This document shows positions 1-64,000 of a DNA stretch of 64,000 nucleotides, piece by piece. The DNA is from Paracoccaceae bacterium. GTDB taxonomy: Bacteria; Pseudomonadota; Alphaproteobacteria; Rhodobacterales; Rhodobacteraceae. The position numbers and the translations under genes are program-made. Each line of letters starts with the position of its first letter. The first letter of the stretch is position 1. The notes under the pieces were generated by a model. It saw only the letters and a list, made by a program, of their open reading frames with translations. It had not been told where the DNA came from and ran no database searches. Location: positions 1 to 64,000 of the forward strand of contig JAQWQJ010000102.1 in NCBI GenBank assembly GCA_029244725.1, given 5' to 3'.

Positions 1-1
1 C

Positions 2-121
2 GGTGTTCCAAAGGCCCAATTTGGACTATATTTGAAGGAATGTGAGTGGCGTTTTAACAACAGTGACCCGTCAGTGCAATTATCACAGCTAAGACAATGG
101 GTTAAGAAGTATTTGAACTAG
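2..121 (+). pseudogene. IS1595-family transposase, C-terminal end (runs in from the left)
   Basis: The first 40 codons read in one frame to a TAG at 119-121. They include the segment LYLKECEWRFNN, which matches the conserved Y..E..(W/F)RFN block near the C-terminus of IS1595-family (ISXO2-like, IS1016 group) DDE transposases. Only the C-terminal tail lies in the window, so whether the transposase is intact cannot be judged. The next gene continues in the same frame straight after the stop, which shows that the element sits inside that gene. Family recognised from memory; no search was made. Confidence 0.75.
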
Positions 122-138
122 TTATCTGGGTCAGCCCC
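119..138 (+). mobile_element. Right terminal inverted repeat of the IS1595-family element
   Basis: Read inward on the complementary strand, the sequence is GGGGCTGACCCAGATAACTA, which resembles IS1016-type ends of the IS1595 family. It overlaps the transposase stop and ends at 138, after which the interrupted host gene resumes. IS1595 elements usually make 8-bp target duplications; 139-146 would be the right copy, but the left copy is outside the window. Confidence 0.5.
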
Positions 139-2164
139 TAGTTATTTATGTTCTGGCGCAAAGCTGACTCTAACCACTCATGGCCTTGTCGAACCCGAGT
201 TTTGGGAGCTTGCAAGGCGTGCTGAAACAACGTCCCTCGCCCTTGTTCCAACTCAGTTTGAAATCCTTGAGTCAATTGGTTTTGACAAATCTCGCCTTCC
301 CACGCTTCGATATGTTACCCAAGCAGGCGGCCGTATAGACCCTAGATTAGGCAGTAAGTTCAGTGAGTTGAGTCAACAAGACGGTTGGGAACTTGTGGTT
401 ATGTACGGCCAAACCGAGGCCGCGCCACGGATTTCATACGTACCCCCACGCGATCTGCCTGACTATGCCCACACGATTGGCAAGCCAGTTCCTGGCGGTA
501 TGCTATGGATTGAGGACAGCATGGGCCGTCGCATCACAGACACGAGCGTGCCAGGAGAGCTGGTTTATCAGGGTCCCAACGTCATGATGGGCTATGCCAC
601 TACGCGTCAAGAAATTGCACGTCCAACGCGCCCAACCCTGTTGCGGACTGGCGACCTCGCGGAGAGGCTGGATAATGGTTATTTCCGCATGGTCGGTCGT
701 GCCAGTCGCTTTGTTAAATTGTTTGGATTGCGCATTGGTCTTGATGAGATTGAAACAAAGCTAAGGGCTGACGGGCTTAACGCCTATTCAGCGGGGGACG
801 ACAGCGGGATCGTTGTTTTTGTCGAAAAAATAGAACCTAACGCAGCTGCGAACCTAAGAGTTCAGTTGGCTGACAGCATGAAAATCCCAGCAAGTGTGAT
901 CGCTGTCTCGCCGCTCACCAAAGTTCCGTTGTTGAGCTCTGGAAAGGTTGATTATCGAGCGCTTAATAGTAAAGCGGCTGACGTTCTGGCCGCCCAATCG
1001 GCTGACATACCCCAAGGTGATTTAAAGCCCGCATTGGCGCGGATTTTGCGCTGCAACGATTTCGACGATGCCATGAGTTTTCGTGATCTCGGTGGGGATA
1101 GTCTTGCCTATCTCGAGGCAGAGCTTTTGCTTAACGCCAAGCTTTCAAAACTACCAAACCGCTGGGAGGACATGCCGATTGGTGACCTTCTTATCCAACA
1201 AAGCGTTACGAAAGAAAGTCCGGTCAAACAACGTATTTCAGTCCGGCCGGATCTTCTTATGCGCTTGGCCGCCATTACGACCGTCGTCCTACTGCACGCG
1301 ACAGGTTATTCGGTCGGCGGTGGTGTTTATATTTTGACGATCCTCGCGGGCTTTTCATTCGCGGGATTTCAATTGAAACCGTTGATCGATTTGCGCATTG
1401 GCAAAGTATTGGCGACCATGCTTTTGCCGATATTGCTGGCCTATTACGCAACGCTCGCTGTTCTAAGTACAATTTTCCCAATTGAGCTTCGATGGATAAT
1501 TCTGACGGCCAATTTCTATGCAGCGGGGGACTCGATAACCGTATCGCAATTCCTACTGCCCTATTGGTTCGTTTCTGCATACGCGCAAATCATCGCGCTA
1601 TTCACGCTCATGCTCTTGCTTGGCTCTGTCCGACACACAATTGCACGTTATCCATTTTTATTTGGGGTCGGATTGTTTGCTGTCGTGAGTATCGTCATGT
1701 CGCTAACTCCTGCAGGCGACTTACCTTATCGGACACAAATTCGATATACTTTAGGTACGCTGCAATTGTTTACAATTGGATGGTGTATTTCCGCTGCGCT
1801 GGGTTCCATACAAAAGGCCATCGTTAGCGTGTTGGTAGTAATTTCCTATTTGGTTTTATGGCTCGATGCTGACGCAAGCGTTACGCTACTTTTGACGGTT
1901 GCTCCGCTCTTGGTGATCTGGTCGCCCCGTATATCTCTGCCCAAAACGATTTCGAAGGGGCTTTTGGAGCTCGGGACGCTGACGCTTTATATCTATATCG
2001 CGCATGTGCCTATGCTACTAGTTGCACAGCATATTATTGAGCCGCCAATCCTGATTTTCTGCGCGACAATGCTTGCAAGTATTATCGCTGCTTTCGCCAT
2101 GCGATTGTTGTTTGGCTGGATTTTGGACCGGATCTACAGACAGCTTAATTTGCTATGGAATTAA
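139..2164 (+). pseudogene. Adenylation-ACP-acyltransferase fusion protein, 5' part cut off by an insertion sequence
   Basis: The open frame continues from the insertion sequence to 2164. The first part is the C-terminal half of an AMP-binding (acyl-CoA synthetase/NRPS-like) domain, with VTQAGGR, the MYGQTEA core motif, the RTGDLA hinge and a late SSGKVDYRAL lysine motif. Next comes a carrier domain with FRDLGGDSL; the serine at 1100-1102 is the expected phosphopantetheine site. From about 1240 to the end there are roughly ten hydrophobic segments and a YIYIAHVPML motif, typical of acyltransferase-3 membrane proteins. The architecture suggests that an acyl group is activated, loaded on the carrier and transferred at the membrane to a sugar or polymer. 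The N-terminal adenylation half lies beyond the element or is lost, so this copy is probably inactive. An internal ATG at 593-595 or nearby could at most yield a partial protein. Confidence 0.75.
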
Positions 2165-2233
2165 TTGGGCAAACCGCATTTTTCCTTTATCGATTGCCCG
2201 CGGCTCACTTACATTCCGTAGGTTTCCGATGCG

Positions 2234-2899
2234 TCATTGAGCGTTTCGCGGATCCGCAATATCCGCCACAGACACGCCAATTCCCTTTAGGATAATCCGC
2301 TTCACGTCCTTTTTCACTGCGTCCCATTGTTCATCAGACAGCGGTTTGGCGTGGTTAAGCGTCTCGATTTGGTGACCAAAATCTGCGTAATGCTGAGTTG
2401 TCGCCCAGATCATGTACAACAAATGACGGGGATCTATAGGGTCCATCAAGCCAGCCTCAATCCAGCCTTCGAGAACTTCAATCCTGCTGTCCGTCCACTC
2501 AACCAGCGTCGACTCCAAATAGTCTTGGATGACGGGCGCGCGGTGCATGACTTCAGTCGCCCAAACACGAGAGCCTGCGGGATGCGTGCGCGAAATCTCT
2601 AACTTGGCATCAATGTAGTTTCCGATGCCCTCTGCTGGTCCAGACGCCGAATCAAAACTGTCGGCTGCAAGCAACCAAACGTTGAAAATCTCATGGACGA
2701 CTTTGCGGTACAGGGATTCTTTAGTCGGGAAATAGTAGTGTAGATTTGCCTTAGGAAGCCCCGCAACATCCGCAATCAATTGCATCGTAGCGCCGCCAAA
2801 CCCCGCTTCTGAAAAGACTTTTTCCGCAGCCTCAAGAATTATCCGCTCGTTTTCGAGACGAATTTCTTTCTTAGTTTGGGGGCGCGATTCTTGTTTCAT
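2234..2899 (-). CDS. TetR-family regulator, RutR-like (first of two)
   Basis: A 221-residue protein with an N-terminal TetR helix-turn-helix (GFGGATMQLIADVAGLPKANLHYY) and a C-terminal half containing WATTQHYADFG, as in RutR (YcdC). The ATG at 2899 was chosen because AAAGG lies about six bases upstream; ATGs at 2905 and 2917 are alternatives. It is divergent from the hydrolase at 3035, with a near-perfect RutR box (2921-2938) between them. E. coli RutR senses uracil and controls pyrimidine catabolism. By inference this protein controls the adjacent degradation genes and itself. A second RutR-like protein lies at 9669-10292, so the two may sense different ligands or cross-regulate. Confidence 0.85.
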   Translation of the reverse strand: MKQESRPQTKKEIRLENERIILEAAEKVFSEAGFGGATMQLIADVAGLPKANLHYYFPTKESLYRKVVHEIFNVWLLAADSFDSASGPAEGIGNYIDAKLEISRTHPAGSRVWATEVMHRAPVIQDYLESTLVEWTDSRIEVLEGWIEAGLMDPIDPRHLLYMIWATTQHYADFGHQIETLNHAKPLSDEQWDAVKKDVKRIILKGIGVSVADIADPRNAQ

Positions 2900-2920
2900 C
2901 ACCATCCTTTCAAACATTTT

Positions 2921-2938
2921 CTTGACCGCTTGGTCAAG
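2921..2938. promoter_or_regulatory. RutR-type operator between the divergent tetR and hydrolase genes
   Basis: CTTGACCGCTTGGTCAAG is an inverted repeat with 7-bp arms and a 4-bp centre. It matches the known E. coli RutR consensus TTGACCA-NN-TGGTCAA at all but one specified position. A weaker copy, TTGACCAAACAGTCAG, lies at 2954-2969. Both sit between the divergent starts at 2899 and 3035, so one bound dimer could control both directions. TTGACC at 2922-2927 could double as a -35 element on the + strand. Confidence 0.75.
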
Positions 2939-3034
2939 ATGGCTAGCATGAAGTTGACCAAACAGTCAGCATGCGGGCGGCAGTGTCACAGGGTTTACGA
3001 ACTCCGCTGTGCGCGAAAACAAGGGGATATCCGA

Positions 3035-4285
3035 ATGGCAGCACCGGGCGAGAATTTACGAATTAACGGTGATCGACTTTGGGACAGCTTGATAGAGATG
3101 GCCGAGATTGGCCCCGGCGTCGCTGGCGGGAATAACCGCCAGACCCTCACAGATGAAGACGGCGTCGGCCGCGCATTGTTCCAAAAATGGTGCGAGGCCG
3201 AAGGTTGTGAAATGGGCTTGGACAGCATGGGCAATATGTTCGCCACGCGCGCTGGCGAAGATCCCGATGCGCTGCCGGTTTACGTCGGCTCTCACCTTGA
3301 TACCCAACCAACTGGCGGCAAGTACGATGGCGTTCTTGGCGTTCTAAGCGGGCTAGAGTTGGTGCGCACAATGAATGAGCTGGGCGTTAAAACAAAACAC
3401 CCAATCGTTGTGACCAACTGGACCAACGAAGAAGGCACGCGTTATGCCCCCGCGATGCTATCTTCGGGCGTGTTTGCTGGTGTTCTTGAGGAAGACTGGG
3501 CCAAAGATCGCGTTGACGCCGAGGGCAAACGCTTTGGCGACGAACTTAAGCGTATCGGCTGGGAGGGCGATGAACCCGTCGGCACCCGCAAAATGCATGC
3601 AATGTTTGAGCTTCACATTGAACAGGGCCCTATTCTTGAGGCTGAGGGCAAAGACATTGGCGTTGTCACGCATGGCCAAGGGCTAAGCTGGACCCAAGTT
3701 ACGATTATCGGCAAGGACGCGCACACGGGTTCGACCCCGATGCCTCTGCGTAAAAACGCGGGGCTTGGTATGGCACGCGTTTTAGAGAAAGTAGATGAGA
3801 TCGCTCTATCGCACGCCCCTCATGCTGTTGGGGCTGCAGGGCATATCGAGGTCTTCCCCAATTCGCGGAACGTTATTCCGGGTCGGGTCGTGTTTACTGT
3901 CGATCTGCGCAGCCCAAACCTAGCGGTCATTGAGGACATGGAGGCACGTCTGGCGGTTGAAGTTGAAAAAATCTGCTTAGGCATGGGGCTGACTTATGAG
4001 CTTGAAAAGGTCGGTGGGTTTGACCCCGTCACCTTTGATGAAACCTGTGTCGCGGCCGTCAGAAACGCGGCTGAGCGGTTGGGCTATAGTCATCTAAACA
4101 TCATCTCGGGCGCGGGCCACGATGCGTGCTGGATCAACAAGGTCGCGCCAACCGCGATGATCATGTGCCCCTGCGTAGATGGTCTTTCGCACAACGAGGC
4201 CGAAGATATTTCCAAAGAATGGGCAACAGCGGGCGCCGATGTGTTGATGCATGCGGTACTTGAAACGGCACAGATCGTTTCCTGA
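3035..4285 (+). CDS. Zn-dependent M20-family amidohydrolase (beta-ureidopropionase / N-carbamoyl amino acid hydrolase)
   Basis: A 416-residue cytoplasmic enzyme of the HyuC/AmaB group. Visible metal-site motifs are GSHLDTQPTGGKYDGV (His87, Asp98), NEEGTRYAP (Glu132/133), ELHIEQGP near residue 200 and DGLSHNEAED near the C-terminus. In the reductive pyrimidine pathway this family hydrolyses N-carbamoyl-beta-alanine to beta-alanine, CO2 and ammonia; other members act on N-carbamoyl-L-amino acids. Its position beside dihydropyrimidinase and PreTA supports the pyrimidine role. The start at 3035 was chosen for AAGGGGA about eight bases upstream and for fit to the family N-terminus; the frame is open back to 2876, but that stretch covers the RutR operator. 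It is the first gene of a + strand operon running to 9672. Confidence 0.88.
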   Translation: MAAPGENLRINGDRLWDSLIEMAEIGPGVAGGNNRQTLTDEDGVGRALFQKWCEAEGCEMGLDSMGNMFATRAGEDPDALPVYVGSHLDTQPTGGKYDGVLGVLSGLELVRTMNELGVKTKHPIVVTNWTNEEGTRYAPAMLSSGVFAGVLEEDWAKDRVDAEGKRFGDELKRIGWEGDEPVGTRKMHAMFELHIEQGPILEAEGKDIGVVTHGQGLSWTQVTIIGKDAHTGSTPMPLRKNAGLGMARVLEKVDEIALSHAPHAVGAAGHIEVFPNSRNVIPGRVVFTVDLRSPNLAVIEDMEARLAVEVEKICLGMGLTYELEKVGGFDPVTFDETCVAAVRNAAERLGYSHLNIISGAGHDACWINKVAPTAMIMCPCVDGLSHNEAEDISKEWATAGADVLMHAVLETAQIVS

Positions 4286-4340
4286 CCATTCGCCAATCAA
4301 ACGGACGTAAAGCGGGCAACCCGCTTGTAGGGAGAATACC

Positions 4341-5795
4341 ATGACCACCATCATTAAGAATGGCACTGTCGTAACCGCAGACCTGACCTACATGGCCGAT
4401 GTCGCAATCGACGGCGGCAAAATTGTGGAAATCGGGCCGAACTTAAAGGGCGACAAGGAACTCGACGCAACCGGCTGTTATGTCATGCCTGGCGCAATTG
4501 ATCCGCACACCCATTTGGAGATGCCCTTCATGGGCACCTATTCAAGCGACGATTTTGAAAGCGGCACCCGCGCCGGTCTTGCTGGCGGCACAACGATGGT
4601 TGTGGATTTCGCCCTTCCAAATCAGGGTGAAAGCCTTTTGGACGCGCTGAAGCGCTGGGACAACAAATCGACCCGCGCCAACTGTGATTATTCATTCCAC
4701 ATGGCCGTCACTTGGTGGGGTGAGCAGGTCTATGACGACATGGAGGTCGTGGTTAAAGAGCGCGGCATCAACACGTTCAAGCACTTCCTCGCCTACAAAG
4801 GCGCGTTGATGGTCAACGACGACGAAATGTACGCAAGCTTCTCGCGCCTGGCCGAACTTGGCGCGACACCAATGGTGCACGCCGAAAACGGCGACGTGGT
4901 GGCCGAGCTTTCAGCAAAGCTGCTGGCCGAAGGAAACACAGGCCCCGAAGCCCATGCCTATTCCCGCCCAACGCAAGTGGAAGGCGAAGCCACAAACCGC
5001 GCGATCATGATTGCGGACATGGCAGGCGCACCGCTTTACGTGGTGCACACATCCTGTGAGGAAAGCCACGAAGCGATCCGCCGTGCCCGTATGCAGGGCA
5101 AACGCGTTTGGGGAGAGCCGCTAATTCAGCACCTTACTTTGGATGAAAGCGAGTATTTCAACAAAGACTGGGATCACGCCGCCCGCCGCGTCATGAGCCC
5201 GCCTTTCCGTAACAAAAAGCATCAGGATAGCCTTTGGGCCGGTCTGCAAAGTGGATCATTGTCCGTTGTTGCCACCGACCACTGCGCCTTTACCACCGAT
5301 CAAAAACGCTATGGTGTGGGTGACTTTACCAAAATTCCCAATGGCACTGGTGGGCTAGAAGATCGCTTGCCGATGCTGTGGACGCAAGGCGTTGGAACGG
5401 GTCGTTTGACGATGAACGAATTCGTCGCCGTCACATCCACAAACATCGCTAAGATTTTGAACTGCTATCCGCAAAAAGGCGCCATTCTCGTTGGCGCTGA
5501 CGCGGATATCGTTGTGTGGGACCCCGAAAAGGAAAAGACCATCAAAGCCGACAGCCAGCAGTCGAACATCGACTATAACGTGTTTGAAGGCCACCACGTG
5601 AAGGGTCTGCCTAGGTTTACCCTCAGCCGCGGTCATGTCGCTGTTCACGACGGGGAAATCCGCACCGAGGAAGGGCATGGTAAGTTCGTTTCCCGAGAGC
5701 CTAATGCAACAGTCAACAAGGCTTTAAGTAAGTGGAAAGCTTTGACTGCCCCAACGCCAGTGCAACGCTCGGGCATTCCGGCGACAGGGGTATAA
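4341..5795 (+). CDS. hydA: Dihydropyrimidinase (D-hydantoinase)
   Basis: A 484-residue amidohydrolase that opens the ring of dihydrouracil or dihydrothymine to the N-carbamoyl-beta-amino acid, the middle step of reductive pyrimidine degradation. The metal motif DPHTH gives His56 and His58. FKHFLAYKGALM near residue 150 carries the lysine that is carboxylated in this family. Further histidines appear in MVHAENGD and VVHTSCEES, and an aspartate in ATDHCAF. Length is normal for the family. It starts 55 bases after the hydrolase gene with AGGGAGAA as ribosome site, and is followed after four bases by the ABC ATPase gene, so the three are probably cotranscribed from the RutR-controlled promoter. 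Confidence 0.93.
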   Translation: MTTIIKNGTVVTADLTYMADVAIDGGKIVEIGPNLKGDKELDATGCYVMPGAIDPHTHLEMPFMGTYSSDDFESGTRAGLAGGTTMVVDFALPNQGESLLDALKRWDNKSTRANCDYSFHMAVTWWGEQVYDDMEVVVKERGINTFKHFLAYKGALMVNDDEMYASFSRLAELGATPMVHAENGDVVAELSAKLLAEGNTGPEAHAYSRPTQVEGEATNRAIMIADMAGAPLYVVHTSCEESHEAIRRARMQGKRVWGEPLIQHLTLDESEYFNKDWDHAARRVMSPPFRNKKHQDSLWAGLQSGSLSVVATDHCAFTTDQKRYGVGDFTKIPNGTGGLEDRLPMLWTQGVGTGRLTMNEFVAVTSTNIAKILNCYPQKGAILVGADADIVVWDPEKEKTIKADSQQSNIDYNVFEGHHVKGLPRFTLSRGHVAVHDGEIRTEEGHGKFVSREPNATVNKALSKWKALTAPTPVQRSGIPATGV

Positions 5796-5799
5796 CAAC

Positions 5800-6588
5800 G
5801 TGAACCAATCGCCGGTTATCGAGGCAAAGAACCTCGATCTTACTTTTGAAACAAATGACGGTCCGGTCCATGCCCTAACGGGTGTGGATTTAACCATCAA
5901 CAAGGGCGATTTCGTCAGCTTCATCGGTCCGTCCGGATGTTGAAAAACCACCTTCCTTCGGGTGATCGCTGCGCTTGAGCATCCCACCGGTGGGTCGATC
6001 ACCGTTAACGGTCTCAGCCCTGATGAGGCCCAACGACAGCGGGCCTATGGCTATGTGTTTCAGGCGGCGGGGCTTTATCCGTGGCGCACGATCCGTGGAA
6101 ACATCCAACTACCGCTTGAGATCATGGGCTTTCCAAAGTCCGAGTGGAAAACCCAAGTTGACCGCGTGCTTGATTTGGTTGAACTGCGTGGCTTTGGCAA
6201 CAAATACCCGTGGCAGCTATCCGGCGGAATGCAGCAACGCGCGTCGATCGCGCGGGCGCTGGCGTTTGATGCTGATATCCTGTTGATGGATGAACCTTTC
6301 GGCGCATTGGACGAAATTGTACGCGACCACCTGAACGAACAACTGTTGCAGCTTTGGGCATCGACGCAAAAGACGATCGGATTTGTCACCCATTCAATCC
6401 CCGAGGCCGTTTATCTTTCGACTAAGATCGTTGTGATGAGCCCAAGACCCGGCCGAATAACGGACGTGATCGAAAGCACGCTTCCAAAGGAACGACCGCT
6501 CGATATACGCGTCTCTCCTGAGTTTTTGGAAATCGCACAAAGGGTTCGTGAAGGACTACGCGCGGGGCATGCATATGATGATGAGTGA
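5800..6588 (+). pseudogene. ABC transporter ATP-binding protein with an in-frame TGA in the Walker A motif
   Basis: Reading from GTG at 5800 (AGGGG nine bases upstream) gives a 262-codon nitrate/taurine/NMT1-type ATPase. Its Walker A reads GPSGC-stop-KTT: the TGA at 5941-5943 takes the place of the invariant glycine, and one base change from GGA would explain it. Everything after is intact: Q-loop region, LSGGMQQR signature, LLMDEPFGALDE Walker B and THSIPEA switch histidine. The flanking permeases and binding protein are intact. It is therefore either a very recent nonsense mutation or a sequencing error. A restart at GTG 5962 would yield a protein without Walker A and so without ATPase activity. 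The intact protein would power uptake of a pyrimidine or related base for the neighbouring enzymes (inference from context). Confidence 0.85.
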
Positions 6589-6597
6589 GGGCCAAAT

Positions 6598-7494
6598 ATG
6601 AGGTCGCTGCTGCCCATTCTGACGGTCGTTACCGTGCTTGTCGCACTTTGGTACGTTGCCGCCATTGGCATGAACTCGAAATGGGCCAACGATCAAGCAA
6701 CACGAGCTGGTGTTGAACTTTCGACATCTGATCTTGTGGCCGATACGTGGAGCCAAGATCGCCCCCGTTTGCCGGCCCCCCATCAAGTGGCCGCAGAGCT
6801 TTGGAAAACCACAGGCGCAATGGTTCTTCAGGGCAAAGCAATGTCCAAACGCAGCCTGATCTTCCATGGCTGGATCACTTTGTCCGCCACCATGCTGGGT
6901 TTTATCATCGGAACGAGTGCCGGCATTTTGCTGGCAGTTGGCATCGTTCATAGCCGCGCTATGGACATGTCCGTGATGCCTTGGGCCATTGCCAGCCAGA
7001 CTATTCCCATCCTTGCAATTGCACCGATGATTATCGTGGTTCTAAATTCCATCGGCATGCAGGGGCTTATACCCAAGGCGATGATTTCTGCTTACCTAAG
7101 CTTTTTCCCAGTCGTTGTTGGCATGGTGAAAGGCCTGCGTTCGCCAACAAGCGATCAACTCGACCTTCTTCGAACCTACAGCACGAACATCAACGCCACC
7201 TTCTGGAAGCTGCGATTGCCCTCTTCGATGCCCTATCTGTTCACCTCGTTAAAGATCGGAATGGCTGCATCCTTAGTAGGCGCAATCGTTGGTGAGTTAC
7301 CAACCGGCGCTATTCGAGGTCTCGGCGCACGCATGCTAACCGGCAGCTATTATGGGCAAACCATTCAAATCTGGTCGGCCCTATTTGCTGCCGCCATCCT
7401 AGCTGCCGTCATGGTTGGCGCGATTGGTATGATCGAGCGGGCCACCCTTAAACGCATGGGGATGGGAGGATGGGTTTGGTTTTCCTTGCCATAG
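6598..7494 (+). CDS. ABC transporter permease (pyrimidine-locus importer, subunit 1)
   Basis: A 298-residue inner-membrane protein of the BPD_transp_1 (SsuC/ThiX-like) family. An N-terminal hydrophobic segment is followed by a region of about 75 residues without membrane segments, then a core of about five membrane helices. The EAA-like coupling loop appears around LRLPSSMPYLFTSLKIG. It starts nine bases after the ATPase gene and its 3' end overlaps the second permease by 25 bases, so the two are probably translated together and form a heterodimeric channel. The substrate is not shown by the sequence; the surrounding genes suggest uracil, thymine or a precursor. Confidence 0.88.
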   Translation: MRSLLPILTVVTVLVALWYVAAIGMNSKWANDQATRAGVELSTSDLVADTWSQDRPRLPAPHQVAAELWKTTGAMVLQGKAMSKRSLIFHGWITLSATMLGFIIGTSAGILLAVGIVHSRAMDMSVMPWAIASQTIPILAIAPMIIVVLNSIGMQGLIPKAMISAYLSFFPVVVGMVKGLRSPTSDQLDLLRTYSTNINATFWKLRLPSSMPYLFTSLKIGMAASLVGAIVGELPTGAIRGLGARMLTGSYYGQTIQIWSALFAAAILAAVMVGAIGMIERATLKRMGMGGWVWFSLP

Positions 7495-8315
7495 GTGTTT
7501 GGGCGTTTGGGTATTGGCTTAATCACAAGTTGGCCAATGGTTCGATGCGTGACACGAGGGCTGTGAAACTAGCCGTTCCTGCGATTTTCGGCATCACAAT
7601 CATTGTCATGTGGGAGCTGCTCGTACGTGGGCTTGAGGTTCCGTCGGTCATCCTGCCACCGCCCTCAGCCATCGCCGTGAAGTTCGCGCAAAGCCTCGAT
7701 ATCTTATGGGTCGACTTTGTGCAGACCTTTGTGAAGGGCGCACTTTCGGGCTACATAATTGGCTGCGGATCGGCATTTATCGTTGCGATTTTGATCGACC
7801 GTTCGCCGTTCCTACAACAAGGCCTGCTGCCCGTCGGCAACTTTATCGCTGCATTACCAATCGTTGGAACCGCCCCGATTTTGGTGATGTGGTTTGGCTT
7901 TGATTGGCAGTCCAAAGCAGCCGTCGTTGTCGCAATGGTGTTCTTTCCGATGCTGGTAAACACAGTTCAAGGACTTGCGGCCACAGACCAAATGCAACGC
8001 GATCAAATCGACACGTGGTCAGCCAGCTATTGGCAAGCGTTGATAAAGCTTCGGCTTCCAGCCGCGATGCCAGCTGTCTTCAACGGCCTAAAAATTGCAA
8101 CGACGCTGGCCTTGATCGGTGCAATCGTTGCGGAATTCTTCGGCTCACCCATCAAAGGCATGGGTTTCCGCATCTCGACCGAGGTTGGAAAACTCGGCCT
8201 TGATATGGTTTGGGCCGAAATAACCGTCGCAGCTTTGGCCGGTTCCGCCTTTTACGGAACTGTCGCGATGATCGAAAAAGGGATGACATTCTGGCATCCA
8301 TCACAACGAAAATAA
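7470..8315 (+). CDS. ABC transporter permease (pyrimidine-locus importer, subunit 2)
   Basis: A 281-residue permease of the same family as its upstream neighbour, with six or so hydrophobic segments and the coupling loop LRLPAAMPAVFNGLKIATT. The ATG at 7470 lies inside the end of the previous gene, with GGAGG directly upstream (GGGAGG ATGG), so translational coupling is likely. A later start near LANGSMRDTRAVKL (about residue 23) is possible, but the first residues form a membrane segment and favour 7470. It is followed after 29 bases by the binding-protein gene. Confidence 0.87.
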   Translation: MGLVFLAIGVWAFGYWLNHKLANGSMRDTRAVKLAVPAIFGITIIVMWELLVRGLEVPSVILPPPSAIAVKFAQSLDILWVDFVQTFVKGALSGYIIGCGSAFIVAILIDRSPFLQQGLLPVGNFIAALPIVGTAPILVMWFGFDWQSKAAVVVAMVFFPMLVNTVQGLAATDQMQRDQIDTWSASYWQALIKLRLPAAMPAVFNGLKIATTLALIGAIVAEFFGSPIKGMGFRISTEVGKLGLDMVWAEITVAALAGSAFYGTVAMIEKGMTFWHPSQRK

Positions 8316-8344
8316 CCTAACGAAATCAACAGGGAGAAAGACCA

Positions 8345-9328
8345 ATGATGAAATACTTGAAAGGTGCCATTAGCGTTGTGGCACTAACATCCGGAGCTGC
8401 CTATGCAGCGGACGATGTGACTATCCAGTTGAAATGGGTCACTCAGGCCCAGTTCGCCGGCTATTACGTGGCGCTTGAGAACGGCTTTTACGAGGCCGAA
8501 GACTTAAACGTCACCGTTAAGCCAGGCGGCCCAGATGTGGCACCCGTTCAGGTGCTAATGGGTGGCGGCGCCGACGTAATGGTCGACTGGATGCCATCTG
8601 CACTAGCAGCACGCGAACAGGGTGCGCCGGTCGTAAACATCGCCCAGCCATTCAAAAGTTCGGGCATGATGCTGACCTGCCGCAAAGATAGCGGCATCAC
8701 TGGTCCTGAGGACTTTGCCGGCAATACCCTCGGTGTTTGGTTCTACGGCAACGAGTATCCATTCCTAAGCTGGATGAGCTCGCTTGGTATAGGCACTGAC
8801 GGCGGTGACGGTGTCACGGTTCTGAAGCAGGGCTTTAACGTTGATCCGATCCTTCAAGGTCAGGCCGAATGTGTGTCTACGATGACATATAACGAATACT
8901 GGCAGATCATTGATGCTGGTCTAACCGAAGATGATCTTGTGACCTTCAAGTACGAAGATCAGGGCGTCGCGACGCTTGAGGATGGACTCTATGTGATCGA
9001 AGAGCGTCTGGACGACCCTGCATTTGTTGACCAGATGACCCGCTTTGTTCGTGCCTCAATGAAGGGCTGGAAGTGGGCCGAGGATAACCCAGAGGACGCA
9101 GCTATGATCGTTCTTGATTATGATGAAACCGGCGCTCAGCAAGAGCATCACCAGATCCGTATGATGGGTGAAATCGCCAAGCTAACTGCTGGTTCAAACG
9201 GTAGCCTCGACGTCGCTGACTATGATCGCACAGTGGCAACACTGATGGGCGGCGGTTCAGATCCGGTTATCACAGCAATGCCAGAAGGTGCATGGACACA
9301 TGCGATTTCTGACGCTGCACTAAACTAA
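8345..9328 (+). CDS. ABC transporter substrate-binding protein, NMT1/THI5-like
   Basis: A 327-residue periplasmic protein. Residues 1 to about 21 form a signal peptide ending GAAYA-ADD, followed by the NMT1/THI5/SsuA-like fold (LKWVTQAQFAGYYVALENGFYEAEDL). Proteins of this fold bind thiamine precursors, pyrimidines, riboflavin or sulfonates. With dihydropyrimidinase, the carbamoyl hydrolase and PreTA around it, a pyrimidine-type ligand is likely (inference). AGGGAGAAAG lies just upstream of the start; the second ATG at 8348 is an equally good start. A 9-bp hairpin follows the gene and may protect its mRNA. Confidence 0.88.
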   Translation: MMKYLKGAISVVALTSGAAYAADDVTIQLKWVTQAQFAGYYVALENGFYEAEDLNVTVKPGGPDVAPVQVLMGGGADVMVDWMPSALAAREQGAPVVNIAQPFKSSGMMLTCRKDSGITGPEDFAGNTLGVWFYGNEYPFLSWMSSLGIGTDGGDGVTVLKQGFNVDPILQGQAECVSTMTYNEYWQIIDAGLTEDDLVTFKYEDQGVATLEDGLYVIEERLDDPAFVDQMTRFVRASMKGWKWAEDNPEDAAMIVLDYDETGAQQEHHQIRMMGEIAKLTAGSNGSLDVADYDRTVATLMGGGSDPVITAMPEGAWTHAISDAALN

Positions 9329-9337
9329 ACAAACCAG

Positions 9338-9362
9338 TTCGGGGCGCGTCTGTCGCCCCGAA
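9338..9362 (+). terminator. Stem-loop after the binding-protein gene
   Basis: TTCGGGGCG and CGCCCCGAA form a perfect 9-bp stem with a 7-base loop, followed by CCTTTC rather than a clean T run. It lies between the binding-protein stop (9328) and the DUF1330 start (9385). It could be a leaky terminator or an mRNA-stabilising hairpin that lowers expression of the last gene. Confidence 0.55.
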
Positions 9363-9384
9363 CCTTTCAAACGGAGCAATCAAA

Positions 9385-9672
9385 ATGCCCAAAGGATACT
9401 GGATCGCACATGTCACCGTGACGGATCCCGAACAATACGCCATTTATGCCGCTGCAACAGCCGAGCCATTCGCGAAATATGGCGCAAATGTCCTTGCCCG
9501 TGGCGGGACCTATTCGGCGCTTGAAGGGGCAGATCGACCACGCAATGTGGTCATTGAGTTTCCGACCATGCAAGCCGCACTCGATTGCTATAACTCACCC
9601 GAATATCAAGCAGCCCGCGCCAACCGAATTGGGGCCGGTGTCGCTGACATCACGATCGTCGAAGGCGCTTAG
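9385..9672 (+). CDS. DUF1330 family protein
   Basis: A 95-residue protein with the ferredoxin-like DUF1330 pattern: MPKGYWIAHVTVTDPEQY at the start, then the AKYGANVLARGG core and the VVIEFPTMQAAL segment. No biochemical role is established for the family. It is the last gene of the + strand pyrimidine operon, which suggests a part in handling a pathway intermediate, but nothing in the sequence proves this. Its TAG stop overlaps the stop of the convergent rutR-like gene by four bases (9669-9672). Confidence 0.85.
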   Translation: MPKGYWIAHVTVTDPEQYAIYAAATAEPFAKYGANVLARGGTYSALEGADRPRNVVIEFPTMQAALDCYNSPEYQAARANRIGAGVADITIVEGA

Positions 9673-10292
9673 GAGTCTGGGGTTAGCAGCTTGGTATAGA
9701 GGTTTTCCAAAAAGCCTTCTGCACTGTCTATGGCTCCTCTTTCCGATCCGGTCAGCACATCAATTTGCGCTCCGAAATCTGCGTAATGCTGGGTCGTAGC
9801 CCAGATGGAAAAGATCAAATGGTCTGGATCAATCTGTGCGATCTGTCCACTGTCCATCCAAGATTGGAACAGGGCGCGCGTCTGGTCAAACAGCACTTTC
9901 AAATCGCTGGAAAGGTGCTCTTTCATGCGTGGCGCACCCTGCACGATCTCATTGGCAAATAACCGGCTTTCACGGGGCATATCACGGCTCATCTCTACCT
10001 TGCGACGCACGTAATTGAGGATTTGTTCCAGAGGCTCACCCTCGGGATCAATCTCACGCAGGGGCGCCAGCCATTTATCTATAAGCTGGTTCAAAAGCGT
10101 TACAAAAACCGCTTCCTTGTTTGGAAAATAATAGATCAGGTTTGGCTTTGACAAGCTCGCAGAGGCTGCAATCTGATCGAGAGTCGCGCCACGAAATCCA
10201 TTTCGTGAAAACTCGTCTAGAGCAGCGGCCAAAATCGCCGCTCGGTTCTTAGTTTGAACCCTGCTCATTGCTTTCTTTTCAGCCATCCGCAT
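9669..10292 (-). CDS. rutR: TetR-family regulator RutR-like (second copy)
   Basis: A 207-residue regulator with a TetR DNA-binding domain (GFRGATLDQIAASASLSKPNLIYYF) and the RutR-type C-terminal half including WATTQHYADFG, which is identical in the first regulator at 2234-2899. It lies at the 3' end of the preT-preA-eamA strand, with a 107-base gap before it. The start may be the ATG at 10292, 10286 or 10268. By analogy with RutR it should bind uracil or thymine and release DNA. Candidate targets are the boxes at 2921-2938 and 13965-13980. Which of the two paralogues is the true pyrimidine sensor is not decided by sequence. Confidence 0.82.
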   Translation of the reverse strand: MRMAEKKAMSRVQTKNRAAILAAALDEFSRNGFRGATLDQIAASASLSKPNLIYYFPNKEAVFVTLLNQLIDKWLAPLREIDPEGEPLEQILNYVRRKVEMSRDMPRESRLFANEIVQGAPRMKEHLSSDLKVLFDQTRALFQSWMDSGQIAQIDPDHLIFSIWATTQHYADFGAQIDVLTGSERGAIDSAEGFLENLYTKLLTPDS

Positions 10293-10399
10293 CCCTTATG
10301 TCAGCGCTTTGCGCCTTACCAACTTGTGTTTGTTTATCAATCATCAACCACAGGCAAAAGGCGATAGGCCTGATCTTGGGTTTTCCCGTGTTCCCATGT

Positions 10400-11311
10400 C
10401 TATCGCTCGACAAAAAGTAAGAACAGTGCCGCCGCGATGGGCACCCCACCGAACAGAATAAATGCAGCCGGTAGGCCGTTGCCGAGAATACTTTCCAACA
10501 AAACCACCCAAAACGGCGTGAGAAACGTATAGGCCGTAACCTTGGCGCTTGGCAGACGCGCGGCTGCGACGGTGATTAGCGCAAACGTCCCAAGGGTCGC
10601 TAAAACAGCGAGATATAACAAAACCGCCCATGCGTAGAGTGCCACATCCGCCCAGTTGATCGCCGAAATCCGCGGCCAGAAGATGACGACCAACATGACT
10701 GCTGCTGCGGACGTAACGCCAAAGGTGGTTGCGTAAACCGGCTCGCCTCGTCGTAGTTTGGGCAGCAATACAGCGTAAATGGCGTGCAGCAGTGTCGCAA
10801 TGAAGAACAGCACTTCGCCATAGCCGACCGATAGCGAAATCATCGCCGTCCAAGATCCGCGAAACACGACCCATAACGCCCCCGCAGCCCCGATCAACAA
10901 AGCCACCCAAATCAACCACGTCGTCGTGCGACGAAAGATGACCCTATCCAGCACTGCGGCCGCCAGAGGCATAATGGTGAAAATCGCAGAGGTCGAAACC
11001 GGCTGTGCCGTCTTCAATGCCTCAAACATCAGCACGAAATAGAAAAGAAACAGCCCACCGAGAATGAAATAGCGCCAAGGCTGCTGATAGTCCGCCAGTC
11101 GGATACGTCCGCTGGCCCCCAAGATGACGCCCAATATTCCAGAGGCCAGAACGAAACGAACGGCCGTCAAGGCGACGGGGTCTATGTCGTTGGCAATCGT
11201 TTTACCAAACGAAAAACTACCTGCCACAATAAGCGAGAAGAGGAGCATCGCTAGATGCCCCTCAACCTTATGTTGGAAGTTCTGGAAGTATTCCCGGCGC
11301 GTGGCCAACAT
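10400..11311 (-). CDS. EamA/DMT-family transporter
   Basis: A 303-residue membrane protein with about ten hydrophobic segments arranged as two EamA repeats, typical of drug/metabolite transporters. The frame is open to 11311, three bases after the preA stop. The membrane part begins at MLLFSL (ATG at 11248), which is an alternative start. It is in line with preT and preA, so it is probably cotranscribed and may export a pathway product such as beta-alanine or 3-aminoisobutyrate (inference only; the family covers many substrates). Confidence 0.85.
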   Translation of the reverse strand: MLATRREYFQNFQHKVEGHLAMLLFSLIVAGSFSFGKTIANDIDPVALTAVRFVLASGILGVILGASGRIRLADYQQPWRYFILGGLFLFYFVLMFEALKTAQPVSTSAIFTIMPLAAAVLDRVIFRRTTTWLIWVALLIGAAGALWVVFRGSWTAMISLSVGYGEVLFFIATLLHAIYAVLLPKLRRGEPVYATTFGVTSAAAVMLVVIFWPRISAINWADVALYAWAVLLYLAVLATLGTFALITVAAARLPSAKVTAYTFLTPFWVVLLESILGNGLPAAFILFGGVPIAAALFLLFVER

Positions 11312-11314
11312 TAA

Positions 11315-12613
11315 TTATCCACACGTAGCACCGGGGTTATTTGGATGGGTTGTCCAATTGGCGTATTCTTCAACTTTTTTGCCTGTCCGCTCGTCAAGTT
11401 CACCGATTGATAGCTCGCGCATCGTTATGCAGCCTTCAACAGGGCACACGTTTACGCACAGATTACACGCAACACATTCGTCGTCTTTGACGGTGAAGAC
11501 ACGATCTTCGGACATGGCGATTGCCTGATGCGAAGTATCTTCGCATGAGATGTAGCACCGACCACATTTAATACACAGATCCTGGTCAATCTCGGCCTTG
11601 GTCACATAATTAAGGTTCAGGTCCTGCCAATTCTTTGCCTTTGGTACCGCTTGCCCAACGATGTCAGAAACCGAGTCTATGCCCTTTTCGTCCATGTACT
11701 GACTAAGGCCCGAGATCATTTCTTGCACAACTTTGAAGCCATAGGTCATGGCTGCTGTACAAACCTGTACGTTGCCCGCCCCCAACGCCATAAACTCAAC
11801 CGCATCGCGCCAAGTGGTGATGCCACCAATGCCACTGATCGGCAGGTTTGCTGTCTCGGGGTCACGTGCAATTTCCGCGACCATGTTCAGGGCAATCGGT
11901 TTAACTGCCGGGCCACAATAGCCACCATGTGCGCCATGACCGTCAATCGTCGGCTCTGGCACCAGCGTATCGAGATTTACCGAAGTGATTGAGTTGATCG
12001 TATTGATCAAGCTGACCGCATCGGCGCCACCAGCTTGCGCAGCCCGCGCAGGGAAACGAACGTCGGTGATGTTTGGCGTCAGCTTAACAATACACGGATA
12101 GTCAGAGTGCATTTTCACCCATTCGGTCACCATCTGAATGTATTCGGGCACCTGCCCGACCGCTGATCCCATGCCACGTTCCGCCATCCCATGTGGGCAG
12201 CCAAAGTTAAGCTCAACTCCGTCAGCGCCAGTATCTTCGATCCGGCGCAGGATGTCCTTCCACGGACCTTCCTCACAGGGAACCATCAGGCTTACGACAA
12301 CGGCGTGATCAGGATAGTCCTTTTTCACACGCGTGATTTCTTCGATGTTCACTTCCAATGGTCGATCTGTGATCAACTCAATGTTGTTTAGACCTAGCAA
12401 TCGCCGATCAGCGCCATAAATCGCGCCATATCTTGGGCCGTTTACGTTGACGATTGGCGGCCCGGCCTCGCCCAGAGTTTTCCAAACCACACCGCCCCAG
12501 CCGGCCTCAAAAGCACGGCGGACGTTGTATTCCTTATCCGTGGGAGGAGCTGAGGCCAGCCAGAACGGGTTGGGGGATTTGATCCCGATGAAATCGCTTG
12601 TCAGATCAGCCAT
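11315..12613 (-). CDS. preA: NAD-dependent dihydropyrimidine dehydrogenase, catalytic subunit PreA
   Basis: A 432-residue enzyme that, with PreT, reduces uracil and thymine to the dihydro forms, the first step of reductive pyrimidine degradation. The N-terminal FMN barrel resembles dihydroorotate dehydrogenase and includes NFGCPHGMAERGMGS and KLTPNITD. The C-terminus carries two [4Fe-4S] ferredoxin motifs, CIKCGRCYISC and CVACNLCVNVCP. The ATG at 12613 was chosen because MADLTSDFIGIKSPNPF matches the family start; it lies three bases from the preT stop with AAGGA upstream, so translation is coupled. The open frame further upstream overlaps preT and is not coding. Confidence 0.93.
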   Translation of the reverse strand: MADLTSDFIGIKSPNPFWLASAPPTDKEYNVRRAFEAGWGGVVWKTLGEAGPPIVNVNGPRYGAIYGADRRLLGLNNIELITDRPLEVNIEEITRVKKDYPDHAVVVSLMVPCEEGPWKDILRRIEDTGADGVELNFGCPHGMAERGMGSAVGQVPEYIQMVTEWVKMHSDYPCIVKLTPNITDVRFPARAAQAGGADAVSLINTINSITSVNLDTLVPEPTIDGHGAHGGYCGPAVKPIALNMVAEIARDPETANLPISGIGGITTWRDAVEFMALGAGNVQVCTAAMTYGFKVVQEMISGLSQYMDEKGIDSVSDIVGQAVPKAKNWQDLNLNYVTKAEIDQDLCIKCGRCYISCEDTSHQAIAMSEDRVFTVKDDECVACNLCVNVCPVEGCITMRELSIGELDERTGKKVEEYANWTTHPNNPGATCG

Positions 12614-12615
12614 GT

Positions 12616-13917
12616 TCAGGATCCTTTCATCAGGTTTGCGTGAATATCTTCGGCCGCATCGCGCCCTTCGGCGACGGCTGTAACTGTAAGGTCCTCGCCG
12701 CCACTGGCGCAGTCGCCACCAGCCCAAATTCCTTTGACAGACGTTCGGCCGTTTTCATCAACTTTGATCTTACCGCCGTCGATCGCCAAGTCAGCCGATG
12801 CGCTTTCAAGCTTTTGACCAATTGCCCGCATGATCTGATCCGCAGGAAGCGTGATCTGTTCATCAGTACCTGTGCGGCTAAAGGTAATCGCCCCGTTAGA
12901 AACCGTTTCAGGCGTCGCATTGAAGAGGATATGAACGCCCTTTGACGTTGCCAATTCCTGCTCAAACTCTGAGGCTGACATTGCACCCTTGTCGCGCCGA
13001 TAGGCGATCGTCACTGTCTCTGCGCCGAGTAGTTTCGATTGGATTGCCGCATCTACTGCAGTCATCCCGCCACCGATAACCACAACATTACGCCCGACAG
13101 AGATGTCAGTTTTGTCAGGGGACTGACGCATCGATTCAATCCAGTCGACGGCGTCACAAATACCGTCATGCGTGCCTTCCAAAGCCAACGCATTTACGCC
13201 AGACAATCCCATGCCAAGAAAGACGGCGTCGTGATCGCTTTGCAATAGAGTGAGCGATAGATCGTCACCCAATCGCGCGCCCGTTTCGATCACTATGCCG
13301 CCGATGGACATCAACCAATCAAGCTCTTGCTGGGCGAAGTCATCGGGCGCTTTGTAGGCAGCGATACCGTATTCGTTAAGGCCACCGCCCTTTTGGCGGG
13401 CGTCATAGATCGTAACGGAATGCCCATGCATTGCTAGACGGTGCGCACAGGCCAAACCAGCGGGCCCAGCGCCAACTATGGCAATCGACTTTCCAGTCTT
13501 TGGTTCACGCGCATAGGGGTGCACACCAGATGCCATCACGGTATCTGTTGCATAACGTTGAAGTTGCCCAATTAGGACAGGCTGACCTTCGGCTGTTTCG
13601 CGCACGCACACTTCTTCACAAAGCGTTTCAGTCGGGCAGACCCGTGCGCACATCCCACCGAGAATGTTCTGATCGAAAATGGTTTTCGCAGCTGCCTCGG
13701 CCGTGCCCGTGGCGATCTGGCGAATGAACAGCGGGATGTCGATCGACGTTGGACAAGCGATTGTACAAGGGGCGTCAAAGCAAAAATAGCAACGATCCGC
13801 AGCAACCAGCGCCTCGTGATGCTTTAACGGCGGATGCAGATCCGAAAACCGCTCGGATATTTCCTCAGACGTGCATCGTCCGGCGGCAATATCCGGCAAT
13901 GATGGGATATGAGACAT
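12616..13917 (-). CDS. preT: Dihydropyrimidine dehydrogenase subunit PreT (NAD(P)H:flavin/Fe-S oxidoreductase)
   Basis: A 433-residue glutamate-synthase small-subunit-like protein that passes electrons from NAD(P)H to PreA. The N-terminal Fe-S region has CYFCFDAPCTIACP and MCARVCPTETLCEEVC. The FAD motif is VGAGPAGLACAHRLA and the NAD(P)H motif VVIGGGMTAVDAA. The sequence ends at the usual family length. AGGGAGAAACCAC precedes the start. A RutR-like box at 13965-13980 lies about 50 bases upstream. It is the first gene of the - strand operon preT-preA-eamA(-rutR). Confidence 0.92.
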   Translation of the reverse strand: MSHIPSLPDIAAGRCTSEEISERFSDLHPPLKHHEALVAADRCYFCFDAPCTIACPTSIDIPLFIRQIATGTAEAAAKTIFDQNILGGMCARVCPTETLCEEVCVRETAEGQPVLIGQLQRYATDTVMASGVHPYAREPKTGKSIAIVGAGPAGLACAHRLAMHGHSVTIYDARQKGGGLNEYGIAAYKAPDDFAQQELDWLMSIGGIVIETGARLGDDLSLTLLQSDHDAVFLGMGLSGVNALALEGTHDGICDAVDWIESMRQSPDKTDISVGRNVVVIGGGMTAVDAAIQSKLLGAETVTIAYRRDKGAMSASEFEQELATSKGVHILFNATPETVSNGAITFSRTGTDEQITLPADQIMRAIGQKLESASADLAIDGGKIKVDENGRTSVKGIWAGGDCASGGEDLTVTAVAEGRDAAEDIHANLMKGS

Positions 13918-13964
13918 GTGGTTTCTCCCTAATTCGATAGGAAGATAGTAGCGGAAGTAATTTT

Positions 13965-13980
13965 TTTATCAATTGGTAAA
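13965..13980. promoter_or_regulatory. RutR-like box upstream of preT
   Basis: TTTATCAATTGGTAAA matches the RutR consensus TTGACCA-NN-TGGTCAA at 11 of 14 specified positions and is nearly palindromic over 18 bases. It sits about 50 bases before the preT start. Together with the box at 2921-2938 it suggests that both halves of the locus share a regulator. It is weaker than the first box, so affinity may differ. Confidence 0.5.
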
Positions 13981-14027
13981 ATTTTTGATCGTGAGTGGTG
14001 GGATGGTCCGTGAGTTGATGGGTTGTC

Positions 14028-15470
14028 TTAGCTAGCAATTTTTAGATGGTCGCCGCTGCAATACGCATCGGCCAGTTCTTTTACTGACTCCAAAATGAAT
14101 TGAACGGTCTCGTCGCTCATCAGAACGCTTAAGTTCAGTCTTACGAATCCGGGTTTACGACTTTCATCGCCTGAGAGGATTTCTAAGCGCAAACGGTCCG
14201 ACAGCTCTTCTGAAATATCGAGTAACCGATGGACGTATGGACCAGCGCACGCGCAGCCGCCCCTTGCTTGGATGCCATAGCGGTTGCTTAGGTCGCGCGT
14301 GAACGACTGAAAGTCAAAAAGGCTGCCATCGGGCAAATCTACGATGAAAGAAAAAATCGGAAGACGGTCGCTACGTGATCCACCCAACAACTTGATGGAC
14401 GGGCAGTTCCCCCAAACATCAACTGTCTTTTGCGTAAGTTCCACGTTGCGACGGGTGATAAATTCCTGACCCAGTGCATCTTTCACGATCATCACCAAAG
14501 CCGCGCGTATGTCGCCAATGATATTGGGCGTCCCGCCCTCTTCGCGTTCTTCAATGTTCGACAAGTAATCGTGCACGCGATCATTCACAAAGGCCACCGT
14601 GCCACCACCCGGAAAATATGGCCGGTCCGCCGCAACAGCATCGCGGCGAATGATCAAGACACCAGAGGCACCCGGACCGCCAATAAACTTATGAGGGGAC
14701 ATCACCAAAGCGTCTATAGCGGTGTCTTCTGGCATTAAGTCGATTGGTAAGTACGGCGCACCACCAGCGAAATCCCATACCATCTTGGCGCCTGCGGTTT
14801 TGACAATTTTTGTTATCGCCGGAACATCAGCACCAATCCCTGTTACATTTGAAGCGGCCGAGAACGAAACGATCACTGATCCAAGGTCAGTTTGCGTTTC
14901 GAGCACTTGGCGTAAATGGTCCTGGTCTGGCCCACCCTCTTCGGCCTCAGCAATCTCAATAACCTGCGCCCCAGTTTCACGCCAAGGCAGAATGTTGGAA
15001 TGATGTTCGTAAGGGCCGACCAAAATGGTGACCTTTTCACCACGATCCAAATCGCGTTTTGCCCCAAGCAAATGAACAAGTTTGTTCAACGCCAGCGTTG
15101 CGCCAGACCCAGAAAAAATGACCGCGTGGTCGGCTGAATTACCGTTGCATTTGCTAAGAATGACCCTGCGCGCCTCTTCGCGCATCGCGGTCGTATATCC
15201 GCCGCAAAAGGACGACTCAGTGTGGCTATTAGCGTAGTATGGCAGAACGTGCTCAAGCACGAACTGTTCGACCTGCATCAGTGCGCGACCAGAGGCAACG
15301 TAATCCGCATAGACCATTTTGTGCGTACCAAACGGCCCTGCAATCTCGGCGTTCTTTCCGATTAAGCCTGAATTCAGATCGTCGCAAATGTTTGACGTAG
15401 ATCGCAACTCTTTCTCGAATGTTTCAAATGCAGTGACTTTCTGCGCGCTTGAATGTTGCTGATCAAACAT
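14028..15470 (-). CDS. Class V aminotransferase (cysteine-desulfurase-like PLP enzyme)
   Basis: A 480-residue fold-type I PLP enzyme. SPHKFIGGPGASG near the middle carries the presumed PLP lysine, and GGCACAGPY in the C-terminal part carries two cysteines in the region where cysteine desulfurases have the active cysteine. It is longer than SufS/IscS (about 400) and no SUF genes are near. The substrate is unknown; a role in degrading an amino acid or amino sulfonate is possible. It is divergent from an Lrp/AsnC regulator gene with a 106-base intergenic region, a layout in which the regulator usually controls the enzyme gene. Confidence 0.8.
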   Translation of the reverse strand: MFDQQHSSAQKVTAFETFEKELRSTSNICDDLNSGLIGKNAEIAGPFGTHKMVYADYVASGRALMQVEQFVLEHVLPYYANSHTESSFCGGYTTAMREEARRVILSKCNGNSADHAVIFSGSGATLALNKLVHLLGAKRDLDRGEKVTILVGPYEHHSNILPWRETGAQVIEIAEAEEGGPDQDHLRQVLETQTDLGSVIVSFSAASNVTGIGADVPAITKIVKTAGAKMVWDFAGGAPYLPIDLMPEDTAIDALVMSPHKFIGGPGASGVLIIRRDAVAADRPYFPGGGTVAFVNDRVHDYLSNIEEREEGGTPNIIGDIRAALVMIVKDALGQEFITRRNVELTQKTVDVWGNCPSIKLLGGSRSDRLPIFSFIVDLPDGSLFDFQSFTRDLSNRYGIQARGGCACAGPYVHRLLDISEELSDRLRLEILSGDESRKPGFVRLNLSVLMSDETVQFILESVKELADAYCSGDHLKIAS

Positions 15471-15483
15471 TGGAATGGCTTTC

Positions 15484-15504
15484 TAGATTGTTTAGACGAA
15501 TCTA
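15484..15504. promoter_or_regulatory. Inverted repeat between the class V aminotransferase and Lrp genes
   Basis: TAGATT and AATCTA are separated by nine bases in the divergent promoter region, just upstream of the aminotransferase start. Spacing and A+T content resemble Lrp/AsnC operators, but the arms are only 6 bp, so chance is not excluded. Confidence 0.35.
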
Positions 15505-15576
15505 ACCGACCAAAAATGCAATTACCTCACAGAACTATCGCTGTTATCGCTGCAAATTCTATCGTATGATCGAGGA

Positions 15577-16047
15577 ATGGTACAAAAATTAGATAATATT
15601 GATTTCAGAATTTTAGATGTACTTCAACGCGACGGTTCGCTTTCTCAGCGGGACGTCGCCGAGAAAGTCGGCTTGTCACAAAACGCATGCTGGCGGCGAC
15701 TGAAACTGCTCGAGGAAACCGGCGCACTTAAAGGCACCCGCGCCGTTGTCGATCCTGAGGCTTACGGATTAGATCTAACTGTTTTTGTTTTGCTAAAAAC
15801 CCGCAACCACTCGATGGAATGGTCTCAGCAATTTCGACACCACATTGAAAGCATACCGCAAGTGATCGAATTCCACCGGATTGGTGGCGACTGGGATTAC
15901 ATGCTCAAGATTTTAACCAACGGCATGGCCGGTTATGACAAGGTTTATCGAAATATCATCACTGGTTTTGAATTGGACACCGTGACTGGATATTTCTCAA
16001 TGGAACCAATATTGTCCGACCGTCCGCTTGTGTTGCCGGTTGATTAA
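15577..16047 (+). CDS. Lrp/AsnC-family transcriptional regulator
   Basis: A 156-residue protein with an N-terminal winged helix-turn-helix (LDVLQRDGSLSQRDVAEKVGLSQNACWRRLKLLEETG) and a C-terminal RAM ligand-binding domain (HRIGGDWDYMLKI). Such regulators form dimers to octamers and respond to amino acids. It is divergent from the class V aminotransferase gene, its likely target, and probably autoregulates through the shared region. The gene for 6-phosphogluconate dehydrogenase follows 48 bases later on the same strand, but a link is uncertain. Confidence 0.88.
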   Translation: MVQKLDNIDFRILDVLQRDGSLSQRDVAEKVGLSQNACWRRLKLLEETGALKGTRAVVDPEAYGLDLTVFVLLKTRNHSMEWSQQFRHHIESIPQVIEFHRIGGDWDYMLKILTNGMAGYDKVYRNIITGFELDTVTGYFSMEPILSDRPLVLPVD

Positions 16048-16095
16048 ACCCGATTTTCACTGCCAACCAACAACTTATCAAGGAACGCTTGCACC

Positions 16096-17508
16096 ATGGA
16101 AAAATCTGAAATTGGACTGGTTGGATTGGGCACTATGGGCGCAATGTTGTCACTTAATATCGCCGAGAAGGGTTTTGCTATATCGGTGTATAATCGAACT
16201 GGCGCTAAGACCGATGCCTTCATGGCAGGAGCAGGCGATTTAGAAAATAAAATCACTCCGACGAAAACATTAGAGGAATTGGTCGCGTCGATAGCCTCTC
16301 CTCGTACCATCATACTAATGGTTCAGGCAGGAAGCGCGGTTGACGACCAAATCGCGGCCTTACGACCATTGCTAAACAAAGAAGATCTGATCATCGACGC
16401 AGGGAATGCCAATTTTCGTGACACCAACGCGCGTGCATCCGCTGCGATGGAGGCTGGCGTGCCTTTCTTAGGAATTGGCGTTTCCGGCGGTGAAGAAGGT
16501 GCACGACATGGGCCATCGATTATGGGCGGGGGACAGCGCTCTGCTTGGGATCGCGTATCCCACATTCTTGAAGCTATCTCAGCCAAACATGGCGAGACAG
16601 CCTGCGCAACGTGGATGGGTGAGAGCGGCTCAGGGCATTTCGTGAAGGCTGTACACAACGGCATTGAGTACGCCGATATGCAAATGATCGCCGAAGTTTA
16701 TGGCGTAATGCGTGACGGATTTAACCAAAGCGCAAAAGAAATCGCCGACGTGTTCGACGGCTGGAACCAAGGTGTCCTACAATCTTATCTGATAGAAATT
16801 TCCGGCGCGGTGGCCAAAGCTGACGATCCCACCAGTGGCAAACCTGTTCTTGATATTATTCTGGATCGGGCAGGACAAAAAGGTACCGGCCGATGGACCG
16901 TTGTTGAGGCGCAGCATCTTGGCGCTCCGATCCCAGTTATCGAGGCTGCAGTTTCGGCGCGAAACATTTCGAGCCAGCTGAACGAACGCCAACAGGGTGA
17001 GTCACTTTTTGGCGCAGCGCCCACTTCTTTGAACGAAGGCGATATTAGTCCGCAAGATTTGGAATCCGCATTAATTGCTGGAAAGATAATGTGTTACGCG
17101 CAAGGTTTCGCGCTTTTGAATTCGGCAAGCGAGGCCTTTGATTGGTCTTTGCCTTTGCCTGCCGTCGCCGAAGTATGGCGCGAAGGCTGCATTATCCGAT
17201 CGGCGATGCTCAATGATATGGCAACAGCTTTGGGCACGGATCCGTCTCGGAATTTGATGTTCGCACCATTCTTCGCCGACCTGATGAAAAAGCACGAAGC
17301 TGGATTGCGTAAAATGGTTTCCGTATCGCTGGCCAATGGATTGCCGGTTCCAGCTTTGGCTTCGGCTCTTACCTATTTCGACATGATGCGCACCTCGCGA
17401 TCCACTGCGAATATGATCCAAGCACAACGGGATTTCTTCGGTGCCCATAGTTTTGAACGTATTGATTCTGCTGGCAGCCATCACGGCCACTGGGATCCAA
17501 CTGCGTAG
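16096..17508 (+). CDS. gnd: 6-phosphogluconate dehydrogenase, decarboxylating
   Basis: A 470-residue cytoplasmic enzyme that oxidises and decarboxylates 6-phosphogluconate to ribulose 5-phosphate in the oxidative pentose phosphate pathway. The N-terminal Rossmann motif is GLGTMGAMLSLNIAEKG, followed by VYNRT, which suits NADP. The substrate-binding signature is KAVHNGIEYADMQ and the helical C-terminal domain contains GTGRWT. It ends SAGSHHGHWDPTA, typical of the family. Length is normal. AAGGAACG lies upstream of the start. Confidence 0.92.
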   Translation: MEKSEIGLVGLGTMGAMLSLNIAEKGFAISVYNRTGAKTDAFMAGAGDLENKITPTKTLEELVASIASPRTIILMVQAGSAVDDQIAALRPLLNKEDLIIDAGNANFRDTNARASAAMEAGVPFLGIGVSGGEEGARHGPSIMGGGQRSAWDRVSHILEAISAKHGETACATWMGESGSGHFVKAVHNGIEYADMQMIAEVYGVMRDGFNQSAKEIADVFDGWNQGVLQSYLIEISGAVAKADDPTSGKPVLDIILDRAGQKGTGRWTVVEAQHLGAPIPVIEAAVSARNISSQLNERQQGESLFGAAPTSLNEGDISPQDLESALIAGKIMCYAQGFALLNSASEAFDWSLPLPAVAEVWREGCIIRSAMLNDMATALGTDPSRNLMFAPFFADLMKKHEAGLRKMVSVSLANGLPVPALASALTYFDMMRTSRSTANMIQAQRDFFGAHSFERIDSAGSHHGHWDPTA

Positions 17509-17587
17509 GTTCAGTTACAAATACGAGATTAGACAACGCGAAGTCTGCAGCCCCAGCCAAAAGCCGAAACGCTTCTAAAATGGTCGC

Positions 17588-18202
17588 CTATTCACTTACG
17601 TTGGCTAGATGAATACCCCTACTCATCGCATCAATAAGCGCCTTCACTTCTGCGGCCAGAATCTCTGCTGGTGCGCCTACAAATCGTCCATGAAGCGACA
17701 ATTGGACAACCCCGTGGACGGCCGAGAACAGCGTCCCCGCTCGTAGTCGAAGCATTTGAGGCGATAGATCGGGGCGCATTTCGGAAAGTGGTTCAATAAG
17801 TTGGTCGATGAGAATCGCGTGTTCCTGCTTGTGCCAATCTGGGGCTTCCGCCCCTTCAGGCAAGCGATGAAAGAATATCGCGGACCAAACTTTGGGATTA
17901 TTTAGCGCGAATTCAACGTACGCCTTTCCAAGAGCCTGCATGATATCCGAAGGCTCAGTGAGTGCAGAAGCCGTTTCTTGAAGCACATCGCCCAAACTAG
18001 CCAACGTGCGCGAATTCACCAGCATAACAAGCTGATCCAAATCCTCGACCGCGTTATAGAGAGCTCCCAATGCACAGCCGGCTTCGGTCGTGACATCGCG
18101 CGCTTTCAGCCCCTTTAATCCATGCTTTTTTATTTGCGATTCGGCGGCGTCAATTAATCGATTTCGAAGATCCGCTCGGTTCGCTTCTCGTTTGGTCGTC
18201 AT
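17588..18202 (-). CDS. TetR-family repressor of the pspA/yiaA operon
   Basis: A 204-residue regulator. The N-terminal helix-turn-helix (LKGLKARDVTTEAGCALGALYNAV) and a C-terminal ligand domain with FFHRLP and LFSAVHGVVQLSL are typical of TetR proteins. The start at 18202 gives the MTTKREANRADLRNR N-terminus that fits the family; the frame is open to 18262, but that stretch holds two palindromic operators. It is divergent from pspA. Three 13-bp palindromes of one sequence type lie between the genes, so it most likely represses both itself and pspA (strong inference). The inducer is unknown. Confidence 0.87.
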   Translation of the reverse strand: MTTKREANRADLRNRLIDAAESQIKKHGLKGLKARDVTTEAGCALGALYNAVEDLDQLVMLVNSRTLASLGDVLQETASALTEPSDIMQALGKAYVEFALNNPKVWSAIFFHRLPEGAEAPDWHKQEHAILIDQLIEPLSEMRPDLSPQMLRLRAGTLFSAVHGVVQLSLHGRFVGAPAEILAAEVKALIDAMSRGIHLANVSE

Positions 18203-18221
18203 AAACGGTCTCCAAAAAATG

Positions 18222-18234
18222 TGAACATTGTTCA
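18222..18234. promoter_or_regulatory. Operator 1 for the divergent TetR regulator
   Basis: TGAACATTGTTCA is a perfect palindrome with 6-bp arms and a one-base centre, 20 bases before the tetR start. It is one of three copies of TGAAC(A/G)N(C/T)GTTCA in this 110-base intergenic region. Confidence 0.75.
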
Positions 18235-18244
18235 ACAAATACCT

Positions 18245-18257
18245 TGAACAATGTTCA
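18245..18257. promoter_or_regulatory. Operator 2 for the divergent TetR regulator
   Basis: TGAACAATGTTCA is a perfect 13-bp palindrome and equals operator 1 except for the central base pair. The two centres are 23 bases apart, about two helical turns, so two dimers could bind on one face of the DNA. Confidence 0.75.
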
Positions 18258-18279
18258 CGCATGCTCTAAGTGTGAGCTG

Positions 18280-18292
18280 TGAACGACGTTCA
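18280..18292. promoter_or_regulatory. Operator 3 for the divergent TetR regulator
   Basis: TGAACGACGTTCA is a third palindrome of the same type with a G/C change in both arms. It lies 20 bases before the pspA start, probably over the transcription start, so binding there would block pspA. Its different arms may mean weaker binding. Confidence 0.7.
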
Positions 18293-18311
18293 TCTAACAG
18301 GAGACACTAAA

Positions 18312-18992
18312 ATGTTCAAACAAATAATGACTTTAGCACGTGGCCGCGTAAGTGACGGTTCGCAATCTATTTTGGACGCCAACTCTATGTCGCTGCTTCG
18401 CCAGCAAATTCGTGATGCGGCACAAGGCGTAGGGAAATCTCGAAAGGCCGTTGCTGTTATCATGGCCCACGCGGAAAGAGAAAAGGCGAGTCTGACACGA
18501 GTCGAAAGCCAAATTGCTGATTTAGAAAACCGGGCCTTGCGCGCATTGGAAAATGGCCGTGAAGACTTGGCAAGTGAAGCAGCCGAAGCGATTGCCAAGC
18601 TCGAGATTGAACACAGTACAACGCAAAAAGCGATTGCAACCTACGAAACTCAAATCGAACGGCTTAAGGTCTGTCTCACCGAGAGCGAGCATTGCCTTCG
18701 AGACATGAAGCAGGGCCAATATTTGGCCGAGGCAAAAGACAAAGCTCAGAGGCTAAGCGGCTTAACTCCGTCTGGGACAAACAACGATCTAAAAGATGCC
18801 GCCACGACCCTTAAAAATCTGCAAAAAAGACAAGAACACGCAGACGCAACCGCGGCCGCTTTGGTTGAACTGTCGATAGATGACTGCACCGAAGATCTGG
18901 TCGAGCGGATGGCTGCAGTTGGGTGCGGCACCTCGATAAAGCCAGACGCATCATCAGTCATGGAGCGATTGAAAAATACGGCTTCAAAGTAA
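18312..18992 (+). CDS. pspA: PspA/IM30-family membrane stress protein
   Basis: A 226-residue protein that is almost wholly alpha-helical and rich in charged coiled-coil stretches from about residue 25 to 150. The MFKQIMTLARGRVSD start resembles the amphipathic N-terminal helix by which PspA binds membranes. The family (PspA, Vipp1, IM30) forms ESCRT-III-like rings that support damaged inner membranes. The ATG at 18312 was chosen because AGGAG lies nine bases upstream and because an upstream GTG start would overlap operator 3. It is followed by a YiaA-like gene. No pspF or pspBC is seen nearby, so control by TetR replaces the enterobacterial scheme. Confidence 0.82.
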   Translation: MFKQIMTLARGRVSDGSQSILDANSMSLLRQQIRDAAQGVGKSRKAVAVIMAHAEREKASLTRVESQIADLENRALRALENGREDLASEAAEAIAKLEIEHSTTQKAIATYETQIERLKVCLTESEHCLRDMKQGQYLAEAKDKAQRLSGLTPSGTNNDLKDAATTLKNLQKRQEHADATAAALVELSIDDCTEDLVERMAAVGCGTSIKPDASSVMERLKNTASK

Positions 18993-19053
18993 GCCAAAGC
19001 GCCCACAAATCACACAATCATTTCATATTTTTTGAATCAAAAGGACTAAAATC

Positions 19054-19335
19054 ATGAACGCTTACATCAACAAACCCTCGATCGCATGGAGTTATTTCAC
19101 CTACGCACAGTTCATATTGGCTGGCTTGCTAATGGCAGGCGGCATCTACAATTTGGACGCAAGTTTCGCGGCTAAGGGCTTTTACGCGATGGCTGCTATT
19201 ATGTTGGTTAGCTCAACAGCGACGATCACCAAAACTTTGCGAGATGGTGAAGAAAGTGCACGCCTCCACAACAAAATTGAAGACGCTCAAACCGAACGTC
19301 TGCTTGCTGAAGCCAGCGGTGTAGACGCAAGCTAG
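19054..19335 (+). CDS. YiaA/YiaB-family inner-membrane protein
   Basis: A 93-residue protein with two membrane segments (about residues 12-32 and 38-58) and a charged C-terminal tail, matching the YiaAB two-helix family. AAAAGGACTAAAATC precedes the ATG. It follows pspA by 61 bases and is probably in the same TetR-controlled transcript. The family's function is not established; pairing with PspA hints at a role in membrane stress. Confidence 0.8.
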   Translation: MNAYINKPSIAWSYFTYAQFILAGLLMAGGIYNLDASFAAKGFYAMAAIMLVSSTATITKTLRDGEESARLHNKIEDAQTERLLAEASGVDAS

Positions 19336-19491
19336 CGCGCCCATGGTCAAGGCTTTGAATTGCCTTGACCAACTTGATGCCCACGCATTCTCAGAAATTT
19401 GCACCAAACAATACAATATCATCCCGAATTCACGCGGGTTTTCCCCAAAAGTGTTAACTTTCCTCGCCTTTAAAAACGGAAGATTTCGATA

Positions 19492-20067
19492 ATGACCAAC
19501 TTCAAAATGCTTACCGCCGCAGCAACATTTGGCGGGCTTGTAATCTTCGCGACCCTGTTTGCTTGGGGCCAACCGTTGATTTGTACATGTGGAGAAGTGA
19601 AATTCTGGATCGGCTCAATTTGGTCCAGCGGCAACTCTCAGCACATCATGGATTGGTACACACTTTCCCATTTTGTTCATGGACTGATAATTTTTCCACT
19701 TGGGCGTAAAATATTCCCCAACATCTCATTTACCTCGCTATTCGCAATCGCGATTCTGACAGGGGTGGCCTGGGAGATCGTCGAGCATACTGACTTTGTT
19801 CTCGATCAATTCCGAAATACCACCATCAACCAAGGGTACATTGGAGATTCAGTGTTAAACGCGGTTTCAGATTATATGTTTATGATGGCGGGTTTCCTGA
19901 TCGGCAGTTTGCTTCCTGCGCTCGTCACTTTGGCGTTGATCATAGCACTCGAACTTACGGCTGCATTCACGGCGCGCGACAGCCTGCTGCTGGAAGCAAT
20001 AATGTTGGCGCACCCATTCGAAGTGATTGAAACCTGGCAGCAAGAGTTGAATCCTCAGAAGCAATAA
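19492..20067 (+). CDS. DUF2585 (UPF0314) family membrane protein
   Basis: A 191-residue protein with about five membrane segments and the conserved motifs SQHIMDWYTLSHFVHG and GVAWEIVEHTDFVLDQFR, as in the UPF0314 family found mainly in alphaproteobacteria. Several histidines and acidic residues inside or near membrane segments suggest a membrane enzyme, but no function is known. It stands alone, 156 bases after the pspA/yiaA pair. Confidence 0.85.
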   Translation: MTNFKMLTAAATFGGLVIFATLFAWGQPLICTCGEVKFWIGSIWSSGNSQHIMDWYTLSHFVHGLIIFPLGRKIFPNISFTSLFAIAILTGVAWEIVEHTDFVLDQFRNTTINQGYIGDSVLNAVSDYMFMMAGFLIGSLLPALVTLALIIALELTAAFTARDSLLLEAIMLAHPFEVIETWQQELNPQKQ

Positions 20068-20198
20068 CCACCTTCATTGAGCAGACCTTTGCGACAAATA
20101 TTCATTCTCTATCTGACGAACAGTTTCGCTAGCTTTGGACGAAACAATCCGTAAGCTATCCGCGATAAACGCAATACGCTGCAAGAGAGTGGTCAATC

Positions 20199-21917
20199 AT
20201 GTCCGAAACGAACAAGTTGCGAGGCGGCGCACTTCTGGCTCTCGCTCTGAAAGAAAAGGGTGTTGAGCATGCGTTTACTTTGGCGGGTGGATTTTGTAAC
20301 CCAGCGCTAGAGGGCTTCATGGAATGCCAAATGCCGGTGATTAACTGCCCACATGAGCAGATAGCAGGGCATTTGGCCGACGGCCACGCACGGATCACCC
20401 GTAAACCTACAGTCTGCCTTGTTGGCCCCGAGGGGTTTGCCAATGCAGTGCCTGCGATGCTTGAAGCCGGCGGTGAGCGAAGCCCTGTTATCTTCATCAC
20501 AGGGTCTTCAACGCTTAAACGGCAGGGCGCGGGCGGCTTTAAGGAAATCGACGACGTCGCTATTGCTGCCCCGCTGGTCAAATATTCCGTCCAAATCACC
20601 GACGGCGAGAGGATCAGCGAATTTGTAAATCGTGCTTGGACTGCCGCTACAACGGGCTATCCGGGCCCGGTCCATATATCCCTGCCCGTCGACATTATGT
20701 TTTCGTCGTTTGAGGCAGATGCAGGACTTGATGAACGCCCCTATAACCGAACAGCGCGCGCCGTTCCGCGTGCTTGGCCTGACCCAACAGAGTTGCAACG
20801 CATCCTAAGCTTGGTGAGACAAGCAAAACGGCCCGTGATTATTGGTGGTCACGGCGTTTGGTGGTCGCAATCAGAAGCCAAGCTGGAAACAGCAGGCAGA
20901 TCTCTGAAAATACCTGTGTTTAACGTGCCCTACCATTCCAAACTTCTGGGCGAAGAATCTGAGTCCTATATGGGGCTGGCTGATTTTCACCAATATCACC
21001 CGAGCAAACCCGCGATCCACGAAGCCGATCTGGTTTTGATGATTGGTGGTAGGCTCGACAATCAAATGAACTTCGGTAACCCGCCGTTTTTTCCTGCAGG
21101 GCAAACGTTGGTCTGTATCAACGGCAGTCATGAGGAATTGGAAAACAATCAGGCCGCAGATGAGGTGCTTTTGTCAGACCCCGGTGCATTTCTTGACGCC
21201 CTCACAAATGTAGGACGTACGTGGGACACTTGGTTTGATTTGCAGCGCCAGCGCCGCTCGGATTGGGTCGACGAATGGTACGATCACATCGCCGCAGAAA
21301 GCGCCAAACCGGGTAAAATGCACCCCTTGCAGCTTTCACTGGACGTTCAGGAGCATATTGGAGATGACGATTGGTTGATCTTCGACGGGGGCAACACACA
21401 CTTCTGGTCTGAAATTGCCGTGAACATGGCTGGCTGGCGGGGGCAAAAACTGGGTGGTATCATGCACCCCGGCAATTATTCCCTACTGGGCGTCGGTGTA
21501 TCCTTTGGGATTTCTGCCAAAGCGCTGCACCCTGACCGCAACGTCGTTGTGATCTCAGGTGATGGTGCTTTCCTATCGGGCGGCTTGTCCATCGAGGCGG
21601 CCTTTCAAGAGGGCCTGCCGATAACGATTGTCATAGACAACAACGGCGGTCTGGACTGCATCAGTCAGCAGCAAGAGCGGCTGTTTTCTAACGGCAAACA
21701 CTTCGCCACCGATTTTCGAGACATTCCTTTTCATACCATGTGCGAAGGCATGGGTGGCCATGGTGAATTGGTCGAAACCCGTGATCAACTTGCCCCTGCA
21801 ATGCAGCGCGCCATGGCCAGCGGCAAAGTCGCTATTGTTAACGTGAAATGCCGCGGTGTTATCAGCCCGATAGTCGCTGCTACATCGGACAAACGCGATA
21901 AGGCTTCGATAGAATAA
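20199..21917 (+). CDS. Thiamine-pyrophosphate enzyme of the acetolactate-synthase superfamily
   Basis: A 572-residue protein with the three domains of TPP enzymes. In the N-terminal domain PHEQIAGHLADGHAR carries the catalytic glutamate. The C-terminal domain has the TPP/Mg motif SGDGAF followed about 25 residues later by DNN. The central FAD-like domain is present, but no FAD site can be claimed. It is not sulfoacetaldehyde acetyltransferase or glyoxylate carboligase by eye. The substrate is unknown. Its TAA stop overlaps the next ATG as TAATG, coupling it to the transthyretin-like gene and then to the DmdA-like gene, so the three probably act in one pathway. Confidence 0.82.
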   Translation: MSETNKLRGGALLALALKEKGVEHAFTLAGGFCNPALEGFMECQMPVINCPHEQIAGHLADGHARITRKPTVCLVGPEGFANAVPAMLEAGGERSPVIFITGSSTLKRQGAGGFKEIDDVAIAAPLVKYSVQITDGERISEFVNRAWTAATTGYPGPVHISLPVDIMFSSFEADAGLDERPYNRTARAVPRAWPDPTELQRILSLVRQAKRPVIIGGHGVWWSQSEAKLETAGRSLKIPVFNVPYHSKLLGEESESYMGLADFHQYHPSKPAIHEADLVLMIGGRLDNQMNFGNPPFFPAGQTLVCINGSHEELENNQAADEVLLSDPGAFLDALTNVGRTWDTWFDLQRQRRSDWVDEWYDHIAAESAKPGKMHPLQLSLDVQEHIGDDDWLIFDGGNTHFWSEIAVNMAGWRGQKLGGIMHPGNYSLLGVGVSFGISAKALHPDRNVVVISGDGAFLSGGLSIEAAFQEGLPITIVIDNNGGLDCISQQQERLFSNGKHFATDFRDIPFHTMCEGMGGHGELVETRDQLAPAMQRAMASGKVAIVNVKCRGVISPIVAATSDKRDKASIE

Positions 21918-22252
21918 TGGCTAAATTGACCTCTCATACTTTGAACGGCAGCGACGGAACCCACGCGGGCAGCATCACCGTGACATTGCGCGATCCTAAG
22001 ACTGGGGACGTTTTACTGACATCTGAAATGGATACAGGCGGACGGCTGAGTGAGGACATTCCCACCGACCGGATCGATCCTGAAACAATCTATGAGCTTG
22101 TTTTTGATGTCGGACCCTATTGGACGGGTCGTGGGGTCATTTCGACGGTTCAGGAGATAGCTCTGCGTTTCTCAATGCCTGACCCGAATGGCAGCTATCA
22201 TATGCCGATCATCTTTAACCCGAATTCGTATTCTATGTGGATGTCAGCCTGA
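21917..22252 (+). CDS. Transthyretin-like / 5-hydroxyisourate hydrolase-like protein
   Basis: A 111-residue protein of the transthyretin fold. KLTSHTLNGSDGTHAGS at the N-terminus matches the first hydroxyisourate hydrolase signature, with its histidine. SYHMPIIFNPNSYS near the end matches the second. The diagnostic C-terminal YRGS of true HIU hydrolases is missing; the protein ends YSMWMSA. No other urate genes are nearby. It is therefore probably a relative with another cyclic substrate, or a binding protein. It shares TAATG with the TPP-enzyme gene upstream and TGATG with the methyltransferase gene downstream, so the three are coupled in translation. Confidence 0.75.
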   Translation: MAKLTSHTLNGSDGTHAGSITVTLRDPKTGDVLLTSEMDTGGRLSEDIPTDRIDPETIYELVFDVGPYWTGRGVISTVQEIALRFSMPDPNGSYHMPIIFNPNSYSMWMSA

Positions 22253-23367
22253 TGGATGGGCTCAACATGTCTCGCCGCATTCGGCGGACTCCTTATACGG
22301 ATCGTGTTGAGCAAATTGGTGTCCAAGGTTTTTCGGTGGTCAACCACATGCTGTTGCCCAAGGCGTTCAAAACCAGCGTGGAAGAGGATTATTGGCATCT
22401 ACGCGAGCATGTTCAGATTTGGGACGTATCTTGCGAAAGGCAAGTGCAGATTGAAGGCCCAGATGCCGCAGAGCTGCTTCAGTGGATGACGCCTCGGGAC
22501 ATATCAAATGCAAAGGTAGGTGATTGCCTTTACGTCCCAATCATCGACGCAAATGCTGGCTTGATCAACGATCCGGTGATGTTGAAACTTTCTAACAATA
22601 AATTTTGGCTCTCAATCGCTGACAGTGACGTGCTGCTCTATGCCATGGGTCTAGCTCTTGGTCGTGGATTGGATGTAGAAGTGTCCGAACCGGACGTTTC
22701 GCCGCTTGCAGTTCAAGGCCCCAAAACAGAAGATCTGCTGGCAGGATTGTTTGGCGAACACATACGCGACATTGGTTTTTTCAAATTTGGATGGATTGAA
22801 TTTGAAAACACGCACCAACTCATCGCGCGTTCTGGTTATTCTCGCCAAGGCGGGTTTGAAATCTATCTAAGCGGAGGCCATTTGGGGTCAGCCCTTTGGG
22901 ACGCGGTGTGGAGTGCAGGCCAGACCTTCAATATAGCGCCGGGTTGCCCCAATTTAATAGAACGGATCGAGGGTGGTCTGTTTTCCTACGGCAACGAAAT
23001 GACACGCGAAAACAATCCCTTAGAACTTGGCTTAGTCAAATTTTGCAGTGTTGATGGGTCAATTGACTACATTGGTCGCAAAGCACTTCAGGAAATCGCA
23101 AAGCAAGGCGTTACCCGCGAAATTCGGGGCATTACCTTTGACGGAGACCCTTGCCCGACTTGCTCAGTACCGTGGCCTGTGACGGTCGGAGGCATCGAAA
23201 TCGGTAAAATCACGTCTGCAATCTGGTCACCGAGGCTTAAGTGCAATGTCGGACAAGCAATAATAGACCGGCGTTTCTGGGACGCTGGCCAGCAAGTCAC
23301 TGTTCATTGTCGAGACCAAGATATGCGGCGCGGCATAGTCCGCAAATTTCCCATCGAAATCGATTAG
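22252..23367 (+). CDS. DmdA/GcvT-like tetrahydrofolate-dependent methyltransferase
   Basis: A 371-residue protein of the aminomethyltransferase fold. Its landmarks follow DMSP demethylase DmdA: RRTPYTDRVE, VVNHMLLP, VWDV-type segment WDVSCERQV, MTPRDI, NDPVMLKL, SPLAVQGPK, SGYSRQGGFEIYL and CPNLIERIEGGLFSYG. DmdA moves a methyl group from dimethylsulfoniopropionate to tetrahydrofolate; related proteins act on methylamines or glycine. Assignment to DmdA itself is unproven because several aligned positions differ. The ATG at 22252 forms TGATG with the upstream stop. It is convergent with a betaine-type ABC transporter operon, which would suit a methylated osmolyte as substrate. Confidence 0.75.
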   Translation: MDGLNMSRRIRRTPYTDRVEQIGVQGFSVVNHMLLPKAFKTSVEEDYWHLREHVQIWDVSCERQVQIEGPDAAELLQWMTPRDISNAKVGDCLYVPIIDANAGLINDPVMLKLSNNKFWLSIADSDVLLYAMGLALGRGLDVEVSEPDVSPLAVQGPKTEDLLAGLFGEHIRDIGFFKFGWIEFENTHQLIARSGYSRQGGFEIYLSGGHLGSALWDAVWSAGQTFNIAPGCPNLIERIEGGLFSYGNEMTRENNPLELGLVKFCSVDGSIDYIGRKALQEIAKQGVTREIRGITFDGDPCPTCSVPWPVTVGGIEIGKITSAIWSPRLKCNVGQAIIDRRFWDAGQQVTVHCRDQDMRRGIVRKFPIEID

Positions 23368-23409
23368 TTGCGCTGATCGCATGCTTGCAGTTGGTAGCCA
23401 AGCGCGGGC

Positions 23410-24129
23410 CTAAGCCATCAGATAATCGCTAACGATGCTATTAAACAGGTCAGTTTTTTCCAAGTGTGGCGCATGTGCACAATTTGGGATGACCGCCAAG
23501 CTTGCCTTTGAAATCGACCTCCACAATTGCTCAGTTTGATCCCAAGAATAGGTGCGATCGCTGTCGCCCCAGATCACCAGCGTTTTGGCATCTAATTTCG
23601 GTAAATGCGTGCTGCCGCTCCATTTGTTCATCGCGTCCAAGCCTGAAAGGATAGCTTTCATGCTTGCCCGTTCTGCTATTTTTGCGCAGCCCTCATATGC
23701 GGTGTCATTCTCTCGATCCAAAAACCAAGTCGCGGAAATACGGCGCGCAGTTGCGGGGGCGCCGTCAGCTATCGCGCGGTCCTTTGAGGTTTGGATTGTT
23801 TCAAACCTACCGGGCAATACGCCCTGTGCGCCTGTTCCGTAGAGCACCAAACGTGCAACGCGTTCAGGGGATTTCGCAACCATCTCTTGAGCGATCATGC
23901 CCCCCATCGAATGTCCGACAAGGTGAAATTGATCCACGCCACGGTCGGTTAGATGTTCCAGAACCCAATCTGCGTAGTTTTCAATCGTTTGAAACGCGTC
24001 CAATTCCCCGTTTTCACCAAACCCAGGCAAATCGACCGCGATGATCGGCGCGTCGCCAAACGCGTCAGTCTGTGCGTCCCATTGCGCGCTGCCGCCCATA
24101 AAGCCATGAACAAAAACAACAGGGATCAT
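23410..24129 (-). CDS. Alpha/beta-fold hydrolase
   Basis: A 239-residue cytoplasmic protein with the nucleophile elbow GHSMGG (Ser at about residue 95), the oxyanion-hole segment VHGFMGG, an aspartate in IWGDSDRT and a histidine in NCAHAPHLE, which form a complete triad. Close families are carboxylesterases, enol-lactone hydrolases and haloperoxidases. Its ATG overlaps the permease stop as ATGA, so it is the last gene of the betaine-type transporter operon and may hydrolyse an ester or amide of the imported compound. Confidence 0.85.
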   Translation of the reverse strand: MIPVVFVHGFMGGSAQWDAQTDAFGDAPIIAVDLPGFGENGELDAFQTIENYADWVLEHLTDRGVDQFHLVGHSMGGMIAQEMVAKSPERVARLVLYGTGAQGVLPGRFETIQTSKDRAIADGAPATARRISATWFLDRENDTAYEGCAKIAERASMKAILSGLDAMNKWSGSTHLPKLDAKTLVIWGDSDRTYSWDQTEQLWRSISKASLAVIPNCAHAPHLEKTDLFNSIVSDYLMA

Positions 24130-25679
24130 TTGCGTCCGCCTTGGACAATCCGGTCAAGGATCATTGCGCAGAATAGGATTGAGAAGCCAGCTAGGATACC
24201 TTGGCCAACGTTGGCGTATTGCAGCGCCTCTAGCACGTCCTCGCCAAGTCCTTTGGCCCCGATCAAGGATGCAACCACTACCATCGCAAGCGAAAGCATG
24301 ATGGTTTGATTGATACCTGCGCGTATCGACGGGCTGGCCAACGGTAAGTCAACTTTGGTCAGCAAGTACCATTTGTTGGCTCCAAAACTGATTGCAGCTT
24401 CACGCACGCTTTCAGGCACACCACGCAAACCCAACACGGTTAAACGCACGACCGGAGTTCCGCCAAAGATCATTGTTGTCACAACAGCGGCAGGTTTGCC
24501 CGTCCCAAAGAACGCGATGACTGGGATCATAAAGACAAAGGCTGGCATCGTTTGCATGAAATCCATAATCGGTTGGATAAACGCATAAAACCGTTTGCGA
24601 CGTGCGGCGAACATTCCCAATGGAATTCCGATCAAAATTGACAAACAGGCCGCTGTTCCCAACAGGGCCAGCGTCGTCATTGCTTTTTCCCAAAACCCTA
24701 ACAGCCCCATGTAAGATAGGAATGCGCCGGAATAGATGGCCATGCGCACACCCGCGGTCAACCAAGTAAGCAGGATGATAAGTGCAGCAACCACGATCCA
24801 CGGCGTGCTGACAAAGACCAATTCAAGTGCGTCCAACATAAGTCGAATGAAATAGGTGATCGCATCAAACAGTGCCTCACCATTCAGCACGGCCCAATTG
24901 AAGAATGCTTCTACGCGGTCGATGCTACCCAAGCGAATATCTGGGTCAGTTGGAAAGTCGCTCAGTACGGAATAATACCCCGGAAAAGAGTAATGCAGCA
25001 TTGCTGCGGCAACGATAAGAATCATGAATATTGCGCTAAATACAATCTGCGCGACAGGCATGCCGAAGCGAACTGCTGGATCGGATAACCAGTCAGAAAA
25101 ACGAGCCTCGAGCGCCCAGTTGGCGACCAAGGATTGCGCAATTTTCACTATCACTAGGATCGCAAAGCCTGTCAGAGCAATCGTGGGACCTTCAGCTGCA
25201 AGCGCAGCGGCTTCGTCTCTGATGCCGCCGATGTTAGCTTCAAGCGAGTCCACAGTGCGCCTGTAGACGTCGACCTTGTCCGAACCGGTTTCAATCGCCG
25301 AGGCAAGTTGCTGCTTTCGCAGTTCAAGTGTGCCTTCGATTGAGGCAATCCGAACCATAGCGTCTGCTGCAAGGTCGCCGAACAAACCACGGGCGATCTG
25401 AACAAAGGCCAAAGATTCTATGATTAAAAATGGAAGTGCCCAACTCCAAAGACCACGTCCACCAAACCAGATCGGGCCAAACAGTCCCGCCATTGCATTA
25501 AATGTCGCGGTAAAGCTGGCTGATGCACCAATCTTATCGAAGATCGCGATATAGTAATCAGGCTTAGTGCGCACGAATGTACGAATATTGCCTCGACGCT
25601 CTTCGGCGTATGCCATGGCGGCTTCGGACGAGGTATCTTCTAGCGGGTTGACGCCCAGGTCTGCATTCATATCGGTCAT
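24126..25679 (-). CDS. Glycine-betaine/proline-type ABC permease with long N-terminal extension (ProW-like)
   Basis: A 517-residue membrane protein. The last 230 or so residues are a ProW/OpuAB permease core, with the coupling loop VRLTVLGLRGVPESVREAAISFGA. The first 280 residues are an extension: two or more hydrophobic segments flanking a predicted coiled stretch around residues 120-175, then another hydrophobic pair. E. coli ProW is about 350 residues. Overlaps of four bases join it to both the ATPase and the hydrolase genes. The transported compound is probably a quaternary amine or similar zwitterion. Confidence 0.82.
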   Translation of the reverse strand: MTDMNADLGVNPLEDTSSEAAMAYAEERRGNIRTFVRTKPDYYIAIFDKIGASASFTATFNAMAGLFGPIWFGGRGLWSWALPFLIIESLAFVQIARGLFGDLAADAMVRIASIEGTLELRKQQLASAIETGSDKVDVYRRTVDSLEANIGGIRDEAAALAAEGPTIALTGFAILVIVKIAQSLVANWALEARFSDWLSDPAVRFGMPVAQIVFSAIFMILIVAAAMLHYSFPGYYSVLSDFPTDPDIRLGSIDRVEAFFNWAVLNGEALFDAITYFIRLMLDALELVFVSTPWIVVAALIILLTWLTAGVRMAIYSGAFLSYMGLLGFWEKAMTTLALLGTAACLSILIGIPLGMFAARRKRFYAFIQPIMDFMQTMPAFVFMIPVIAFFGTGKPAAVVTTMIFGGTPVVRLTVLGLRGVPESVREAAISFGANKWYLLTKVDLPLASPSIRAGINQTIMLSLAMVVVASLIGAKGLGEDVLEALQYANVGQGILAGFSILFCAMILDRIVQGGRK

Positions 25680-26730
25680 GATACTTCTGTTCCTTCGATC
25701 ACTGTGCGCAACAAATCCGCGCGGGTGATAATACCGGCATCTTGACCATCCGCCTGAACCACAATCGGATTATCATCGTCGATCGCGATGTTGATAAGTG
25801 TGCTTAGTGTTTCGTCTTTGTTGACGTGTTTGACATCCGTGGGCAGCGGCCCGTGGGCGTCGATGTATGTCTGTATTGGCTGCATCACCGCATGGGCATG
25901 CACGACCTTAAGACGAGAAATGCCCGCCACGAAATCGGCAACGTAATCGTCGGCGGGATTCATCACGATATCCTCAGCGGTGCCAATTTGGATCATTTTT
26001 CCGTCCCTCATGATCGCAATCCGGTCGCCAATGCGCACAGCCTCATCAAGATCATGGGTGATGAAAATTGTCGTCTTTTTCAAAATCTTGCTCAGACGAA
26101 TAAATTCGTCCTGAAGTTGGCGGCGGATCAGCGGATCAAGCGCCGAGAACGGCTCGTCCATCAACAACACATCTGGGTTTGCGGCCAAAGCACGGGCAAG
26201 TCCAACACGCTGTTGCATCCCGCCTGAGAGTTCATGCGCAAACTTTGCGCCCCATGCGCCCAGTTCGACGATATCCAAAATCGCAGCAGCCTGACGCATG
26301 CGTTCATTTTTGGGGATTTGGCGGATTTCCAACGGCATGGCAACGTTGTCCAACACAGATCTATGCGGCATCAATGCGAAGTTCTGAAAGACCATGCCAA
26401 TTTTTTGATTTCGGAATTTTTGAAGATCGCGAACGCCCAATCCCATGACGTCTATGCCCTCAATTTCAATCTTGCCGGCCGTCGGCTCTAACAAGCGATT
26501 GAAGTGACGAACGAGGGTAGATTTGCCGCTACCCGACAATCCCATGATGCAAAAATTTCCCCTCGGTTCACAGAAAGGCTTACGTCGGCGACACCGACAA
26601 CAGCTCCGTACTCTTTGAGAATTTCAGCTTTGGTCAAACCGCGTTCTTGTACGGCTTTTAAGGCGTCACTCGATCGCGCACCAAATATTTTCCAGACGTT
26701 GGATATTTCAACGACGGTGTCCTGAGCCAT
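25676..26730 (-). pseudogene. Glycine-betaine/proline-type ABC ATPase (ProV-like), one-base frameshift before Walker A
   Basis: Codons from ATG 26730 give the ProV N-terminus (VEISNVWKIFGARSSDALK, then VGVADVSLSVNRGEIF). The frame then breaks. The remainder reads in another frame from MGLSGSGKSTLVRHF, with LSGGMQQRVGLARALA, LLMDEPFSALDP and a C-terminal CBS-like regulatory part. Adding one base to the A5 run at 26551-26555 (T5 on the coding strand) restores FCIMGLSGSGKST, the normal sequence. So the gene is either a recent pseudogene or, quite likely, has a homopolymer miscall. An internal start at 26545 would lose the first beta sheet. If intact it would drive the transporter with the permease (4-base overlap) and ProX. 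Confidence 0.85.
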
Positions 26731-26764
26731 CTCGGTTCTCGATTGAATAGGGGGAAAAGGGGTT

Positions 26765-26793
26765 GCGGCACCAATAAACTATACTGGTGCCGC
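26765..26793 (-). terminator. Intercistronic stem-loop between proX-like and proV-like genes
   Basis: GCGGCACCA and TGGTGCCGC form a perfect 9-bp stem with an 11-base loop. On the - strand it follows the binding-protein stop by 17 bases and is trailed by AACCCCTTTT. It is probably a partial terminator or mRNA-protecting hairpin that lets the binding protein be made in excess over the ATPase and permease. Confidence 0.6.
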
Positions 26794-26809
26794 GATGGTT
26801 GGCGCAGAC

Positions 26810-27775
26810 TTATAGGCCGAGCATTGCGTCGACGCGGTCAGAGTTTGCCTCGATCCACGCTTTCGCGGCATCTGCAGGGTCCATTCCATTCGCAGAAATC
26901 TCGAATGCCAGACCACTTACGTCGTCAGCTGTAACCGAGAAGTTTGCAAAGAACTCGGCAATCGCGGGAGAACGACCTTCGAGTGAGTTGGACCATGCAA
27001 TCTGCACGTTCTTCAGAGCATCTTTAGTTGCAACAGAAGATTTTTCGTACCAATCCGCATCGTCAGATGGCTGAACCATCGTGTATTTAGCAGCGTCAAA
27101 TGTAGGTTCAGTCAACATTTCAACGTCAAACATGAACCAAACAGCATGTGGCTTATAGCAGTAGAACGCATAGCCTTCGCCTTTGGCGATGCTGTCTTTG
27201 ATGCGTGCTGTCTTAACGCTTTCTTCGGCCCGAATTGGCTCAATGAAATCAAGAAGCCCATAGTCGCGTGTCTTGACTTCGTTGACGTTGGCCGAGGCCC
27301 AGCCCGGCGCACCAATCCACAATTCGCCTTTGCCGTTGCCATCGCTGTCCATCAGGGCTGCGACGTCAGGGCGACCTAGGTCGGCGATGTCTGTGATGCT
27401 ATTGGCTTCGCCAAAGTCTTTGCTGACGCAAAAACCTTGGTTGCCTTCATATGGGTTGGTCGACAGCGTGACAGATCCAGCTCCGTCTACATATTTGTCG
27501 GTAAAGCTTTGCTGGTTAGGCAACCAGACGTCAGGGTGTACGTCGATATCGCCTTTGCCCTGATCCATCGCTTGGAAGATCGTAGCGTTGTTTCCTGGCA
27601 CATATTCAACTGATCCGCCGATACGCGATGTAACGATCTCACCCAGCAGATGGCCGATGGCCTGAGCGCCGGTCCACGATGGCAGTCCGATTTTTACTTC
27701 TTCTGCGGCAAATGCCGGTAGGGCGAAAACGCCAACGGCCGCAGCCATTGCGTAGGTTTTCAAATTGGTTTTCAT
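26810..27775 (-). CDS. Glycine-betaine/proline-type substrate-binding protein (ProX/OpuAC-like)
   Basis: A 321-residue periplasmic protein. The signal peptide (MKTNLKTYAMAAAVGVFA) ends near LPAFA-AEE. The mature part has the OpuAC fold with KIGLPSWTGAQAIGHLL, VWLPNQ, GAPGWASANV and several tryptophans and tyrosines that could form an aromatic cage for a quaternary ammonium or sulfonium group. AGGAAGAAAATATG lies at the start. It is first in the operon and divergent from a LysR gene, with a T-N11-A dyad between them. Glycine betaine, choline or DMSP are possible ligands; the sequence does not choose. Confidence 0.87.
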   Translation of the reverse strand: MKTNLKTYAMAAAVGVFALPAFAAEEVKIGLPSWTGAQAIGHLLGEIVTSRIGGSVEYVPGNNATIFQAMDQGKGDIDVHPDVWLPNQQSFTDKYVDGAGSVTLSTNPYEGNQGFCVSKDFGEANSITDIADLGRPDVAALMDSDGNGKGELWIGAPGWASANVNEVKTRDYGLLDFIEPIRAEESVKTARIKDSIAKGEGYAFYCYKPHAVWFMFDVEMLTEPTFDAAKYTMVQPSDDADWYEKSSVATKDALKNVQIAWSNSLEGRSPAIAEFFANFSVTADDVSGLAFEISANGMDPADAAKAWIEANSDRVDAMLGL

Positions 27776-27952
27776 ATTTTCTTCCTCTGTTGGATCGCGC
27801 CGTTTTTAGCGTCAATTATTTCTTTAGTTTGAAGCGTTCTGGTTGAACGCCTTTTGGAAAATGTGTGAGTTAGCGCGCCCAATGGATGCGGCGATCTTCG
27901 TGATCCAAGCTTAGTTCGAGAGTTTCCGTCGGGGAAATTCGAACATATCATT

Positions 27953-27977
27953 AAACTATTCGGAATTTGCATAGTTT
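27953..27977. promoter_or_regulatory. LysR-type T-N11-A dyad between lysR and proX-like genes
   Basis: AAACTAT and ATAGTTT are perfect 7-bp inverted arms separated by exactly 11 bases, which gives the T-N11-A pattern of LysR-type operators. It lies 47 bases before the LysR start in the 248-base divergent region and is the likely recognition site of the LysR protein for autoregulation and control of the transporter operon. Confidence 0.65.
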
Positions 27978-28023
27978 GGCGTTACCCTAAGTGACCCAAC
28001 GTGTTTTGAGAGGTGATTCCGGG

Positions 28024-28908
28024 ATGGATTTAAACTGGCTGCGTGATTTCGAGTGCCTTGCTCGGGTCCTAAACTTTACCCGAGCCGCGGAAGAGCGGAA
28101 CATTACTCAATCTGCATTTAGCCGCAGAATCAAAGCATTGGAGATTTGGGTAGGCCTGCCATTGATTAACCGTGCAACCTATCCAATTCAGCTGACAGAA
28201 GCTGGCCAGCAATTTCTTCCGGTCGCTCTTTCGGCCGTCGCGCAACTCGCTGAGACGCGGCAAGCCTTGAGGGACGCGGACAGTAGCGGCCAGCGATTTG
28301 TGCGTTTTTCAGTCCTGCACACAATTTCAGTTAACTATTTGGCTGGTCGGATCGAAGATCTTCAGCAGGATATTCCCAATCTGCGCACACGCGTGATCTC
28401 TGATTCTCTTAGCTCATGCTGTGAATTACTGATCGAGGGCGCGGTCGATATTATGCTGTGCTATTATCACCCTGCGGTTTCGCCACGCATCGATGACGCT
28501 GCATTTGCACGCAAGGATTTGCTGACAGACCGTCTAATTCCGGTTGCTGCCAAGGCCCAAACTGAACAGCATGGTTGGAGTCTGGACAATCAATCAGGTC
28601 CGCGAATTCCCTACTTGGCCTATGAACATTCTTCGTTTCTGGGGATGGTGGTGGACAACATCGTTGGCCAAAAGAAAATGAATGTCGAAACCGTTTACGT
28701 GGATGCCTTGGTAGAGGCCATTAAGCGCAGACTTTTAAACGGAAGCGGCTTCGCGTGGATGCCGGAAAGCTCAATAGAGGCTGAGCTGGCGTCTGGTGAA
28801 CTTGTACCCATAGGAGACGCAACTTGGTCCGCACCAATGACCATTGCGGCCCTTGCCAACCCTGCAACATTCGCCCCACAAACACAGGTTTTGTGGGGCC
28901 TGCTGTAG
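28024..28908 (+). CDS. LysR-family transcriptional regulator
   Basis: A 294-residue regulator. The N-terminal winged helix reads MDLNWLRDFECLARVLNFTRAAE with the recognition segment ITQSAFSRRIKALE; the remainder is the effector-binding domain. The start at 28024 is the usual family beginning and has GAGAGGTG upstream; the frame is open to 27991. It is divergent from the betaine-type transporter operon and convergent with the CuyA-like gene five bases away, so either could be its target. The effector is unknown. Confidence 0.88.
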   Translation: MDLNWLRDFECLARVLNFTRAAEERNITQSAFSRRIKALEIWVGLPLINRATYPIQLTEAGQQFLPVALSAVAQLAETRQALRDADSSGQRFVRFSVLHTISVNYLAGRIEDLQQDIPNLRTRVISDSLSSCCELLIEGAVDIMLCYYHPAVSPRIDDAAFARKDLLTDRLIPVAAKAQTEQHGWSLDNQSGPRIPYLAYEHSSFLGMVVDNIVGQKKMNVETVYVDALVEAIKRRLLNGSGFAWMPESSIEAELASGELVPIGDATWSAPMTIAALANPATFAPQTQVLWGLL

Positions 28909-28913
28909 TTTTC

Positions 28914-29927
28914 CTAGACGTTAACCCAGCGCTTTGCATGGTCGAATGCGAAATCGTATCCGCCCAACGCAGCCGCTCCGCCTGTGTGTAAAAACACAAC
29001 GCGTTCATCTTTGAATGTGCCCTTGCGTGCCAGATCAATTAGGCCCGCCGCCCCTTTGGCGGAATAACAAGGGTCAAGCAAAAGGCCCTCAAGCTCGGCG
29101 AACATTTGGATCGCTTCAATGCCACTTTGTGTCGGCAAGCCATAACCGTCGCCGACGTAGTCAGTGTTGGCCATCACATCTTCGCGCTTGACGATGCCAG
29201 GACATCCCAGTTTCTCTGCTGTTTTGCAGGCCAAGTCGTAGACCATTTATTCTTGCTTTGGTTGCGGCGCACGTGTGCCGATACCCAAAACTGGAATTTG
29301 CGCATTCATTGCACATAGGCCCGTCACCAGACCTGCCTGTGTTCCGGATGACCCTGTCGCATGCACCAGACGATCAATCTTTAGGCCGCGATCATTGGCC
29401 TGAGACACAAGCTCAAAAGCTGCATTAACATAACCAAGCGCACCAGTCGGATTGGACCCGCCACCAGGGATTACGTACACTTTATGCCCTTTTGCGCGCA
29501 TCTTTTCGGCCGCAATTTCCATCTCGCCTGGCATGTCATGACCGCCAGGGAATTTTTCAGTCGTGGCACCGTGGAGGTGATCGAGAAGAACGTTGCCGTT
29601 CGTATTGTAATTGCCATCCTGATAGCCAGTACGATCCTCTAACAGGATGTGGCATTTCAAACCAAGTTTCGCAGCAAACGCTGCGGTTTGACGGCCATGG
29701 TTTGTCTGTGTTGCGCCTTGGGTCATGACCATGTCAGCGCCTTGCTCAATCGCCTCGGCCATCAAGAACTCTAGCTTTCGGGTCTTATTACCCCCGGTCG
29801 ACATTCCGGTGCAGTCATCCCGCTTGATCCATAGCTCAACACCAAGCTCTTTAGACAGGCGCTCCATCGGCTCGAGTGGGGTGACAAGGTGAGCGAGGTG
29901 AACGCGAGGAAAGCGGGCGAGATGCAT
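28914..29927 (-). pseudogene. cuyA: CuyA-like L-cysteate sulfo-lyase / D-cysteine desulfhydrase with an in-frame TAA
   Basis: From ATG 29927 the frame gives a PLP fold-type II lyase ([18 protein letters not shown] with the PLP lysine, [16 protein letters not shown]) up to PKQE. A TAA at 29247-29249 follows, then the same frame continues to the normal C-terminus ([17 protein letters not shown]) at 28914. The total of 337 codons is the usual length. As far as recalled, CuyA proteins read PKQEE at this point, so a single GAA-to-TAA change would explain the stop. CuyA cleaves L-cysteate to pyruvate, sulfite and ammonia in marine sulfonate degradation; the close relative D-cysteine desulfhydrase is an alternative. 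The lost C-terminal third is part of the PLP site, so a truncated protein should be inactive. Confidence 0.82.
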
Positions 29928-30139
29928 GGGGTAACTCCTAAATGTCCTTCACCCTAATTATCTGCGCCGACTTTCTATTCCCAATGCTAATTTCGCATCA
30001 ATTTATGCGTCAACCTCACGTGCCTAATCTGGGGTAATGTGCAAAACTTGCGCGCCAAAACTCACTTAGTTTCGAACAATTTCGGTTTCAAAATTGCCTA
30101 AAGCACGTTTCCTTGGTGGTTTGTTTTGCTGGATTGAAT

Positions 30140-31108
30140 TCAATACCCGCGGCTTGGATCGACGATGTTGAACAAATCCTCACCCGCTATCCATAGTCTC
30201 AGGTTTCGCAAAAACAGATCAAACGACGCCCTTTCCCAATCCGCGCTCACCGACGAGCAATGTGGCGAGATAATCACGTTTTCCAACGCCCATAAGAGGC
30301 TATCAGTTGGCAGAGGCTCTGTCTCAAAAACGTCAAGTGCGGCGGCAGCTACATGCCGAGTTTCAAGTGCAGCATGCAAAGCTTTCTGGTCCACCACGCC
30401 ACCGCGTGACACATCCGCTAGAACGACCCCCGGTTTCATTGCGGCGATCTCGGCCTCTCCGATCAATCCACGGGTCGATGGGATGAGGGGCGTCGAAATT
30501 GCGATAAAATCTGCGCGTGGCAAAAGCGACGGCAATGCGTCCGCTGAATGAACCTCGCCAACGTGATCCATAACTTGGGGGCGCGCACGCGTTCCCAGCA
30601 CATTCATGCCAAATGCCTTAGCGCGTTCTGCCACAGCCCGACCGGTATGACCCAACCCAATGATCAACAGTGTCTTGCCGGCAAGCGGTCTGACCGTGCG
30701 GGCATTCCAAACGCGCGCAGCCTTGTCCCGTTGCAGCCCAGAAACATCCAGGCTGAAGTGTAAAAAACCGCCGATGATGTATTCTGCCATCATTCCTGCA
30801 GCCACGCCCGCCGCATTACTGACTACCGTATTCAAAGGATCCCAATCGCCGAGATGATCGGTTCCGGCCCCGCCATTCGCAACCCACTTCGGACCACCAG
30901 CCCCAAACAGTGCATCGTGTGGAAAACCGGGTGTGCCTGCGAAACGGACCGAATAGACGATCTCGGGTTTGTAGCTTTCGATGAGCGCAGGCAGGTCTTC
31001 GTATCTATTGCACTCTCGAAAATCAGCGCGGGGATATGCGTCGCGTAGCTGTTGTGCCATCTGTTCAGTTTCCGCGTTGTGCAGCACGATGCGTGGGGTG
31101 TCAGACAT
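30140..31108 (-). CDS. D-2-hydroxyacid dehydrogenase (NAD-dependent)
   Basis: A 322-residue enzyme of the D-isomer 2-hydroxyacid dehydrogenase family. It has the Rossmann motif GLGHTGRAVAERAKAFGM, and the catalytic arginine (SRGGVVD), glutamate (ETEPLP) and histidine (SPHCSS). It interconverts a 2-oxo acid and a D-2-hydroxy acid. The ATG at 31108 lies inside the end of the upstream MmgE/PrpD gene (8-base overlap) and is preferred over the open frame to 31132. It is the last gene of the six-gene operon beginning at 38008. Confidence 0.87.
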   Translation of the reverse strand: MSDTPRIVLHNAETEQMAQQLRDAYPRADFRECNRYEDLPALIESYKPEIVYSVRFAGTPGFPHDALFGAGGPKWVANGGAGTDHLGDWDPLNTVVSNAAGVAAGMMAEYIIGGFLHFSLDVSGLQRDKAARVWNARTVRPLAGKTLLIIGLGHTGRAVAERAKAFGMNVLGTRARPQVMDHVGEVHSADALPSLLPRADFIAISTPLIPSTRGLIGEAEIAAMKPGVVLADVSRGGVVDQKALHAALETRHVAAAALDVFETEPLPTDSLLWALENVIISPHCSSVSADWERASFDLFLRNLRLWIAGEDLFNIVDPSRGY

Positions 31109-32447
31109 TGTTTGCCTCCACCGGTTCGCCAACCAGCTGGATCAATTCCACAAAGGTCGCATCCGGTTGCCTTAGACGTTCCCGCATAGCCCAAAGCTTG
31201 CTGAGGCGCGGTTCAGGCAAAACTGCCGCCATAGTGCGAAATTTAGTTTCGATTTCGGTAAGTTGCATTGGGGCCTCTGGTCCACCACGCGCATGAACGT
31301 CTCCGGATGAAAGGCTTGTGCCATCCTTTAGTGTCACGGTCAGATCTGACCATCGTCCTTCGGGGAAACGGTCGCTGTGGCGTGCATCCTCTTGCACTGA
31401 AATTCGGGGGAGCACGTCCGCCACGTCAGGGTCGCTCAGACCTGCGCCAGTGATTTGATCTGGTCCTATCCGGCCATGCACAAGCAACACAGAAAGCGCG
31501 AAAGCCAGCGAATACTGCGCCTGCGTCGTTGTTGAAGGAATGCCACGATAGAGTGCTGCAGCCTCGGCGAACGTGTTTACGTTTATCGATGTGACATCGT
31601 CGGCTGAGAACTCGCGCTGCTGCATAAGCCCTGAAAGCGCGTCCAATGAGGCATGGGCCCAGCGGCATATCGGATAGGGTTTGATGTAGTTGCGTTCAAT
31701 CGTCCAAACCGTGCCAAGGTCATCCCAGTAGGGGCTAGCATCGTCTGCCTCGGCAGTGATTGCTGGGGCCCCTTTGAATCCGGAACCCGCCATCAGCGCC
31801 GCCATTGATCCGACCATTGCCCCCATGCCTGACCCATCGTGCAGCATTGTTGGGTTTGCGATCTCGCGCATCATTTGGCTGCGTGGCCCGTAGTATTCTG
31901 CGATTCCAAGCGCTTGGCGCAAGTGCTCGTTTGAGGCCCCCTGCAAATGACAACCAAGCGCCGCAACGCCGAGTGCATTCCACGCACCGGATGTGTGATA
32001 ATCGCTGACCGTAGCGTGCAACGCGATGCCAGCCCGCGCTGCAACTTCGTACGACATCGCCAATGTGGTTAGCGCCTCTTTTGCCGAAAGCGTTGGTTGC
32101 GCTTCAGCAAAAGCGAGCAACGCGGGAACCACGGCGCACCCAATATGGCCTTTGGTTGGGTTGTACCCATCGTGGGCATCAAGGTTATCGATCTGAGTTG
32201 CGGCAGCAAAAGCAGCACCGGGGATAGACGCCTTACGCCCGTCAAACAGCAAAGTCGCAGCGTGTTCGGGCGTACCGGCCCCGTGGAAAGCAAATGCATG
32301 ATCGCGCGCGATGCGTCCTGCCTCCATGTTGGCAGCACCGGCAGCAACGCCCAGCGTGTCGATCAACAGCAAGGCCGCCATATCCAGCGCAGTTTCGGGC
32401 ACGTCTTGATTGGTCAGAACAAACTCAGCAATTCGGTCGAAATCCAT
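31101..32447 (-). CDS. MmgE/PrpD-family protein
   Basis: A 448-residue protein of the 2-methylcitrate dehydratase/cis-aconitate decarboxylase/iminodisuccinate epimerase family. Family landmarks are LLLIDTLGVAAGA, a NLDAHDGYN segment and GHIGCAVVPALLAFAEA. The family adds or removes water, or epimerises or decarboxylates small tricarboxylate-like compounds. The precise reaction is not readable here. The ATG at 32447 forms TGATG with the stop of the isomerase gene upstream, and its end overlaps the dehydrogenase start. Confidence 0.85.
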   Translation of the reverse strand: MDFDRIAEFVLTNQDVPETALDMAALLLIDTLGVAAGAANMEAGRIARDHAFAFHGAGTPEHAATLLFDGRKASIPGAAFAAATQIDNLDAHDGYNPTKGHIGCAVVPALLAFAEAQPTLSAKEALTTLAMSYEVAARAGIALHATVSDYHTSGAWNALGVAALGCHLQGASNEHLRQALGIAEYYGPRSQMMREIANPTMLHDGSGMGAMVGSMAALMAGSGFKGAPAITAEADDASPYWDDLGTVWTIERNYIKPYPICRWAHASLDALSGLMQQREFSADDVTSINVNTFAEAAALYRGIPSTTTQAQYSLAFALSVLLVHGRIGPDQITGAGLSDPDVADVLPRISVQEDARHSDRFPEGRWSDLTVTLKDGTSLSSGDVHARGGPEAPMQLTEIETKFRTMAAVLPEPRLSKLWAMRERLRQPDATFVELIQLVGEPVEANNV

Positions 32448-33187
32448 CAACGTGCCCCTTCCAAAAGCAGTCCGTATCCCGGCAAAGCCTCGTTGAACCC
32501 TGCAAGTTGCATTGCCTGAAAAATCATGGCTTGGTTTGACGTAATCACCGGCTTGCCCACTGCTTGTTCCAACCTCGCGATGATTTCGACGCTACGCATG
32601 TCTGTGCACGACAATACGATTGCGGTCGCATCTGGGTGATCAGCAGCCAAGCCCAACTCAAACACGGTGTCTGGGTTTAGTTCCCGTTGACCATAGTTAT
32701 CCAAAGCAGTGCCAACCTCGGACCGAGAAACGGTTTCGATACCGCTTTCGCCAAGAAAGCCAACGGCCATGTCGTTGATCGCCGAAACATAAGGGGACGC
32801 AAAGCCGATACGGTCTGCGCCAAGGGTCTTAATCGCGTGGACCAACGCACCAGCAGCCGTCACAGTTTCAGCCCCGCTGTCTGCTTTGATGCGCGCCGCA
32901 AGCTCTCGATCAAACGTCGGTCCGTGGGTCAGTGTCGCCGAAGTGCAGCCATACAAGATCACGTCGGGGTTTACGCCCTGCAACAGATGTAAAGGCCCGT
33001 CGAGGTCAGAGGCCCCCAGCCCGTGCATTTGTTCAGCGTCGGGGATTTCTTCCTGATCGTACCCGCCCATGCGGGCGAAATGCATCGACACACCTTCTGG
33101 CCAAAGAAGTGTCATATCAGGCTCAAGATTGGTGTTTGTGAATGGGACTAATATTCCGAAACGGGCGCGTCCTCGTGTCTGTTTCAT
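32447..33187 (-). CDS. Asp/Glu racemase-fold enzyme, maleate isomerase / arylmalonate decarboxylase-like
   Basis: A 246-residue protein. FGILVPFTNTNLEPD at the start and two cysteine motifs, YGCTSATLTHG near residue 75 and LSCTDMRSVE near 190, match the maleate cis-trans isomerase/hydantoin racemase superfamily. Maleate isomerase and Asp/Glu racemases use two cysteines, while arylmalonate decarboxylase keeps only the second, so an isomerase or racemase is favoured here. The ATG at 33187 overlaps the aminotransferase stop as ATGA and is preferred over upstream starts. Confidence 0.83.
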   Translation of the reverse strand: MKQTRGRARFGILVPFTNTNLEPDMTLLWPEGVSMHFARMGGYDQEEIPDAEQMHGLGASDLDGPLHLLQGVNPDVILYGCTSATLTHGPTFDRELAARIKADSGAETVTAAGALVHAIKTLGADRIGFASPYVSAINDMAVGFLGESGIETVSRSEVGTALDNYGQRELNPDTVFELGLAADHPDATAIVLSCTDMRSVEIIARLEQAVGKPVITSNQAMIFQAMQLAGFNEALPGYGLLLEGAR

Positions 33188-34266
33188 GACGTTTCTTCCT
33201 TCTTCCAGCTTTCCAGCAGTCCAGCGGCGGTGTTCAGATCCTCGGCGCTTGCGATCGTGGCGCGCAGACAATGGGCAAGTCCTGCCCCGTTTTGCGGTCG
33301 CAGGAAAGCGCCCTCAGCTTTGAGATAGGCATCCACGCTTTTAACTTGTTCAGCAGAGGCAAATCGGATCAGAACGAAATTGGTGAAACTTTCTGGAACG
33401 TCAAATTCGGCACTCATCAAGCGATCACGAAATCGGTCACGCAACTGTGCCGTCATATCACACGTTTCGCGCATGTAGGTTTGATCTATGATCGCAGCGC
33501 TGGCTGATGCCTGACCAGCAAGGGATATGTTGTTGGGGTTCATGATCTTGCGAACCTCGCGTGCGATTGCAGGGGGAAACAAGCCCCAGCCAACACGCTG
33601 ACCAGCAAGTCCGTAAGCCTTGGACAACGTGCGTAGAACGACTGTGTTGCCCCTTTCGACCAAATCAAACATCGGCGCATCTCGATGGTCAGCGAATTCA
33701 CCATAGGCTTCGTCAATCACCAACAGAATGTCGCTTGCCAAGCCATCGCGAAGACGAACAAGTTCTTGGCGCGATATAAAAGTGCCGGTTGGATTTCCGG
33801 GGTTGGCAACGAAGACAATTCTGGTGTCGGGCTGAACCGCATTCAAAAGATTGTCCACGCAAACGCGCCCATCCTCTTCGGGCGCTGTGTCAAAGCGTGC
33901 CCGTGCAAGTGCGGTTGCTGTGCGAAAAAACGGATACGCATGCGCGGGCGCTAGTACTGCGTTTTTGTCGTCAGCATAGGCTTGCGTCAGACAACCGATT
34001 AACTCCATCGAGCCGTTGCCGCAGAGTATGCCCTCTGCAGGGATATCGTGCAATTCGGACAAGGCTTCGCGCAACACGACCCATTCCGGATCAGGATACA
34101 TATGTGCAGCCTGAACGGCAGCAGCCGCGGCTTTAATTGCAAGCGGACTGGGCGGGCGTAGACTTTCGTTTTGCGATAGCGAAATAAGGCTTTTGCCAGC
34201 CGGCACATCTAGCTGCGCCAAAGCGTAAGGGGACATGGCACCGATGTGCTGAACAGGGCGGATCAT
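33184..34266 (-). CDS. Class I/II aminotransferase, histidinol-phosphate aminotransferase-like
   Basis: A 360-residue fold-type I PLP enzyme. It shows the HisC-like SQNESLRPPSP start, ANPGNPTG, VIDEAYGEF with the PLP-ring aspartate, and LSKAYGLAGQRVGW with the PLP lysine. Being inside a catabolic operon, it is more likely to transaminate a pathway amino acid than to make histidine. Its start overlaps the HyuB stop by four bases and its stop overlaps the isomerase start by four bases. Confidence 0.86.
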   Translation of the reverse strand: MIRPVQHIGAMSPYALAQLDVPAGKSLISLSQNESLRPPSPLAIKAAAAAVQAAHMYPDPEWVVLREALSELHDIPAEGILCGNGSMELIGCLTQAYADDKNAVLAPAHAYPFFRTATALARARFDTAPEEDGRVCVDNLLNAVQPDTRIVFVANPGNPTGTFISRQELVRLRDGLASDILLVIDEAYGEFADHRDAPMFDLVERGNTVVLRTLSKAYGLAGQRVGWGLFPPAIAREVRKIMNPNNISLAGQASASAAIIDQTYMRETCDMTAQLRDRFRDRLMSAEFDVPESFTNFVLIRFASAEQVKSVDAYLKAEGAFLRPQNGAGLAHCLRATIASAEDLNTAAGLLESWKKEETS

Positions 34267-35912
34267 AATTTGACCCCGTAAATATTTTTAGCGACCTGTG
34301 TGCTTATTAAGCCTTCTTCAAGGTCACGCATTACCGCTTCGCGATCTCGTTCTTTTGGGTCGCCAAAGCCGCTGCCACCTGGGGTTTCAAAAATCAGCGT
34401 TTCACCCGCCTTTACCCGAACCTCGCCCTTGCCAGGCAGGTCGGTGCCGTCTTCGCCAAGTCGAATTCGACCAGCAGCGCCCTGACCGCCGCCAAAGCGC
34501 CCAATCGCTGGGTTTTTAACCCGCTCGACAGACAGAAACAGCATGAAATCTTCATCAACCGAGGATCGTATTTCGATATGTTGACCCAAACCGCCGCGGG
34601 TACGACCTGCACCGCCACTATCAGGCTTCAGCTCGCGTCTAGTGATTAAGACAGGCGCTACGGCTTCCGTCGTTTCGACCTGTGACCCCCAAACGCCCGA
34701 AGGAAACGCAGTGGCCGACAAGCCGTCTAATGTCGGATGCGCACCCGTGCCGCCGCTGAACACCAACTCTAACGCGAACTGTTCGTGCCCCTTTGAGACC
34801 GCCTCTGGTGCGTGGCGAAGTGGAAGGTCATACATACACGAAGCCCCCTCGGCTGGAATCACGTCTGGCAGAGCTTGCGACAGGCAACCGTAGACAAGGT
34901 CAGGTGTCATCTGCCCAAGTGTATGCCGCATAGCGACAGGCGCAGGCGACTGAGCATTCAAAATACAATTGCGCGGTCCGACGACACGAAACGGGGCAAG
35001 CGAGCCAGCGTTGTTAGGAATGTCCGGTCCAATGATGCAACGCAGCGCAAAGACCGAATAGGCCGTCGCGTAGTTAAGAGGTACGTTAATGCCCTTGTTT
35101 GAAAGGCCCGAGGTCCCGTCGAAATCAAGCAGAATGTGATCTTCAGCTATGGTCAAGGCAGCATGTAGATCAATCTCATTTTCATAGCCATCCACCGTCA
35201 AAACGTTGTGCCAAGTCCCTTTTGGCAGGTTTGCGATTTCCTCAATCGTTCCTTTGTAAGAGGTGTCGATGATGTAATCGGCCAATGCGTCCAAATGGTC
35301 GATGCCGAACTCTGCCATCATGTCGGCAAGGCGTTTGGCCCCTGCTTCGCAACAAGCGATGAGTGCATAAATATCGCCTTCGTTTGCCACTGGTTCGCGT
35401 GAGTTGGCCTTGACGATCTCCATCAAGAACGCATTCAGCGTACCAGCATCCATCAGTTTGCACGGCGGGATCAAAAGCCCTTCGTCGAAAATGTCCGCGC
35501 CCTCTGGCCCCATCCCCAAGCCACCCAGATCCACAAGATGTGACGTGCAGGACGTAAAGCCAACGACGCGTTCCTTGTAGAAAACTGGCATCATCAACAA
35601 AAAATCATTGAGGTGGCCCGAAGCGATCCACGGGTCGTTCGTCATATAGATGTCACCGGGCTTCATTTCTTGAATTTGAAAACGTCCGCGCAGGGTCTTT
35701 ACCGCCTCGGCCATGGTGTTGATGTGACCCGGTGTGCCGGTGACGGCTTGGGCCAACATACGTCCCTGAAGATCGAATATGCCCGCAGAAATATCCCCGC
35801 ATTCGCGCACGATGGGTGAAAACGCGGCACGGATCAGCGCTTGGCCCTGTTCCTCAACGACGGCTAAAAGCCGGTTCCACATAACCTGTAACCGGGTGTC
35901 TGTCATACTCAT
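34263..35912 (-). CDS. hyuB: HyuB-type hydantoinase B / 5-oxoprolinase subunit
   Basis: A 549-residue protein of the hydantoinase B/oxoprolinase family. Typical parts are ECGDISAGIFD, YMTNDPWIASGHLNDFLL, DLGGLGMGPEGADIFDEG and the glycine-rich end FETPGGSGFGDPKERD. With HyuA it forms an ATP-dependent amidohydrolase acting on cyclic amides (5-oxoproline, N-methylhydantoin, lactams); relatives include acetone carboxylase. It starts within the end of HyuA (4-base overlap). The substrate cannot be read from the sequence. Confidence 0.9.
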   Translation of the reverse strand: MSMTDTRLQVMWNRLLAVVEEQGQALIRAAFSPIVRECGDISAGIFDLQGRMLAQAVTGTPGHINTMAEAVKTLRGRFQIQEMKPGDIYMTNDPWIASGHLNDFLLMMPVFYKERVVGFTSCTSHLVDLGGLGMGPEGADIFDEGLLIPPCKLMDAGTLNAFLMEIVKANSREPVANEGDIYALIACCEAGAKRLADMMAEFGIDHLDALADYIIDTSYKGTIEEIANLPKGTWHNVLTVDGYENEIDLHAALTIAEDHILLDFDGTSGLSNKGINVPLNYATAYSVFALRCIIGPDIPNNAGSLAPFRVVGPRNCILNAQSPAPVAMRHTLGQMTPDLVYGCLSQALPDVIPAEGASCMYDLPLRHAPEAVSKGHEQFALELVFSGGTGAHPTLDGLSATAFPSGVWGSQVETTEAVAPVLITRRELKPDSGGAGRTRGGLGQHIEIRSSVDEDFMLFLSVERVKNPAIGRFGGGQGAAGRIRLGEDGTDLPGKGEVRVKAGETLIFETPGGSGFGDPKERDREAVMRDLEEGLISTQVAKNIYGVKL

Positions 35913-38008
35913 GTTTCGCCCTCTGATCTACGCGTGAGCCAAATGTTCAGACCACCATCCACATGTGCCGAAAAATCTGCGCTAACGAATGTCGTGGTTT
36001 GCGGTTCGATTATCAGCGCAGGCCCAGAAACGCTGTCACCCGGCTTTAGGGCATCGCGGTCAAACACCCCAGCTTCACGCATTTTGCCGGTCACATCACA
36101 AAGAATGGTGCGGTATTCCGGTGCCATAACGGGTTTTTTCTGGCTGATTTCGGGATATTGCTCAATTGGCTTGGCCGCTGACGAAACGTCCAGCGACCAA
36201 TTCAAAATTTCAATCGTCATACCTGGCACCGATCGGCTGAATTGACGGCTGTACTCTCTTTCAAAGGCAAGACGCATATCATCAATGTCGGCAGCCTGCA
36301 GCGGGCGGTCAGGAAGCGTTATCTCGATCTCGTGTCCTTGTCCGTGATAGCGCATAAACGCCTTTCGCCGCATGACCAGCGGCCCCTGAGGGGCTCCGGC
36401 GCGGACCACGGTTTCGGCCTCAGAAATCATTTCATCGTAAAAAACATTCAGTCCTTCCAAGTCTAGGTTTTCGAGCGTGGCGTATCTGGTCCGGATGATT
36501 TCAAAACTCACCGGAGCATATAAAAAGCCGACAGCTGACCCGACGCCGGGATCACGCGGGATCAAAATGCGATTCACTTGGGCGCGCCTTGCAACGCGCG
36601 TCGCATGCAAAGGACCGTTGCCACCGAAGGCGATCATAACCCGCGCCCCTAAATCCTTGCCAGACTCGACCGCATGCATCCGCCCCGCTGCGGCCATGTT
36701 TTCGTCTACGATTTCACTAACACCAAAGGCTGCATGCTCGGCGCTGAGGTTTTTGACCTTACCTATCCTGTTGAGAAGGGATTCTTGCGCGGCGTTCACG
36801 TCAATCTTCAATCGCCCCTCCGCAAAGCGTCCCGGTTCGATCAATCCCTGCACGACGTCGGCATCGGTTACCGTCGGCTCTTTTCCGCCCTTGGCAAAAG
36901 CGGCCGGACCGGGCTCAGACCCTGCGCTTTCTGGACCGACCCGTAAGCGTCCGAGCCGATCAACCTGCGCAATTGAACCTCCGCCCGCCCCAATTTCAAT
37001 CATCTCAATCACAGGAATACGCACCGGCATTCCCGAACCCTTTATGAACCGCGCAGCACGGGCGATTTCAAACTTGCGGGCGGTCTGTGGGCGGAAATTG
37101 TCGATCAGGCAAAGTTTGGCCGTAGTGCCGCCCATGTCAAAGCTAAGAACCGCACTTTCCTCAGTCTCCGCAGCAATCCGAGCGGCAAGAATGGCCCCAC
37201 CGGCGGGTCCTGATTCAACCAGTCTGATCGGCAATCGAGCGGCCGTTTCCATCGTAGTCATACCGCCGCCAGCGGTCATCATCAGGATCGGACAGCCAAG
37301 TCCGTGGCCTGAAAACAGCGTTTGGAAGTCGACCAGATATTTAGCCATCTGCGGCTGAATGTAGGCGTTGGCGATAGTGGTAGACAGCCTGTCAAACTCT
37401 CGCGCTTCCGGGCTGACTTCATGTGACAGCGAGATAACAAGATCTGGAAGTGCGGTTTGCAAAAGCGTTTTCAAATGCAACTCGTGCACGGGATTGGCGT
37501 AAGCGTGCAACAAACAAACAGCCACCGCTTCGGCACCGCAATCAGCCAACGTGTCCACCAGCGCTGCAACCCCAGACACATCCAAGGCTGCAAGCTCTTG
37601 TCCGCGCGCATCCAACCGCCCGCCGATCGTAAATGAACGAGAGCGGGGAACAATCAGGTCTGGCTTGACCAAGTTTATATCGTACTGGCTGTAGCGTCGC
37701 TCATACGCGATCTCAAGAATATCGCGGAAGCCCTCGGTTGTGACCGTGGCCACCTTTGCCCCACGACGCTCAATCAACGCATTGGTGGCAAGCGTCGTCC
37801 CATGAATGAACCCTCCAACCTGCGACCAAGGTATCGCGGCTGATTTTAACACGCGGTTAACACCTTCAAGTGCCCCAAGCGCTGGGTTATCTGGCGTTGT
37901 GGGTGTCTTGGCAGTGGCCACTATTCGCGCCTGTTCATTGACCAGAACGGTATCAGAAAACGTACCACCGATATCGACCGCAAGACGGAATTCGGGCTTG
38001 TTGTGCAT
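35909..38008 (-). CDS. hyuA: HyuA-type hydantoinase A / 5-oxoprolinase ATPase subunit
   Basis: A 699-residue protein with an N-terminal actin-like ATPase fold: LAVDIGGTFSDTVLV (phosphate 1), SFDMGGTTAKLCL (phosphate 2) and AFGGNGPLHA (adenosine). HyuA phosphorylates the carbonyl of the cyclic amide with ATP so that HyuB can hydrolyse it. It is the first gene of the operon hyuA-hyuB-aminotransferase-isomerase-prpD-like-dehydrogenase, and a 355-base region upstream should hold the promoter. Confidence 0.9.
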   Translation of the reverse strand: MHNKPEFRLAVDIGGTFSDTVLVNEQARIVATAKTPTTPDNPALGALEGVNRVLKSAAIPWSQVGGFIHGTTLATNALIERRGAKVATVTTEGFRDILEIAYERRYSQYDINLVKPDLIVPRSRSFTIGGRLDARGQELAALDVSGVAALVDTLADCGAEAVAVCLLHAYANPVHELHLKTLLQTALPDLVISLSHEVSPEAREFDRLSTTIANAYIQPQMAKYLVDFQTLFSGHGLGCPILMMTAGGGMTTMETAARLPIRLVESGPAGGAILAARIAAETEESAVLSFDMGGTTAKLCLIDNFRPQTARKFEIARAARFIKGSGMPVRIPVIEMIEIGAGGGSIAQVDRLGRLRVGPESAGSEPGPAAFAKGGKEPTVTDADVVQGLIEPGRFAEGRLKIDVNAAQESLLNRIGKVKNLSAEHAAFGVSEIVDENMAAAGRMHAVESGKDLGARVMIAFGGNGPLHATRVARRAQVNRILIPRDPGVGSAVGFLYAPVSFEIIRTRYATLENLDLEGLNVFYDEMISEAETVVRAGAPQGPLVMRRKAFMRYHGQGHEIEITLPDRPLQAADIDDMRLAFEREYSRQFSRSVPGMTIEILNWSLDVSSAAKPIEQYPEISQKKPVMAPEYRTILCDVTGKMREAGVFDRDALKPGDSVSGPALIIEPQTTTFVSADFSAHVDGGLNIWLTRRSEGET

Positions 38009-38363
38009 TAAAATGACCCAAAGGTAGAATTGTCAGAAAGCATAGGAAATTTCGGATAGGCAAAAAGCCTGATCCAATGTCAGACGACGAGATCACAACC
38101 GGTTGCCCGACGCCCCAAATTGATCTTGATTGCTTGTGTCGACATTTGTCTGCTTTCGCTCGATCTAACAATCGGATGCTGCCCGAGCGTATGATCAGCT
38201 GTCAACAAAATACTATGTTTGCCGGGCATAGCCTATGTTTAGAAATTGCCGTGAAGCAGTCGTTGAACCACTGCTAAATGCAACGGTACATTTGCAGCCT
38301 ACTCGCCCGCAACTATCGCCGATTTTGGCGGATAAAATAGCCCAATGTGCTACGAAAGTTGGC
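38009..38363. other. Intergenic region upstream of the hyuA operon
   Basis: This 355-base stretch separates the hyuA start from the end of the hemY-like gene, both on the - strand. It should hold the hyuA promoter and the hemY-like terminator. No convincing gene, long palindrome or terminator hairpin with a T run was found by eye. Short open frames on both strands have no recognisable product. Confidence 0.6.
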
Positions 38364-39821
38364 TCAATCTGCCGGTGGCTGACCGCTTTCGCCTGCGGTG
38401 TTCGTGACACCGTCTATCCCCTTTGAGGGCGACGCGTCTACCGTGGCTCCGCCGACGATTAGCGGCATCATTTCGATACCTGTGGGGCTGGTTGTTGTCT
38501 GTGCTGGCGGACGGCTCCAACCCAATGTGTCGAAGCTTTGGCAATTGCCGCAGACTGGCGTCCAGACCGATTGGACGTTGTGACAGTTCTCACATACCCA
38601 ACTAGGGGCTCGTGGTGCAGAAACAGCGCGGGCCATCCATGACCGGATTTCGGAATCTTCAGCCCCTTCGCCCCGTGCGATAGCTGCCATGATGGTCAAT
38701 ATGCGAGAGTCAGGCTCATCTTCCGCCAAGCTTCCCATTGCGCGACGCGCCTCTGGAAAGTCCTCAGCTGCGATCAACAGTTCTGCTTTTAGCATGCGTG
38801 TTTCTGCGTGATCTGGCTGGCTTTCTAAAAGCTTTTTGAAACGCTTCAAACGCTCGGCCGGTGCTTCATCCGGCGCAATTCGGGCGAAGGCTCCGGCTAG
38901 GTCTGGGTGCGGGTGAACGCTCCAAGCTTTTAGGATCAAGCGGCTGGCCTTGCGCGGCGCGCCTGCTTCGATCTGCGCATCAGCAGCCATAACGGCTGCA
39001 GGTATCAGGTCGGGCGAAAGGCGATTGGCCTCAATAGCAGCCTCTCGCGACGCCATTGAGCTTTCGTCGTCGAGCACAGCTTGCGCTTCAGAGACCGCCA
39101 GAACGGCTTCGCGTCTTTTGTGAACATCACGAGGCAGCTTGCCCTGTTTCAGTTTCGCGTTCAGCGTTTTACGGGCGCCGGACCAATCTTCTTTTTCGGC
39201 CTGCAATCGCAAGAGAATGTCTTGGGTTTCCTCATGCTTTGGCTTTAGGTCAAAGGCCTTTTCGGCCAGTTTCAAAGCCGTCTCGCTGTCCCCATCCGAA
39301 AGCTTTTGTTTCATGATGCCATGCACACCAACAAAGCGGGTCTTTTCGTCCTTTAGCAAACGCTTGTAGACTTGCTCGGCCTTTTTGCGGTCACCAGAAA
39401 GCTCTGCGCCTTGGGCAAGCAACAGATTGGTCAGCTCTGGGCGCGCCAAAAAACGCTCGGCGCGCTGCGCTTTGGTCATTGCTTCGTGGCCGTCGCCACT
39501 TGCCAGCGCCATCATGCCCTCAGACAAAGCCTGAAAGCCACGCCGCTCGCGATTTCGGTCGAAATAACGTGACAAAGCTGTTTCGTCGCCGTTGATAAAG
39601 CGAAGCAGCGCGATCAACAGTCCGATCACTTTGAGGGCGAGCCAGATCAAGCCAACCACTACGACCGCAGCAATGACCGATTGCAGGGCGCCCATAGTGA
39701 ATTCTAGGCCCGCAATGGTAATCTGCACACCGCCCTCGACTTCAAGCAGGTACACAGCCCCGAGCGTCGTCAACGCAACGGCTGAGACGAAGAATATTAT
39801 TTTGATCATCGACCAAAGCAT
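38364..39821 (-). CDS. HemY-like TPR membrane protein with C-terminal zinc ribbon
   Basis: A 485-residue protein. Two N-terminal membrane segments (about residues 8-28 and 45-70) precede a HemY_N region and TPR-like helical repeats over residues 100-400. Near residue 417 there is a rubredoxin-like motif, WVCENCHNVQSVWTPVCGNC, of the kind seen in LapB/YciM. It follows the Mic60-like and hemD genes in one strand, the usual alphaproteobacterial hem order. HemY of this type is not the protoporphyrinogen oxidase; a scaffold role at the inner membrane is likely. The start is 39821 or 39809. Confidence 0.85.
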   Translation of the reverse strand: MLWSMIKIIFFVSAVALTTLGAVYLLEVEGGVQITIAGLEFTMGALQSVIAAVVVVGLIWLALKVIGLLIALLRFINGDETALSRYFDRNRERRGFQALSEGMMALASGDGHEAMTKAQRAERFLARPELTNLLLAQGAELSGDRKKAEQVYKRLLKDEKTRFVGVHGIMKQKLSDGDSETALKLAEKAFDLKPKHEETQDILLRLQAEKEDWSGARKTLNAKLKQGKLPRDVHKRREAVLAVSEAQAVLDDESSMASREAAIEANRLSPDLIPAAVMAADAQIEAGAPRKASRLILKAWSVHPHPDLAGAFARIAPDEAPAERLKRFKKLLESQPDHAETRMLKAELLIAAEDFPEARRAMGSLAEDEPDSRILTIMAAIARGEGAEDSEIRSWMARAVSAPRAPSWVCENCHNVQSVWTPVCGNCQSFDTLGWSRPPAQTTTSPTGIEMMPLIVGGATVDASPSKGIDGVTNTAGESGQPPAD

Positions 39822-39829
39822 CTTGGGAC

Positions 39830-41014
39830 CTACCTATTTTCTATCTGTTCTTTAAGGGCATCGCGCCCGGCCAAAGCCGCGACACGTTGGTGAGCGTGTG
39901 CAACCCACTCTGCCATTGCGGTTGCGCCTGATTCTGGCAAAAACGCGAGTTCTGAAATAGCTGTTTCAATGTCACCGGATTTCACCGCTGCTTCGGCCCG
40001 GGACAAGATCGCATCTGCGCTGTCGCCGTCACGCGGTGAAATTGAGCGAACGCCCAATTGGTTTTGTAGGAACGTCATGATCCCGCCCGTGGCTTCGCCT
40101 TCGGTTTCCGCTGTGCGCACGGCATTCAAGGCAAGTCGCGCGGCGTCTGGAAATTGCTCAACCAGTTCCGATTGAGTGACCAGCCCACTTTCAGCGAATT
40201 GAGTAAGAGCGTCGGGAATTTCGACCCCTTCTGCAGCAAGCGCATTCAGCGGCTCAGCAAAGGAGGCACCGTTTGCGATTGCTACACTAATGTCCGTCAG
40301 CCAACTTGTGCCCTCGGTTTTTATCGCCTCGGCCTTCGCCGATGCCTCCATAGCGCGGGCGTCAGCGGCCATGGCCTCGATATCTGTACGATGGTTTGCA
40401 ATGGCAGCGCGCAAGGCCGCCATCTCGGCCTCGTATGCATTAACTGCATCCGCTGAAATGGCTTCAGCCATTGGGCGCTTTTCAACATCCAACAAACGCG
40501 TCTCTAATGCGACTACGGATGTCGAAAGGGCATCTAGCTGAGACGGTAGCGCCGCCAACCGGTCGGACATTATCGTCTCTAATTCAGCCGAAAGTTGGTC
40601 GATTTGATCCGTAATGTGTGTTGTGTCAGACAAGCCTTCGACCCGCAAAACCTCAGCCGCCAACCGGTCGATAGCCTCAGATTGGGCTGCGACCTGACTT
40701 GAAAGCTCAGCGATAAGAGCGTCGCTTTGCGAGCTCCCACCAAGGTTCAAATACGTCGCTGCGCCAAAGCCAATCGCGCCGGCAATCACGCCGCCTGCAA
40801 GCAACGAGACCAAGCCCGAGGATTTCGCCGCAGGCTTTGCAAGTTCTTGTTTCGGTTCAACATCTTGCGTTTCGTCAGGAATTTCGGGTTCGGGCGTAGG
40901 ATCGGCGTCGTCAGCTTCAACCTCAACCACGATGGCGTCCTCGATCTGTACTTCCTCGACGTCCGCTTCGGTCACGCTATCGGCAGCTTTCTTTTCGATA
41001 TCATTGTCAGACAA
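39830..41014 (-). CDS. Mitofilin/Mic60-like inner-membrane protein (COG4223)
   Basis: A 394-residue protein with a very acidic N-terminal 60 residues, one membrane segment at about residues 68-90 (SLLAGGVIAGAIGFGAATYL), a coiled-coil region to about residue 240, and a conserved helical C-terminal part. This is the layout of alphaproteobacterial Mic60, which shapes intracytoplasmic membranes and is related to the mitochondrial cristae protein. Its place between hemD and the hemY-like gene is the known conserved order. The gap to hemY is eight bases. Confidence 0.82.
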   Translation of the reverse strand: MSDNDIEKKAADSVTEADVEEVQIEDAIVVEVEADDADPTPEPEIPDETQDVEPKQELAKPAAKSSGLVSLLAGGVIAGAIGFGAATYLNLGGSSQSDALIAELSSQVAAQSEAIDRLAAEVLRVEGLSDTTHITDQIDQLSAELETIMSDRLAALPSQLDALSTSVVALETRLLDVEKRPMAEAISADAVNAYEAEMAALRAAIANHRTDIEAMAADARAMEASAKAEAIKTEGTSWLTDISVAIANGASFAEPLNALAAEGVEIPDALTQFAESGLVTQSELVEQFPDAARLALNAVRTAETEGEATGGIMTFLQNQLGVRSISPRDGDSADAILSRAEAAVKSGDIETAISELAFLPESGATAMAEWVAHAHQRVAALAGRDALKEQIENR

Positions 41015-41055
41015 CCAATCATTCTCCCCGCGATCACGCCCAATTATCTATCTAG

Positions 41056-41793
41056 TTATGCTCGGTCGCCGTCACAACCGGACCCGACCTTATTCAAAAA
41101 TTCTTTAACCAAATCTAACATAGCCCCTGCATTCGGGGCATCTGCTACCATCATCCTGCGCTGCAGCATAAGGTCAACCCGTTCAGCAACGTTTGGGCTA
41201 ATTACCGCCAACCAAATTGCCGCATCGGTTGAGACATGTTCACCAAAAAGCGCCGCGCTTCGAGGTGAAAACAATGCCGCTAGCACGGGACGCTCAGACG
41301 CCAGAGCTGTGAAAAACGCCGGGTCGGGCAACAATGCTTTCTGGCGGTAAACCACACACTCTTGGCAATTCACGCCATAATCACGCAAGCGTTGTACTAC
41401 ATCGCCCAATCCATGCTCACCCCGATAATGAATTACGGATCCGTTAAGATTTGCCTTCGAAACAACGTCGACAACCGCATCTGCATTGCCACCACAATCA
41501 ATAGCCACGAGCCCTAACTGACTCGCCATCTCAGCGGTTTGCGGGCCCACACAATATGCGGTTCCAGTGAACCCATTGTCGACCCTATTCCAGCCCAACA
41601 CTCCGTTTTGCGAAGTAAAAATGACCGCTGCAACTTCATCATCTGTGGCTTCAATTTCTAGCCATTCGATCTCTTGAAGCGGGGATATTACAACTTCAAT
41701 CGCGTCGCCAAGCATATCCTTAACGGCGCCGGCAAACCTCTCGGAACCGCTCAAAGGGCGGGTGAGCAAAAGTATAGGTCTTGCATCTCTCAT
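41056..41793 (-). CDS. hemD: Uroporphyrinogen-III synthase
   Basis: A 245-residue protein that closes hydroxymethylbilane to uroporphyrinogen III in haem biosynthesis. The sequence shows the weakly conserved HemD pattern: [14 protein letters not shown] at the start, [37 protein letters not shown] and VVYRQKA. It starts the - strand block hemD-Mic60-hemY and is divergent from tsaD with a 70-base gap. hemC is not in view. Confidence 0.85.
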
Positions 41794-41863
41794 GGGTCAC
41801 CGGGATTGTGCAATGCTACCCCTAGTGCTACCTGCCTTGGGCAACTCTGACAATGCAGCACAT

Positions 41864-42958
41864 ATGACCCAGCCACTGACCATTCTTGGAATCGAAAGTA
41901 GTTGCGACGACACCGCCGCCGCAATCGTTCGTGGCGTTCCGGGCGAAGCTGCGGTCATTTCGTCAATTATAGCCGGTCAGTCTGAGCTCCACGCCCCCTA
42001 CGGCGGCGTCGTCCCCGAGATTGCGGCCCGTGCCCACGCTGAAAAGCTTGATTCCTGTGTCTCAAAGGCGCTCGAGGTCGCTGATACAGGGATAAGCGAG
42101 GTTGACGCGATTGCCGTCACGTCTGGCCCTGGCTTGATAGGCGGCGTTGTCTCTGGTGTCATGTTGGCCAAGGGCCTGTCTGCCGGAAGCGGCATCCCGC
42201 TGATCGGCATCAATCACCTTGCTGGGCACGCCCTAACACCACGCCTAACTGACGGCATGCATTTTCCCTACTTGATGTTGCTGGTCTCTGGTGGGCATTG
42301 TCAGTTCCTATTGGTGCGCGGACCGACCGAGTTCAAACGACTTGGCGGTACTATTGACGACGCACCGGGCGAGGCTTTTGACAAGGTTGCGCGCCTTCTT
42401 GCCCTGCCCCAACCCGGCGGCCCTAGTGTCGAATTGCAGGCCAAATCCGGCGACCCCAAACGTTTTCGCTTGCCCAGACCGCTATTGGATCGCCCAGGCT
42501 GCGATCTGTCGTTCTCGGGACTGAAAACTGCCGTATTGCGGACGCGCGATAAAGTCATCGCAGAGCATGGCGGAATACCTCAACAGGACCGCGCGGACAT
42601 TTGCGCCAGTTTTCAGGCGGCTGTATCGGACGTGCTGGCGGAAAAGACTCGCCGTGCACTGAAGATTTTGTCCGAGGAAACGAATATGCCACTTTCGCTA
42701 GCTGTCGCAGGCGGAGTTGCTGCAAATCAGGCTCTACGCACCGCGTTGATGGACGTTTGTGCCGAATTCGAATGCTCGTTTTCTGCGCCGCCTTTGACCC
42801 TTTGCACAGACAACGCCGCGATGATCGCATATGCTGGCATCGAAAAGTTCTCGCTTGGGCAAACAGACGATATGACACTTTCAGCACGACCTAGATGGCC
42901 GCTGGATCAGACCAGCCCAGCTATGATTGGCAGCGGCAAGAAAGGTGCAAAAGCATGA
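41864..42958 (+). CDS. tsaD: tRNA N6-threonylcarbamoyladenosine synthase TsaD
   Basis: A 364-residue ASKHA-fold protein that transfers the threonylcarbamoyl group to A37 of ANN-decoding tRNAs, together with TsaB and TsaE. It has [16 protein letters not shown] at the N-terminus, the metal motif [13 protein letters not shown] with two histidines, [10 protein letters not shown] and [12 protein letters not shown]. The ATG at 41864 fits the family start; the frame is open to 41762. Its stop overlaps gpsA as ATGA. TsaE is encoded at 57818-58288. Confidence 0.93.
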
Positions 42959-43920
42959 GCATTGGCGTAGTTGGTTCAGGTGCTTTCGGAACGGCTTTGG
43001 CGATTTCATTGGTTTCGACAGGACAACGGGTAACTCTTTGGGCCCGTCAACCAGTGCATGTCGCTCAGATGAAAACAACAAGAGAAAACTCTAAACGCCT
43101 TCCTGGCGTGTTGTTGCCCAAGGCACTTGAATTTACCGCAAATATGAGGGATTTGGCGGAAACAGAGACTGTTTTGCTGGCAATTCCCACGCAACAACTA
43201 AGTGACTTCATGGCGTCTCACAGCACCCTATTGAACGGCAAAAACCTAGTTGCGTGCTGTAAAGGTATCGATTTAACGCGGCGCGTAGGTCCCTCGGTCA
43301 TTCTGCGGGAATCCTGTCCAGATAGCCCAATCGCGATCCTGACTGGACCAAGTTTTGCTGTCGATATCGCCCGTGGAATGCCAACGGCCCTAACGCTTGC
43401 CTGCGCTGATGAAGGCGTTGGGATTGCGCTGCAACAGTCTCTAACAACGCCCAACTTGCGTTTGTATCGCACGATCGACGTCGCCGGAGCAGAGCTTGGT
43501 GGCGCGCTTAAGAACGTCATCGCAATTGCCTGTGGTGCGGTCATGGGGGCTCAGCTGGGTGAAAGTGCCCGCGCCGCGCTTATGACCCGCGGTTACGCCG
43601 AAATAGTTAGAATGGCCGTTAAGCTCGGCGCAGAGGCCGATACATTGGCTGGTTTGTCAGGGTTTGGGGATTTGGCGCTGACATGCACATCGGATACCTC
43701 AAGAAACTATCGTTTTGGGCTGAGTTTGGGTCGAAATGAAACTTTTGACGCTTCAGTCACAGTAGAAGGCGCCGCGACCGCCAAGGCCGCTGCAGACCTT
43801 GCAATCGAAATAGGCGTAGACATGCCCATCACAAACGCAGTTGCTGCCTTGGCATCGGGGTCAATATCGGTGCAGGATGCGCTTAAATCACTGCTCTCGC
43901 GTCCATTGAAAGAGGAATAA
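42955..43920 (+). CDS. gpsA: NAD(P)H-dependent glycerol-3-phosphate dehydrogenase
   Basis: A 321-residue enzyme that makes sn-glycerol 3-phosphate for phospholipids from dihydroxyacetone phosphate. The Rossmann motif is [16 protein letters not shown], the signature [15 protein letters not shown], and [11 protein letters not shown] carries the catalytic lysine. The start at 42955 overlaps the tsaD stop by four bases, so the two genes are coupled. YciI and EVE genes follow with two-base and minus-one-base spacing. Confidence 0.93.
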
Positions 43921-43922
43921 TA

Positions 43923-44195
43923 ATGCTGATCGCCCTAATCGCCCAAGATAAACCCGGAGCGCTAGAAACCCGCATGGCAAACCGCGAAGCGCATTTAGCC
44001 TACGTCGCCGAAAGCGGCGTTGTTTCACAAGCGGGGCCATTGCTGGATGATGGCGGCAAAATGTGTGGCTCTTTGCTTGTTTTGGATGTTGAAGACATGG
44101 TGGCGGCCCAATCATGGGCAGACAACGATCCTTACGCCAAAGCCGGATTGTTTGAATCGGTTCAGTTGACCATCTGGAAAAAGGTCATAGGCTGA
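43923..44195 (+). CDS. YciI-family protein
   Basis: A 90-residue ferredoxin-like protein. The conserved histidine and aspartate of the YciI family are visible in NREAHLAYV and SWADNDPYAKAGLF. The family is related to muconolactone isomerases and is seen fused to or near many enzymes; no general function is established. It sits two bases after gpsA and its TGA overlaps the next ATG as TGATG. Confidence 0.87.
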   Translation: MLIALIAQDKPGALETRMANREAHLAYVAESGVVSQAGPLLDDGGKMCGSLLVLDVEDMVAAQSWADNDPYAKAGLFESVQLTIWKKVIG

Positions 44196-44614
44196 TGCGT
44201 TATTGGCTGTTCAAATCCGAACCTTCAACCTGGGGCTGGGCCGACCAAAAGGCCAAAGGCGCTGAGGGCGAGGAGTGGGACGGCGTGCGCAACTATCAGG
44301 CTCGTAACTTTATGCGAGAGATGAAGATTGGCGACCGTGGGTTCTTTTACCATTCACAAAAAGAAAAATCCGTTGTCGGGATCGTTGAAATCATCGCAGA
44401 GGCGCACTCCGATAGCACAACAGACGATGAACGATGGGAATGCGTCGACATCAAAGCCGTCTGCGATGCGCCTAATCACGTGACATTGGACCTTATCAAA
44501 CAGACCGATGGTCTGGCGGAAATGGTTCTGGTCAAAAACTCTCGGCTATCGGTACAGCCTGTTACTGATGCTGAGTGGCAGATCATTTGCGATCTTGGTG
44601 GCGTTTCTCTCTAG
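44195..44614 (+). CDS. EVE domain-containing protein
   Basis: A 139-residue PUA-like fold protein with the family landmarks YWLFKSEPSTWGWADQ, WDGVRNYQARNFMREMKIGD and FFYHSQKEKSVVG. EVE domains are thought to bind modified bases in RNA or DNA. Length is typical of the stand-alone THYN1-like form. It is the last gene of the tsaD-gpsA-yciI-EVE operon. Confidence 0.9.
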   Translation: MRYWLFKSEPSTWGWADQKAKGAEGEEWDGVRNYQARNFMREMKIGDRGFFYHSQKEKSVVGIVEIIAEAHSDSTTDDERWECVDIKAVCDAPNHVTLDLIKQTDGLAEMVLVKNSRLSVQPVTDAEWQIICDLGGVSL

Positions 44615-44671
44615 CCAAAACACGTTTTAGTCATGCATGATTCCCCCATCCATCAGTTATAGGAGGGGAAT

Positions 44672-45064
44672 ATGAGTTTTATTTCAGTAATGATCGCTGC
44701 CGCAGGTAGCTGGATATTTGGCGCAATGTGGTACATGGCGCTGGCAAAACCGTGGGTGGCCGCGTCAAAGATTGAGGTCGACGATAACGGCCGCCCCGTG
44801 GACAGCAGCCCGTTGCCCTTTGTTATGTCGGCAATCGCAATGATTATCGTCGCTGGCATGATGCGGCACATGTTTTCAATGGCAGGTATCACCGAGGTTA
44901 CTAAGGGGATCACGGCGGGCCTAGGTGTTGGCCTTTTCTTCATTTCACCTTGGATTATGATCAACAACGCATATGGCATGCGACCGTTTAAATTGACGAT
45001 CATCGACTCAGGTTACGCGACATTCGGATGTGGAATTATGGGCCTATTGCTGACCGTTCTCTAA
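44672..45064 (+). CDS. DUF1761 family membrane protein
   Basis: A 130-residue protein with four hydrophobic segments and the pattern GAMWYMALAKPW near the N-terminus, typical of DUF1761. A strong ribosome site, AGGAGGGG, lies just upstream of the ATG. No function is known for the family. It appears to be a single-gene unit; a strong stem-loop follows it. Confidence 0.82.
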   Translation: MSFISVMIAAAGSWIFGAMWYMALAKPWVAASKIEVDDNGRPVDSSPLPFVMSAIAMIIVAGMMRHMFSMAGITEVTKGITAGLGVGLFFISPWIMINNAYGMRPFKLTIIDSGYATFGCGIMGLLLTVL

Positions 45065-45068
45065 GTTA

Positions 45069-45102
45069 ATTGGGGTTCGGCGGCAAACAGTCGAACCCCA
45101 AT
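45069..45102 (+). terminator. Stem-loop after the DUF1761 gene
   Basis: ATTGGGGTTCG and CGAACCCCAAT form a perfect 11-bp stem with a 12-base loop, starting five bases after the DUF1761 stop. No T run follows on the + strand, so it may be a stabilising hairpin or weak terminator rather than a classical one. Confidence 0.6.
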
Positions 45103-45202
45103 ATCCACAGCACCCCCATAGCGCCACTGAATATCAAGTTAGGCCATGATGGTGGTGTGGGGCAAATCCCCAATGTTTAAGAATTCAGTCAGATTGTAAG
45201 GA

Positions 45203-45544
45203 CTAAAGGTACTGTTGTTCCCGCCCGAAATGTTTGACCAACATATAATACACCACAGCGCGGAATTTGCGCGGTTCAGAGCGGCCATAAGTGTCTAATA
45301 CGGCCCAAATTGCGGCTGAAAGTTCCGGTCCATCAGTCATGGCTAGTTTTCGAATAAGTAGATTTTTCTTAATATTTTCAATTTCGTGTGGATCAGACGC
45401 TGCAATCAGTGCTCCGTCAGACTCATAGATTGCGGGTCCACATCCGATGGCTACCTTTTCAAGCAGTGCCAAATCAGGCTCCATCCGGCACTTTTCGACC
45501 AAATCCCTAGCATAGTGATCAATCAAGTCTTGGCGGCGTCCCAT
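45203..45544 (-). CDS. DUF2853 family protein
   Basis: A 113-residue protein starting MGRRQDLIDHYARDL and containing CRMEPDLALLEKVAIGCGPAIY and KKNLLIRKLAM, which match the DUF2853 family. It is helical and cytoplasmic with no known function. It is a single gene on the - strand, divergent from the HD-domain protein at 45686 with a 141-base gap. Confidence 0.78.
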   Translation of the reverse strand: MGRRQDLIDHYARDLVEKCRMEPDLALLEKVAIGCGPAIYESDGALIAASDPHEIENIKKNLLIRKLAMTDGPELSAAIWAVLDTYGRSEPRKFRAVVYYMLVKHFGREQQYL

Positions 45545-45685
45545 CAGTTCTCCAAATAATGTCTTTGGCTGGAATAGGCTCTATTTTGGGCGAAGACGGT
45601 CTAAATCGCAACTGTTGAAGTCGCAATTAAGCTAGTTTAGGCCCAGCATAGGCCGCTAAGGTTTCTATAATCAAAGGAGATCCGC

Positions 45686-46291
45686 ATGTCCGACACCAGA
45701 ACTGTCAGCTTCACCCAGATGAAAGATGGCACCAAAGAGGACTACATGTTGTTGGCTGAGCTGGAAAAGCCTTTCCATGCGATGACCGCAGACCGCATTA
45801 TCGGCGAACTCCGCAGCCAAGGTGAATTTTCCCTCGAGGGATATCCAATTACGCGCCTAGAGCACGCCTTGCAGTCTGCTACCCGTGCCGAGGCAGACGG
45901 CGCAGATATAGACTGGGTTGTCGGTGCGCTGCTTCACGATATTGGCGATGGTTTGGCCCCGCAAAACCACGACCGTTTCTCGGCCGAGGTTGTTCGCCCA
46001 TTCGTACGCTGGGATGTCTCTTGGTGCATCGAGCATCACGGAATTTTCCAATCGGTCTACTATGCACGTCACTACGGTTGGGACGAAAATGCGCGGGATG
46101 AGTTTAAGGATCATCCATGCTTTAACAGCTGCGCAGTATTTTGTGAGCGTTGGGATCAGTCAAGTTTCGACCCTAATTTCGACTCTAAACCGTTGAGTCA
46201 CTGGGAGCCGATGGTACGCGAAGTCTTTGGGCGCAGAGCCTATGACCCCGATGTCACGCGCGAAGGGTTTGTGTCGAAATTGACGGCTTAG
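45686..46291 (+). CDS. HD-domain protein with the residue pattern of mixed-valent di-iron oxygenases (PhnZ/MIOX-like)
   Basis: A 201-residue protein. In order it shows RLEHALQSA, ALLHDIGD, NHDRFSAEVV, IEHHGIFQ and ERWDQSSF. These line up with the iron ligands of PhnZ (LEH, LLHD, QHEKVGA, EGH, RAWDE), an oxygenase that cleaves a hydroxy-phosphonate, and with the related myo-inositol oxygenase group. An ordinary phosphohydrolase role remains possible. AAAGGAGAT precedes the ATG. No phosphonate genes are beside it. A decayed in-frame copy of its 3' end lies at 47501-47542. Confidence 0.75.
   Translation: MSDTRTVSFTQMKDGTKEDYMLLAELEKPFHAMTADRIIGELRSQGEFSLEGYPITRLEHALQSATRAEADGADIDWVVGALLHDIGDGLAPQNHDRFSAEVVRPFVRWDVSWCIEHHGIFQSVYYARHYGWDENARDEFKDHPCFNSCAVFCERWDQSSFDPNFDSKPLSHWEPMVREVFGRRAYDPDVTREGFVSKLTA
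46276..46291. repeat. 16-bp direct repeat, copy 1 (end of the HD gene)
   Basis: GAAATTGACGGCTTAG, the last codons and stop of the HD gene, recurs exactly at 47527-47542, on the other side of the broken acyltransferase gene. Confidence 0.8.
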
Positions 46292-46351
46292 GATTATCGA
46301 TAGGCACAGATCCCAACTGCCAATAGCTAACGAAACCCCTTCCTAAGCGTT

Positions 46352-47421
46352 TCATTCTCTTTTTACTTTAAATCGAAGCATCGGTTTTTCGACCCAGTGC
46401 CAGGACAACACAGCCAAAAATAACGTTACCGGCAATGCAAATAGGATATTTGTCATCGGCGTTGTCATACCCATTTGGGCGCCGATCTGCTGGACAGGAA
46501 ATGCGTAGATGTAAAAACCGTACGAGTAGTCGCCCAATCGATTATAATTCAAGAGCGTTGGCAGTTTCAGAAACCCTAAGAGAAAAACCCAATACGATAG
46601 CGACAACATAAATACCGGCACAAATAGTAGGGTCGGGCGCACGACTAACGTTACAACGCTGAGAATTATCGCGATTGTGACGTTTAGTGGGATTTTGTCC
46701 GCAAATACAAAAAAGACAGCGCCAATAACAAACGGCGTCCCGACATATAAAAGTGTTCCGATAATGAAGTGAGATGAAATCATCGGAAATATAGGAAATA
46801 GAACAACGAACGAGATCGACAGTATTAGAAAGAGGTATTTGCGCGCGACTATTCCAAGAACTCCTGCAAATGCGATTCCGATATAGCAAAGAACCTCAAA
46901 TCGAAGTGACCACAGCGACCCATTGATGACATTTGGAAAAGGATTGTCCGGAAAAAATCCTGGAAGTACGCTGCCAAAATCAAAGAGCAAGCCCGACATT
47001 GAAACAACTGCGATAATATAGCCTGGAACTGCCGACCAATAGTTTTCTGCCGTCGAAAGCCAAAAACCCCTGCCAAAGATACCACTATCGTCATCACAAT
47101 TAGAGCAGGGAAAAGGCGCAACGCTCGCGCCAAAAGAAAGGCTCCGATGCTGCTTCGGTACGATACGCTTTTTGTAATAAAAAACCCGGATATTGCGAAA
47201 AACACAAACACGCTTGCGCGTCCCAAATTGTCTCCTTTGAGAAACACTTCAAACGGTTCCGGAGTGCCCGGTCCAAGCGACAATGGGTATGCGTGTGAAA
47301 CCATAACACCAAAAGCGGCCAACATCCGGATCAAATTGAAATTGTTGTCTCGGCCTTTCGAGTAGTCGGCCAGAACCGGCGAACCGGAAAAAAGTTTCAC
47401 TAAGCGTCCCCTTGTTTGCAT
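46352..47421 (-). pseudogene. Acyltransferase-3 family membrane protein, one-base frameshift
   Basis: From ATG 47421 the frame gives the N-terminus of an acyltransferase-3/OafA-like protein (NLIRMLAAFGVMVSHAYPLSLGPG, the conserved catalytic histidine region, then FFAISGFFITKS). It breaks after SLAGVF. The remainder continues in another frame from LSTAENYWSAVPGY through NGSLWSLRFEV to the end at 46352. One extra base in the A5 run at 47062-47066 restores a continuous protein of about 356 residues with about ten membrane segments. Such proteins O-acylate surface polysaccharides. The segment is visibly richer in A+T than its neighbours and is bracketed by a repeated HD-gene fragment, which suggests recent acquisition. 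Confidence 0.82.
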
Positions 47422-47500
47422 TCTTGGGCTGTTTCGCGTTTTAAAGAGTATCCACTAAAGTTATTCAAATGAGTAGCAATTTTGGACAATGCTCTACAGG

Positions 47501-47542
47501 CGTTCGTATCAGTCTAGTTTCGATATGAAATTGACGGCTTAG
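47501..47542 (+). pseudogene. Decayed duplicate of the 3' end of the HD-domain gene
   Basis: Read in frame, this stretch encodes RSYQSSFDMKLTA-stop, against RWDQSSFD and KLTA-stop in the HD gene at 45686-46291. At base level 47500-47523 matches 46147-46170 at 21 of 24 positions, and 47527-47542 matches 46276-46291 exactly. About 105 bases between the two blocks are missing. It is a remnant copy with an internal deletion, lying just beyond the broken acyltransferase gene. Confidence 0.7.
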
Positions 47543-48315
47543 TCGTCTGAATCGCGGTCCTTAGAACCAAAGCAGCCCTGTGTTGGGCTTGTTACAGCCG
47601 AAATGTTGGACGGCAATTTTGTGGTTTCGTCGTAACAGGCATCACTTAGCGCCTTCGAATTCAATCCGATTGCGCCAGACAGGTTCGCCCCTCTGAGGTC
47701 AGTTCCAGATAATTCCGCGCCACTCATTATCGCCTCAGAGAAGTCAGCGCCCCTCATGTCAGCGCCATCCAAATCAGTGCCTGTCAAATTGGCGTATTCA
47801 AATTCAGTTCCTATGAACACGCCATCTTCGAGATCGGCCTGGCGAAAGTCGGCACCTTCAAACTCGACTCCACTAAAGTCAAAATTCTTAAGTTCGGCAC
47901 CACGAAAATTAACGCCCTCAAAATCATCGGTGAAGTTGGTAAGCAGCCCTATCTCTTGCAGGAAAACGACAACGCGCCCTGCCCTTTCGCCCGAGATCAT
48001 CGTGAATACTGCAACGGTATGTGCACGGCCCACGGCGGTTTGTGCGCTACTCATTTCGCCGTTGCTGGCCAAAGACAGCTCGCTGACGCGGTCAATATAT
48101 TGTTGGACGGCTACTTCTTGCAGTCTGTCTGATTCGATTTGATGCTGTGCAGTGCTGATAAGGAAGGTCGCGAAACTTACGGTTGTTGGAACCAACAAAA
48201 GCTGAAGCCAGTTCCACGCGGTCTTTTCGCGGACACCGGACCACATTGGTTTTCGCCAGCCCAAGTAAAGTGCCAGAACAGCCAATGCGATTGATACCCA
48301 AAGCCAATAATCCAA
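47539..48315 (-). CDS. Pentapeptide-repeat protein with N-terminal membrane segments
   Basis: A 258-residue protein. Two hydrophobic segments (about residues 4-20 and 38-56) anchor it in the membrane. Residues 135 to 215 form about 16 pentapeptide repeats of the A(D/N)(L/F)XX type (for example GADFRQADLEDG and GADMRGADFSEA), expected to fold as a right-handed square helix. A small C-terminal tail with two cysteines follows. No function is known for such anchored forms. Its stop overlaps the decayed HD-gene fragment. Confidence 0.82.
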   Translation of the reverse strand: MDYWLWVSIALAVLALYLGWRKPMWSGVREKTAWNWLQLLLVPTTVSFATFLISTAQHQIESDRLQEVAVQQYIDRVSELSLASNGEMSSAQTAVGRAHTVAVFTMISGERAGRVVVFLQEIGLLTNFTDDFEGVNFRGAELKNFDFSGVEFEGADFRQADLEDGVFIGTEFEYANLTGTDLDGADMRGADFSEAIMSGAELSGTDLRGANLSGAIGLNSKALSDACYDETTKLPSNISAVTSPTQGCFGSKDRDSDD

Positions 48316-48371
48316 CCTGAAACCTCTCCGCGCAGTTTGGATAGGTTGCCAGAAATAGAGTCTCGGTCAAC

Positions 48372-48399
48372 AAAAAACCCCCAGCGCTTGCCGGGGGTT
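48372..48399 (-). terminator. Rho-independent terminator of ahcY
   Basis: On the - strand, AACCCCC and GGGGGTT form a 7-bp stem extended by an inner GC pair, followed by a run of T residues. It starts 26 bases after the ahcY stop and is the clearest classical terminator in the window. Confidence 0.85.
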
Positions 48400-48424
48400 A
48401 ATGTTGTTCGTAGGCATCGGAAGC

Positions 48425-49816
48425 TTAGTAGCGATAATGCTCTGGCTTGAACGGGCCCTCGGGTGTGACGCCGATGTAGCTGGCCTGCTCTGGTGTTAGG
48501 CTCGAAAGCTTCACGCCAATACGCTCAAGGTGCAGGCGGGCGACTTTCTCGTCCAGATGCTTTGGCAAGATGTAGACTTCGTTCTTGTACTCATCGCCAC
48601 GCAGCCAAAGTTCCATCTGGGCCAGAACCTGGTTGGTGAACGAGGCTGACATCACGAATGATGGGTGACCCGTTGCATTGCCAAGGTTCAGCAAACGCCC
48701 CTCAGACAGCAGGATCATACGGTTGCCGTTTGGCATCGTGATCATGTCTACTTGGTCTTTGATGTTGGTCCACGTGTGGTTCTTGAGGTTCGCAACTTGG
48801 ATTTCGTTATCGAAGTGACCGATGTTGCCGACGATCGCCATATCCTTCATTTCGCGCATATGCTCGATGCGGATGACGTCTTTGTTGCCGGTGGTGGTGA
48901 TGAAGATGTCAGCGCTGTCGACAACGTCCTCAAGGCGCACAACCTCAAACCCGTCCATAGCGGCCTGTAGGGCGCAAATAGGGTCGATTTCAGTGACTTT
49001 AACACGGGCACCAGCGCCGCTAAGCGATGCGGCCGAGCCTTTGCCAACGTCGCCGTAACCACACACAACAGCAACCTTACCGGCCATCATCGTGTCTGTT
49101 GCACGGCGAATACCGTCGACGAGGCTTTCTTTGCAGCCGTACTTATTGTCGAATTTCGACTTGGTTACAGAGTCGTTAACGTTGATCGCAGGGAACGGAA
49201 GCTGACCATCACGCTGCAGTTCATAGAGACGGTGAACGCCTGTAGTCGTTTCTTCAGAAACGCCCAAAATATCTGCGCGGGTTTTGGTGAACCAACCCGG
49301 AGAAGCAGCCATACGCTTTTTGATCTGTGCGAAGATCGCCTCTTCCTCTTCCGAGGTAGCAACTTCGATCAAGCCGGTTTCGCCTGCTTCAACGCGTGCA
49401 CCAAGCAGTACGTAAAGCGTCGCATCGCCGCCATCGTCGAGGATCAGGTTCGCGCCCTCAGGGAACATGAACGATTTGTCGAGGTAATCCCAATGCTCAA
49501 CCAGTGACTGGCCTTTGATCGCGAAGACCGGTGTGCCGCCAGCCGCAATAGCTGCTGCCGCGTGATCTTGGGTTGAGAAGATGTTGCAAGATGCCCAGCG
49601 CACATCCGCGCCAAGTTCAACAAGTGTCTCGATCAGAACGGCCGTCTGAATGGTCATGTGTAGCGACCCAACGATCCGCGAGCCCTTCAAAGGCTTGCTC
49701 TCGCCAAACTCAGCCCGAAGCGACATCAGACCCGGCATTTCCGTTTCTGCAATATCAAGCTCTTTACGGCCAAACTCGGCCAGCGATATGTCTTTTACAA
49801 CGTAGTCAGTGGTCAT
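48425..49816 (-). CDS. ahcY: Adenosylhomocysteinase
   Basis: A 463-residue NAD-dependent enzyme that splits S-adenosylhomocysteine to adenosine and homocysteine in the methyl cycle. It shows [30 protein letters not shown], the NAD-binding motif [15 protein letters not shown] and the C-terminal LARIG-type end finishing with KPEHYRY. Length is right for the bacterial form. The 208 bases upstream show no SAH riboswitch that could be recognised by eye. It has its own terminator at 48372-48399. It would serve methyl transfer generally. Confidence 0.95.
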
Positions 49817-50024
49817 GCGCCAACTTCCTTAAATACGAATTTCGCGTTCTGTTATCACCGACGCGCGGCGGCGACAATGATTGCGTCGCTGAGCACCATA
49901 TCGGATGCAAACAGTAGGGATATCCTGGCTACGATTTTGGATTGTTTAGTAGATCATTAAAATGTCACGAAATTTCCAAGATCGTTTTGTAGGTTTCGGG
50001 TAATCTTTAAGGGACCCGAGTAAA

Positions 50025-50207
50025 ATGAGCGGACTTACAGCGTTAGGAAAAATGAGAATGCGTGTTTTTCATTGCACTTCATGTAAACGCAAAATGCGTG
50101 TTGGTCACTTTCGTTGTGACTATTGCGAATCCCGCGCGCCGGCACGAAATTGGCTGGCTTTGCCCGCTATCGTGCTCTTGGTGCTCTATTTTCTCTATAT
50201 CTTATGA
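50025..50207 (+). CDS. Small zinc-ribbon membrane protein
   Basis: A 60-residue protein with two CxxC pairs (CTSC and CDYC, 11 residues apart) that could bind one zinc, followed by a C-terminal membrane segment (LALPAIVLLVLYFLYIL). AAGGGA lies about ten bases before the ATG; internal starts at 50052 and 50058 would keep both motifs. It is followed by a bidirectional terminator. The family is not recognised; it resembles small rubredoxin-like anchored proteins. Confidence 0.65.
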   Translation: MSGLTALGKMRMRVFHCTSCKRKMRVGHFRCDYCESRAPARNWLALPAIVLLVLYFLYIL

Positions 50208-50209
50208 AA

Positions 50210-50229
50210 AAGGGGCCGCTTGGCCCCTT
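50210..50229. terminator. Bidirectional terminator between the small zinc-ribbon gene and ilvD
   Basis: AAGGGGCC and GGCCCCTT form an 8-bp stem with a GCTT loop. The + strand continues TCTTTTATT and the - strand has a matching T run, so it can end both convergent transcripts. Confidence 0.85.
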
Positions 50230-50232
50230 CTT

Positions 50233-52068
50233 TTATTCTGGCAAGATACGAACCGCACCCTTGGCTGCTGATGACGCCAAAAGCGCATAGGCTTTCAACG
50301 CGCTCGAAACCATTCGCGGCCGCGGCTCAGCAGGCGCCCAAGGAAGGGGTCCCTTAGCCTCGCGTCGGGCATTCAATGTCGCCTCGTCGACCGCCAAATT
50401 GATTGTACGGTTTGGAATGTCGATCTCAATTGAGTCGCCAGTTTCGACCAAAGCGATCAAACCACCCTCAGCAGCTTCTGGTGATACGTGCCCAATCGAA
50501 AGCCCAGACGTACCGCCCGAGAACCGACCGTCCGTCAACAACGCACACGATTTTCCAAGCCCCTTGGATTTCAAATAGCTGGTCGGATACAGCATTTCCT
50601 GCATGCCCGGACCACCCTGCGGACCCTCATAGCGGATCACAACAACTTCGCCCTCGGACACTTTGTTGGTCAGGATCGCGTTCACTGAATCGTCTTGAGA
50701 TTCAAAAACCTTCGCTTTGCCTGTGAACTTCAGGATCGAGTCATCAACCCCTGCCGTTTTCACAATACAGCCGTTTTCCGCGATGTTGCCAAACAGTACG
50801 GCTAATCCACCGTCCTTCGAAAACGCGTTTTCCACGTTGCGGATCACGCCGCCTTCGCGGTCTTTATCCAGCTCTTTATAGCGGTTCTCAGTGCTGAACG
50901 CCTGCGTGGTGCGAACCCCACCCGGGGCCGCACGATAGAATTTATCAACGCTGGCGTCATTGGTTGTTACAACATCCCATTTCGCAATCGCGTCGGCCAT
51001 CGTATCGGAATGCACGGTTGGCACGTCACCATGAAGCAACCCACCGCGATACATTTCGCCCAAGATGCCCATGATGCCACCAGCGCGGTGAACGTCTTCC
51101 ATATGAACGTCCGCTTTGGCTGGCGCAACTTTCGACAGGCAAGGCACTTGGCGCGACAGGCGATCCATATCTTCCATGGTGAAATCAACTTTGCCCTCAT
51201 AGGCAATTGCCAGCAAATGCAGAACCGTGTTGGTCGATCCGCCCATGGCAATGTCTAGCGACATTGCATTTTCAAACGCTTTAAACGAAGCAATCTCACG
51301 CGGTAACAATCCAGCTTCTTCGTCTTCATAGTGCCGTTTGGTGATGTCGACGATCCGGCGACCAGCCTCAAGGAACAATTCTTTACGATCGGCATGCGTC
51401 GCCAGCATCGAGCCGTTGCCCGGCAGTGCCAAGCCCAGCGCCTCGGCCAAGCAGTTCATCGAGTTCGCCGTAAACATGCCCGAGCATGATCCACAGGTCG
51501 GACAGGCGGCTTCTTCAATCGCCTGAACTTGCTCGTCAGAATAATTGTCATCCGCCGCAACGACCATCGCATCAACCAGATCTACCGCCTGCTCAATATC
51601 GTTGATCGTGACCTTTCCAGCCTCCATCGGGCCGCCAGATACGAAGATCACGGGAATGTTCAGACGCATCGCCGCCATCAACATACCCGGCGTGATCTTG
51701 TCACAGTTCGAAATACACACCATCGCGTCCGCACAATGCGCGTTGACCATGTATTCAACACTGTCAGCAATAATCTCACGCGAGGGCAGCGAATAAAGCA
51801 TCCCGTCGTGACCCATTGCGATGCCGTCATCGACAGCAATCGTGTTGAACTCTTTCGCAACGCCACCTGCTTGCTCAATCTCGCGCGCAACCATCTGGCC
51901 AAGGTCTTTCAGATGCACATGGCCGGGCACGAACTGCGTAAAGCTGTTTACAACAGCAATAATCGGCTTGCCAAAATCGCTATCGGTCATGCCTGTCGCA
52001 CGCCAAAGCCCACGGGCCCCTGCCATATTGCGGCCATGGGTCGAACGCCGGGAACGGTAATGTGGCAT
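50233..52068 (-). CDS. ilvD: Dihydroxy-acid dehydratase
   Basis: A 611-residue Fe-S dehydratase that makes 2-oxoisovalerate and 2-oxo-3-methylvalerate in valine, isoleucine and pantothenate synthesis. The cluster cysteines are in [10 protein letters not shown] and [18 protein letters not shown]. Further landmarks are [13 protein letters not shown] and [17 protein letters not shown]. Full family length. It stands alone, ending at the bidirectional terminator 50210-50229. Confidence 0.95.
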
Positions 52069-52212
52069 CTGTCTATCCTTCGTCGTTATTCATATGCGGT
52101 CCAAACCGCGTCAGGAACGAGGAATAGCCCAAACCCCGCCTGTAAAACAATGGTCGATTGTCACAACTCGGCGAATCGCATAGACAAGAACAAACTATGA
52201 ACAGGACGAACG

Positions 52213-52806
52213 ATGCCCACCCCTCCCCGCGCTTGGCAAAAGATGCTTTCTGGCCGCCGCCTTGATCTTCTCGACCCAACCCCGATGGACATTGAGATCG
52301 AAGATATCGCCCACGGTCTTAGCTTTGTGGCGCGCTGGAATGGGCAAACCTTGGGTGATTTCGCCTACTCTGTCGCCGAACACTCACTGCTGGTCGAAAC
52401 CCTGTTCACGCGCATGAACCCTAAAGCCCCCGTGAAATGGCAGCTCGCCGCCTTACTGCATGACGCGCCAGAATACGTGATCGGCGACATGATCTCGCCG
52501 GTGAAATCCGCTGTTGGCCCAGATTATGAGGCGCTGGACAAGCGCCTTGCCGCTGTTATCCAAATCCGCTTTGGTCTGCCCGCTGCGATCCCAGTGACGA
52601 TCAGAAAGCAGATCAAAAGGGCCGACAAGGTTTCAGCATGGATGGAGGCGACCCAAATCGCCGGCTTTGATGAAGTTGAAGCAAACAAGTTCTTTGGCAA
52701 ACCCGACCCAAAATTAATCGAAGGCCTCAACATTGACCTTCGGCCACCGGTTGAGGCACGCGAAGCCTACACAGCCCGACATGAAACTCTTTTAAAGGCG
52801 CTCTGA
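52213..52806 (+). CDS. HD-domain phosphohydrolase, YfbR-like
   Basis: A 197-residue protein. The HD motifs are VAEHSLLVETLF, ALLHDAPEYVIGD and a later KRADKV, matching the YfbR/YedJ 5'-deoxynucleotidase group. YfbR dephosphorylates deoxynucleoside monophosphates; the same activity is likely but unproven. Its stop overlaps the GNAT gene as TGATG, so the two are cotranscribed. Confidence 0.85.
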   Translation: MPTPPRAWQKMLSGRRLDLLDPTPMDIEIEDIAHGLSFVARWNGQTLGDFAYSVAEHSLLVETLFTRMNPKAPVKWQLAALLHDAPEYVIGDMISPVKSAVGPDYEALDKRLAAVIQIRFGLPAAIPVTIRKQIKRADKVSAWMEATQIAGFDEVEANKFFGKPDPKLIEGLNIDLRPPVEAREAYTARHETLLKAL

Positions 52807-53297
52807 TGATCACTGTTCGCCCTGCAATCCCTGCCGACGCTTCCCAAATGACAGATTTGATCAACACGATCATCAAAACCGGCGGAACTACGGCCCATCA
52901 AACCTTGTTCGACGATGCCCGTATGTTGAACCACTATCTTGCACCTGAGGATCTGGTGTCTTGCATGGTTGCATATAAAGACGATGAGCTTCTAGGCTTT
53001 CAATCGCTTAAGTGGCCAGAACCCGATGCCAATCCACCCGATCGCGTTTGGGGCTACATTGCAAGCTTCGTAAAAGAAGGTCAGCAAGGAAAAGGAGTTG
53101 GGTACAGGCTATTCTCCGCCACAAAATCCGCCGCCCAGTCCGCTGGCGTCAATGCCATCGACGCTACAATCCGCGCTGATAACATCGGTGGCCTCGCCTT
53201 TTATGAGAAAATGGGTTTTCGTGAGAGCGCCCGCTTTTCGGCCCCGCTCACCGACGGCACATCAGTAGATCGAATACGTAAAGATTTGTTGCTCTAA
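52806..53297 (+). CDS. GNAT-family N-acetyltransferase
   Basis: A 163-residue protein with the GNAT core: an ITVRPAIPADA start, and the acetyl-CoA loop VKEGQQGKGVGYRLF followed by GGLAFYEKMGF. It resembles phosphinothricin/amino-acid acetyltransferases in shape, but the substrate is not evident. It is coupled to the HD gene by a one-base overlap. Confidence 0.88.
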   Translation: MITVRPAIPADASQMTDLINTIIKTGGTTAHQTLFDDARMLNHYLAPEDLVSCMVAYKDDELLGFQSLKWPEPDANPPDRVWGYIASFVKEGQQGKGVGYRLFSATKSAAQSAGVNAIDATIRADNIGGLAFYEKMGFRESARFSAPLTDGTSVDRIRKDLLL

Positions 53298-53406
53298 ACA
53301 GCTTGAAATTCTTATGTCTAAAAATATTCCCCGCCGGAGGCATATCCCGAGACAAGGGCTAGCCCGCAGACGAGGTATAATGCGCGCCGATAGGCGCACT
53401 ATTAAG

Positions 53407-53958
53407 TCAACGCGGGCTGCGTTTCGCCAATATCCGCTGTAACGTGCGGCGATGCATGTTCAAACGGCGTGCGGTCTCAGAAACATTCCTATCGCACAAC
53501 TCATACACGCGTTGAATATGTTCCCAGCGCACGCGGTCTGCGGACATCGGGTTTTCCGGCGGCGGAGGCAACTCATCCTCTGGCGCCAACAATGCATTCA
53601 TAATATCTGAGGCGTCCGCAGGCTTGGACAAATAATCTGTCGCGCCAATCTTAACCGCGGCCACAGCCGTTGCAATCGCACCATATCCAGTCAAAACGAC
53701 GATCCGACTATCTGGGCGTTTTGCGCGAAGAACTTCGACCACGTCCAAACCGTTGCCGTCGTCTAACCTTAGATCCACAACCGCATAAGCAGGGGGACGT
53801 GCCGTGGCGATAGCCTGCCCAGCAGCGACCGATCCGGCCATCTCAACCGAAAACCCGCGCTTTTCCATAGCTTTGGCAAGACGCTTCAGAAACGGCTCGT
53901 CGTCATCAACCAGTAAAAGGGATTTATCCTCGCCAATTTCCAGCGATGCATCGACCAT
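53407..53958 (-). CDS. regA: Redox response regulator RegA/PrrA
   Basis: A 183-residue two-component regulator. The receiver domain has LLLVDDDEPF with the acidic pocket, VVDLRLDDGNG with the phosphorylated aspartate and YLSKPADA with the lysine. A proline-rich hinge (PPPPENP) leads to a Fis-type helix-turn-helix ending TARRLNMHRRTLQRILAK, as in RegA/PrrA/ActR. It is the partner of RegB at 54761. RegA controls photosynthesis, carbon fixation, nitrogen and respiratory genes in relatives. It follows senC on the - strand after an 84-base gap. Confidence 0.93.
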   Translation of the reverse strand: MVDASLEIGEDKSLLLVDDDEPFLKRLAKAMEKRGFSVEMAGSVAAGQAIATARPPAYAVVDLRLDDGNGLDVVEVLRAKRPDSRIVVLTGYGAIATAVAAVKIGATDYLSKPADASDIMNALLAPEDELPPPPENPMSADRVRWEHIQRVYELCDRNVSETARRLNMHRRTLQRILAKRSPR

Positions 53959-54042
53959 TCCTGTTCCTCCAAAGCGCTATTCTTCTTAGCTACTTAGCCC
54001 GAGGCGTGATTGGCGTCAAATGCATGCAAACACGGATAGGTG

Positions 54043-54672
54043 TTACTTTGCGTCCATAAAACAGGCAATTTGCTCTGCCAGCATTTCAGGGCGAATTTCC
54101 CGACGAAAGAATTCGACGAACCCGTGGTCCGGCAACGTCAAATAAGAAAAGGTCGAGTGGTCCATTAGATAGTACTCGGGGTCACCGTCCTGCTTTTTGA
54201 AATAAGTCCTATAGGCCTTGCTTGCTGCCTTCACTTGTTCGGTTGTGCCGGTCAAGCCCAACATGTCTGGGTGCAAGTAGTCCGTGAACTCTTTCAGCAG
54301 TTGTGGTGTGTCTCGCTCGGGGTCAATCGTGATAAAAACCGGCTGAACTTCGTATCCTTGTTCGCCAAGCAGGGCCACTGCTTCAGAATTTCGCGCCGCG
54401 TCCAATGGGCACACATCGGGGCAATAGGTGTAGCCAAAGTAAATTAGGCTCGGCACATCCAAGACGTCTTGATCGGTGACCGTCACACCGTTTTCATCAA
54501 CCAGCGTAAACGGGCCGCCGATTTGGCTTGTTCCTCCAGCCACCACACTTGTCCTGCAATCGACAAATGGATCATCAGATGTGGGGGCCATCACAGTATA
54601 AACCGCAACTCCCCCAACAGCTGTCAATGTAAACAAGCCTGCAGCGACAGCATATGCGTTCATTTTGTTCAT
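54043..54672 (-). CDS. senC: SCO1/SenC/PrrC-family copper chaperone
   Basis: A 209-residue membrane-anchored thioredoxin-fold protein. One N-terminal membrane segment (about residues 5-25) precedes the copper site CPDVCP and the distant histidine in LMDHSTFSYL. SCO proteins deliver copper to the CuA centre of cytochrome c oxidase. The ATG at 54672 was chosen for AAAGGAG seven bases upstream. Its location between divergent regB and regA is the conserved arrangement in Rhodobacterales. Confidence 0.92.
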   Translation of the reverse strand: MNKMNAYAVAAGLFTLTAVGGVAVYTVMAPTSDDPFVDCRTSVVAGGTSQIGGPFTLVDENGVTVTDQDVLDVPSLIYFGYTYCPDVCPLDAARNSEAVALLGEQGYEVQPVFITIDPERDTPQLLKEFTDYLHPDMLGLTGTTEQVKAASKAYRTYFKKQDGDPEYYLMDHSTFSYLTLPDHGFVEFFRREIRPEMLAEQIACFMDAK

Positions 54673-54760
54673 CACAGGCTCCTTTGTTGGTCGCAACGTT
54701 GATCACGCGATAATCACCATTTAACAATGGAACAGCTTGTCGCAAGTTGCAGAGGTAAAA

Positions 54761-56155
54761 ATGTCCGAAACACTGATCAGTCCCATCCGGGGCAGCCTTC
54801 GCGGAAACTGGATTCGTTTACGGACGATGACCACAGTACGCTGGATGGCAATCTTCGGCCAGATTGTTGCCATTACAGTCGCCCAGCGGCTTTACAATCT
54901 TCAGCTAGAGTTGGGCCTTTGCTATCTGGTGATCGGAATTTCCGTCATAGGCAACCTGTTCGCAATGTTTGTGATGCCGGAAAACAAACGCCTGACCGAG
55001 CGTGAAAACCTGCTGACAATGCTGTTCGACCTATTGCAGCTTTCGTTTCTTCTGTTCCTGACCGGTGGGTTGCACAATCCGTTTGCATTGCTGCTGCTTG
55101 CGCCAGTCACGGTTGCGTCCTCGGTTCTTACACTCCGCTCAACGCTTATACTTGGGGGCACGGCAATCATCTCGACGACGGTGCTGATGAACTATCACCT
55201 GATGCTGAAAACCCATCAGGGGTTTGTGCTTCGTGTCCCCGATGTGTTCATGTTTGGTACTTGGGTCGCTATCGGAATTGGCGTTGTCTTTATTTCAATT
55301 TATGCGCGGCGCGCCACACAAGAAATGAATTCTATGTCGGACGCGCTGCAGGCGACACAATTGGCCCTTTCCCGCGAGCAACAGCTCACTGACCTTGGGG
55401 GCGTTGTGGCGGCCGCTGCGCATGAACTCGGAACACCGCTTGCAACGATAAAGCTAACCAGCGGTGAACTGGTTGAGGAGCTTGAGGATCGCCCCGAACT
55501 GCAAGAAGATGCCCAACTTATCCGCGAGCAGGCAGACCGGTGCCGTGACATATTGCGTTCAATGGGCCGCGCCGGAAAAGACGACTTGCACGTACGCCAA
55601 GCACCCTTGTCCAGCGTCGTCCACGAGGCCGCCGAACCGCATCTGGATCGAGGCGTTGAGGTTTTGTTTGAAGAGCGTCCAAGAGAAGGCGAAAACCCAA
55701 GAATGCCGTCAATCCTACGTCGCCCAGAGATCGTTCACGGGCTTAGAAACCTTGTGCAAAATGCCGTAGATTTCGCCAATGAGCGCATTTGGGTCGAGAT
55801 CACTTGGTCTGCCGAAACGATCAATGTTCGCATCACCGATGACGGCCGCGGTTTTCCATCGGATATGATCGGGCGCATTGGTGATCCATTTATGCGCCGC
55901 AGAACAACCCAACGTGAAAAAATTTCAAGACCGGGTTATGAGGGTATGGGTCTGGGTCTTTTCATTGCAAAAACCCTTCTGGAACGATCAGGGGCTGAGC
56001 TGAACTTTCTCAATGGTCGTGATGAACATAGCCGCACGAATACGGATGCCCGCCAAGGTGCGATCGTCAACGTCGAGTGGGTTCGCGCTGACATAGACGC
56101 CCGCAATGGCCCCAACGCAATTCCAACCGGTTTGAACCAACCTTTTGATATGTGA
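54761..56155 (+). CDS. regB: Redox sensor histidine kinase RegB/PrrB
   Basis: A 464-residue inner-membrane kinase. Six hydrophobic segments fill the first 180 residues and include the ubiquinone-binding heptapeptide GGLHNPF. The phospho-acceptor box is AAHELGTPLATIKL. A cysteine follows in ADRCRDILRSMG, matching the redox-active cysteine of RegB. ATP-site motifs are NLVQNAVDFA, DDGRGFP and GMGLGLFIAK. The ATG at 54761 is preferred to an upstream TTG. It phosphorylates RegA when the quinone pool is reduced. Confidence 0.93.
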   Translation: MSETLISPIRGSLRGNWIRLRTMTTVRWMAIFGQIVAITVAQRLYNLQLELGLCYLVIGISVIGNLFAMFVMPENKRLTERENLLTMLFDLLQLSFLLFLTGGLHNPFALLLLAPVTVASSVLTLRSTLILGGTAIISTTVLMNYHLMLKTHQGFVLRVPDVFMFGTWVAIGIGVVFISIYARRATQEMNSMSDALQATQLALSREQQLTDLGGVVAAAAHELGTPLATIKLTSGELVEELEDRPELQEDAQLIREQADRCRDILRSMGRAGKDDLHVRQAPLSSVVHEAAEPHLDRGVEVLFEERPREGENPRMPSILRRPEIVHGLRNLVQNAVDFANERIWVEITWSAETINVRITDDGRGFPSDMIGRIGDPFMRRRTTQREKISRPGYEGMGLGLFIAKTLLERSGAELNFLNGRDEHSRTNTDARQGAIVNVEWVRADIDARNGPNAIPTGLNQPFDM

Positions 56156-56239
56156 GCGAAAAACTAGCGTCACATGCCCAGATGTTAAGGAATAATTAAC
56201 CCTCTTGCCGTCAATCTGCCTGCATTTTTAGGGCAGCAA

Positions 56240-57808
56240 ATGTATTTGATTGAGACTCAAAATTATCCGCTAGTTTTTGCTGCCATAGCCGCCGTTTCAA
56301 TTTTGTTCATCGCACTTTATCGCGCTCGCCACTCTCAAAAAAATCGGGGCATAGGACCAGACAGTTCGGGCATCGTGTACCTAGCTGAAAATGGTCACAT
56401 CATTGACGAAACCCCATTGGCGCGCGTTGCAATGACCGCCGATCCCAAGCCAAACTGGGGGTGGGATGGTTTTCATGATGCCTTTGCATTCCGATTTCCA
56501 AAATTGCCGCCTAGATTTGCCGACTGCCGTAAGCTCGCCCCTGTTGATCTAGTCTCTGGCCTCGACGGTGATAGTGCTCGGCTTTCTATTCGTGTGTTTG
56601 GGCCAAGGCTGAAAATAACGCTGACCCAAGCGAACTCAGACAGGTGCAATGCGCGCCTGCATTTGGTTTTGCAAGATCACAAGGCGCTGACCAATATCGT
56701 GGAATCCATCAGTGGATCGCCCTTTCCTGTCTGGATCCAGGACGAGCAAGGAACCGAAGTTTGGCGCGGGCCAGAATATAGCCGGCTTCGTGGTGTTTAC
56801 CTCGATCAAGATGACGAAACCCCCTTGTTTGAGCTTGATCTTGATCGGCTTCGTACCGAGGGGCCGTTGCGCTACATGTTGCCCGATCAGTCCGAGCTTG
56901 GCGAAAGCTGGTACGAGGTTTCAATGAGCGAAAATGGCGGTTTTTGCAGCTTCTACGCAACTAATGTGACGGCCCTTGTCCGCGCTGAGCGTGCGCAGCG
57001 CGGTTTCGTCCAAACGCTCACCAAAACCTTCGCACAGCTAGGGACTGGCCTCGCTATTTTTGACCGTGAGCGTCAGTTGGTGCTGTTCAACCCCGCCCTC
57101 ATTGAGCTTACCCAAATCTCAGCCGAATTCTTGAGCGCCAGACCAACCCTCTCGGCGTTTTTTGATTGGCTACGAGAGTCGCGCATGATGCCAGAGCCGC
57201 GAAATTATTCTGAATGGCGCGACAAGGTGAACGCGCTTAGTCACGCAGCCGAAAACGGTACATTCTCTGAGCTTTGGAGTCTTCCAAACGGATTGAGTTA
57301 CCGGGTGCTGGGCCGGCCCCATCCTGACGGCGCAGTGGCCTTTCTGTTTGAGGATGTCACGGCCCAGTTATCCTTGACCCGAAACTTCGTTAAAGAGCTT
57401 GAGATCAATCACGCCCTTCTCGACACTCTTCCTGACGCGTTGGCGATTTTCTCACCAAACGGCGATATATTATCGGTAAATCAAGCCTACACTGATCTAT
57501 GGGGCGAAAACCCAAACACCCAAGTCGCCCCAATTCCTGTCAGTGCAGCCATCAAGACTTGGAGCAAAAAGTGTCTTGCGTCTGATGCGTGGGCTCAAAT
57601 CATTGAGGGGCTTTCGAATGTCACTTCAACAACTGGAATCAGCGGCAATATCTGCACACTGACCGGCCACAAATTGACCTATCGCATCACACCTTTAACC
57701 AAAGGCGCGATTGCAATTCGGTTTTCATCGACCACGACCACGCCGTCCCCAAAAATATCCCTGAAATCAAACGCCCAATCCGCTTGCTCCGCGTCTCTGG
57801 ACGCGTAA
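56240..57808 (+). CDS. PAS-domain protein without a kinase domain
   Basis: A 522-residue protein. One N-terminal membrane segment (residues 10-25) is followed by at least two PAS-like domains: one around residues 265-380 (LGTGLAIFDRERQLVLFNPAL) and one from about residue 395 (LDTLPDALAIFSPNGDILSVNQAY). No histidine-kinase, GGDEF or EAL motif is present, and the protein ends in a low-complexity tail. It lies between regB and tsaE on the same strand, which suggests an accessory sensor or a regulator of unknown output. Confidence 0.78.
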   Translation: MYLIETQNYPLVFAAIAAVSILFIALYRARHSQKNRGIGPDSSGIVYLAENGHIIDETPLARVAMTADPKPNWGWDGFHDAFAFRFPKLPPRFADCRKLAPVDLVSGLDGDSARLSIRVFGPRLKITLTQANSDRCNARLHLVLQDHKALTNIVESISGSPFPVWIQDEQGTEVWRGPEYSRLRGVYLDQDDETPLFELDLDRLRTEGPLRYMLPDQSELGESWYEVSMSENGGFCSFYATNVTALVRAERAQRGFVQTLTKTFAQLGTGLAIFDRERQLVLFNPALIELTQISAEFLSARPTLSAFFDWLRESRMMPEPRNYSEWRDKVNALSHAAENGTFSELWSLPNGLSYRVLGRPHPDGAVAFLFEDVTAQLSLTRNFVKELEINHALLDTLPDALAIFSPNGDILSVNQAYTDLWGENPNTQVAPIPVSAAIKTWSKKCLASDAWAQIIEGLSNVTSTTGISGNICTLTGHKLTYRITPLTKGAIAIRFSSTTTTPSPKISLKSNAQSACSASLDA

Positions 57809-57817
57809 TCATAGGGC

Positions 57818-58288
57818 ATGGCCCAACTCCTATCCCTTTTGTCCCAATCGCCTGCCCAGACCGCCGAATTCGCCCGATTGCTTGCGCCGAATTTGGTGAA
57901 GGGCGACGTGATTTTGTTAGAGGGTCACATTGGTGGTGGCAAAACCCACTTTGCACGCAGTTTAATTCAGCATTTGCTGTCATCAAGCGAAGACGTCCCA
58001 TCACCCACGTTCACTTTGGTGCAAACCTACGACGCCCCAGATTTTGAGATTTGGCACAGCGATCTTTATCGCCTGTCCCACCCAGACGAAGTTTTTGAAC
58101 TTGGTCTCGTAGACGCCTTCACCGATGCGCTGTGCTTGATTGAGTGGCCCGACCGGCTAGGCGACTTAGCCCCTAAATCGGCACTAACATTGGCGTTTTC
58201 ATCCAATGAAACACCAGAGCATCGTCTGATTGAGGCACAATGGGCCGACCAACGATGGGATTGCCTACCGGACATCATCAATGTTTGA
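57818..58288 (+). CDS. tsaE: tRNA threonylcarbamoyladenosine biosynthesis ATPase TsaE
   Basis: A 156-residue ATPase that works with TsaD and TsaB on A37 of tRNA. The Walker A motif is EGHIGGGKTHFARSL, followed by SPTFTLVQTYDAPD and the metal-site HSDLYRLSHPDEV; WPDRLGDL is also typical. It starts nine bases after the PAS gene. Its 3' end overlaps addB by eight bases. No phosphotransferase or nucleotidyltransferase gene lies between tsaE and addB, though such genes are often found there in relatives. Confidence 0.92.
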   Translation: MAQLLSLLSQSPAQTAEFARLLAPNLVKGDVILLEGHIGGGKTHFARSLIQHLLSSSEDVPSPTFTLVQTYDAPDFEIWHSDLYRLSHPDEVFELGLVDAFTDALCLIEWPDRLGDLAPKSALTLAFSSNETPEHRLIEAQWADQRWDCLPDIINV

Positions 58289-61214
58289 ACCCGCGTCTGA
58301 CCCCAGATATTTCGGCGTTGCCCCGGGTGTTGATTTCGCGTCCGCTGTTGTCGAAGGTCTGCAGAACCGTCTGGCCCATGAACCGCCCGATGCTATGGCC
58401 CGCGTGGATCTATATGTTAACACTAGACGTATGGCCCGCCGCATTCGGGACCTGTTTGACCAAGGTCCAAGCGCCTTTCTGCCAAACATCAGACTAATCA
58501 CCGATCTAGGCCACGATCCGTCCGCGCTTCACATTCCTCCGGCGGTTCCTCCTTTGCGGCGTAGGTTAGAGTTGGTGCAGCTGCTTTCCGGCCTGCTTGA
58601 ATCTCAACCCGATCTTGCCCCGCGTTCTAGCCTGTTCGATCTCGCTGATAGCTTGATGAAACTGACCGAAGAAATGCAGGGCGAGGGCGTATCGCCTTAC
58701 ATCATTCGCAATCTCGACATCACCGATCAGTCCGGACACTGGGAGCGGGCGTTACAATTTATCGGCATCGTCCAAAGCTACTTTGGCGACACCGACCATG
58801 CGCCCGACAATGAAGCGCGGCAGAGACGCATAATCGAAGGTTTGGGCGTAAACTGGGACGATAACGCGCCCGTTCACCCTATCATTATCGCTGGCTCAAC
58901 CGGTTCGCGCGGAACAACGGCGTTATTCATGGACATGGTCTCTAGGGCCCCTCAGGGCGCTGTCATTTTGCCCGGTTTTGACTTCGCGATGCCCCATGAT
59001 TGTTGGGACGACCTTTCCGACGCAATGATAGCTGAGGATCATCCACAATTTCGCTTTCGTAAACTTTTGGGCCGACGGGTGTCTGGTGTATCGCCGTGGA
59101 CCGACCAGCCGCCAATCAATAGCGCACGTAACGCGCTGGTCTCGCTTGCATTGCGCCCTGCTCCGGTCACCGATCAATGGCTTCGTGACGGACCAAAACT
59201 TGGCGATCTTTCCGGAGCGTGTGACGGCATTACCTTGCTTGAGGCCCCTTCGCCCCGAACTGAGGCGTTAGCGATTGCCCTCCGTTTGCGTCAGGCCGCC
59301 GAGGAAGGCCAAACCGCCGCTCTGATCTCACCCGATCGGGTTTTAACCCGTCAAGTGACGGCCGCCCTGCAACGATGGGGAATTGCACCGGACGATTCTG
59401 CCGGTATTCCTTTGCAACTCACGCCGTCGGGTCGATTGTTACGGCACGTTTCGTCCCTAATAGGGCAAAAGCTAACTTCGGAAGCGCTGTTAACGATCCT
59501 AAAACACCCGCTCACGCACCACGAAGAACGCGGACAGCATCAGAAATGGGCGCAAGAATTAGAGCTTTCATTGCGTAGATACGGGCCGCCATTTCCAACC
59601 CGAACGGCGGTCCTTGAGTGGGCGGAAAGGCGTAACGAATTGGCGTCAGAAGCGACCGTTTGGACAAATTGGTTGTTCGACGCAATCGAACCATTGGTGG
59701 AACTGACCGACGGTGATTTGGAAAACTTGCTCGCAGAGCTCATTCAAGCGGCCGAGATTCTTTCCACCGGCGTAAAAGGGTCAATCCCGCCTGCTGTTTG
59801 GCAAAAGGATGCAGGACACGAGGCCCAGCGGGTAGTGTCTGAGCTTAAGGCTGAGGCCCACCTTGGTGGTCAGCTTTCCGCCAGCGATTTTCAAACCCTA
59901 TTCAGTTCGATCTTGTCTCAGGGCGAAGTCCGCAATTCTGAGACCGTCCATCCAAACATCCTTATTTGGGGTACGATGGAGGCGCGGGTGCAGGGCGCCG
60001 ATGTCGTCATCCTCGCCGGTCTGAACGAAGGCACTTGGCCCGAACGTCCCGACCCTGATCCTTGGATGAACCGCGCGATGCGGCAAAAAGCGGGTCTATT
60101 GCTGCCCGAAAGGCGCATTGGTCTTGCCGCCCACGATTTTCAGCAGGCAATTGCAGGCAAAGACGTTTGGCTTACAAGATCAGCCAAGTCCGATGACGCC
60201 GAAACAGTGCCGTCCCGTTGGATCAATCGTCTGACGAACCTTCTCGGCGGGCTTGAGGCACAGGGTGGCCCTGATGCGCTCGCCGGTATGAAATCTCGTG
60301 GCGACATTTGGTTAGGCATCGCGCTTGAAATGGAAAAGCCGGTCGAAATCCCCAAAGCAAAGCGTCCCAGCCCCAAGCCGCCGATTAATACGCGCCCCAA
60401 TCGCCTGTCAGTCACTGCGATCAAAACACTTATCCGCGACCCATACGCCATATATGCGCGCAATATCCTTGGGCTATCCCCGCTTGATCCCCTTGTTAAG
60501 GAGCCTGACGCGCCCCTTAGGGGCACGCTTATTCATGCCGTTCTTGAAGCCTTTGTAGAGCAGCGACAGGACGAAACGCCCGACGCGGCAAAGGCTCGAT
60601 TGCTTGGAATAACAGACACTATTCTTGCCCAAAGCGCCCCGTGGCCCACCGCGCGTGCTATTTGGCGGTCCAAGGTTGAACGTGTTGCCGACTGGTTTAT
60701 CCAGCGAGAACTCAAGCGATCAGAGACCATGACGCCTGTCGATTTTGAAACCGATGGCTCTGTCCGCATTCCCGAGCTTGACTTCACATTGACCGCTCAG
60801 GCTGATCGCATTGATCGTGATGACCAGGGGCGACTGCACATTTTTGACTATAAAACCGGCGCACCGCCAAGAAAAAAGGTTCAGGCGGCCTTTGATAAAC
60901 AGCTATTGCTTGAGGTTGCCATGGCTGAACTGGGTGGGTTTGCCAGAGTCGGTCAGGGCGAAGTCGCCGAGGCTAAATTTATCGGCCTTAACGCGACCCC
61001 TACAGAAGTTTCCGCACCACTGGACGAAATTAGCCCGAAGGAAACTTGGGATGGGTTAAAGGCTTTGCTTGAGCACTATTTCGACCCTAATACGGGGTAT
61101 TCCGCCCGTCGCGCGATGCAAAAAGAAAGTGATGCTGGGCGGTATGACCAGCTTGCACGCTATGGCGAGTGGGACATTTCAGATCCGGTCGATCCGGTGG
61201 AGCTGAAAAAATGA
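58281..61214 (+). CDS. addB: Double-strand break repair protein AddB
   Basis: A 977-residue helicase-nuclease subunit, alphaproteobacterial type. The N-terminal part is an inactive helicase-like fold. The C-terminal nuclease domain has the metal motif ADRIDRDDQGRLHIFDYKTG. With AddA it processes DNA ends and loads RecA, replacing RecBCD. The ATG at 58281 (MFEPASDPRYFGVAPG) fits the family and overlaps tsaE by eight bases; the frame is open to 58230. Its TGA overlaps the addA ATG as ATGA. Confidence 0.9.
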   Translation: MFEPASDPRYFGVAPGVDFASAVVEGLQNRLAHEPPDAMARVDLYVNTRRMARRIRDLFDQGPSAFLPNIRLITDLGHDPSALHIPPAVPPLRRRLELVQLLSGLLESQPDLAPRSSLFDLADSLMKLTEEMQGEGVSPYIIRNLDITDQSGHWERALQFIGIVQSYFGDTDHAPDNEARQRRIIEGLGVNWDDNAPVHPIIIAGSTGSRGTTALFMDMVSRAPQGAVILPGFDFAMPHDCWDDLSDAMIAEDHPQFRFRKLLGRRVSGVSPWTDQPPINSARNALVSLALRPAPVTDQWLRDGPKLGDLSGACDGITLLEAPSPRTEALAIALRLRQAAEEGQTAALISPDRVLTRQVTAALQRWGIAPDDSAGIPLQLTPSGRLLRHVSSLIGQKLTSEALLTILKHPLTHHEERGQHQKWAQELELSLRRYGPPFPTRTAVLEWAERRNELASEATVWTNWLFDAIEPLVELTDGDLENLLAELIQAAEILSTGVKGSIPPAVWQKDAGHEAQRVVSELKAEAHLGGQLSASDFQTLFSSILSQGEVRNSETVHPNILIWGTMEARVQGADVVILAGLNEGTWPERPDPDPWMNRAMRQKAGLLLPERRIGLAAHDFQQAIAGKDVWLTRSAKSDDAETVPSRWINRLTNLLGGLEAQGGPDALAGMKSRGDIWLGIALEMEKPVEIPKAKRPSPKPPINTRPNRLSVTAIKTLIRDPYAIYARNILGLSPLDPLVKEPDAPLRGTLIHAVLEAFVEQRQDETPDAAKARLLGITDTILAQSAPWPTARAIWRSKVERVADWFIQRELKRSETMTPVDFETDGSVRIPELDFTLTAQADRIDRDDQGRLHIFDYKTGAPPRKKVQAAFDKQLLLEVAMAELGGFARVGQGEVAEAKFIGLNATPTEVSAPLDEISPKETWDGLKALLEHYFDPNTGYSARRAMQKESDAGRYDQLARYGEWDISDPVDPVELKK

Positions 61215-64000
61215 TCCGCGACGATGCAACCCTTACTCAAAACCGCGCAGCACATCCCAACAACTCAACATGGGTTGAGGCAAATGCGGGCTCTGGCAAA
61301 ACCCGCGTTCTGACAGATCGCGTTGCCAGATTGTTGCTAGAAGGCGTTCAGCCGCAACACATTCTCTGCCTGACCTATACCAAGGCTGCGGCAAGTGAGA
61401 TGCAGAACCGTCTGTTCAAGCGCTTGGGTGAGTGGGCGATGAAAGATGGGGCTGAGTTGACTCTATCTCTGCAGAACTTGGGTGTTGAGCGGACTATTGA
61501 TGCCGACTTTTTAGCCCAGTCTCGCCGGTTGTTCGCACAAGCCATTGAGGCGCCGGGTGGATTGAATATTCAAACAATCCACTCGTTTTGCTCTTCGTTG
61601 CTGCGTCGGTTCCCGCTAGAGGCCGGTGTCAGTCCGCAGTTCACCGAAATTGAAGAGCGCGCCGCGTCAATGCTTCGGCGTGATGTCGTAGATGACATGG
61701 CCAGCGGCGAACTTAAGCCCGTCGTTGATGGTTTAGCGCGTCACTACACAGGCGAGGATTTTCAAGCACTGACATCGGAGATCCTGAGGCATCGTGATCA
61801 ATTTTCGACTGTCTCAGCGCCCGATCCCTTTGCGGCCTTTGGCATCGACGAAACTCTGACTGCAGGCGGGCTTGTTCACGAAATCTTTCTCGGTTCAGAG
61901 GCGGCGCTATTGTCTCAGCTTGTCCCAATTCTTCTAGCGTCCAGCAGCGCCGACCAAAAAGCGGGCCATCGCCTTGCAAGCGTGGATGTAAGTAAGCCGT
62001 CAGCTCTTTTGGAAATGGAGTCCGTATTTCTTTACGGCGCCAAAGCAAAGGCTCGCCCCTTCACGGCCAAGATCGACGCTTTTCCAACTAAGCCAGTGAG
62101 GGCTGCGCATCCGGAAATCGTTGAAGAGCTTAATCAACTGATGGGTCGTGTTGAGCAGGGCCGTGACCAGCGACTTGCGTTGGCTGCTGCACAAAAAACG
62201 AAGGCCCTCCATGCCTTTGCCAGTGAGTTCGTTAGTCTCTATGACCGCCGAAAGCAGGCTTTGGGCTATTTAGACTTTGATGATCTGATCCGCAGGGCGC
62301 GCCAGCTTTTGACCGATCCGGCGGTTGCTCAATGGGTTCTGTTCAGGCTCGACGGTGGGATCGACCACATCCTTGTTGACGAAGCGCAGGACACAAGCCC
62401 GATCCAATGGGAGGTTATTGAACTTCTTGCGCAGGAATTCACTAGCGGCGCGGGTGCGCGGGCAGATGTGGTGCGCACTTTGTTTGTTGTTGGCGACAAA
62501 AAGCAGTCGATCTATTCGTTTCAAGGTGCTGATCCCGATGCCTTTGATCGCATGAGGCAAGAGTTCGGAAATCGCTTAAACAGTGTCGATTCAAGACTGC
62601 ACGAAGTCCCTATGCAGTTCTCGTTCCGCTCGTCCCCTGCAATTTTGAAGATGGTGGATTATACGTTCCATGAGGGGCACGCCGACGCGATTGGTCAGCA
62701 GTCGCAACACGAAGCGTTTAAAATGCAAATGCCGGGACGCGTTGATTTATGGCCCGTCGTCGACCCTATAAAAGAGGATGACGACGGCGACTGGACCGAT
62801 CCAGTCGACCTGCCCGGCCAGCGAAATCACAAAGTGGTTTTGGCCACCAAGATCGCGGACGAAATCAAGCGACTGCTAGACAGTAACGAGACTATTCCAG
62901 CCGAAAGCAGCGATACTGGTGCGTTTCACAGGAGGCCCATTAGGGCGGGTGATTTCTTGATCCTAGTGCGCGGTCGCACGGGGGGCATGTTCCACCAGAT
63001 TATTCAGGCGTGTAAAGAGCGCAACCTACCGATCGCGGGCGCAGACCGTCTTAAGGTCGGGGCAGAGTTGGCGGTTAAAGACATCGCTGCGCTGTTGTCG
63101 TTTCTTGCATTACAGGACGACAATCTCAGCTTGGCAATTGCGCTGCGCTCTCCTTTGTTTGGCTGGTCTGAACAGGATTTATTCTCGCTCGCCCAGGGTC
63201 GCGGGCGACGCACTTTGTGGCAAGTTCTTCGGGATCAGGCAGAACAGCACCCCGAGACATTCACCGTGCTTGAAGACTTGCGGAACAACACCGATTTCTT
63301 GCGCCCGTTTGAACTGATTGAGCGTATTTTGACCCGCCACAACGGGCGTGCAAATCTTCTCGGTCGGTTGGGACAAGAGGCCGAGGATGGGATTGACGCA
63401 TTGCTGGCGCAGGCTCTGTCGTATGAGTCCGCTAGCACACCCAGCCTAACTGGCTTTCTGGTGTGGATGCAGGAAGACGAGCTTGAGATCAAACGCCAGG
63501 TCGCCAGCGACGGCGACCTTATTCGCGTGATGACGGTGCATGGCGCCAAGGGCCTTGAGGCGCCCATTGTTATTTTGCCGGAAACGACTCCGCCGAAGAA
63601 TACTTTGCGCGAAGAGCTGTTGGCTAAAGACAGCACAGTCTATTGGAAGACCAAAGCCGAGGACCTGCCGAAAATGCTGACAGGCCTACGTGACACGGCG
63701 CTTGAAAAACAACAGCGTGAACATTTGCGCCTGTTATATGTCGCCATGACACGTGCGGAAAAATGGCTGATCGTGGCTGGCGCGGGCAATATGAAGGACG
63801 GCGGCAAGGGCTGGTACAATGTTGTCTCTGACGGCATGGATCATGCTGGCGGCGTGGCGTGTGATTTCCCGACAGGTGAGGGTGCGCGATATGCTGTTGG
63901 TGATTGGTTGGATCTGCCGATCATAGAGCCAGACGAGATCAGTCAGTCCGACGCCGTTTTGCCCGACTGGATCGACAGGCATGCGCCCACATCAGCTGCG
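61211..64000 (+). CDS. addA: Double-strand break repair helicase AddA (runs off the window)
   Basis: The frame starts at ATG 61211, inside the addB stop, and was read to the window end without a stop seen: 930 codons of a protein that is usually about 1,100-1,200 residues. Superfamily 1 helicase motifs are visible: Walker A WVEANAGSGKTRVLTDRVA, HILVDEAQDTSPIQW (motif II), VVGDKKQSIYSFQGADP (motif III), and TVHGAKGLEAPIVILP plus LRLLYVAMTRAEKWL further on. The C-terminal nuclease domain lies beyond 64000. AddA is the motor of the AddAB end-processing complex. Confidence 0.93.
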   Translation, partial: MIRDDATLTQNRAAHPNNSTWVEANAGSGKTRVLTDRVARLLLEGVQPQHILCLTYTKAAASEMQNRLFKRLGEWAMKDGAELTLSLQNLGVERTIDADFLAQSRRLFAQAIEAPGGLNIQTIHSFCSSLLRRFPLEAGVSPQFTEIEERAASMLRRDVVDDMASGELKPVVDGLARHYTGEDFQALTSEILRHRDQFSTVSAPDPFAAFGIDETLTAGGLVHEIFLGSEAALLSQLVPILLASSSADQKAGHRLASVDVSKPSALLEMESVFLYGAKAKARPFTAKIDAFPTKPVRAAHPEIVEELNQLMGRVEQGRDQRLALAAAQKTKALHAFASEFVSLYDRRKQALGYLDFDDLIRRARQLLTDPAVAQWVLFRLDGGIDHILVDEAQDTSPIQWEVIELLAQEFTSGAGARADVVRTLFVVGDKKQSIYSFQGADPDAFDRMRQEFGNRLNSVDSRLHEVPMQFSFRSSPAILKMVDYTFHEGHADAIGQQSQHEAFKMQMPGRVDLWPVVDPIKEDDDGDWTDPVDLPGQRNHKVVLATKIADEIKRLLDSNETIPAESSDTGAFHRRPIRAGDFLILVRGRTGGMFHQIIQACKERNLPIAGADRLKVGAELAVKDIAALLSFLALQDDNLSLAIALRSPLFGWSEQDLFSLAQGRGRRTLWQVLRDQAEQHPETFTVLEDLRNNTDFLRPFELIERILTRHNGRANLLGRLGQEAEDGIDALLAQALSYESASTPSLTGFLVWMQEDELEIKRQVASDGDLIRVMTVHGAKGLEAPIVILPETTPPKNTLREELLAKDSTVYWKTKAEDLPKMLTGLRDTALEKQQREHLRLLYVAMTRAEKWLIVAGAGNMKDGGKGWYNVVSDGMDHAGGVACDFPTGEGARYAVGDWLDLPIIEPDEISQSDAVLPDWIDRHAPTSAA

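Follow-up and report, generated by a model that had tools for sequence, protein, structure and literature searches.

ATP-dependent hydantoin utilisation is carried out by HyuA, HyuB, HyuC and the racemase HyuE. Caprolactam degradation in Pseudomonas jessenii uses the CapAB lactamase, whose ATP dependence has been proved, together with an omega-aminotransferase (PMC6061476), and the succinamopine region of the Ti plasmid pTiEU6 carries hydantoinase A/B and mmgE genes, for which the authors propose that the hydantoinases open opine lactams (PMC6733357).

The six-gene operon described here lies in a window of 64,000 nucleotides (the whole stretch of DNA analysed) from a Paracoccaceae bacterium; it recurs with its gene order intact in many marine bacteria and probably degrades a ring-shaped nitrogen compound. 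All six genes are on the minus strand, in the order HyuA, HyuB, aminotransferase (AT), isomerase (ISO), PrpD-like protein and dehydrogenase (DHDH) (Table 1). The initial annotation had taken them to be made as one set from six known families; Pfam upheld all six families, and the genes overlap at all five junctions, by ATGA at HyuA/HyuB (4 bases), HyuB/AT and AT/ISO, by a one-base TGATG overlap at ISO/PrpD-like and by the 8 bases ATGTCTGA at PrpD-like/DHDH. HyuB has a second in-frame ATG six bases past its start. The operon promoter is likely to lie in the 355-base gap upstream of HyuA, where no Rfam family was matched and where a consensus scan, whose matches were no commoner than in shuffled sequence, scored one terminator-like site (38085-38067) and no promoter-like site.

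Table 1. Features of the operon, which runs from 38008 to 30140, and of its surroundings in the window
Feature	Position	Strand	Basis
Alpha/beta hydrolase	23410-24129	-	Named by eye
OpuA/ChoXWV-type quaternary-amine ABC transporter with alpha/beta hydrolase	23410..27775	-	NCBIfam; by eye
Transporter permease	24126-25679	-	
Transporter ATPase	25676-26545	-	Named by eye
Transporter substrate-binding protein	26810-27775	-	
LysR-family regulator, possible operon regulator	27991..28908	+	Pfam PF00126, PF03466
DHDH, D-2-hydroxyacid dehydrogenase, 322 aa	30140..31108	-	Pfam, PDB, motif columns
PrpD-like, MmgE/PrpD-family protein	31101..32447	-	Pfam, predicted structure, alignments
ISO, Asp/Glu-racemase-fold isomerase, arylmalonate decarboxylase/maleate isomerase/EutA group	32447..33187	-	Pfam, NCBIfam, profile match
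AT, HisC-like PLP fold-type-I aminotransferase, 360 aa	33184..34266	-	Pfam, NCBIfam, PDB
HyuB-like subunit, hydantoinase/oxoprolinase B family, 549 aa	34263..35912	-	Pfam, PDB relatives
HyuA-like subunit, hydantoinase/oxoprolinase A family, 699 aa	35909..38008	-	Pfam, PDB relatives
Gap 5' of HyuA, 355 bases, likely promoter site	38009..38363	-	

A lack of conserved gene order in any relative had been named beforehand as one of two findings that would refute the proposal, but the six-gene order was intact in 26 of 80 loci (the best 80 of 168 relatives by ISO profile search, allowing gaps of up to 600 bases within a run). Another 36 of the 80 had the run HyuA-HyuB-AT-ISO without the full six; three of these stop at a contig end, 27 have no PrpD or DHDH in view and six have PrpD and/or DHDH further on in the locus (L110, L121, L126, L130, L131 and L134). 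AT was absent from three runs and HyuAB from two, and three fragments could not be judged. The four-base overlaps are repeated in relatives, for example in L058 from Ruegeria halocynthiae (HyuA 5180-7279, HyuB 7276-8925, AT 8922-10004, ISO 10001-10744), and since both the order and these overlaps recur, the arrangement is more than chance. Yet the full set is not always kept together: the unit as first described recurs, but its core is HyuA-HyuB-AT-ISO, with PrpD-DHDH as a movable pair. The same genome holds a second, diverged copy on another contig (C71). Among six stretches opened in a class-wide ISO search, two whose ISO is 53 and 51% identical (L155 and L156) had no recognised HyuA or HyuB. 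Four plasmid regions with more distant ISO relatives (33-36% identity) had unrelated neighbours and gave no clue to substrate.

HyuA and HyuB are, by their sequences, members of the hydantoinase/oxoprolinase superfamily, with Hydant_A_N (PF05378), Hydantoinase_A (PF01968) and Hydantoinase_B (PF02538) scoring 158.5, 246 and 481.7 bits against gathering scores of 25.2, 22.9 and 26.8, and PF19278 scoring 45.1 bits on HyuA. Among solved proteins HyuA comes closest to 7hk5 (361.8 bits), an entry named N-methylhydantoinase, and to 6yra_A (309.9 bits), which is named 5-oxoprolinase; HyuB matches 7hk5 at 189.7 bits and 6yra_B at 158.5 bits. Against the NCBIfam caprolactamase equivalogs they fall below the cut-off of 1000 bits each (CapA 426.2, CapB 199.8). 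AT (PF00155, 177 bits; PDB 4wbt, 132.2 bits) scores 235.5 bits against the 276.55 of the HisC equivalog TIGR01141 and is judged a HisC-like enzyme of its own subgroup. DHDH (PF02826, 2-Hacid_dh_C, 165.1 bits; PDB 4xa8, 141.4 bits) has the Arg-Glu-His site, with conservation of 98% or more across 57 rows in its SRGG, EPL and PHC columns.

ISO keeps both catalytic-type cysteines, C81 and C194, which are invariant in 12 of 12 sequences and at least 98% conserved over 95 rows, some of them duplicates. Both align with those of the maleate isomerases 2xec and 4fq7 (profile matches of 99.2 and 91 bits), so placed that ISO appears to fit the two-cysteine maleate isomerase/racemase mechanism. It is above the gathering score of Pfam Amdase PF17645 (85.6 vs 25.9 bits), under that of PF01177 (24.7 vs 31 bits) and below the arylmalonate decarboxylase equivalog NF052327 (76.5 vs 225 bits); arylmalonate decarboxylase has a single active-site cysteine, located at the second of the two positions.

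The OpuA/ChoXWV-type transporter beside the operon may serve the pathway; its NCBIfam scores are both under cut-off (ProX 79.5 bits against 215, choline permease 254.2 bits against 363). A look for linked transporters had been recommended; a comparable transporter adjoins the cluster in L063 (Ruegeria conchae) and L110, but transporters vary from locus to locus. The DMSP demethylase gene DmdA lies 6.8 kb from the operon, and downstream the window also contains a split CuyA. In L077 and L084, sulfopyruvate decarboxylase and HpsN genes were recognised by eye beside the cluster; a sulfonate route was set aside, these genes being confined to one Ruegeria group, as was a route for methylated purines: of six plasmid copies examined, one has genes for xanthine dehydrogenase and urate hydroxylase next to it.

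A link to N-demethylation, which the initial annotation did not contain, came from the second copy and from relatives. On C71, genes for LysR, PrpD, SoxB/D/A/G-like proteins, DHDH and MttB face ISO-AT-HyuB-HyuA, with a DMGDH-like protein further along, and the SoxA-like protein carries a folate-binding GCV_T domain, i.e. is of sarcosine-oxidase type. L134 and the plasmid L141 follow the same plan, and Cochlodiniinecator piscidefendens (L121) has a C71-type cluster with mttB. MttB and PrpD also occur on the Leisingera plasmids L138 and L142, and two loci have single runs: HyuA-HyuB-AT-ISO-MttB-PrpD-DHDH followed by the OpuA-type transporter in Pelagibius (L110), with MttB thus inside the operon, and HyuA-HyuB-ISO-DHDH-DMGDH-MttB in L160. 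MttB occurred in 11 of the 80 locus windows and any of MttB, Sox or DMGDH in 18. A single such neighbour means little, because matches per genome in the 14 genomes tested number 0-15 for MttB, 0-6 for SoxA and 0-14 for DMGDH. In a neighbour control computed for MttB alone, minus the three weakest MttB rows and across related genomes, 5 of 15 clusters had MttB within 10 kb, where 0.8 would be expected (P 0.0007); at 3 kb the observed number was 2 of 15 and the expected number 0.4 (P 0.058). On a HyuB tree, which omits eight loci lacking a full-length HyuB frame, MttB linkage takes 13 changes over 16 linked rows, gain and loss being indistinguishable, and is therefore not one inherited event. 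We know of no assigned substrate for most of the MttB, SoxA and DMGDH family matches in the 14 genomes.

From the gene set, families, conservation, neighbours and aligned active-site residues we infer the reactions, their order and the substrate as follows. The reading we favour, judged to have just short of an even chance, is a catabolic operon in which an N-methylated, betaine-like compound gives rise to a cyclic amide, whose ring is opened at the expense of ATP before isomerisation, transamination and reduction. The substrate would be a nitrogen compound holding a cyclic amide (of lactam, hydantoin or imide type), or forming one after demethylation. For the second copy and several lineages, N-methyl groups would come off first, through an MttB-family methyltransferase together with flavoenzymes resembling sarcosine oxidase or dimethylglycine dehydrogenase. 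By family chemistry, HyuA would phosphorylate the lactim oxygen with ATP and HyuB hydrolyse the ring. ISO may serve as a racemase or a cis-trans isomerase, working either on the ring compound or on the acid that its opening yields. Transamination by AT would leave a 2-oxo acid, which DHDH would reduce unless it runs in reverse, and the PrpD-like protein may act on a di- or tricarboxylate-like intermediate. Ring opening by HyuAB followed by transamination, as had been suggested at the outset, has an experimental precedent in caprolactam degradation (PMC6061476). Because demethylation genes accompany copies in several lineages as well as the second copy, the compound used in nature most likely belongs to the methylated amines or betaines, and may come from marine algae or invertebrates. 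The fuller version, an as yet undescribed marine pathway for a quaternary-ammonium or N-methylated cyclic amide in which MttB and sarcosine-oxidase/DMGDH-type demethylation feed the HyuA-HyuB-AT-ISO core, accompanied by a PrpD-fold enzyme with an altered active site, is put forward more tentatively, as a possibility.

The operon might instead act on an unmethylated cyclic amide, for instance a cyclic dipeptide, a hydantoin substituted at position 5, or 5-oxoproline or one of its derivatives; the demethylation genes would then be chance neighbours or belong to a second route. The names of the nearest solved HyuA/HyuB proteins suit this, as do the lack of a demethylation gene in view at 62 of 80 loci and at the window's copy (whose whole 130 kb contig, C80, gave no MttB, SoxA or DMGDH family match) and the oligopeptide-type binding protein and MlrC-type peptidase adjoining six MAG loci (L090, L092, L093, L095, L097 and L119). 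The recurrence of MttB in separate branches and inside an operon, and the absence of an N-carbamoylase from the six genes, make it unlikely, though a serious contender; the latter also speaks against a classical hydantoin operon. A carbamoylase-like gene was seen by eye beside L051.

The PrpD-like protein (PF03972, 110.2 bits; PF19305, 108 bits) lies far below the NCBIfam 2-methylcitrate dehydratase PrpD equivalogs (23.6 vs 950 and 18.1 vs 575 bits). It was the only operon protein modelled (pLDDT 90.8), and in Foldseek the model reached TM 0.81 with iminodisuccinate (IDS) epimerase 2hp0 and 0.78-0.81 with cis-aconitate decarboxylase chains, the 20 best chains giving 0.67-0.81 at 16-21% identity, so that the predicted protein appears to share the IDS epimerase/cis-aconitate decarboxylase fold. 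In these two enzymes the lysine of the TK-x-x-H motif is catalytic. In an alignment at about 20% identity of 21 PrpD-like sequences (19 of 25 listed frames, the window's and that of L037) this lysine was replaced in all 21 by an invariant PTMLHDG stretch, and over 47 rows letters of this type reach at least 85-98%. As aligned, then, the protein belongs to a subgroup without the lysine that both enzymes keep, which makes the originally proposed hydration or dehydration step doubtful, and we found no positive support for it. A 2-methylcitrate-type dehydratase is less probable than a distinct kind of epimerase/isomerase or lyase.

The same replacement bears on opine-type catabolism, in which the compound broken down would be an opine-like secondary amine: HyuAB would open its lactam, and the PrpD-like protein would act on it in the manner of IDS epimerase. 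IDS epimerase is indeed its closest solved structure by sequence, and the pTiEU6 region offers a model for opine-lactam opening (PMC6733357), but the conserved lysine is gone, the SoxA-like protein on C71 is of sarcosine-oxidase type and no opine dehydrogenase was noticed among neighbours read by eye, leaving this improbable. That the operon builds a small molecule instead of breaking one down is very improbable: the dehydrogenase and aminotransferase could run that way, but neighbouring ABC transporters and demethylation genes, the presence of two copies in one genome, and plasmid copies suit catabolism better. An acetone/acetophenone-type carboxylase acting on a ketone is scarcely credible, since despite belonging to the same superfamily and matching acetophenone and acetone carboxylase chains, HyuA scores 210 and 159.3 bits to these against 361.8 to the lactamase-type chain, and the third carboxylase subunit is absent from the six genes.

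A creatinine/N-methylhydantoin route was not adopted because it has no use for AT or ISO and because, among the neighbours read by eye, no gene for a creatininase-type enzyme or a carbamoylsarcosine hydrolase was recognised. For homarine, no paper joining it with hydantoinase was found, nor was the gene set named in titles or abstracts among the matches listed, and the literature search gave no fitting title for diketopiperazine hydrolases. The combination had not been recognised as a described pathway, and in the open-licence literature we likewise found no identical operon, nor one of the same kind with an assignment, by word matching that was partly word-start and would miss, for example, 'N-methylhydantoinase'.

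Marine Alphaproteobacteria are thought to process much of the ocean's methylated nitrogen. A compact conserved operon tied to some MttB, SoxA and DMGDH genes gives a short list of enzymes and clean targets for knock-out, and the related copies beside predicted demethylation genes narrow the search for the substrate. Should this be an abundant algal or invertebrate metabolite, a missing route would be added to marine nitrogen cycling. The PrpD-like subgroup without the family lysine may perform new chemistry, and the demethylation-fed pathway, if true, would give the MttB family a new role in aerobic Alphaproteobacteria and the MmgE/PrpD fold a new reaction.

Compared with the described systems, the locus resembles the P. 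jessenii caprolactam cluster in joining a two-subunit cyclic-amide hydrolase of the HyuAB family, predicted here and proved there to depend on ATP, to an aminotransferase for the freed amine, but the aminotransferase of that cluster (PMC6061476) is a subgroup II omega-enzyme, whereas ours is HisC-like, and ISO, the PrpD-like protein and DHDH are extra. With hydantoin utilisation it shares HyuAB and a protein of the Asp/Glu/hydantoin-racemase superfamily, but it has no N-carbamoylase and its ISO falls in the Amdase/EutA/maleate-isomerase branch. Like pTiEU6 it unites HyuA/HyuB and an MmgE gene within one catabolic region; the plasmid, in those parts of its account drawn on here, has opine dehydrogenase genes and an asparaginase, its mmgE lies beyond further genes and an AT-ISO pair is not mentioned. 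ISO has the fold of EutA and maleate isomerase and, by alignment, the two-cysteine site of the latter, but is far below the EutA cut-off (TIGR02990, 115.7 vs 318 bits) and has different partners. Finally, the PrpD-like protein, unlike IDS epimerase, cis-aconitate decarboxylase and 2-methylcitrate dehydratase in having PTMLHDG for lysine and only 16-21% identical, nevertheless resembles them in predicted fold and in histidine and aspartate motifs that align with theirs.

The window operon is a series of six minus-strand genes in which each end overlaps the next start, encoding HyuA, HyuB, a HisC-like aminotransferase (AT), a two-cysteine isomerase of the Asp/Glu-racemase fold (ISO), an MmgE/PrpD protein (PrpD-like) and a D-2-hydroxyacid dehydrogenase (DHDH). 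The overlaps at the gene junctions agree in the sequence with those listed in the initial annotation, and every one of the six families that it had named was confirmed by Pfam. Among the matches listed for the six proteins (for AT the best 25 of 65), no NCBIfam model reached its cut-off: HyuA scored 426.2 bits against CapA and HyuB 199.8 bits against CapB (cut-off 1000 for both caprolactamase subunits), AT 235.5 bits against hisC (cut-off 276.55), ISO 115.7 bits against the ectoine utilisation protein EutA (cut-off 318) and PrpD-like 23.6 bits against PrpD, far below the cut-off of 950. No RNA families were found in 22000-42000 of the window, and promoter- and terminator-like sites around the operon were, by pattern scans, no commoner than in shuffles.

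Positions of the operon genes and of other features (window positions unless a stretch, L-number, is given)
Feature	Position	Strand	Remark
HyuA	38008-35909	minus	family confirmed by Pfam
HyuB	35912-34263	minus	family confirmed by Pfam
AT	34266-33184	minus	family confirmed by Pfam
ISO	33187-32447	minus	family confirmed by Pfam
PrpD-like	32447-31101	minus	family confirmed by Pfam
DHDH	31108-30140	minus	family confirmed by Pfam
D-cysteate sulfo-lyase (CuyA) frame	28914-29927	minus	directly downstream of operon
Dimethylsulfoniopropionate demethylase DmdA	22237-23367	plus	553.8 bits, cut-off 410
TPP enzyme adjoining DmdA	20199-21917	plus	type ambiguous
Reductive pyrimidine catabolism genes	2876-13917		by eye
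Fused HyuA-HyuB single frame	L161:10219-14103	minus	Tateyamaria genome
Fused HyuA-HyuB single frame	L162:7284-11162	plus	Tateyamaria genome
Oversized aminotransferase frame	L140:10648-12840		Leisingera methylohalidivorans plasmid

Elsewhere in the window, the CuyA frame is split by one in-frame stop into 226 aa, which align to the N-terminal two thirds of the CuyA model (363.6 bits, cut-off 450), and a 110-aa frame; a CuyA-like frame of 337 aa in the related stretch L045 is without a stop. The pyrimidine set (N-carbamoyl amidohydrolase, dihydropyrimidinase, ABC transporter and dihydropyrimidine dehydrogenase subunits, all by eye) is a separate cyclic-amide pathway.

HyuA-HyuB-AT-ISO is the stable unit of the operon. 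Within the same family, 111 of 394 genomes had a match to the PrpD-like protein with E no higher than 1e-60. Twenty stretches were examined, namely the second copy in the window's own genome (contig C71) and 19 around high- and middle-scoring relatives; HyuA-HyuB-AT-ISO was present in 11 and the six-gene order in 9 (DHDH of L038 by tblastn only), and the remaining nine had the PrpD relative amid other neighbours. The PrpD relatives of two genomes (L015, L030) had one stop inside the match. The ISO alignment (12 rows) was also used as a profile against genome contigs, keeping the best 80 of 168 relatives (by NCBI title, 64 Rhodobacterales, 6 Hyphomicrobiales, 2 Rhodospirillales and 8 unplaced) and scoring contiguous runs with gaps of up to 600 bases; the two surveys overlap, with at least 8 contigs common to both as judged by length (for example, L060 and G079). 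The six genes stood in order in 26 of these 80 loci (5 reaching near the locus end) and HyuA-HyuB-AT-ISO alone in 36 (4 near an end, 6 with PrpD and/or DHDH further along), with a further 7 runs having DHDH without PrpD (1 near an end), 2 being cut after PrpD and before DHDH, 3 having HyuA-HyuB-ISO-DHDH without AT, 2 having AT-ISO-PrpD-DHDH without HyuAB, 1 being a HyuB-AT-ISO-PrpD fragment and 3 too short for judgement. Overall, AT was found in 76/80 loci, PrpD (either strand) in 36/80 and DHDH in 45/80; ISO was the query and so is present by selection, which does not apply to HyuA, HyuB or AT. Of 385 genomes spanning the whole class, 7 (counting the window's own) had an ISO profile match with E no higher than 1e-70. 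Among the six other places, four had recognisable HyuA and HyuB next to ISO (weak in L157, at 50 and 49%); neither was recognised in L155 or L156, where ISO is 53 and 51% identical.

The two loci without HyuAB (L098, L101) are from Tateyamaria, and the sole HyuB match in each genome (E up to 1e-20) lies elsewhere, inside a fused HyuA-HyuB frame of 1292-1294 aa whose HyuB part is 60% identical; neither genome had a match to split HyuAB at the same threshold. The arrangement is consistent with an enzyme that remains necessary and is encoded apart from its partners, and we infer that the fused protein serves this pathway. The variant HyuA-HyuB-ISO-DHDH, lacking AT, was seen in L107, L113, L136 and L160, with SoxB/SoxA-like (sarcosine-oxidase-like) genes divergent beside the cluster in L107. 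Eleven plasmid records, every one from Leisingera or Ruegeria, had an AT match with E no higher than 1e-60, and five of the six plasmid regions opened were annotated with HyuA-HyuB-AT-ISO. The Leisingera methylohalidivorans plasmid (L140) was annotated only with the oversized aminotransferase frame and ISO; HyuA and HyuB seem to be lost or merged there, but this collection's gene table has gaps. On the Ruegeria THAF33 plasmid (L137) the cluster lies directly behind xanthine dehydrogenase, urate hydroxylase and xanthine permease genes.

Both ISO cysteines (C81, C194) were kept in 12/12 alignment rows and in at least 98% of 95 rows, duplicates among them. Their alignment partners in maleate isomerases are likewise cysteines; one solved chain has alanine at the second position. 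Two such cysteines as a rule distinguish isomerase or racemase from decarboxylase chemistry, and by this rule their conservation points to an isomerase or racemase rather than a decarboxylase. The PrpD-like model (pLDDT 90.8) has the fold of iminodisuccinate epimerase and cis-aconitate decarboxylase (TM up to 0.81), with the histidine and aspartate motifs kept and aligned, but all 21 of 21 sequences have PTMLHDG in place of the TK-x-x-H of those enzymes. The SK motif of the PLP lysine is retained in AT, as are the Arg-Glu-His motifs in DHDH.

The diverged C71 cluster runs ISO-AT-HyuB-HyuA (61, 49, 71 and 66% identity respectively); beyond HyuA lies an oligopeptide-type binding protein. The facing genes encode LysR, a Cys/Met-metabolism PLP enzyme, PrpD (54%), SoxB-, D-, A- and G-like proteins (D named by position and length only, G by a GCV_T match and position), DHDH (52%) and an MttB-family methyltransferase; further along are an oligopeptide-type permease and ATPase, a class-V PLP protein and a RidA-like protein (by eye) and a dimethylglycine-dehydrogenase-like (DMGDH) family match. 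This copy (L037, L165, L166) lies within a large catabolic stretch that includes a tripartite tricarboxylate transporter (by eye). Its plan is repeated in L134 and plasmid L141, with a shorter version in L138, L142 and L121. A single run of HyuA-HyuB-AT-ISO-MttB-PrpD-DHDH followed by an OpuA-type transporter was found in L110 (Pelagibius), MttB follows ISO in L126, and L160 reads HyuA-HyuB-ISO-DHDH-DMGDH-MttB. Betaine transporters of both OpuA and oligopeptide types are known; an OpuA-type transporter also adjoins the cluster in L063 and lies 2.4 kb past the end of the window operon, separated from it by CuyA and LysR. In 10/80 ISO loci a DapA-like aldolase lies downstream, on the same strand. 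Six-gene operons in MAGs of Silicimonas, Boseongicola and other Rhodobacteraceae (L090, L092, L093, L095, L097, L119) had an MlrC-type peptidase and an oligopeptide-type binding protein around them, and five of the six a DMGDH-like gene. The HyuA-HyuB-AT-ISO loci of Ruegeria L077, L078, L081, L082, L083, L084 and L124 have common neighbours, and in L077 and L084 sulfopyruvate decarboxylase subunit and sulfopropanediol dehydrogenase genes adjoin the core (by eye).

SoxA and DMGDH genes are common in the 14 genomes used for a neighbour control. The control, which covered MttB only and excluded the three weakest MttB match rows, placed MttB within 3 kb of 2 of 15 clusters (expected 0.4, P 0.058), within 5 kb of 4 (expected 0.51, P 0.0013) and within 10 kb of 5 (expected 0.8, P 0.0007), P values that are too small because the genomes are related. 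The 83-row HyuB tree groups the C71 type with most of the plasmid copies in a clade of 16 (SH-aLRT 99), 8 of which have MttB, and MttB occurs in further branches too (13 changes in total). Against the link, MttB was in view in only 11 of the 80 ISO loci, and any of MttB, SoxA/B or DMGDH in 18, the window's copy not among them; the MttB, SoxA and DMGDH families had no match on its whole 130-kb contig. PMC12478193 deals with how marine bacteria demethylate glycine betaine and cites betaine methyltransferases of the MttB family, which makes an MttB-family step in the pathway plausible.

Every protein family of the operon is already known, and word matching in the open-licence literature found no description of this gene set among the papers listed; nor did that literature describe the family combination, the demethylation link or the lysine-less PrpD group. 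A related protein pair opening opine lactams is put forward as a proposal in PMC6733357. The chemistry in PMC6061476 has a HyuA-family subunit phosphorylating the lactim form and a HyuB-family subunit hydrolysing it, the amine then being taken by an aminotransferase. By that family chemistry, HyuA of the window operon would phosphorylate a lactim form, HyuB would hydrolyse it and AT would take the amine after ring opening; our best guess is that these two steps, ring opening then amine transfer, also occur here, and the operon is predicted to be a variant of ATP-dependent cyclic-amide catabolism.
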